This document shows positions 1-28,379 of a DNA stretch of 28,379 nucleotides, piece after piece. Both the position numbers and the translations under genes were made by a program. How positions within the stretch are numbered: the first letter of the stretch is position 1; each line of letters opens with the position of its first letter. Under the pieces are notes generated by a model. That model did not search any database, had not been told where the DNA came from, and saw nothing but the letters and a program-made list of their open reading frames with translations. Where the stretch lies: positions 1 to 28,379 of the IMG/VR virus record IMGVR_UViG_3300010885_012674. One strand, given 5' to 3'. The stretch comes from a virus.

Positions 1-1
1 A

Positions 2-151
2 AATAGAACACGCAATGCGCTCTTATCAGAAGCGATTGAAACGTATGGGCAGTTAGTCGATACACCTGCGTTGTTGCTAACAAAAATAGTAAATCTAGGC
101 AAGGTTGGGCAAGCTGAGATTGCTAAGTTACTTGAGCGTGGCGAAGGATGA
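2..151 (+). CDS. C-terminal fragment of an unrecognised protein
   Basis: An open frame enters from the left edge and reads 49 residues before TGA at 149-151. The fragment looks like ordinary coding sequence (helix-prone, ending KLLERGEG) and is followed directly by a Rho-independent terminator, so it is probably the last gene of an upstream + strand unit. The start lies outside the window. I do not recognise the family, and 49 residues are too few to suggest a function. Confidence 0.55.
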   Translation, partial: NRTRNALLSEAIETYGQLVDTPALLLTKIVNLGKVGQAEIAKLLERGEG

Positions 152-190
152 ACACATCAAGCGAACTGATGTGGGGTGTTTTTTATTTTT
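151..190 (+). terminator. Rho-independent terminator
   Basis: A perfect 7-bp stem, CACATCA (153-159) with TGATGTG (167-173), encloses a 7-nt loop. It is followed by GGGTG and a T-rich run through 190. It sits immediately after the stop of the truncated first gene, so it should end the upstream transcript before the small-gene cluster. Confidence 0.75.
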
Positions 191-224
191 ATCTTGTGGT
201 CTGTTTGATTTTATGGGTGATGCT

Positions 225-533
225 ATGAACGAACGAATAAAAGAGTTGGCTGAACAAGCGGGGCTAGAAGAGCTTGGCGATGGGGATTGGTGTTCGTTAA
301 ATCACCCTGATGTAAGAGCTGAACACCTTGAACGCTTTGCCGAACTTGTATTGCAAAACTACATCAGTCAGATAATGACCACTGAAGAACGTGAGGAAAA
401 CATACGGGCAGATGAGCGTGAGGCTAATGCAAAGTTTCTCGATGACTTTTCTAAGACTCAAATGGTTCCTGTAAAGGACACATGGCGCATGGGCGTGATG
501 GCAGCGGCTAATGCCGTAAGGGATAAAAAATGA
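225..533 (+). CDS. Small phage protein of unknown function, 102 aa
   Basis: This is the first complete gene after the terminator. The frame is open from 105, but that stretch runs through the terminator and reads as implausible hydrophobic sequence. The ATG at 225 (MNERIKELAEQ) has GGGTGA at 215-220 as a ribosome binding site, so I chose it. The protein is acidic and helix-rich, with a charged middle (TTEEREENIRADEREANAK) that could form a helical hairpin. Its stop overlaps the next ATG (ATGA), so the next gene is probably translationally coupled. No domain is recognised. Position suggests an early accessory gene, which is inference only. Confidence 0.7.
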   Translation: MNERIKELAEQAGLEELGDGDWCSLNHPDVRAEHLERFAELVLQNYISQIMTTEEREENIRADEREANAKFLDDFSKTQMVPVKDTWRMGVMAAANAVRDKK

Positions 534-763
534 ACAAAATTATTATGTTGTGTGTCTTGTTGGCAATTACGGGCTGTATGCCTAGCGCCAGTCAACTAGA
601 TTTTTCTGTGTTGCCTGATGGGTTAAAAGACTGTACGTTTTTTTATCTTCGTGATGGTAGCGGCACTAACATTACAGTTGCACGATGCCCTAACAGCGCA
701 ACTTCCGTTGTGAGTGGTGGCAAGAGTAAGCGCACATCAATTGCGGTCGAGGAATCAAAATGA
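530..763 (+). CDS. Predicted phage lipoprotein, 77 aa
   Basis: The N-terminus has a basic residue (K3), a hydrophobic stretch (IIMLCVLLAI) and a lipobox-like ITGC with Cys16, matching a signal peptidase II lipoprotein signal. Cleavage would leave about 62 residues attached to the membrane by a lipidated cysteine. The mature part has two further cysteines (DCTFF and ARCPN) that could form a disulfide in the periplasm. Small phage lipoproteins are known in superinfection exclusion and, as Rz1 spanins, in lysis. This one lacks the proline-rich Rz1 pattern, has no Rz-like partner next to it, and sits in the early region, so exclusion or envelope modification is the better guess. It overlaps both neighbours by 4 nt. 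Confidence 0.7.
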   Translation: MNKIIMLCVLLAITGCMPSASQLDFSVLPDGLKDCTFFYLRDGSGTNITVARCPNSATSVVSGGKSKRTSIAVEESK

Positions 764-1113
764 GCCGTGAAATTATGCAGCAAGCGTTGGATGCTTTTGA
801 AGACTTAAAAGCATTTGCAACAGACAATGGCGCTATGCCTGAAAATTGGGATGCCTACTACCCCAAACAATACGATGCTTTAGAAGTCCTACGCCGAGCA
901 CTTGCATTGCCTGAACAAGTAATCACACCAATATCACCCGATCAATACGAGCGGCTTTGCGGCACATGCGGTGCTTGTTTGGGTAAGCCGTGGGTCGGGC
1001 TGACTCATGAAGAGGCTCAAGAGATTGCTCAAATGCTAGTAGATGACGTTGCTTATTGCAGTACGCATTACGCCATAGCCATTGAAGCAGCATTAAAGGA
1101 GAAGAACACATGA
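760..1113 (+). CDS. Small protein with a Cys cluster and a WVGLT motif, 117 aa
   Basis: The protein is unrecognised. It has a helix-rich N-terminal half and then CGTCGAC, three cysteines spaced C-x2-C-x2-C, with another Cys and a His near the end (YCSTHY). Together these could bind a metal. After the cysteines comes WVGLTHEEAQEI, which recurs as WVGLTDEEIKNI in the gene at 1579-1899. Both genes also end in KEKNT on an identical 18-nt stretch that carries the ribosome binding site of the next gene. This suggests shuffling of C-terminal modules between small genes. It starts by ATGA overlap with the lipoprotein gene. Confidence 0.7.
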   Translation: MSREIMQQALDAFEDLKAFATDNGAMPENWDAYYPKQYDALEVLRRALALPEQVITPISPDQYERLCGTCGACLGKPWVGLTHEEAQEIAQMLVDDVAYCSTHYAIAIEAALKEKNT

Positions 1114-1394
1114 GCTTTAAAGAACTCGAACAAAAGCACAACCTAGTCAACATGGTGATACTAGCTTGCTGCAAGCACCCTACTGATGCTGACATCAACC
1201 CGTTGCTTGAAGAACGACTTGAACGTTTTTACGAAGACGCCGTTATTGAAGGCATGGCAAAGCAGATGCACTCAAGCGTTGATCGTGCGGTCAATATGAT
1301 GGGTAAAGAATGTGATGTGCATGAGTGCCGCAGAAAAGTACGAGAGGCAGATGATGACTCTAGCCTAGCGGGTGCAATTATTTACAGGAGATGA
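1110..1394 (+). CDS. Unrecognised small phage protein, 94 aa
   Basis: The start ATG overlaps the previous stop (ATGA) and is preceded by AAGGAGAAG, a near-ideal ribosome binding site encoded inside the upstream KEK tail. The protein is helix-prone and cysteine-containing (ILACCKH, KECDVHECRRK). The second cluster, C-x3-H-x-C, could bind metal but matches no family I know. A frame on the opposite strand (923-1198) overlaps its 5' part and is judged a shadow. No function is assigned. Confidence 0.65.
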   Translation: MSFKELEQKHNLVNMVILACCKHPTDADINPLLEERLERFYEDAVIEGMAKQMHSSVDRAVNMMGKECDVHECRRKVREADDDSSLAGAIIYRR

Positions 1395-1397
1395 AGC

Positions 1398-1592
1398 ATG
1401 AAGTATGAACAAGCCAAGCCGTTGATTGAAAAGTTAAAGGTTATTGCAGTGTTGTATTACGCATCGTCAATGCTGCCCATGAAGATATACGAAGCACTTG
1501 ATGAGTACTTGCCCGACATGGATGAAGGTTGCCGTGAGCGTGGGTGCATTGCTGTAGATAATTTTAAGGAAAAGAACCATGGGTCTGTTTAA
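1398..1592 (+). CDS. Unrecognised small phage protein, 64 aa
   Basis: The ATG at 1398 follows the previous stop by 3 nt and has AGGAG at 1386-1390 as ribosome binding site. The 64-residue product begins with a helix (MKYEQAKPLIEKLK), has a short hydrophobic centre and two cysteines (GCRERGC), and ends FKEKNHGSV. The KEKN near its end echoes the KEKNT tails of the genes at 760 and 1579, and the corresponding DNA (AAGGAAAAGAACCATG) serves as ribosome binding site and start for the following gene. No known domain. Confidence 0.6.
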   Translation: MKYEQAKPLIEKLKVIAVLYYASSMLPMKIYEALDEYLPDMDEGCRERGCIAVDNFKEKNHGSV

Positions 1593-1899
1593 ATCAGGTA
1601 AGTCAAAGGCAGATGATCTGCTATCAATTTTAATACCATCACTTCAATGGCAGATGCAGGAAGAACTCAAAAAACGCCTAGTGGCGCAGATGGAAGATGT
1701 TGTGCGTGAGGCGGCAAACCAAGTGATTGGTTATGGCTATGACGAAGCAATCAAAGAATTAACCGTACAGGTTCGTGCGCCTAAACGCCAGTGGGTCGGG
1801 CTGACGGATGAAGAGATCAAGAACATACTTGATTGTGGGCGTGGCGGGTTGGTTGATATTAAAAAAGCAGAGCAAATACTCAAGGAGAAGAACACATGA
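1579..1899 (+). CDS. Small WVGLT-motif protein, 106 aa
   Basis: The start overlaps the previous gene by 14 nt, with AAGGA at 1566-1570 upstream. The N-terminal two thirds is an amphipathic, probably coiled-coil helix (MQEELKKRLVAQMEDVV). The C-terminal part is QWVGLTDEEIKNI followed by a short tail ending LKEKNT. The GTGGGTCGGGCTGAC stretch at 1791-1805 is identical to 990-1004 in the gene at 760, and the last 18 nt match it too. Short WVGLT(D/H)EE segments occur in many small phage proteins of unknown role (family memory, not searched). A local module duplication is the simplest explanation. Confidence 0.7.
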   Translation: MGLFKSGKSKADDLLSILIPSLQWQMQEELKKRLVAQMEDVVREAANQVIGYGYDEAIKELTVQVRAPKRQWVGLTDEEIKNILDCGRGGLVDIKKAEQILKEKNT

Positions 1900-2054
1900 C
1901 ACGATTACAGATAGCAGCGCAGATACTAGCAGGGATGTGTGCGGGTGATTGGAAATTTGAAATACCCGAAGGCAGTACATGGGATGACGTAGCTATAGCA
2001 AGAGCGATAGAGTTAGCAGATAAACTGTATGAATACGAGGGTCAAAATGACTAA
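1896..2054 (+). CDS. Very small phage protein, 52 aa
   Basis: This is a short frame that length cut-offs would miss. The ATG at 1896 overlaps the previous stop (ATGA) and has the AAGGAGAAG ribosome binding site at 1882-1890. The product, MTRLQIAAQILAG to LYEYEGQND, is compact and helix-rich with one cysteine and a central WKFEIPEGSTWDD segment. Its stop lies within the start region of the next small gene (8-nt overlap). The tiling of starts and stops supports it as real. Function unknown. Confidence 0.6.
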   Translation: MTRLQIAAQILAGMCAGDWKFEIPEGSTWDDVAIARAIELADKLYEYEGQND

Positions 2055-2181
2055 TATGCCGCCACTACCAAGTGACATTCGTGAGTTGGTTTTGTTTATG
2101 GTGCAAGACGTTCAAGAGAAACTGAACAAGATCGAAGAGATGTTGTGTCTAAGTGATGAGGAAGAAGAAAATGACGCCTGA
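2047..2181 (+). CDS. Very small acidic phage protein, 44 aa
   Basis: This short frame runs from ATG at 2047 to TGA at 2179-2181, overlapping both neighbours. The product starts MTNMPPLPSDIRELV, has a probable helix (VQEKLNKIEEML) and ends in a strongly acidic tail (SDEEEENDA). The ribosome binding site is weak (GAGGGTCAAA upstream), so it may depend on coupling to the preceding gene. It fills an otherwise uncovered stretch in a tightly tiled cluster, which is the main support. No function is proposed. Confidence 0.5.
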   Translation: MTNMPPLPSDIRELVLFMVQDVQEKLNKIEEMLCLSDEEEENDA

Positions 2182-2380
2182 AGACGAAGCCTTTGATGAA
2201 ATAGAACGCGCCCAACATCAGCGGGTAGAAGATAACGTGCGCCGCGAGGCGCAGCAGAAAGCCTTTAACTTTGTGATGGACATGGGCAGCATTGACTTAG
2301 GCATGATGACGTTACGCAAGGCGTATGAGATCGGCTATCGTGCGGGTGTGTACGCAGCGCAGAGGAAGAAAGATGAGTGA
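2171..2380 (+). CDS. Unrecognised small phage protein, 69 aa
   Basis: The frame is open from 2153, but the ATG at 2171 (MTPEDEAFDEIERAQ) has GAGGAAGA just upstream and gives a sensible start. The product is a charged helical protein with a basic C-terminus (YAAQRKKDE). The segment ending KAYEIGYRAGVYAA resembles the C-terminal helix of many small phage proteins of unknown role and is loosely similar to the TWRMGVMAAANAV end of the gene at 225. It overlaps genes on both sides. Confidence 0.6.
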   Translation: MTPEDEAFDEIERAQHQRVEDNVRREAQQKAFNFVMDMGSIDLGMMTLRKAYEIGYRAGVYAAQRKKDE

Positions 2381-2672
2381 AACAAAATTATCTGTAGGAA
2401 AGGCTTTACAGAAGATTGGGCGTGGTACGGCGAGTGCAATATCAAGGATGACAGGCAGACCAATTAAATCTGTACTGTTAAGTATTCATACGTTGCATAC
2501 GCAAAGCAAGATTCACGTTGGTGACTACGAAGTTAACAAGCGTGGTCAGGTAGCTAAGGTATGGGCGTGGGGCGATGGTGATGATGCACGAGAGCCAAAC
2601 AATGTTAAACACAAAGATGGTTTTATCCCCCGCCTTGATGAGGCAGCAGCATGGTTAAGGAATCCAATATGA
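2373..2672 (+). CDS. Winged-helix-like DNA-binding protein, 99 aa
   Basis: The ATG at 2373 (MSETKLSVG) overlaps the previous stop and is preceded by GAGGAAGAAAG. I chose it over the upstream frame opening at 2325. Residues 8-45 read as a helix-turn-helix (GKALQKIGRGTASAISRMTG followed by a helix), then a wing-like segment (KIHVGDYEVNKRGQVAKVWAWGDGDDA). The VxxWGDGxDA ending after a short HTH is a pattern I associate with small phage winged-helix regulators. The target is unknown. It could control the replication genes downstream, but that is inference. Confidence 0.6.
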   Translation: MSETKLSVGKALQKIGRGTASAISRMTGRPIKSVLLSIHTLHTQSKIHVGDYEVNKRGQVAKVWAWGDGDDAREPNNVKHKDGFIPRLDEAAAWLRNPI

Positions 2673-2884
2673 TCAAAGCAAACGAACAACAGGTAGGCGG
2701 CGCACACTACGCAGTCAAGGCTATACAGCCGTGGGACTACATCATTGCAAACAACCTTGGCTATCTTGAAGGTAACGTAGTAAAGTACGTATCCCGTTGG
2801 AAAGACAAGGGCGGCATAGAAGACTTGAAGAAAGCGCAGCATTACTTGCAGAAGTTAATCGAAGTCACGGAGAAATCAAAATGA
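2669..2884 (+). CDS. DUF3310 family protein, 71 aa
   Basis: The product carries the full DUF3310 signature: QVGGAHY near residues 8-14, QPWDYI, then GNVVKYVSRWKDKGG and EDLKKAQHYLQKLI. The start at 2669 has AAGGA at 2657-2661. The family is common in phages, and related sequences are often annotated as nucleotide-kinase-like because they resemble part of T7 gp1.7. At 71 residues this copy is essentially only the DUF3310 core, and no nucleotide-binding motif is visible, so a kinase role is not supported here. It lies just upstream of the replication genes, consistent with an early role. Confidence 0.85.
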   Translation: MIKANEQQVGGAHYAVKAIQPWDYIIANNLGYLEGNVVKYVSRWKDKGGIEDLKKAQHYLQKLIEVTEKSK

Positions 2885-3144
2885 AAGATAACGTCATAGC
2901 ACAAGCAATCATAGAAGCCGCACAGCATATGGGTAACGGCAATGCTAGTACTAACGGCATGGGCGCAATAGAAGGTCATGCAATGCTAAACAAAGAAGGT
3001 TTAAAAGAGGTAGCGGGGGCGTTGTATTCTGGGTTGGAATCCATAGCGCAAAGCACGGATTCATTAAGTAACCCATTACAAGATATTGCGTATGCCATAC
3101 AAGCCCTTGCCAAAGCTATTAAGGGGCTAAAACAAAATGGATGA
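2881..3144 (+). CDS. Unrecognised small phage protein, 87 aa
   Basis: The start ATG at 2881 overlaps the DUF3310 stop (ATGA). The first half is rich in small residues and glycine (HMGNGNASTNGMGAIEGHAM). The second half is a probable amphipathic helix pair (ALYSGLESIAQSTDSL, AIQALAKAIKGLKQNG). The pattern fits a short oligomerising protein, but no family is recognised. It overlaps the next gene by 8 nt. Confidence 0.6.
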   Translation: MKDNVIAQAIIEAAQHMGNGNASTNGMGAIEGHAMLNKEGLKEVAGALYSGLESIAQSTDSLSNPLQDIAYAIQALAKAIKGLKQNG

Positions 3145-3343
3145 TGAAGACCTGCGGGACTTGTTTGCGGGGTTGGCGCTGATAGGTATGTCTAGAGATA
3201 TTGAAGACGAGCGCCGCGCCGCAAAGTGGTGTTATGAAATGGCAGACGCAATGCTTGATGCTAAGTATGCTGAACCTGTATCTGAACCCGAAATGGGTAT
3301 CACAGCAATTAAAAGAAAACGTAAAACAACTAAGGAAGAGTAA
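3137..3343 (+). CDS. Small phage protein upstream of DNA polymerase, 68 aa
   Basis: This is a short acidic protein beginning MDDEDLRDLFAGLALIGM and ending in a basic tail (KRKRKTTKEE). Similar small proteins with a (D/E)LRD-FAG-AL start and a conserved helix containing a YxxADAML-like segment are common in tailed phages, often next to replication genes, with no known function (family memory). The stop shares its last base with the first base of the polymerase start (TAATG), so the two are probably translated together. Confidence 0.7.
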   Translation: MDDEDLRDLFAGLALIGMSRDIEDERRAAKWCYEMADAMLDAKYAEPVSEPEMGITAIKRKRKTTKEE

Positions 3344-5169
3344 TGGACTTGATCGTGCTCGACATGGAGACGTACTATGACCAAGACTTCAGCTTAAGCA
3401 AAATCACAACCGAAGAGTATGTACGTGATGACAAGTTTGAGGTGATTGGTCTTGCGATTAAAGTTAACAACAATCAAACCGAGTGGGCGAGTGGCACACA
3501 TGAACAGATTAAAGCGTGGCTCCATACGTTTAAATGGTCAGATGCGATGGTGGTATGCCACAACACCATGTTTGATGGTGCTATCCTTGCTTGGCGTTTT
3601 GGTGTCAAGCCTCGTGTGTGGGCTGATACTCTGTGTATGGGTCGTGCCCTGCATGGTATTGAGGTGGGTGGCTCACTCAAAGCTATGGCTGAGCGTTACA
3701 AGGTCGGTGTCAAGGGTGAAGAAGTTGTAGCAGCCAAGGGTATGCGCCGTGCCGATTTTAACGATGAGAAACTGTCACAATACGGTGACTACTGCATCAA
3801 CGATGTCGAAATTACGCACAAGTTGTTTCATCTCATGGCTAAAGGATTCCCGAAGCAAGAGTTCCGCATAATCGACTTGACCCTGCGTATGTTCATTGAG
3901 CCTGTGCTTGACCTGAACCTGCCCTTGCTTGAGCACCACTTGCATGATATTCGTGAACGCAAAGAACAGTTACTCAGCGATGCAAGCGTGACCAAAGATG
4001 TACTGATGTCAAACTTGAAGTTTGCCGAATTGCTCAAGTCGTTTGGGGTTGAGCCGCCGATGAAGGTAAGCCTGACCACAGGCAAAGAAGCACTCGCACT
4101 TGCCAAGAGCGACGAAGGGTTCAAAGCACTTGCTGACCATGAGGATATTAGGGTGCAGACTCTTGTTGCTGCACGACTAGGTACGAAGTCAACGCTTGAA
4201 GAAACCCGCACCCAACGCTTCATTGATATTGCCAAGCGTGGGTTATTGCCTGTGCCGATTCGATACTACGCAGCGCATACAGGGCGGTTTGGTGGTGATG
4301 ACAAGATCAACCTGCAGAACTTGCCGAGCCGTGGGGCTAATGCAAACAAGCTCAAGCAATCCATTATTGCCCCAACAGGCTATAAGATCATAGACGCTGA
4401 TTCAGCACAGATCGAAGCCCGCGTTCTCGCTTGGCTTGCAGGGCAGGCTGACTTGGTACAAGGCTTTGCCAACAAGGAAGATGTGTACAAAAAAATGGCA
4501 TCGGCTATCTACGGTGTGGCAGAAGATCAGATCAACAAAGATCAACGCTTTGTCGGTAAGACAACGATTCTTGGTGCAGGGTACGGCATGGGCGCATTGA
4601 AGTTTCAGGCACAGCTTAAGACGTTTGGGTTTGATATAGAACTCGCTGAGGCCCGGAGGATCATTGAGATTTACCGTAAAACAAATGATGACATAGTGCA
4701 GCTATGGCAAGACGCACAGACCTCACTTATTCGGATGGTAAACGGTGAAGGTATGAATCTTGGTATGCCTAGCGGTGTGCTTACAATTAAACCTAAAATG
4801 GCAGGAATATGGCTTCCATCCGGCTTGATGATGCGCTATGATGGTCTTGAATTTGAGCAAGGTGAGAAGGGCATCGAGTTTAGTTATGCTACTCGCCGTG
4901 GTCGCACCCGTATATACGGGGGTAAGATTATTGAGAACGTGTGTCAAGCAGTAGCACGTTGCATCATTGCCGAGCAGATGTTGCGTATAGCCAAGCGTTA
5001 CAAGGTTGTGTTGACGGTGCATGATGCGATTGCTTGCGTGGTGCGTGATGAAGAAGTAAATGATGCAACACAATTTGTTGAAGAGTGTATGCGTTGGACA
5101 CCTGACTGGGCGCAAGGCTTGCCCTTGAATTGCGAGTCAGGTTCGGGTGATAACTATGGGGCGTGTTAA
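3343..5169 (+). CDS. Family A DNA polymerase with 3'-5' exonuclease
   Basis: This is a phage replicative polymerase of the Pol I/T7 type, 608 residues, shorter than T7 gp5 or Pol I. The N-terminal DnaQ-like proofreading domain has all three exo motifs: D7-x-E9 (VLDMET), N74 with D78 (CHNTMFD) and Y150-x3-D154 (YCINDVE). The polymerase domain has motif A with D353 (DSAQIEAR), motif B with R402, K406 and Y414-G415 (KTTILGAGYG) and motif C with H560-D561 (TVHDA). All catalytic residues are present, so the enzyme should be active and proofreading. The segment between exo and pol (about 170-300) is poorly conserved. There is no T7-like thioredoxin loop that I can recognise. It heads the replication module and overlaps the nuclease gene by one base. 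Confidence 0.96.
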   Translation: MDLIVLDMETYYDQDFSLSKITTEEYVRDDKFEVIGLAIKVNNNQTEWASGTHEQIKAWLHTFKWSDAMVVCHNTMFDGAILAWRFGVKPRVWADTLCMGRALHGIEVGGSLKAMAERYKVGVKGEEVVAAKGMRRADFNDEKLSQYGDYCINDVEITHKLFHLMAKGFPKQEFRIIDLTLRMFIEPVLDLNLPLLEHHLHDIRERKEQLLSDASVTKDVLMSNLKFAELLKSFGVEPPMKVSLTTGKEALALAKSDEGFKALADHEDIRVQTLVAARLGTKSTLEETRTQRFIDIAKRGLLPVPIRYYAAHTGRFGGDDKINLQNLPSRGANANKLKQSIIAPTGYKIIDADSAQIEARVLAWLAGQADLVQGFANKEDVYKKMASAIYGVAEDQINKDQRFVGKTTILGAGYGMGALKFQAQLKTFGFDIELAEARRIIEIYRKTNDDIVQLWQDAQTSLIRMVNGEGMNLGMPSGVLTIKPKMAGIWLPSGLMMRYDGLEFEQGEKGIEFSYATRRGRTRIYGGKIIENVCQAVARCIIAEQMLRIAKRYKVVLTVHDAIACVVRDEEVNDATQFVEECMRWTPDWAQGLPLNCESGSGDNYGAC

Positions 5170-5837
5170 TGTCTAAAGCGTGGTCGTACAGCGGGATGAA
5201 GAAGTTTGAGTCATGCCCCAAGCAGTTCTACCATATCAAAGTCCTCAAGGAGTACGAGGAACCCCCGACTGATGCCACGATATACGGCAAGGAGTTTCAC
5301 ACCGCTGCTGAGTTGTACATCCGTGATGCAACACCACTACCCCCACAGTTTGCGTTTGCTAAGCCTGTGCTTGATAAACTCAATGAAATGAAGGGCGATA
5401 AGCATTGCGAATACGAGATGGGGTTGACTGAGAACTTGCAGCCCTGTGCCTTTGACGCACCCGAAGCATGGTGGCGGGGTATTGCAGATTTGGTAATTGT
5501 GGATCATGATACGGGCATCGCACGTGTAGTGGATTACAAGACAGGTCGCAATGCGAAGTACGCAGACAAGGGGCAGCTTGAGTTAATGGCACTTGCGATA
5601 TTCAAGCACTTCCCATTGGTCGAAGATGTCCGTGCAGGGTTGCTGTTTGTTATCAGTAACGATTTCATTAAAGACCGTTATGTACTCAAGGATGTTGACG
5701 GACTGTGGTTAAAGTGGTTAAAGTCGTACAACCGCATGAAAGCTGCTTATGACACCGATGTATGGAATCCAAAACCAAGTGGTCTATGTAAAAAACATTG
5801 TGCGGTGCTGAGTTGCTTGCACAACGGAAGGGGTTAA
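5169..5837 (+). CDS. Cas4/RecB-like PD-(D/E)XK nuclease with four cysteines
   Basis: This is a DNA exonuclease-like protein of 222 residues. The nuclease core has a His in GKEFH, D107 (IADLVI), D122-x-K124 (VVDYKTG) and a RecB-type Q136 motif (GQLELMAL), so the metal-binding and catalytic residues are complete. One cysteine precedes the core (C16, FESCPKQF) and three follow it (C207, C211, C216), the same 1+3 arrangement that holds a 4Fe-4S cluster in Cas4 and AddB nucleases. Spacing in the last group is C-x3-C-x4-C. The start ATG at 5169 shares a base with the polymerase stop; the upstream GTG at 5163 is rejected. In phages such nucleases sit with family A polymerases and serve recombination or DNA end processing. 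Confidence 0.88.
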   Translation: MSKAWSYSGMKKFESCPKQFYHIKVLKEYEEPPTDATIYGKEFHTAAELYIRDATPLPPQFAFAKPVLDKLNEMKGDKHCEYEMGLTENLQPCAFDAPEAWWRGIADLVIVDHDTGIARVVDYKTGRNAKYADKGQLELMALAIFKHFPLVEDVRAGLLFVISNDFIKDRYVLKDVDGLWLKWLKSYNRMKAAYDTDVWNPKPSGLCKKHCAVLSCLHNGRG

Positions 5838-5838
5838 C

Positions 5839-6141
5839 ATGGCGTACAAGAATCCGAAAGAAGATCGAAATTACAAGCGTGAGTATGCGTTGTACGGCGG
5901 CAAGCCCGAACACATTAAAGAACGTGCCGAACGCAACAAAGGTCGTGCTACGCTAGTCAAAGAAGGCAAGCTGCAGAAGGGTGATGGTAAAGACGCAGCG
6001 CACGTGAAAGCGATTGATAAAGGCGGCTCGATTAAGCACGGGGTACGTGTTGAAGATGCGAATGTAAACCGCTCATTTAAACGTGATGCAAAGCGCAACC
6101 TAGTATCAGAAGTTAGTAAGCGCGAACGCAAGAAGAAGTAA
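5839..6141 (+). CDS. Degenerate HNH-like phage protein, 100 aa
   Basis: The protein is strongly basic and starts 1 nt after the nuclease stop region. Its layout follows a family of small phage HNH proteins: an NYKREYALYGG start, a basic helix, then a DGKDxxH segment, GG, N and NRSF. In active HNH proteins the first block reads DH and supplies the catalytic histidine. Here it is KDAAH (52-55), so the Asp-His pair is broken although one His (H55), a GG, N75 and N77 remain. It may be an inactive DNA-binding remnant or use H55 differently. Family assignment is from memory. The basic tail (KRERKKK) would favour nucleic acid binding. Confidence 0.55.
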   Translation: MAYKNPKEDRNYKREYALYGGKPEHIKERAERNKGRATLVKEGKLQKGDGKDAAHVKAIDKGGSIKHGVRVEDANVNRSFKRDAKRNLVSEVSKRERKKK

Positions 6142-6203
6142 GTAGTACTAGCAGTACCAAAAATAATAAGACCATGCACACCGTGTTTGGTCGATTTGGC
6201 ATC

Positions 6204-6216
6204 GGAGAATGAGTTG
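6204..6216 (+). promoter_or_regulatory. Ribosome binding site that places a TTG start
   Basis: GGAG at 6204-6207 lies 6 nt upstream of TTG at 6214-6216. No ATG or GTG in this frame gives a credible start, while TTG 6187 and 6196 lack a matching site. A 12-codon frame (ATG 6174 to TGA 6212) ends 1 nt before this TTG, so ribosomes finishing it could restart here. Confidence 0.6.
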
Positions 6217-7752
6217 GAAATTGTTGACAATAAGGCATTGCTGTTGCGACTGCGTAACCCGCAGAAGATCACGACAGTCATACCTAAGAGCAAAGACCTT
6301 GGTGAAGGTAAAGTACTTGTACGGTGGGGGCTTGATGAAGCGCAGGTCCTCAAGAACATGAAGATACGCAATGTACCAAGTCCTATTTTGGGGCACTACG
6401 CTTGGCCCGGGCAGTACAAGCCTTTTGATCACCAACGAACAACTTCTGCATTCCTCACGTTACACAAGCGGGCCTTTTGCTTCAATGAGCAAGGCACAGG
6501 CAAGACCGGTAGCGTCATATGGGCAGCAGACTACCTGATGCGTGAGAAGCGAATCCGGCGGGTGTTAGTGATTTGCCCTATGTCAATCATGGACATTGCA
6601 TGGCGGGCAGACTTGTTTAAGTTTGCAATACACCGCACAGTAGACATCGCATACGGCAACGCAGAGAAGCGCAGACAGATCATTAACGGTAATGCTGAGT
6701 TTGTCATCATCAACTATGACGGTGTTGAGATTGTACGCGATGAGATTGAACAAGCAAATTTTGATTTAATTGTGGTCGATGAAGCCAACGCATACAAAAA
6801 CACGCAGTCAAAACGGTGGAAGGTACTAAATGGGTTGGTTAAAGCTGATACATGGTTGTGGATGCTGACCGGAACCCCTGCAGCACAGTCGCCTGTCGAT
6901 GCGTACGGCTTGGCAAAGCTCGTTAATCCCGTTACCGTTCCACGGTTCTTGTCCACGTTTCGTGAGATGGTCATGAACAAGGTCAGTCAGTTCCGGTGGA
7001 TACCTAGACCGAACGCCACGCAGATTGTATTTGAAGCCCTGCAACCCGCTATTCGGTTTACGAAAGACGAGTGCCTTGACCTGCCGGAGATGACGTACGT
7101 CAAGCGTACAGTCGAGTTGACCAAGCAGCAGCAGAGGTACTATGCCCTGCTCAAGAACCGCATGATTATCGAGGCGGCAGGCGAAGCGATTACATCAGTC
7201 AACGCTGCAGTGAACATGAACAAGCTCCTGCAAATATCTTGTGGTGCGGTGTACTCCGACACAGGTGAAACGATTGAGTTTGACGTTAAAAATCGGTATG
7301 CCGCACTAAAAGAAGTTATTGATGAAACCAACCAAAAGGTTCTGGTGTTCGTGCCTTTCAAGCATGTCATCAATATTTTGGCTGGCAAGCTGCAAGCTGA
7401 CGGGATTACTGCCGAGATCATTTCAGGCGATGTGCCAGTCAACAAGCGCACCGATATTTTTACCCGTTTTCAAACCACGCAAGACCCACGAGTTCTTATA
7501 ATCCAGCCCCAGTCAGCCGCACACGGTGTGACGTTAACCGCTGCCGATACGGTAGTTTGGTGGGGACCTGTACCGTCTCTTGAGACATACGCTCAGGCAA
7601 ACGCACGGGTGCATAGGTCAGGGCAACGCCACCCCACAACGGTGGTTCAGTTACAAGGCTCATCAGTAGAACGTCATATTTACCAACTTCTTGACAATAA
7701 AATAGACATTCACTCAAAAGTTATAGATTTATATAAGAATCTACTTGACTAG
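6214..7752 (+). CDS. SNF2-type DEAD/DEAH-like helicase
   Basis: This is a superfamily 2 ATPase of 512 residues, typical of phage replication modules that also hold a family A polymerase and a Cas4-like nuclease. Walker A is G94-T-G-K97-T98 (NEQGTGKT), Walker B is D189-E190-A-N192 (VVDEAN), motif III is LTGTPAA, and motif VI is Q461 to R468 (QANARVHRSGQ), so ATP hydrolysis should be intact. SNF2 proteins translocate on double-stranded DNA. In phages the likely jobs are branch migration, fork restart or removal of bound proteins. The start is TTG at 6214 (MEIVDNKALLLRL). TTG and a spaced 72-nt upstream gap suggest lower expression than the polymerase. Confidence 0.92.
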   Translation: MEIVDNKALLLRLRNPQKITTVIPKSKDLGEGKVLVRWGLDEAQVLKNMKIRNVPSPILGHYAWPGQYKPFDHQRTTSAFLTLHKRAFCFNEQGTGKTGSVIWAADYLMREKRIRRVLVICPMSIMDIAWRADLFKFAIHRTVDIAYGNAEKRRQIINGNAEFVIINYDGVEIVRDEIEQANFDLIVVDEANAYKNTQSKRWKVLNGLVKADTWLWMLTGTPAAQSPVDAYGLAKLVNPVTVPRFLSTFREMVMNKVSQFRWIPRPNATQIVFEALQPAIRFTKDECLDLPEMTYVKRTVELTKQQQRYYALLKNRMIIEAAGEAITSVNAAVNMNKLLQISCGAVYSDTGETIEFDVKNRYAALKEVIDETNQKVLVFVPFKHVINILAGKLQADGITAEIISGDVPVNKRTDIFTRFQTTQDPRVLIIQPQSAAHGVTLTAADTVVWWGPVPSLETYAQANARVHRSGQRHPTTVVQLQGSSVERHIYQLLDNKIDIHSKVIDLYKNLLD

Positions 7753-7773
7753 CGTAGAATATGTCATTATAAT
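7745..7773 (+). promoter_or_regulatory. Sigma70-type promoter
   Basis: TTGACT (7745-7750) and TATAAT (7768-7773) are separated by exactly 17 nt. The -10 is a perfect consensus and the -35 has one mismatch. Transcription should start near 7780, about 20 nt before the ATG at 7800. The -35 overlaps the helicase stop codon (TAG 7750-7752). This is the only strong host-type promoter I found in the window and would give separate control to the HTH, SSB-like and primase genes. Confidence 0.75.
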
Positions 7774-7799
7774 TAAGTTTCTGACACTTGGAGAGTATC

Positions 7800-8198
7800 A
7801 TGAATGATCAACAAATACCCGTAGAAAAACTTGTAAAGATTTACCTCAAAATGCGCGGCAAGCATGATGAGTTACTGCAACAGTTCAAGCAGCAGGAAGA
7901 GGCACTTAAGGATCAGATGACCAAGATCAAAGGTGCATTGCTAGACCACTGCAAAGAACACAATGTCGAGAGCGTGCGTACAACCGAAGGGCTGTTCTTT
8001 CGCACGACAAAACAAAGCTATTGGACAAACGATTGGGAGTCGATGGGTAAGTTCATCATCGAGCATCAAGCACCTGAGTTGTTCGAGAAGCGGCTGCACC
8101 AAGGTAACGTAAAACAATTTTTGGAGGAACACCCCGAACTGCTACCCCCCGGACTCAACGTTGAGAGTCAATATTCAGTCACCGTAAGGAGAAAATAA
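7800..8198 (+). CDS. Phage protein with helical N-terminus, 132 aa
   Basis: This is the first gene behind the promoter at 7745. The ATG at 7800 has GGAGAG at 7790-7795; an in-frame opening at 7788 is not a better start. Residues 10-60 are a long charged helix (KIYLKMRGKHDELLQQFKQQ and following), likely a coiled coil. The C-terminal part has a conserved-looking ESVRTTEGLFFRTTKQSYW, then LEEHPELLPPGLNVE and a SVTVRRK end. This pattern (coiled coil, a glycine-turn hairpin and PPGLNVE) is familiar from phage replication regions but has no known function. It overlaps the next start by one base (TAATG). Confidence 0.7.
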   Translation: MNDQQIPVEKLVKIYLKMRGKHDELLQQFKQQEEALKDQMTKIKGALLDHCKEHNVESVRTTEGLFFRTTKQSYWTNDWESMGKFIIEHQAPELFEKRLHQGNVKQFLEEHPELLPPGLNVESQYSVTVRRK

Positions 8199-8473
8199 TG
8201 AGTGAAGCCCCATATGTGCCAGTTGAAGAACTAGCAAAACAACTTACCGTGTCTATCTCGTGTATTCGTGGATGGATACGTCAAGGGAAAGTACCTAAGC
8301 ATACGTACATCAAAGTCGGTAATACTTATCGGTTCAATATTCCGATGGTTATTGCAGCGTTGACCAAAATCCCTGACCCTGAAGTGAAACCTGTGGATGC
8401 TGTTGTTGAAGTCAGCAGCATTCCTGTGCCTGTTCAGCTTGAGCTGAATTTTAATCCCGACCATGATCTATAA
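8198..8473 (+). CDS. Excisionase/MerR-like HTH DNA-binding protein
   Basis: The protein has 91 residues. Residues 6-50 form a winged helix-turn-helix of the HTH_17/excisionase type: YVPVEELAKQLTVSISCI, then RGWIRQGKVP and a strand pair (YIKVGNTYRFN). The second part (about 51-91) is a proline- and valine-rich tail without known domain. The one-base overlap with the previous stop suggests co-translation. In phages this fold serves as excisionase, transcription regulator or replication accessory protein. No integrase is seen here, so regulation of the replication operon or origin binding is more likely than excision. That last step is inference. Confidence 0.75.
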   Translation: MSEAPYVPVEELAKQLTVSISCIRGWIRQGKVPKHTYIKVGNTYRFNIPMVIAALTKIPDPEVKPVDAVVEVSSIPVPVQLELNFNPDHDL

Positions 8474-8484
8474 GGAGAACGACA

Positions 8485-9408
8485 ATGACTTCAATGACTC
8501 TGTTTAGCGGTAAATCCTCAGCCCTTGCTGAGAAGCTTAAAGGTAGCTTATCGGATACCCTGTCCGGTGGCGCAGGAAGTGGTTCACAGAACCGCCGCTT
8601 GTCAATCAAGGGTGGTGTGTTCCGTGAGTTGCTCAATGGTAAAGAGCACCGTGTAAGCGAAGACCGTGCGATGAATATCGTGATTGTCGATGCTGCACCG
8701 ATCAGCCGCATGTATTTTGCCGGAAGCTACCAAGAGGGTGAAGTAACCAAGCCCACATGTTGGTCAGCAGATACGCAAACTCCTGCCGAAGATGTACCGC
8801 AGGATAACAAGCAAGCAGCCCGCTGCATGGATTGCAAGCAAAACATCAAAGGCTCAGGTCAGGGTGAAGGTCGTGCTTGCCGTTTCCAACAACGCTTGGC
8901 TGTACAGCTTGAAGGCGAGATTGAGAAGCGTGAGGTGTACCAGTTGACGTTGCCATCGACATCAATCTTTGGTGCGGGTGACAAGAACAAGATGCCGTTA
9001 CAAGCATATGGTCGTCACCTGAAAGTTCACAATGAAGTACCGTCTGCGATTGTGACTGAGATGCGTTTTGATACTTCAAGCCCAACACCTAAGTTGATCT
9101 TCAAACCTATTCGCCGCCTTGAAGATGCGGAAATTGAGATTGTTCTTGAGATGCGTGAGCACGAAGACACAGCCAAGGCGATCACACTTACCGTTTCACA
9201 GATGGATGGTGTAGGTGCCGCGAAGAAAGATGATGAGCTGTTCGAGAAGCCCGTAGCAAAAGCTGCGCCAAAGCTTGAAGCACCGAAAGCTGAAGCCGTT
9301 GCCGAAGAGCCTATCGAAGAGCCTAAGAAGATGGCAAAGAAGACCGCAGCAGCACCGGTTGAAGGTAAGGCTGACCTTGCTGATATTGTAGGTGAATGGG
9401 ACGATTAA
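8485..9408 (+). CDS. Zinc-binding single-stranded DNA-binding protein candidate
   Basis: The protein has 307 residues, with AAGGAG at 8472-8477 giving a strong start. A central four-cysteine knuckle, C92, C114-x2-C117 and C132, would bind zinc and interrupts a beta-rich fold (residues 45-240). After residue about 245 comes a low-complexity Ala/Lys/Glu/Pro linker, then an acidic tip (ADIVGEWDD). A folded core, flexible linker and acidic C-terminal tip are the plan of bacterial, T7 and T4 single-stranded DNA-binding proteins, and T4 gp32 also has a zinc knuckle. No sequence match is claimed. The place next to the primase-helicase supports the role. A zinc-binding replication cofactor of another kind remains possible. 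Confidence 0.55.
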   Translation: MTSMTLFSGKSSALAEKLKGSLSDTLSGGAGSGSQNRRLSIKGGVFRELLNGKEHRVSEDRAMNIVIVDAAPISRMYFAGSYQEGEVTKPTCWSADTQTPAEDVPQDNKQAARCMDCKQNIKGSGQGEGRACRFQQRLAVQLEGEIEKREVYQLTLPSTSIFGAGDKNKMPLQAYGRHLKVHNEVPSAIVTEMRFDTSSPTPKLIFKPIRRLEDAEIEIVLEMREHEDTAKAITLTVSQMDGVGAAKKDDELFEKPVAKAAPKLEAPKAEAVAEEPIEEPKKMAKKTAAAPVEGKADLADIVGEWDD

Positions 9409-9540
9409 GTAGTTCGGGGCAAAAGCGGATGCTAGACCTAGCATGTAATGTGCAATTGGTTAAACATAGTCACCGGTTAATCGACTAGCTAGTGCAGCGA
9501 GTAGCCCCACCCCACCCACAATAACAAGCAAGGCGATGCC
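9409..9540 (+). other. Noncoding gap with two CTAG palindromes
   Basis: This 132-nt stretch is the longest gap in the window. It holds an inverted repeat ATGCTAG-ac-CTAGCAT (9429-9444) and a perfect 10-bp palindrome ACTAGCTAGT (9484-9493). Both centre on CTAG and are 55 nt apart. Near 9530 is AAGG, the ribosome binding site of the primase gene. I see no convincing promoter. Operator, origin or RNA-structure roles are all open. Confidence 0.55.
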
Positions 9541-12402
9541 ATGGACACAAAAGAATTTCTAGAAGCAATGCTTGGTGATGAAGGGTATTACTGCATCACA
9601 GGTATTGAAGAACTACACGGTGAAAAGCGAGACCCACTTGTAAAGCAAAAATTTTATACCGATCTTGATGAAGCAGTCGCCGCTGCACTTGAGCTTGATA
9701 TTCAGGATTCAATGAATGCGTACTTTGCATTAGCTACGTTTGAAGAGTCAGGTTCACGGCGTAACAACAACGTCAAACAATTACGATCATTTTTTCTTGA
9801 TTTGGATTGCGGTGCAACAAAAGATTACGAAACACAGGCGGAGGCCCTGCAAGGCTTACGTAACTTCTGTAAAGAACTTAAGCTGCCACGCCCCACGATG
9901 GTTAATTCTGGTCGTGGCATTCATGTGTACTGGTCTTTAACTGAACCGGTTGCTCGTGATATATGGTTGCCTGTTGCGGAACGATTGAAAGAATTATGTG
10001 TTGACCATAGTATGTATGCTGATGCTGCAGTAACATCTGATTCGGCGCGTGTGCTACGTGTTCCCGGGACCCATAACCATAAAGATACACCTGCTAACAT
10101 CGTAAAGTTTATTGGTGACCCTGCTCAGGCGGTGTCCTTTGAAAGCTTTCGGGACTTGCTTGGTGTTAATCCGTTAGCCCGTAAACGCTCGTATGTACCC
10201 CGTGAAATTGACCCCATCATGATGAAGTTGATGGGTAGTTATGTCAGCAAGTTTAAAACGATTATGCTCAAAACAGTCGCAGGTGAGGGCTGTGCACAAA
10301 TCAAGTGGGTTGCTGAAAATCAAACCACAATGTCGGAACCAATGTGGCGGGCGGGGTTGTCAATCGCAGCGTTTTGCGAAGACCGTGACAAAGCTATACA
10401 TAAAATTTCAACGCAGCACCCTGATTACTCGTATGATTCAACTGAGTACAAAGCATCGCAGATACGTGGACCTTATAGTTGCCAAACGTTTAACAAGTAC
10501 AACCCAAACATCTGCCCTGATTGCAAACACTGGGGTAAGATTACAAACCCGCTTGCTTTAGGGCGGGAATTATCAACGACTGAGGAAGAAGTTATTGTAG
10601 AGGACATCTCTGCTGACTTACCGAATACACCACCGCAGCAGTACACAATACCGAAGTACCCCACGCCTTACGTGCGTGGCAAGAACGGTGGCATATTCAA
10701 ACGAGTCAAAAGCGATGATGGTGAAATTGAAATACCGGTGTATCACCACGATTTATATGTCGTGCGCAGGTTAAGAGACCCCGAAATAGGCGAAGCGTTA
10801 GTTATGAGATTGCACTTGCCTAAAGATGGGGTTCGTGAATTTACGATACCGTATGCAGCAGCTACAGCAAAGGATGAGTTCCGGCGCTACATGTCCATGC
10901 ACGGTGTTGCTATTATGAAAATGGATGAACTTATGAACTACGTAACCACATGGGTAAACGATTTACAGATGACAACCGTAGCAGACGAGGCCCGTCGGCA
11001 GTTCGGATGGACAGACGATAACTTCACATCGTTTGTTGTCGGCAATATGGAAGTCTTTAAAGACAACATTACTGTGAACCCTCCTGCAAGCAATACCGCA
11101 GGGTTGTTTCCAGCGTTCGTACCGAAGGGTACGCTTGAGCATTGGTGCAAGACAATTGATTTTTACAACAAGCCCGGTTTTGAAGTGCACCAGTACATGT
11201 TCGGTATTGGATTTGGCTCTGTGCTGATGCAGTTTATGCCGATCAACGGTTCAATCTTTCACTTGCATAGCAAAGATACAGGCTTGGGTAAGACCACCGC
11301 TATGTACGCAGGTGCATCTATATGGGGCAACCCTGATGTGCTAGTGATGCTTGAGCGTGACACGTACAACTCGAAAATGAATCGTGCTGAGATTTACAAA
11401 AACTTGCCGTTCTATAGCGATGAGATGACTAACACCGCACCGAAAGACCTGAGTGATTTTGCGTATCAGGTTCCGAGCGGGTTGCAACGTAATCGTTTGT
11501 CACCCAAAGGCAACGCCGAACGCTTTCGTGGTGCGCCGTGGAAGTTAACAGTAGGTACGACAGGCAACACCGATATGCTTGAGCGTATCTCATCGTACAA
11601 GGCGTTACCAAAAGCTGAAGCACAACGGGTACTTTCGTATCGTGCACGTAAGATGGTGTTTGCAACTAAAACCGAGACCGATGTGTTTAGTGCCGACATC
11701 AAAGAGCACTACGGTCATGCGGGTGTGATGTTTATTCAGTACGTAATGAACAACGTCGAGTCAACCAGAGAGCTTATCTTGGCAACGCAGCAACGCATTG
11801 ATGCCGCAGCGGGTTTGCAAGCCGAGAACCGTTTTTGGTCTGTGCAAGCAGCCACCACAATTGCAGGATTGATACTTGCTAAGAAGCTTGGGCTTGTTGC
11901 GTTTGATATTGCTGCGATGTTTAAATGGATTGTTGAAGTTCTGCAGCAAGCAAAGGCTGACATGGAGTTTATGGGCGGCGATGTTGAAAGTATCTTGACC
12001 GATTACTTGGCTGAGAATTACAACAACGTGCTGCGCATCACCAGTACGCAAGACTTACGTAAAGACGCCAACAACATCGAGAAGGCTGTGCTACCTGAAG
12101 CAACACCCCGCATAGCGTTGGTTGCCCGCTACGAGTACGATGTAAAGACCATGTACTTGATGCCAAAACCATTAAAGACATGGTGCGCTAAGCAGCAGAT
12201 CAATTACACCGCATTGATAGATGGTCTTAAATCAGGTCGCACTAAAGCCAAGCGTGACAAGATACGACTAGGCAAAGGTACGCACGTGAATTTACCTGCT
12301 ACCGATGTATGGGTGCTTGACTTCACGGAGTTCATGGATGAAGGAAAAGAGCAGACACTCGCAACAGCGTCAACACTATTTGAAGAACCGACTCAAGAGT
12401 AA
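9541..12402 (+). CDS. AEP primase-DUF927 helicase fusion
   Basis: This is a 953-residue primase-helicase. The N-terminal archaeo-eukaryotic primase (RepB/PrimPol-like) domain shows motif I D87-x-D89 (FLDLDCG), motif II S123-G-x-G-x-H128 (SGRGIHVYW) and motif III with R170 to N179 (SARVLRVPGTHNHK). A zinc-binding cluster follows at C314, C325, C328 and H330. The C-terminal half is a DUF927-type AAA+/RecA-like helicase with Walker A at 577-586 (SKDTGLGKTT, K584) and acidic Walker B-like D627-E628 (FYSDEM). It would open the double helix and make primers for the family A polymerase. The start ATG at 9541 has AAGG 7 nt upstream. The gene ends in an overlap with the next frame. Confidence 0.92.
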   Translation: MDTKEFLEAMLGDEGYYCITGIEELHGEKRDPLVKQKFYTDLDEAVAAALELDIQDSMNAYFALATFEESGSRRNNNVKQLRSFFLDLDCGATKDYETQAEALQGLRNFCKELKLPRPTMVNSGRGIHVYWSLTEPVARDIWLPVAERLKELCVDHSMYADAAVTSDSARVLRVPGTHNHKDTPANIVKFIGDPAQAVSFESFRDLLGVNPLARKRSYVPREIDPIMMKLMGSYVSKFKTIMLKTVAGEGCAQIKWVAENQTTMSEPMWRAGLSIAAFCEDRDKAIHKISTQHPDYSYDSTEYKASQIRGPYSCQTFNKYNPNICPDCKHWGKITNPLALGRELSTTEEEVIVEDISADLPNTPPQQYTIPKYPTPYVRGKNGGIFKRVKSDDGEIEIPVYHHDLYVVRRLRDPEIGEALVMRLHLPKDGVREFTIPYAAATAKDEFRRYMSMHGVAIMKMDELMNYVTTWVNDLQMTTVADEARRQFGWTDDNFTSFVVGNMEVFKDNITVNPPASNTAGLFPAFVPKGTLEHWCKTIDFYNKPGFEVHQYMFGIGFGSVLMQFMPINGSIFHLHSKDTGLGKTTAMYAGASIWGNPDVLVMLERDTYNSKMNRAEIYKNLPFYSDEMTNTAPKDLSDFAYQVPSGLQRNRLSPKGNAERFRGAPWKLTVGTTGNTDMLERISSYKALPKAEAQRVLSYRARKMVFATKTETDVFSADIKEHYGHAGVMFIQYVMNNVESTRELILATQQRIDAAAGLQAENRFWSVQAATTIAGLILAKKLGLVAFDIAAMFKWIVEVLQQAKADMEFMGGDVESILTDYLAENYNNVLRITSTQDLRKDANNIEKAVLPEATPRIALVARYEYDVKTMYLMPKPLKTWCAKQQINYTALIDGLKSGRTKAKRDKIRLGKGTHVNLPATDVWVLDFTEFMDEGKEQTLATASTLFEEPTQE

Positions 12403-12604
12403 TGAATTACGCCCAGACGGTGTGTACATTCATATCGACTGGGATAATTTTAAACCCAACATGTCTGTTTTTGTCCCTGCTATCGACACAGAAAATCTCA
12501 AAATGCAGATGAATCTGATAGCGCAAGACAGAAATTGGCGGTTGGAGTCACGTGAGCGGGTTGAGAACAATTGCTGGGGCGTACGCTTTTGGCGAATGGT
12601 GTGA
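12338..12604 (+). CDS. Small conserved-looking phage protein overlapping the primase 3' end, 88 aa
   Basis: The coding part visible beyond the primase stop reads ELRPDGVYIHIDWDNF, MSVFVPAI and ends WGVRFWRMV. This resembles a small phage family of unknown function in which the IHIDWxxF and GVRFWR segments are conserved (memory, not searched). The start is uncertain. ATG 12338 has GGAG at 12327-12330 with 7-nt spacing and is chosen, which places 65 nt inside the primase gene. TTG near 12379 and ATG 12305 are alternatives. It is the last gene of the + strand operon, directly before the terminator. Confidence 0.65.
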   Translation: MKEKSRHSQQRQHYLKNRLKSNELRPDGVYIHIDWDNFKPNMSVFVPAIDTENLKMQMNLIAQDRNWRLESRERVENNCWGVRFWRMV

Positions 12605-12659
12605 TAGCATATACGAACAAGTGGCTTTCTTGTTGCTTGTTCTCCTTAGTTGTCCCTTG

Positions 12660-12687
12660 CCCCCACCTTAGCCGTGGGGGTTTTTTT
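12660..12687 (+). terminator. Rho-independent terminator between convergent operons
   Basis: The stem is CCCCCAC (12660-12666) with GTGGGGG (12674-12680) around a 7-nt loop. Seven T follow at 12681-12687, and the stop of the - strand gene begins at 12689. The hairpin is strong and the T run lies only on the + side, so it ends the replication transcript. Read on the - strand there is no T run after the hairpin. Confidence 0.9.
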
Positions 12688-12688
12688 G

Positions 12689-15600
12689 TTAGTTACCCTC
12701 GTACTCTTGCATACTTCTAAGAAACTCAGGCATCCGCGCCTTGCTGATACTGATACCACTCTGCGCCATCATCGTCTCTTTCATATGCTGCTTCATTGAA
12801 GCGCGGATTGTTTCGGCAGTCACAGCAACACCTTTGTACGGGTGCTTAGCGTTCCACTTCTGAATCTGCTCCATAACTTTTGACGCACCTTCCGAGTCAC
12901 CCTGCCTTGTAGCCATGTAGAACTCACGCAGCATCTTGGTACGGTGCTCTGTCTCGTACCGACTGATAGCCTTCTCGTTTGCGTTGATCTCAAGTTGCCG
13001 AGTGTATTCCGCAGGGGCAAAACCAAACGCCTGTGCACCAACGTTCCACGGTGATATTTCGCTTGTGATTGGGTCACCACGTAAAGTGTTAGCGCCCTCT
13101 GCACCATACCGTGTTGATTTAAGCGCATTGCCTAGCGTAGCGGGAAGCATCTGTTCAAGACCGCGCGAGAAGTGTCCTTCGTTGATCAGGTCAGCACCAC
13201 GTATCATGCGTTTAGCCGTACCGTATGCCGGCCCACCAACGAACTCAACTGCCATGTCCAAAGCTGTTTGCTTGTCTGACGAAGACTGCGATGGTTTAAA
13301 GATCATGTCGGTCAGCCCCACACGTGAGCCAATCTCAAGACCCGTTGCTGCGTTGAACAAGCCACCGTACGCTGTGTCCCCTGCGAATTTACGCATGACA
13401 GTATCGAAGTTGTCATCGTCATCGTCTTTGAACATATCGTAAAGCAATCGCACTGCACCATACAGCGGTGCGCCCCGCACACCTGCCATTAGCGTAGCCG
13501 AGCCTGACACCCAACCGAGTTGCTTCCATGCTTGCTTACGCACTTCAGGATCAGCACCGGTCATCGCATCTTTTGCGGTCTTGTACAACATGTAGTACTG
13601 TGTGACACCGTAACGTTTGTACATGAACGCAATGCGCCCAATCGAGCCTTGGGCAATGCTTGGCGCAGCCATGGCAGACGTACCACCGTTAAGCAGTTCA
13701 GTCGTGCGTAAAGCCTTGTCAAACGCTAGGTTCTCTTTTTCTTGACCTGACAACCCACGCTCAGCGGGTTTTGGGTTGTTGTCCAGCCGATCAAGCTCAA
13801 GGGTGTACGCAGCGGTCAACGCCACCTGCCGGTTCATGCGTTCGGTATGGTGCATCAAATACCCCATGAACGCATTGACTTTCGCTAATTTGCTACCACC
13901 CTTGCTCGTGTCCAATATATCTTTGGTAAGCGAACGCCCAAACTGCCCTGTCTCTTTACCGCGCTCAACCAATGTCTTCAAGCGACGTTTTTCAGGAGAT
14001 AAGTTGGGGTCATTGAAGTCATAATTTTCAATTGAGAACCCACCTCTCACTTCCTTACCATTCACCATGTGCGTAGTGCCACTACCTAAAAATGCGCCCC
14101 CCGCTGCAAAAATAGCTTGCGTTGATGCCGCAGGTCCGTATTGCCCCGCAAGATAAGGACCGATTACGATAGGGATAGATGTAAGGTTGACAGCGGCTGA
14201 TGAGATGTTTGCACCCAACGTCATACCGAACGTAGCGGTAGTCATCAAGTTTGACCACTCTGCTACATCAGGATTCATTGCAAAACTAGCACGGCGTTGG
14301 AATTCTGCTAAGAACTTGCGGCCCTCTTCCGTTGCACCAGTCGCATTAACATGTTCACGTGCCTTTGTTAACAATGAACGGACCTGACCGGCGGTTTCCA
14401 TGTTCGTAACTTGCCGAGCAAACGTATAAGGCTTGCGACTAAACACATCAAGCACATCTTCGTTAAAGCCGAGCGTACCTTTACGCTTGCGGAACCCCTG
14501 CGCGAACGAGGTCTCAGGCATCATGTCAATCCACTGCTCGATGACCTTATCCATTACGTTTTGGGGTACTTTGTTTATCTGCATCGTATTCACGATGGTG
14601 TTCATAAACGAACCGGCTGGGGTGTTCTTGTAGTTGAACTCAGATAGTTTTGAGAACTCCTGTATGTGCATAGCCCCTTCTGCTTTGGCTTCTGCAATAG
14701 CGTCTGCACGATCCTTTGGATTTTCAAATTGCCGCACGATAGGGGTAGGTGCGTTAGGCAGCTCGTAAGACAACCGATACTCGCCCTTACGCTCAAAAGG
14801 TATGTAACCCTTGATGCTACCCATCTGAGTAAACAGTTTTTGAATGATGCTGGATGCGTGTGCTGAAGTTGCGGGATCGGTAATTGAATCTTTGACCATC
14901 GCCCCTAAGTTTGCTGCCCCATCATCACGCAACTGTTTGTATGTATCAAGGATGTCCTTGTACACAACTTTTGCAGGCGCATCTAATTTGTTAAACTTAT
15001 CCACAAGCTCATCAAACGCTTTAAGTTCGGCAGGGTCTTTCATAAATGCTTTACGTGCTCCTGCGATATTAAACAGATCGACCCCTGCACGTGAAGCGGT
15101 GTTTGCCACATCCTTAAAATTGGTTTTAACCGAATCCGACTGCTTATTCCACCACTTGATCGCATGGTCGTTTACCGCTTCAATTGCCTCTAGGCGTTTG
15201 TCTAACCGACCATCATGTTTCTGCACAATGTTGTTTAGCTGCGCGGCTTGTGGCAACGTGTTATCCACACTTGCAACTTCAGCAAAGGCTGGCAACGGTA
15301 AAGTAGTCAGCATTGCGCCCTGCGCACCTCTTGGTAACGTAGTAGTAATGCCGTGGTGTATCTCGTTCTTAACCTGATTGCTTGTGTATGGGATGTTGTT
15401 AATCACACCGTCAATCAAATTGCTCATCACACCCGCGCCAGTACCATTAGCCGATGCCATGTACAACGCTTCGCCTACACGCGAGTCAGGGGCAGGTGAG
15501 ATAGCCGCTTCCATCAGTCGGTCAACTTGGTCGAACGCTGATTCGACAGCCTTGGGTTCCGCACCCATTAAACGCCGTACAAAGTTCTTTATGATGTTCG

Positions 15601-18600
15601 TGAATTTTTGTAATGCTGAAATCGCCGTACCATCGGGATTGATTCCGGCAAGCTTGGTACGAAACTCTGGGTTACCCCACGCCTCAGCAACAAACTCTTG
15701 CACACTTGTTGCACCGTAAGCTGAATCAAGGGATGGCTTGACCTTGTTGAACAGAGCCGTAAGCTGTTTGGTAACAGGATGGTTTGCGTTGTCCAGCACG
15801 TGTGATAACGCACCGTGCACAGTCTCATGAATTAACGTGTGGTTGTTTAACCCAGTCTTTGAGTCCAACGTAATTGTGTTGGTTTCAGGGTCGAACATGC
15901 CGGATATAGGCTTACCCGCATCGTCTTTTAAATTATCAACAACTTTGACTTTGGTATCTGTTACACCACGCATGAGCAACTTGAGGATGCGCCCCGTCAA
16001 GCCACCGGTTTGGGCAGCGAGTGTGTTCAACGCATCAGTAAGATTGCCTGCTTGTAATTGCGCCTGCACGTTGTCGGGTAGGTCCCCGTCTAATGCCTCT
16101 TCAAGCTTTAACTTCTTACCCTTACCTTTACCCCCTGTTGCGGCTACTGGTGCAGGTTGCCCCCATTGAGCTACCAAGTGCGCTATGGCAGAGTTTGCTA
16201 CCGCATCATTCTTGGCTTTTAACCTAGCAACTTCAGCTTCTTGCTCGGCAGCGGTGAGTTTATTGTCTTGCTCTCCTTTGGGTAAAACTTTGGCTTCGGG
16301 TGCGGCTTTGGTTTCAGGCGTAGTTTTGGTTTCAGGCGCAGGAGTTTTGGGCGTGGCTTCGGCTTCCGCTTCTTCCTGCGCAGCCTGTTGTTTTGCTGCT
16401 TCAGCATCAGCCTTTTGCTTAGCGGCTTTAGTTGCAACATCAGCTTTTTGCTTAGCGGCTTTAGTTGCAACATCAGCTTTTTGCTTAGCTGCTTGCTCTT
16501 GCGTAGCTTTTTGCTTAGCGGCTTCAGCTTTAGCGTCAGCTTCGATGTCAGCTTTAGGCGTAGTTTTTGTCGCAGGAGTATTGGCTGCTTTTTTAGCACC
16601 ACCAACATAATCCTTACGTGCGTTTGCAAGGTCGCTAGGTATAAAAAATTCTTTTTCTGGTCTGCGCGAATATGCAGCGGGATTATCCCCTACGTCTTTG
16701 CCACCAGTTTTATTTTGCATATTAGAAACGCGATATTTTTCTACTTCCGCAGTAGGAACATCAACGTACGTCAAACGCCCATTGGGGTGCTCATTTTTTA
16801 AATACCAATTAGCTTCGTTGATGTCATCAGTAAACCACCGGTTTGACGCTGCTAACGTATTTTTGTAGTTATCAGATTCTTTAATCCAACTAGGAATATT
16901 AGGTTTGGGAGTATTGGAAGTAGTTTCTGCCCGATACAAACGAGTTGTTTTTGGTTGTGGGTAGGGTGCAAACGTACCACCACGTGGTCCTTGCAGATCA
17001 ATCTGGGCAAACGGCGGTTGTTTTAATATATCGTTAATTCGTTTTACAGCGGTGCGCGAACGTGGGTCACTGCGAGCGGCAAAAGCTTTACGCGCCTCTT
17101 CAAGTTGTTTGGCAACGTACGCACGATCAGCAGGCTTTGCTAAGTCTTTACCCAAGATATTTTGACGCACCGCAGCATTATTTGGTAAGAACAACCAATC
17201 AACCGACTCCTGATTTATGAGCGTATTGGGTTGAGCATCTGGCAATTCTTGCTCGTTAACCTGTGTACCTACACCCTGCCGAATACCCTCTGCCCGGGAG
17301 GGTACTGGTGTTTGTTTACGTGAAAACAAGTCAAGCTGTTGTTGTTGTGTTGGCTGTCCGGCTTGAATCGGTGAAATAGGTGCAGCACCTTGAGACGCTT
17401 TGGATAACCCAGCATCCGCCAAGTCACCTTGGGCATCGGTCAGGTCGCGCTGAATGCTTGACTGTTGAGCGATCTTATCTAATTCAGCCTGCTTTTGTGC
17501 CTCGCGTTGTTGCTCAGCAGCGGTGTACCCCATCTCGCTTTGCATTTGCGTCAAAGGAGCGTTTTGCAAAGTTGGAGCGGGCGCAGCGGGCGCAAATTGG
17601 AGTGCACCCTGCCTAGAGTCAGCACCAGCACCGCTTTGCATTTCTGCAAGCGTATCATCGCGTTGTTCGTTTCGTGCTTGCTTATAAGCAGCAATACCTG
17701 CTTCTTTGGGTGGTACACCTACGTCAATAAGCGCCTGTGTTAATTCTCTAGTACGTATTTCTACAGGGTCAGCTTGAAGCGCAACACTGCGCTCCGGCAC
17801 AATATCGCCCAGCAAGTCAGGTGATTGAGAGCCGAAAGTTTGTTCTAACTCTGCTTGACGCCGCTCACCAAAGTCCAAAGGCAACGATTCAGGACCGGCA
17901 GCGGTGGGTTCTACTGGTTCAGCAGCGGTGGGGGCCGGCGCTGTTACTGGCGCGGCGGGGCCTTGCATCTCATCAGGCAGCAGGGGGAGTTGTTCTGCAC
18001 CAGCAACCCGTCGGTTGTACTCTGTTTTAGCGGCTTCTTCTTGTGCGATTCTAGCTTCACGAGCATTTAATTCACGTTGCGCACGACCTCTTGCGCCTGC
18101 ACCGCTTACGCCACCAAACGCACCGCCAAGCACCGCACCGCCGATCAGGCTGTCTAGGTACTCTTCACGCGCTCCGGCATCTATGGTGCTGATACCCGCT
18201 TGCAAACGCTCAAGAAATTGCTGACCTACTTCAGTAAGACCTTCAACACCAGCAACCTTACCGCCGGTCATGCCTACGTTAGTTAATAAGTTGCGTTGTG
18301 CAATCGCCTTTAACTGCTCTTCTGTAAGTTCTTTACCTGCAGATTTAAAAATCCTGCTGATGCCGGGCATCATTCTAAATGACACAACGTCTAACAACGC
18401 TTGTGGAACTGCTGCTGCACCCGCAGCTATGATGTCTGTATCAGCTAGTCTGACACCGTTTTCTTGCACTTGCCGAGACAAGTTAGAGCCTGTAAATTGT
18501 GCACCCGATACCAAACCCGCACCAAGAGCGGCAGCAACACCAGTACCAAGACCAAGCGCACCAGCTACCGGAGCCGTACCAGCTAACACACCTGCAGCAA

Positions 18601-19057
18601 GCGGTGCTAGTGTATAGGCAGCAGACTGCCCAGCAAGTTCTTTAAACTTAAGCCATGGGTTTTCAAGCCAACCTTCTTCAGTACCTTTAAAGGTATTTGC
18701 CGCAGCTTGTTCGCTTTCCGCAGCAGAAGCTTCAGCCTTCTCCGTGTCCATGATGCCGGTACGACCAGCCAGCCGCTTAGTATCCGCAGCAAGCTGATAC
18801 CCGCTAGATTTTGCTGCTGCTAAGAACCCACCTTCGGGAATGGGCTTTGCCGCCTCTTGCGCTGCTTTTTCTGCTGCTTCTTGTATCGCCCTAGATTCTT
18901 CTTCACGAGCTTTGCGCATAGCCGCAAGAGAATTTGGTGCTGGTTCAGATTGCAACGATGGCAGAATATTTGTTTCGATAGCTTTTTGTATATCGTCCCG
19001 AGACATCCCATCGGGAAAATTCATAGGCCCAAAGCCTTCGATGTTAATAGTCTGCAT
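12689..19057 (-). CDS. Giant polyvalent virion/ejection protein with HExxH and ART-like regions
   Basis: The protein has 2122 residues and is the last gene of the late operon. The N-terminus (GFGPMNFPDGMSRDDIQKAI) is a motif seen at the start of phage internal virion proteins. Residues about 150-190 and 300-325 are hydrophobic Gly/Ala-rich segments that could cross a membrane. Residues about 703-790 look ADP-ribosyltransferase-like (LYRAE with R709, then RWFTDD). Residues 830-930 are an Ala/Lys/Gln coiled coil. HETVH (1077-1081) is a zinc metallopeptidase motif, with E1121 or E1125 (QEFVAEA) as third ligand. The C-terminal 750 residues are helical and resemble large-polyvalent-protein domains. 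The likely role is a DNA-ejection protein delivered into the host with enzymes attached. TAAGG upstream of the ATG is the ribosome binding site. Confidence 0.8.
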   Translation of the reverse strand: MQTINIEGFGPMNFPDGMSRDDIQKAIETNILPSLQSEPAPNSLAAMRKAREEESRAIQEAAEKAAQEAAKPIPEGGFLAAAKSSGYQLAADTKRLAGRTGIMDTEKAEASAAESEQAAANTFKGTEEGWLENPWLKFKELAGQSAAYTLAPLAAGVLAGTAPVAGALGLGTGVAAALGAGLVSGAQFTGSNLSRQVQENGVRLADTDIIAAGAAAVPQALLDVVSFRMMPGISRIFKSAGKELTEEQLKAIAQRNLLTNVGMTGGKVAGVEGLTEVGQQFLERLQAGISTIDAGAREEYLDSLIGGAVLGGAFGGVSGAGARGRAQRELNAREARIAQEEAAKTEYNRRVAGAEQLPLLPDEMQGPAAPVTAPAPTAAEPVEPTAAGPESLPLDFGERRQAELEQTFGSQSPDLLGDIVPERSVALQADPVEIRTRELTQALIDVGVPPKEAGIAAYKQARNEQRDDTLAEMQSGAGADSRQGALQFAPAAPAPTLQNAPLTQMQSEMGYTAAEQQREAQKQAELDKIAQQSSIQRDLTDAQGDLADAGLSKASQGAAPISPIQAGQPTQQQQLDLFSRKQTPVPSRAEGIRQGVGTQVNEQELPDAQPNTLINQESVDWLFLPNNAAVRQNILGKDLAKPADRAYVAKQLEEARKAFAARSDPRSRTAVKRINDILKQPPFAQIDLQGPRGGTFAPYPQPKTTRLYRAETTSNTPKPNIPSWIKESDNYKNTLAASNRWFTDDINEANWYLKNEHPNGRLTYVDVPTAEVEKYRVSNMQNKTGGKDVGDNPAAYSRRPEKEFFIPSDLANARKDYVGGAKKAANTPATKTTPKADIEADAKAEAAKQKATQEQAAKQKADVATKAAKQKADVATKAAKQKADAEAAKQQAAQEEAEAEATPKTPAPETKTTPETKAAPEAKVLPKGEQDNKLTAAEQEAEVARLKAKNDAVANSAIAHLVAQWGQPAPVAATGGKGKGKKLKLEEALDGDLPDNVQAQLQAGNLTDALNTLAAQTGGLTGRILKLLMRGVTDTKVKVVDNLKDDAGKPISGMFDPETNTITLDSKTGLNNHTLIHETVHGALSHVLDNANHPVTKQLTALFNKVKPSLDSAYGATSVQEFVAEAWGNPEFRTKLAGINPDGTAISALQKFTNIIKNFVRRLMGAEPKAVESAFDQVDRLMEAAISPAPDSRVGEALYMASANGTGAGVMSNLIDGVINNIPYTSNQVKNEIHHGITTTLPRGAQGAMLTTLPLPAFAEVASVDNTLPQAAQLNNIVQKHDGRLDKRLEAIEAVNDHAIKWWNKQSDSVKTNFKDVANTASRAGVDLFNIAGARKAFMKDPAELKAFDELVDKFNKLDAPAKVVYKDILDTYKQLRDDGAANLGAMVKDSITDPATSAHASSIIQKLFTQMGSIKGYIPFERKGEYRLSYELPNAPTPIVRQFENPKDRADAIAEAKAEGAMHIQEFSKLSEFNYKNTPAGSFMNTIVNTMQINKVPQNVMDKVIEQWIDMMPETSFAQGFRKRKGTLGFNEDVLDVFSRKPYTFARQVTNMETAGQVRSLLTKAREHVNATGATEEGRKFLAEFQRRASFAMNPDVAEWSNLMTTATFGMTLGANISSAAVNLTSIPIVIGPYLAGQYGPAASTQAIFAAGGAFLGSGTTHMVNGKEVRGGFSIENYDFNDPNLSPEKRRLKTLVERGKETGQFGRSLTKDILDTSKGGSKLAKVNAFMGYLMHHTERMNRQVALTAAYTLELDRLDNNPKPAERGLSGQEKENLAFDKALRTTELLNGGTSAMAAPSIAQGSIGRIAFMYKRYGVTQYYMLYKTAKDAMTGADPEVRKQAWKQLGWVSGSATLMAGVRGAPLYGAVRLLYDMFKDDDDDNFDTVMRKFAGDTAYGGLFNAATGLEIGSRVGLTDMIFKPSQSSSDKQTALDMAVEFVGGPAYGTAKRMIRGADLINEGHFSRGLEQMLPATLGNALKSTRYGAEGANTLRGDPITSEISPWNVGAQAFGFAPAEYTRQLEINANEKAISRYETEHRTKMLREFYMATRQGDSEGASKVMEQIQKWNAKHPYKGVAVTAETIRASMKQHMKETMMAQSGISISKARMPEFLRSMQEYEGN
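16413..16478 (-). repeat. Two 33-nt tandem repeats in the giant protein gene
   Basis: Two identical 33-nt units (16413-16445 and 16446-16478) are followed by a diverging third. They encode an 11-residue KQKADVATKAA-type repeat in the coiled-coil part of the 2122-residue protein. Length change by slippage would keep the frame. Confidence 0.85.
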
Positions 19058-19065
19058 GGCTTACC

Positions 19066-22000
19066 TTACTTCCAAGTTTGGGTTGCTGGATCGTATGTTG
19101 GAATACCGCCTTTACCTGAAAGTGTAGACATACCCAAAGCTTTTGCGGCGTTAGCATCTAATTCTAGTATACGCAAATCAAACGGTTTACTAGCTCTATC
19201 GCGTTCGACAGCTATTTGAGCTTGCAAAACTCTAAATGCTTCTTTAGCTTTTGGGTCTGCTTTTGGACCAGTAGCTTGCATACTAAGCATTTCGTACTGA
19301 CTTGTAAACGGTTTAAGAGCCGCATTTATTGCTGCTGTTTTTTGAGCTTCTACCCGAGTAGCTGACTCATTAAACCCTCTGTAAGCCGTTAATGCGTTTT
19401 GCGCTCTGGCATCATCTCGACGCGATTCTAGTTCTGCAACGCGTATTGTCATGTCATTACGCAAGCGAGCTTGGTTAATCTCAAATTCTTGAGCACGTTG
19501 AGTACGGTTATCTTCTGCAATTTGCAGTCGAGTCTTAGCGGCTTCCGCAGTAGCCTCTCTAGACGCACCAGCAGTGATACCAGCAGCTTGAATCTTGCCT
19601 TGGAAGTCCATAACAGTGTTGAAGTACTTGCCATACATCTCAGCAGCAAGTTTTTTATTGCCTTGCTTGAGCGACAACTTGTATTGACTAAATGCATCTT
19701 GAGCTTCGTCAGCTTTCTCAATGGCTTTGCGAGCTTCGGCTTGTGATGAGAAGTATTGCTTACCGCCTGCTTCCGCTAAACGCCTAATGCCATCTGACAA
19801 GTTCATGCCACCCATCATTGCGATACCCCCTGCAATCATGGCTTCGCTCATTACACCGCGTTCTTGCTTTTCAGCACGTTGCAGTTTACGTTCAGTACGT
19901 TTTTGCAAATCGGCAAGAACAGCTTTGTCTTCAGGATCAAACTCTGCGGCTTTCGCTACGTTTGCTGCGTACGTACCCCAACCAAATATGTCGCCAGCAC
20001 CGGCAACACCGGGAACCGTAGGCACAGCACCAAACCCACCAGCACCGGGAGTGCGAGGTGTAATAGCGTTAACAGGCGCAGTAGTACCAGTACGGGGTGC
20101 ACCACCAGCGGGAGTACCAACATCAGTAATACCACCCCCAGCAGGAGGTACAGCGGAAGTAGGAATAATGCCACCACCAACAGGAGCACCAGTGGCAGGA
20201 GTAGCCCCAGCAACAGGAGGTATAGCGGTGATGCCACCTAAATTAGGGTATTGCCCCGGACCTTCTTGAGCGTTGCCCGCATACATTTGTGCGGCAGTGT
20301 CAGCACGATTTTGTTGATCTTGTGCCATAGCTTGACGTTCGGCAAACAACTCAGTATCTCGGGCTATTTCACGCCCTGATGCATCCCAATTTGCCAATTC
20401 TGGAATTTGCCGGGCTTGTTGATCTTGTGCCACACCTTGACGTTCAGCAAACAACTCGGTATCTCGGGCTATTTCACGCCCTGATGCATCCCAATTTGCC
20501 ATCGTTTTATCGTTTGCCGGTGCCGGTATAACTTGCGAACGGGGTACTTTTGCGCCGCGTAAACCAAACATACCTTCTAACGATGGTTTTTTCTCTTTTA
20601 CATCTTCCAGTCTGACATCTGAACCAAACGTATCGTCTTCAGTAGCATCTTTACTACCCCCAGCAAGCGCAACAATCCCCCCGCCAGCCGCCATCACGGG
20701 CTGCTCAGCAATACCACCTTGCCCAGCAACTTCTTGAGCTACCGTCTGTGTTGGCATTTCGCCTTGAGGTTGACGCACACTAGCGCGTCTTGTCATCTCA
20801 GCTTTAACTTCAGCAAGTGCAACCGCATCTTTTACTGTACGAGCATAAGCTTGTAACTGCCCGTCAGTTAACTGCGACAACTTACTAGATAACGCAGCAG
20901 GGCTAGTAGCCGCCACCGCCCGAGGATCAACAACAGGTTGACCGCCCATAGCATAGCCCTGCACCGCGCCGCCACGGGCATAGCTCATCAAGCCGCCTTC
21001 CTTAGCGCTTTTATTCGTTGCACCATAAGCAGCAAGACCCGCGCCCAATATCTGAGGAGCCATAGCACCCGTGTTCTGGTACATAGTTTGTGAGGCTTGT
21101 GACATTGGTAAACCGCGCATCATGTCAGACTGGAACGCAAGCTGCTTGTATGGGTAGTTCATCTGGTCTTGGTACTGCTGGTAGGCAACGTTTAGACCCT
21201 GCTGTTGCAACGCTTGTTGCTGCGCACCGGCTTGCATCTGTGCTTGGTTGATTGCTTGTTGTTGACCAAACTGAGTCTGACCTAACGCGCCAAGTGTTGA
21301 AGCTGCCGAACCTGCCAAACCTAACCCAGCCAAACCGTACTGACCTGCACCCACCGCGCCTTGAACACCTTGCATACCAATGTTTGCACCAGCAATGCCC
21401 ATGTTACCGGCTGTCTGAGCGCCTTGCATACCCAATTGACCACCACCAATCATTAACTGACCGGCTTGGTTAGCACCTTGCATACCAAGACTAGCACCTT
21501 GCATACCCTGTGCTGTACCCGCTAACTGGCGGTCAACACCAGCGAGTCCGACCTGAGCACCTTGCATACCCTGTGCTGTGCCCGCCAATTGCGTATTAAC
21601 ACCTTGCAAACCTGTCTGTGCGCCTTGAAGCCCAGTCAAATAGTTTTGGTTAGCACCTTGTAAACCTGCGAGTCCAACTCCTGCACCTTGCATACCCAGC
21701 GAGGCGGCAGCTTGCATGTTTCTGTTAGCAACATCATAGGCAGTGTTGTAACCCTGACCAATCGCTTGGTTCATTGCGATATTCTTGTTGCGCTGGTTTT
21801 CCGCAAAGATTAACGCTTCACGGCTACCACCAAACGCACCTGCTTTAGTTGCGTTGCTCTGCCCCTGTGCACCCGAGATGCCATACTGACGTTGCATTTC
21901 AGCTAATTGTGGCTGCAACGATGCTTGTAAGTAAGGGTTCATGTACCCTTGAACCGCATACGGATTTTGTGCGCCCTGACCGTAGCCCAGACCAGCTTGC

Positions 22001-22644
22001 ATACCCGTCATGCCAACCCCGAGGTTAGCACCAGCCAAATTAGCGCCTTGAGCGCCATAGTTCATGCCTTGACCGCCGTAGTACGCCCCGCCTGCCGTGC
22101 CAATGTCCGCACCTTGAGCGCCATATGCAGAACCCATGTTGCCAAACTTAGCGCCACCTTCAACGCCAAGTTGTTGACCTAATTGCCCTGATTTAAAAGC
22201 TTCACCACCATAAGCATTGATGAGGTCAGCATTAGCAAAAGCGCCTTGTGCGCCTGCGCCTGCGTAAGTATTAGCTAGAGCAGCATTGACCGCAGCAGAG
22301 TTTGCGCCTTGAGAGCCGTAGTTTAGTGAAGCATTTTGCAGTGCTGCTGAGTTTTGATATGCACCAAGCCCGCCCGCGCCCGACTGAAACGCGAAATTAG
22401 AAGCATCTGTAAGTTGTGGTGCAACCTGTTGGTTGGCAATACCCGACATGCCCTGCACTTGCATGGGTGAGAATCCAGCAATTTGCTGACCTTGGTACGG
22501 CTGATACGGGTTGTTATTAATGTTGGTTAGCGCACTTGTCTGCCCCAACATGCTCTCAGCATAGGGCCGCGCGTATTCAGGAATGCTTGTGCTTGTAACC
22601 GTTTGGTTAGTTGGTGCTGATGATGATCCGCCGCCGCCGCTCAT
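19066..22644 (-). CDS. Gly/Gln/Ala-repeat virion structural protein, 1192 aa
   Basis: The N-terminus (MSGGGGSSSAPTNQTVTS, then PEYARPYAESML) resembles that of uncultured-phage structural proteins (memory). Residues about 95-470 are built of GMQGA/GAQGA-type repeats, including a 21-residue unit (GTAQGMQGAQVGLAGVDRQL) repeated twice, with a non-repeat SGAQGQSNATKAGAFGGSRE block. Around 545-570 is KEGGLMSYARGGAVQGYAMGG, also found in the 903-residue protein. A duplicated 86-nt block encodes NWDASGREIARDTELFAERQ twice. The last 250 residues are coiled coil. It could be a fibrous internal or tail component. The start overlaps the GNAT-like gene by 4 nt, and the stop TAAGG doubles as the ribosome binding site of the giant gene. 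Confidence 0.75.
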   Translation of the reverse strand: MSGGGGSSSAPTNQTVTSTSIPEYARPYAESMLGQTSALTNINNNPYQPYQGQQIAGFSPMQVQGMSGIANQQVAPQLTDASNFAFQSGAGGLGAYQNSAALQNASLNYGSQGANSAAVNAALANTYAGAGAQGAFANADLINAYGGEAFKSGQLGQQLGVEGGAKFGNMGSAYGAQGADIGTAGGAYYGGQGMNYGAQGANLAGANLGVGMTGMQAGLGYGQGAQNPYAVQGYMNPYLQASLQPQLAEMQRQYGISGAQGQSNATKAGAFGGSREALIFAENQRNKNIAMNQAIGQGYNTAYDVANRNMQAAASLGMQGAGVGLAGLQGANQNYLTGLQGAQTGLQGVNTQLAGTAQGMQGAQVGLAGVDRQLAGTAQGMQGASLGMQGANQAGQLMIGGGQLGMQGAQTAGNMGIAGANIGMQGVQGAVGAGQYGLAGLGLAGSAASTLGALGQTQFGQQQAINQAQMQAGAQQQALQQQGLNVAYQQYQDQMNYPYKQLAFQSDMMRGLPMSQASQTMYQNTGAMAPQILGAGLAAYGATNKSAKEGGLMSYARGGAVQGYAMGGQPVVDPRAVAATSPAALSSKLSQLTDGQLQAYARTVKDAVALAEVKAEMTRRASVRQPQGEMPTQTVAQEVAGQGGIAEQPVMAAGGGIVALAGGSKDATEDDTFGSDVRLEDVKEKKPSLEGMFGLRGAKVPRSQVIPAPANDKTMANWDASGREIARDTELFAERQGVAQDQQARQIPELANWDASGREIARDTELFAERQAMAQDQQNRADTAAQMYAGNAQEGPGQYPNLGGITAIPPVAGATPATGAPVGGGIIPTSAVPPAGGGITDVGTPAGGAPRTGTTAPVNAITPRTPGAGGFGAVPTVPGVAGAGDIFGWGTYAANVAKAAEFDPEDKAVLADLQKRTERKLQRAEKQERGVMSEAMIAGGIAMMGGMNLSDGIRRLAEAGGKQYFSSQAEARKAIEKADEAQDAFSQYKLSLKQGNKKLAAEMYGKYFNTVMDFQGKIQAAGITAGASREATAEAAKTRLQIAEDNRTQRAQEFEINQARLRNDMTIRVAELESRRDDARAQNALTAYRGFNESATRVEAQKTAAINAALKPFTSQYEMLSMQATGPKADPKAKEAFRVLQAQIAVERDRASKPFDLRILELDANAAKALGMSTLSGKGGIPTYDPATQTWK
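20311..20501 (-). repeat. Duplicated 86-nt block, 105-nt period
   Basis: Blocks at 20311-20396 and 20416-20501 are nearly identical and in frame. They encode two copies of NWDASGREIARDTELFAERQ with minor changes. This is a recent-looking duplication inside the 1192-residue gene. Confidence 0.85.
21300..22300 (-). repeat. Degenerate in-frame GMQGA-coding repeats
   Basis: About 1 kb of short degenerate repeats of varying period; one clear pair begins at 21494 and 21557 (63 nt, 21 residues). They encode glycine-, glutamine- and alanine-rich sequence. All units stay in frame, so this is protein-level repetition and not an intergenic array. Confidence 0.75.
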
Positions 22645-23048
22645 ATTGATACCCCTAAAATAATGTACTTTTCAGTGAACCCAAAGCGAACTAACAATTT
22701 GGCAACCGAGTCCCTTGTTGCACACTCAATTGTTGTTGCGCCGTTTGCTCGACAAATATTTTCAAGCTGCTTAAACGTGTCTTCGTTAATAATAAATTTA
22801 CCGCCCGTGCCCGTTACAAAAGCAACACGTTTTGTTGGCTTGTTGACAAACTCTACCGTCATCGCACCACAAAGTTTTTGCGCGTCATCTGTTGCAACTA
22901 ACAATAACCACTGACCTGTACACACGTACATTTGAATTTGGTCTAGGGTGTAGTCATCCTGAGCGTACTGTTGCGATTCCGCTAAAAAATCTTGAACTAA
23001 ACCCCAAGTTTGTGCGGCAAACGCAACAGGTACGTGCTGTATCTTCAT
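22641..23048 (-). CDS. GNAT-fold-like phage protein, 135 aa
   Basis: The protein follows the pattern of small phage GNAT-like proteins in the head-tail region: a helical start (WGLVQDFLAESQQ), DQIQMYVCTGQWLLLVATD, CGAMTVEF, then GGKFIINEDTFKQLENICRA, GATTIECATRDSVAKLLVRFGF and a final strand (YIILGVSI). The acetyl-CoA-binding Q/RxxGxG/A loop is not clear: GTGGKF stands in its place. Catalysis is therefore uncertain. T7 gp13 is an example of a virion-morphogenesis protein with a GNAT-like fold, so a structural role is at least as likely as acetylation. It is coupled by 4-nt overlaps to the genes on both sides. Confidence 0.7.
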   Translation of the reverse strand: MKIQHVPVAFAAQTWGLVQDFLAESQQYAQDDYTLDQIQMYVCTGQWLLLVATDDAQKLCGAMTVEFVNKPTKRVAFVTGTGGKFIINEDTFKQLENICRANGATTIECATRDSVAKLLVRFGFTEKYIILGVSI

Positions 23049-25756
23049 ACTGGCAAGTGTTTACGGGCTTTAGAATCCACTGCAACTTTGTCTTTACCGA
23101 TAGACTTCTTGCGCCCACTTTGCACACGTTCCATCATGGCATACAGTCGCTTAGCACCGGCATCTGTAGACCCATTTCCCAGTTCAGAAACAATCCGAGC
23201 AGGAACGACAAACTCACCATCAGCAAGACGAGCAGGCTGCTTATTACCAATTTGAGCAGGAATATCATCGCTGACTCCATCGCCGGGGCCTTTAAGTAAA
23301 CGCCCGCCATCAGAATAGCCACCAAGATCGTAGATGCCGCCACCCGCAGCGTAGTTTTGGTTAGGTGTACCTTGTAAACTGTTCAAAGCGATCATAGCAT
23401 CGTAGTCACCGCCCTGTGCTTTAGCCATCAACTCTTTCATAGCAGATGGGCTTTTTTGTGCGGCTGCAGCATACGACTGCACGGCAGCTTGGCGGCTGTT
23501 AGTAATGCCACCGCCGTACGCAAAGTTTTGCGGCTTTTGCATTGGGTATTGAGGACCTTGATTGAACTGTGCCATACCATCAATAGCATTATTTTGATCA
23601 TCAAATCCAGTGTAGCTAGAGCCAATGCCACCACCTGCTGCGTAGTTAATTAAACCGCCTTCTTTTTTGTCGTTGTGTGATACAAGACCCTCTGAAACAT
23701 ACGTATGCGCTTGGTCAACATTAAATTTAACCACGCTACCTTCACCAATGTATTCCATACCAACAATGCGTTTGTTATCAGTAATACCGCGAATAACATC
23801 GCCAAGTTTAATGTGCAACATTTGTTTCCATGAGTCATCGACCATTAAAAATTTATGGGTGTCAGACACTTTTATAGTGCTGCTATCTTCAAACTTAAGC
23901 AGCAACTTTGGTTGCGTAATAATGTCTGCGGCAAGTATTTCAAAGTTTCCGTACTCAAGAGTGTCTTGATGAGGGGCGTAAACAAAATCACCAACGCAAA
24001 TTTCTCCTGCTTTTTTCTGCTTGCCGTTAGCCATTAAAACTAAAACATCGGGGTCAACGCATCCGCCGCCACCGCCGCCACCGCCACCACCGCCACCGCC
24101 ACCGCCACCACCGCCACCTTGGTCAGCGTTGTACCCGGCACGTTGTTGATCTTGTAATAGTTGCTGTTGCGCTGCTAAGTTCGGCATCGGTACTGGCATG
24201 GCTCGTACAGGAGCTGTAGCGTAACTACGTGTAGCTGGGTTGTATGTATAAGTAGGAAGCATACCGGGCGCAGCGGGCAAACCGCCGACAGGTGCAATAG
24301 ACGCGGTAGGAGCTGCAGGAACCGGTGCATTAGGGTTTGCAGCCATGTACTCAGGAGAAGTCATGATCCCGTAAGTAATTTGATCCGGTGTTGCGTTTGC
24401 GTTTGCTGCAAAACCTGTTTGGTCTGGGGCGCGTCCTAAATATTTTTGGAACAACTGAGTCGTTGTATCGGCATTTGCTGGCAAAGGTGCAGCGGGCGCA
24501 GCAGGCGCGGGGCGCAAATGCTGAGGAACCATCGCTGCTAGTTGCGGTTGAACAACGTACTCTTGCTGTGCGCGTTGCCCCAACATGTTGTTGTAGTCCG
24601 TGACCGCTTGGGGCACTTGATTAACTGGCGCTGTGTACTGCTGTTGTGGGTTAACATACAGGGCTTGCATATTTGGCACAACAACGTTATTTGCTTGCAT
24701 CGGCGGTACTTCAATGTTTCTTGCGTTTGCAGTCGCGGTGCGTGTTGCGGCTAAATAATCAGCTAATACAGGTTGTTTTTTAACTGGCGCGGTAGGTGTT
24801 GCAGCGGGATCAACAGGCACATCAGCAATACCACCCTCTGCCATGTAACGAGTACCCATGATGCCACCTTCTGCAGCCATAGGCATGAGTTGTGAACCGT
24901 AGTCACCTGAAGCAATCGGTGTTCCCGCAGTCATTGTCTGATTAAAGTACGGTGTGCCCGCACCGGTGTAGTTAGGATTGCGAGTCTGGCTATACGTGTA
25001 TGGTCGAACATACCCAGCGTTGGCTGTCTGCTGTTGTTGAGCAGAGTTACCACCAAACAAATTACCACCCATAAGCGCAGGAGCCAGCGCCGCACCGATA
25101 GGCATCATGTTGCTCTTAAGGTAGTTGGTGTCAAACTTGGTAGCTTGGAACCCCTTGGTCATAGCATCCCAACCAGTGGGTGCAGTTGCCGCCGTGTTTG
25201 CCTTAGCTGCTGCGCTAATAACATCTGCTGGGTTAGCTGCCCCACTTACTGAACCCTGCAGTGACTGCAATGTTTCAGGCGACAGATTTGCAAAGTTTTC
25301 TGGAGTCAAGAAGTTAACTGCATCTGCGGCGGTGCCTGCTCCAAATGCGGTACTCGCGGCATTCCCCGCTGCTGTTACTTCCGGCACCATCGCTGCTGCG
25401 CCAGCATTCATAATTCCACCAGCCAAGCCCGCGCCACCAAACGCGCCAAGCCCTGCCATCAAGCCTTTGTTCAGGTCTTTAGTAAGGAGTGCTGTGCCAC
25501 CGCCGACAATACCCGCTGCCATAAGAGGACCAACGCCGGGGATCATTGCTAAGCCCGCACCTGCAACCACAGGCAAAATAGCGTCTAAGAACCCAGCTTC
25601 AGGCAACCCCGTCTGCGGGTTAATCGACAGACTACCGCCGTGTTGTTTAGCCATGTGTTGCAGCGCACCAACTTCTTTTGGTGACATGTGCACAAGTACG
25701 GAATCGGTGCCGCGCCCTTGGGCGGCTAAATGCTGGGCTACTTTATCTAAGCTCAT
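23045..25756 (-). CDS. Structural protein containing an internal Hint (intein-like) domain, 903 aa
   Basis: The N-terminus (MSLDKVAQHLAAQGRG, then GGSLSINPQTGLPEAGFLD) resembles uncultured-phage structural proteins. Residues 55-130 are hydrophobic and glycine-rich. Residues about 430-470 (YLGRAPDQTGF, then ITYGIMTSPEYM) match the DUF4214 pattern. Residues 547-565 are 19 glycines, followed by a 130-residue Hint domain (C566-N695). After it come EGG/AGGG segments and a C-terminal unit with GDGVSDDIPAQI and ARLADGEFVVPARI, reminiscent of tape-measure-like proteins. Cleavage at both ends of the Hint domain would release a 565-residue N part and a 208-residue C part. The ATG at 25756 overlaps the upstream stop by 4 nt. 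The exact virion position is unknown. Confidence 0.85.
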   Translation of the reverse strand: MSLDKVAQHLAAQGRGTDSVLVHMSPKEVGALQHMAKQHGGSLSINPQTGLPEAGFLDAILPVVAGAGLAMIPGVGPLMAAGIVGGGTALLTKDLNKGLMAGLGAFGGAGLAGGIMNAGAAAMVPEVTAAGNAASTAFGAGTAADAVNFLTPENFANLSPETLQSLQGSVSGAANPADVISAAAKANTAATAPTGWDAMTKGFQATKFDTNYLKSNMMPIGAALAPALMGGNLFGGNSAQQQQTANAGYVRPYTYSQTRNPNYTGAGTPYFNQTMTAGTPIASGDYGSQLMPMAAEGGIMGTRYMAEGGIADVPVDPAATPTAPVKKQPVLADYLAATRTATANARNIEVPPMQANNVVVPNMQALYVNPQQQYTAPVNQVPQAVTDYNNMLGQRAQQEYVVQPQLAAMVPQHLRPAPAAPAAPLPANADTTTQLFQKYLGRAPDQTGFAANANATPDQITYGIMTSPEYMAANPNAPVPAAPTASIAPVGGLPAAPGMLPTYTYNPATRSYATAPVRAMPVPMPNLAAQQQLLQDQQRAGYNADQGGGGGGGGGGGGGGGGGGGCVDPDVLVLMANGKQKKAGEICVGDFVYAPHQDTLEYGNFEILAADIITQPKLLLKFEDSSTIKVSDTHKFLMVDDSWKQMLHIKLGDVIRGITDNKRIVGMEYIGEGSVVKFNVDQAHTYVSEGLVSHNDKKEGGLINYAAGGGIGSSYTGFDDQNNAIDGMAQFNQGPQYPMQKPQNFAYGGGITNSRQAAVQSYAAAAQKSPSAMKELMAKAQGGDYDAMIALNSLQGTPNQNYAAGGGIYDLGGYSDGGRLLKGPGDGVSDDIPAQIGNKQPARLADGEFVVPARIVSELGNGSTDAGAKRLYAMMERVQSGRKKSIGKDKVAVDSKARKHLPV
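23672..24061 (-). other. Hint (Hedgehog/intein-like) autoprocessing domain
   Basis: This is a 130-residue insert, C566 to N695, with no homing endonuclease. Block A is CVDPDVLVLMANGKQ with GDFV, the N3-like block is SDTH (H634), block F is AHTYVSEG (H684) and block G is VSHN (H694-N695). All residues for acyl shift and Asn cyclisation are present. The residue before is Gly565 and the residue after is Asp696 instead of Cys, Ser or Thr. This is the arrangement of A-type bacterial intein-like domains, which cleave more than they splice. The DNA is visibly richer in A/T than its flanks, consistent with an acquired module. Confidence 0.88.
24062..24118 (-). repeat. 19 consecutive glycine codons
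   Basis: All 19 codons from 24062 to 24118 are GGN, mainly GGT and GGC. They lie directly before the first Cys of the Hint domain. The tract would make a flexible tether. Trinucleotide slippage could change its length without breaking the frame. Confidence 0.95.
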
Positions 25757-26004
25757 ACTTTGACCTTTAAGACATTACCGGCGGTTGTGTCACGGTACAC
25801 ATCGCCAACCCGTAGGTCAGCAAGACTGGTTTGGGTCGGGAGTTTATCTATATTCAAGTTTAAACCACTTGCTGCAGAAAATCCCGGATTATCTAGCTGC
25901 GAAAAATACAGACGCAATACGTTTGTTAACTGCTCAAGGTAACGTTGCTCATACTCAACAGGAGGTGTTGGCAAGTTTGGGGATTGTGTTGTGCCGGTAC
26001 TCAT
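25753..26004 (-). CDS. Small structural-region phage protein, 83 aa
   Basis: The start is ATG at 26004 (MSTGTTQSPNLPTPP), which shares one base with the upstream stop (TGATG). The frame opening at 26007 is TTG and is not needed. The protein reads EYEQRYLEQLTNVLRLYFSQ, DNPG, then LPTQTSLADLRVGDVYRDTT. This matches a small family always seen near tail genes of uncultured phages, with a helical start and an LPT-LRxGD(V/I)(Y/W) end (memory). Possibly a tail or adaptor accessory protein. Confidence 0.65.
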   Translation of the reverse strand: MSTGTTQSPNLPTPPVEYEQRYLEQLTNVLRLYFSQLDNPGFSAASGLNLNIDKLPTQTSLADLRVGDVYRDTTAGNVLKVKV

Positions 26005-28133
26005 CAACGCCGCCCGTCATTGCGAATATCAATTCTGGGAGTTCCCAATTGCCATTGCACACCAAGTTCTCCAGACTCAATCCTAAAACTCATCTGGCGA
26101 CCACGCAGACGGGTGTACACCTGCCCATCAAAAAGCTGCACGTTGTATGCCCGAACTGCTGTGTAGTTGCTTGCACTTTGCACTTCAGGAATATTTGCTA
26201 CCCCATATGGCGTACCTGAGTTTTGACGGGGTTTGACCGTCATTGTGACAAACGGCTGGTCAATGTTTGAGCCGTTGAAGTTAACGTCAGGCAAGATACG
26301 CCACACAAACCCGAAGTTATGCCCGTCACCAATGTCAAAGTCAGAAGACTGAATGTAAGCCTCAATTGGCAGTGAAGTTGTGCCAGCAACGTCATTAACG
26401 TCAGACTCGTGGTACAGCACACGGTTGTTGTAATCCGTAGCCATAGGGTATTCCCTAATACCTGAATCAAGCCATGCAGTCCTTGCCATTGTGCCGTAAT
26501 ACCAAACTTTATCTAGGTAGTTGTAAATGACATACCTGTCGATGGTGTCTGAGTTTAATGAGCAATAGAACCACCAAATCTCGTTGTAACCCTCGTTACC
26601 GCCAGCAAACACTTGATACGACTGATTCTGGTTGATGTCCTCAAAGACATACTGACGCAGCGAACTAGCCAGCGTGTCAACACGACCTGAGTATTGGTAG
26701 AACTTACCATTGCCCATCCAGTAGGTCACGTTGTTGACTGTGTAGATTGAATTCGGTGACATGATGGAAATGTTGTCCATCAAAAGCTGGAACGACCACA
26801 CATACGGTGCGCCAACATACTGCATTGAGTACAACGCCGAGTCAGTCCAGATTAAAATCTCTTGGCGAGTATTGACGTAAGTAACGATAGATGAGCCGTG
26901 CGAAAGCCCAAACTCACCCGCCTGATTGGTTGGGTCAGGAACCCAGTCGTACTGATTGGCTTGGTCTGACCAGCGTACCAGCATCGGGTTAAAGGCGGAA
27001 TTAGGTGTTCCGCTTACATATGGGTTTGCACCAAAACAAATAACAAACCGTTGAATTGACGATGCTGAAATCTCAAGCGTCTTGTTTGGAACGTACTGAC
27101 CAGCGTAACCTTCTGTTGTTGACAAATCATTTAGCAACTTAGCACGGGTAGTCAGCCCATCAGCACTCTTCCAATAGTAAACACCGCCGTTGCGTGGTGC
27201 AATAATTAAGTCTTGACCGTAGTTGTCGTTTGACCAGAGGCGTAACTGAGCGCCAACAGCTTGAGTAGAAGACGCACTACCCCAGCCGCCACGACCCCAG
27301 ACACCCGCACCCCAGCCTGTGCCGATAACGTAAATGTCCAAACCTGTATTGATTTGATACGCAGCAATCCCAACCGTGCCGCCACCAGTGGTTACCGCAC
27401 TAGTAGAAAACACGCCCGCCACATTGAATGTGTACTTATCTACAGTAATGACGTTAAAGACTTGCTGCTCAACGTTAAGCTGACCCGTTGTAAACCCGCC
27501 TGTAGCGGTTAACCCGCTAAAGGTCACAAAGTCATTTTTAACCACACCATTAGCAACATCAGTCACGGTAACCGTCGAGCAGCCTACCGCTGCGCTCGTA
27601 GCATGAGTAGCCGCAGTTGTACCGTTGTAACCCCGCACAAGCCCTGTCAGGGTGTTGGTTGACTTGCCTGTGTAGTAGATTTGCTCTGAATCAATCTTGA
27701 TAATGCCCGGCGAGTTTTGGAACGACGCACCAGAAGTCAGCACCAAAGATGTTGCTGTAGCTGTGATACCGCCATTGAGCGTACTGTACGCAGTAGCCAA
27801 CGGGTTGCCAGTGCTAGGAGGTACAGCGCCCAGCATGGGGTTTACGGTCTTTCTGATTGGGGTGATGTCGTAGTAACCACCACCGTACTCAATGTAATAC
27901 TTTAAATTTGTGCCAACCCCAAGGTAGTTTGTACCCTCAAGGTTAATCCAGTTCCACATTGACCGAGCTGTGCCGAGATACGAACCGTTGGATAAGCGAG
28001 TCCACCCGCCGATCTTTTCAACCTGACCCGAGCGAAAACGAATGTGATCGCATTCATACCAACCACCCTCATTGGCGTAGTTAGTACCCTCACGGTTTAC
28101 ACCGGGTCGAAAGGTCAGTTTCTGTAATGGCAT
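26004..28133 (-). CDS. Virion structural protein, tail-hub or stabilisation type, 709 aa
   Basis: The N-terminus, LTFRPGVNREGTNYANEGGW and CDHIRFRSGQVEKIGGW, is a conserved start of phage structural proteins in uncultured tailed phages. The rest is beta-rich with many aromatic and glycine repeats (GTNYLGVGTNLKYY, GTGWGAGVWGRGGWG, WMGNGKFYQYSGR), as expected for a beta-propeller tail component comparable in role to P22 gp10. No direct homology to P22 gp10 is claimed. A Ser/Thr/Gly-rich section (about 120-250) includes SGATA-like insert strands. The ATG at 28133 has AAGG 7 nt upstream. A tail, adsorption or hub role is inferred from neighbours and composition. Confidence 0.75.
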   Translation of the reverse strand: MPLQKLTFRPGVNREGTNYANEGGWYECDHIRFRSGQVEKIGGWTRLSNGSYLGTARSMWNWINLEGTNYLGVGTNLKYYIEYGGGYYDITPIRKTVNPMLGAVPPSTGNPLATAYSTLNGGITATATSLVLTSGASFQNSPGIIKIDSEQIYYTGKSTNTLTGLVRGYNGTTAATHATSAAVGCSTVTVTDVANGVVKNDFVTFSGLTATGGFTTGQLNVEQQVFNVITVDKYTFNVAGVFSTSAVTTGGGTVGIAAYQINTGLDIYVIGTGWGAGVWGRGGWGSASSTQAVGAQLRLWSNDNYGQDLIIAPRNGGVYYWKSADGLTTRAKLLNDLSTTEGYAGQYVPNKTLEISASSIQRFVICFGANPYVSGTPNSAFNPMLVRWSDQANQYDWVPDPTNQAGEFGLSHGSSIVTYVNTRQEILIWTDSALYSMQYVGAPYVWSFQLLMDNISIMSPNSIYTVNNVTYWMGNGKFYQYSGRVDTLASSLRQYVFEDINQNQSYQVFAGGNEGYNEIWWFYCSLNSDTIDRYVIYNYLDKVWYYGTMARTAWLDSGIREYPMATDYNNRVLYHESDVNDVAGTTSLPIEAYIQSSDFDIGDGHNFGFVWRILPDVNFNGSNIDQPFVTMTVKPRQNSGTPYGVANIPEVQSASNYTAVRAYNVQLFDGQVYTRLRGRQMSFRIESGELGVQWQLGTPRIDIRNDGRR

Positions 28134-28142
28134 ATTTAAACC

Positions 28143-28379
28143 TTAAGGGGAATTTCCGCCGACAGGGTATGTCGCACCCGCAGGAGCTTGTGTAAACGCT
28201 GTTTCGCCCGCTACAACATGGTTGCCAGTCCAAGGTGATTCCATGACCGGTCCGTAGCAAGAAGCAAGCATTGCGCCGTTTACAGGCTTAGCCTGTCGTT
28301 CGCATAAGAATGACCACATATTGCTCATGCCTGTTTCAGGTGTCGTGCCAACCGTAAAGCTGCGAAACACAGCGGGAAC
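28143..28379 (-). CDS. C-terminal part of a late-region protein, open at the right edge
   Basis: The frame is open to the window edge (VPAVFRSF and onward) and ends at TAA (28143-28145), 78 residues seen. A GTG at 28370 could be a start, but codons before it are also open, so the gene most likely begins outside the window. The visible part (TGMSNMWSFLCERQ, then CYGPVMESPW) is not recognised. It precedes the 709-residue gene by 9 nt and is presumably in the same late operon. Confidence 0.55.
   Translation of the reverse strand, partial: VPAVFRSFTVGTTPETGMSNMWSFLCERQAKPVNGAMLASCYGPVMESPWTGNHVVAGETAFTQAPAGATYPVGGNSP

Follow-up and report, generated by a model that had tools for sequence, protein, structure and literature searches.

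What can an intein-like (Hint) domain do in a phage protein when the residue that follows it (+1) is Asp and not Cys, Ser or Thr? The locus that raises this question lies in a 28,379-base IMG/VR virus record from a freshwater phage, hereafter called the window. A sequence-only reading had described a Hint without an endonuclease, directly behind a 19-glycine tether in a phage structural protein, and had proposed that the protein is cut in two at the ends of this domain. The features that the argument needs are the following.

23045..25756, minus strand: the 903-residue, Hint-bearing ORF (P0001)
25577..25756, minus strand: N-terminal motif GRGxDxxLVHMxPxEVxxLQ...GGSLxINPxTGLPEAGF (residues 1-60)
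24062..24118, minus strand: 19-glycine tract (residues 547-565), in mixed GGT/GGC/GGA codons
23672..24061, minus strand: Hint, or A-type BIL-like, domain (C566-N695, 130 residues), from profile, AlphaFold and Foldseek
24059..24061, minus strand: C566, predicted N-S acyl-shift nucleophile
23855..23857, minus strand: H634, the block-B histidine, in the motif SDTH
23705..23707, minus strand: H684, the block-F histidine
23675..23677, minus strand: H694, part of the terminal His-Asn
23672..23674, minus strand: N695, predicted site of Asn cyclisation
23669..23671, minus strand: D696, the +1 residue
23663..23671, minus strand: C flank D696-K697-K698, with K697 (+2) as predicted acceptor lysine
23048..23317, minus strand: 90-residue C-terminal module YSDGG.LL.GPGDGVSD.IPA...LADGEFVVPARIVSELGNGST (residues 814-903)
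26004..28133, minus strand: gene for a P22-gp10-like head-to-tail stabilisation or virion structural protein (phrog_3287, E = 3e-68)

The ORF translation bears out the architecture first described: the Hint follows exactly 19 glycines in a 903-residue protein, C566, H634, H684, H694, N695 and D696 all stand at the residues claimed for them, and the domain is complete without an endonuclease, with C1, the block-B and block-F histidines and the terminal His-Asn within 130 residues. The interval originally reported, 23672-24118, is the poly-Gly plus the Hint. Upstream of the Hint lies an N part of 565 residues with a poly-Gly end, and the C part after N695 has the 208 residues ascribed to it. An identical 903-residue protein with 19 Gly is present in two further IMG/VR contigs, which makes it unlikely that the tract is an assembly slip.

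Pfam or PHROGs alone did not serve as an identification of P0001, as the PF14890 match of its Hint is weak (E = 0.033, below the family cut-off) and a PHROG search of the protein gave zero matches. The sequence-only reading had suggested a Hint/BIL profile search and a structure model, and the former, weak with Pfam, succeeded with a family profile: built from 22 related Hints, it matches the C. thermocellum bacterial intein-like (BIL) domain 2LWY (E = 1.3e-28 among PDB chains) and many inteins, with BILs first (103 bits vs 72 bits for gp41-1), while the window Hint sequence alone matched inteins and BIL about equally and both weakly. The AlphaFold model of the Hint is confident (mean pLDDT 92.4, pTM 0.85) and matches both BIL and intein structures; its top Foldseek match is the Tetrahymena BIL2 (6Y75, E = 4.8e-11, TM 0.86), followed by DnaB mini-inteins with similar scores.

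Conservation points to a complete domain that probably works. C1, the block-B His and the terminal His-Asn are invariant across the 22-row alignment, and the block-F His (H684 in the window) is present in most, not all, rows. The three invariant elements are also kept in 7/7 Hint-bearing members of the host family, two of which acquired their Hints independently. Furthermore, the Hints of the window and of its closest relative (L004) differ by a dN of 0.22 and a dS of 1.87; the resulting dN/dS of about 0.12, a rough value with dS near saturation, gives rough support for purifying selection on the domain. A catalytically dead Hint retained as a structural domain would fit the distance from characterised Hints (about 24% identity to terminase inteins), but this same retention of catalytic residues, including in independently acquired copies, makes it a highly improbable explanation.

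The domain is best read as an A-type BIL, judging by its Hint fold with blocks A, B, F and G, its His-Asn end with D696 and not Cys/Ser/Thr at +1 (Ser in the relative L004), and its place in a variable linker of a non-conserved protein, with 130 residues and no endonuclease. A-type BILs (Amitai 2003; Dassa 2004; reviewed in PMC4031507) share with the window the Hint fold, the N-terminal Cys, the His-Asn end, the lack of an endonuclease and of a +1 nucleophile, and the siting in variable regions of non-conserved proteins. The window differs from them in its host, a probable phage virion protein, in the poly-Gly before the Hint and in the Lys at +2. Class-1 mini-inteins (Ssp DnaB, gp41-1, Npu DnaE; PF14890) resemble the window Hint in fold and in blocks A, B, F and G, but they carry Cys/Ser/Thr at +1 and occupy conserved enzyme sites, whereas the Hint of the window is followed by Asp and lies in a linker; a class-1 identity was ruled out on the Asp at +1. 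The best named phage matches, the terminase inteins of Corynebacterium phages C3PO, Zion and Stickynote, span C566-N695 at 23-25% identity, but they reside in the terminase large subunit. In the papers on phages CBB and phiCbK, a Hint or intein is mentioned for terminase and ribonucleotide reductase only.

As for the host, the P22-gp10-like gene (phrog_3287, with relatives annotated stabilization protein) and a small ORF immediately precede the P0001 gene, which is followed by a GNAT-like gene and two long genes. The order gp10-like gene, P0001, GNAT-like gene and P0002-like gene is mostly kept in L004 and in a second relative, L144. A protein of phage DSL-LC04 that is annotated as tail tape measure protein has both the N-terminal motif and the C-terminal module, and the N-terminal motif is also found in MW202753, DSL-LC04, L246, L249, L251 and other relatives. 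P0001 is thus, from gene order and relatives, a probable ejection/tape-measure-like virion protein; the label of phage structural protein given to it earlier agrees with the gene order, while P0001 itself lacks a PHROG match, and we keep the label as an inference. Elsewhere in the window, a 2122-residue ORF (12689-19057) has a C-terminal part that matches the DarB-like antirestriction family phrog_10089 and contains a 33-base tandem repeat (16405-16494), and a 105-base tandem repeat (20311-20501; 1.8 copies, 95% matches) lies inside the 1192-residue ORF P0002.

IMG/VR contains at least 559 relatives of the C-terminal module, and we counted Hints in the best 80 of these. In 77 of the 80 the Hint is absent and the N part and the module form one uninterrupted chain; the three with a Hint are the window's own virus, L004 and L246. 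Four further Hint-bearing members (L144, L278, L336 and L351) were recovered via their Hints. The Hint flanks in P0001 look low-complexity, and the host-family Hints are all placed in a variable low-complexity stretch before the C-terminal module. Forcing these Hints into one clade lowers the log-likelihood by 164 units (AU p = 6e-7), so that the site has been occupied at least three times. We propose that the Hint is an optional occupant of the variable linker of this probable virion protein. One 714-residue ORF (L306) shows the reverse of the window layout, with a SEGEFVIPADVV-type module at the N-terminus and the Hint near the C-terminus.

Such a distribution raises the possibility of a passenger, a selfish or decaying mini-intein that sits in a tolerant low-complexity linker and is excised harmlessly with zero benefit to the phage. 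Its patchiness (3/80 of the best of at least 559 relatives), the independent gain of Hints on at least three occasions (AU p = 6e-7), the missing endonuclease and the insertion in variable Gly/Pro/Ala-rich linkers are all in keeping with this. Self-homing is however impossible without an endonuclease, and the catalytic residues are kept at a low dN/dS. The chemistry of a passenger overlaps with that of the mechanism favoured below, benefit being the sole difference; we regard it as possible, if doubtful. A homing mini-intein was rejected, having no endonuclease and a host family whose Hints are not monophyletic.

We then compared the flanks of related Hints. The 19-glycine tether is exactly as described but it is not conserved in relatives, where the upstream flank is Gly/Asn-rich (L004), Gly/Pro/Ala-rich (L144) or Gly/Ala/Asp-rich (L278). 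Because the window's own clade includes members with Pro-rich or mixed flanks, we rejected the poly-Gly as an essential feature; on these comparisons, the tether appears to be one form that a variable, low-complexity flank can take and not a conserved part.

Poly-Gly nevertheless seems to be a recurrent associate of Hints in other phage tail proteins. We scanned IMG/VR for the C-terminal Hint motif without requiring Gly, with the results being samples among the matches listed; the first scans for poly-Gly Hints were left out of this comparison because they are biased by their own pattern. Among the matches listed, 36/37 long inteins (>200 residues) carry Cys/Ser/Thr at +1 and 29/33 short Hints carry another residue there, and the upstream sequence is Gly-rich in 28 of the 33 short Hints vs 2 of the 37 long inteins. 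Hosts of the short Hints that PHROG names are the central tail fibre J, along with other structural proteins of the tail or virion. Gly-tethered short Hints of tail proteins (phrog_31 tail fibre J, phrog_2048; 129-155 residues) resemble the window in having poly-Gly directly before the Cys and a non-nucleophile at +1, but differ in host, in Hint clade and in a +1 that is often Gly, Ala or Lys. At several loci (L010, L018, L067, L081 and similar ones) the Hint lies within the N-terminal poly-Gly of tail fibre J (phrog_31), often laid out as GGGGGGG, then C...HN, then GGGGGK. In a 199,927 bp viral contig (L040), two different ORFs (8600-10111 and 2881-6990) both have a Gly-tethered Hint at their end, followed by no more than 8 residues. 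Six bacterial ORFs (L260, L269, L270, L276, L266 and L275) combine a signal-peptide-like start, Gly4 or more and a Hint ending in HN-KG, and three of them (L260, L270 and L276) carry two or three Hints in tandem.

On the other side of the Hint, the Asp at +1 noted earlier is present as D696 but is not conserved: relatives have D, S, M, K or V there, and what is conserved instead is a Lys at +1 or +2. In the window this is K697 at +2, with K698 adjacent. Lys occupies +1 or +2 in 20/20 rows of the window's Hint clade, within which the +1 residue changed at least 9 times and the Lys switched from one of these two positions to the other at least 4 times. On these alignments, the constant feature beside the Hint is the Lys at +1/+2, rather than the glycines before the Hint or the residue that follows it. 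One Hint close to the window's, in a 1674-residue phage ORF (L319), stands at the C-terminal end of its protein, with GGGGGGGGG before it, C...SDTHKFLM...HN within it and IKEYESWNSVF after it.

To extend the count, viral scans and cellular genomes were pooled into 90 clusters. A Lys at +1/+2 was found in 48/63 clusters without a +1 nucleophile vs 2/27 with Cys/Ser/Thr (Fisher p = 7e-10), a pattern which is post hoc and concerns related rows and rough clusters. The Lys background is about 4%, and Arg takes the place of this Lys in 0 clusters. Of the 15 clusters in the 63 that lack it, four have a Lys at +3 to +7; the other eleven have Gly or Ala at +1 and count against a Lys rule. Furthermore, where the tail after HN is 15 residues or shorter, 24/25 tails contain Lys, some being merely K, KD, KG or VKK, and the sole tail without it belongs to an ORF cut by the contig end. 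In the cellular genomes, 14/15 Hints without a +1 nucleophile have the Lys at +1/+2; this sample was searched after the pattern had been noticed, with an A5 profile that contains six upstream Gly columns, and is partly separate, two of its Hints having been seen before.

These results bear on the fate of the protein. Classical splicing had been called unlikely, and we agree: with D696 at +1 in place of Cys/Ser/Thr, class-1 splicing is not expected. The proposal that followed, cuts at Gly-Cys and Asn-Asp with the parts staying separate as virion maturation and the processing perhaps timed to assembly or ejection, fits the Asp at +1 and the prevalence of cleavage products from type-A BILs (PMC4031507, PMC7664689). 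Type-A BILs can however also ligate: after formation of an N-terminal thioester and cleavage at the Asn, attack by a free amine is proposed to join the parts, although cleavage products dominate (PMC4031507). BIL2 is moreover reported to ligate through lysine, its splicing forming a K(epsilon-NH2)-C-terminus isopeptide (PMC8616854). In addition, the one Hint-less chain in 77/80 of the best of at least 559 module relatives favours rejoining over permanent cutting, and the Lys at +1/+2 is retained far above background, also in tails so short (1-3 residues) that cutting them off would yield nothing of use. Cleavage thus stands as a reaction open to the domain, but as the final fate it appears rather unlikely.

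We favour, as the reading with the better chance, that an A-type BIL Hint processes the host protein so that the N and C parts are ligated, plausibly through a Gly-Lys isopeptide, with some cleavage. We infer the activity of the domain, the order of its steps, the lysine attack, the rejoining and the virion role as follows. The Gly565-Cys566 bond would be converted to a thioester on C566, with H634 assisting. As +1 is not Cys/Ser/Thr, the thioester would then be taken either by an amine of the C flank, with the K697 side chain (K698 being adjacent) as the likeliest candidate and the alpha-amine liberated on D696 as an alternative, or by water. Cyclisation of N695, assisted by H694, would free the C flank. 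The Hint would thereby be removed and the 565-residue N part ligated to the 208-residue C part, plausibly via the Gly-Lys isopeptide, while some of the protein would simply be cleaved.

Together, the Lys pattern and the lysine isopeptide reported for BIL2 single out K697 as the foremost acceptor candidate of the window. The Tetrahymena BUBL BIL2 (PDB 6Y75/6TMM) is also the best Foldseek match, but it is just 14% identical to the window Hint, is flanked by ubiquitin-like domains and is zinc-activated, and the lysine described as its nucleophile belongs to the downstream ubl5, where the window candidate is K697. Against an acceptor role, the Lys could instead aid folding or cyclisation, and L004, because it has Ser at +1 plus Lys at +2, could splice conventionally.

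BIL2 is also described as dispensing a ubiquitin-like domain to a Ras GTPase and other substrates (PMC8616854), which suggests a different route: lysines of other virion or host proteins might attack the Gly thioester, so that the N part becomes covalently attached to them. Most Hints in the set have a Gly at -1/-2, which would suit this, although the search pattern introduced some bias into the sampling of Gly. The conserved Lys however lies in cis, directly after the Hint, with zero partner indicated, and we judge such intermolecular conjugation very unlikely.

The new and testable element is the conserved lysine after the Hint, as read from these sequences; it turns a Hint of no clear role into a specific, cheap prediction that rests on one lysine. 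Tentatively, and against rather than with the odds as we see them, most His-Asn Hints of phages and bacteria that lack Cys/Ser/Thr at +1 might use the +1/+2 Lys as acceptor and form Gly-Lys isopeptides, giving branched proteins; the window protein would then be one example, and the Tetrahymena BIL2 a special case rather than an oddity. If the prediction is false, the conserved lysine behind these Hints still needs explaining. If it is true, it would account for how intein-like domains work without the usual nucleophile, a new ligation tool would be on offer, and phages would make virion proteins with isopeptide branches.
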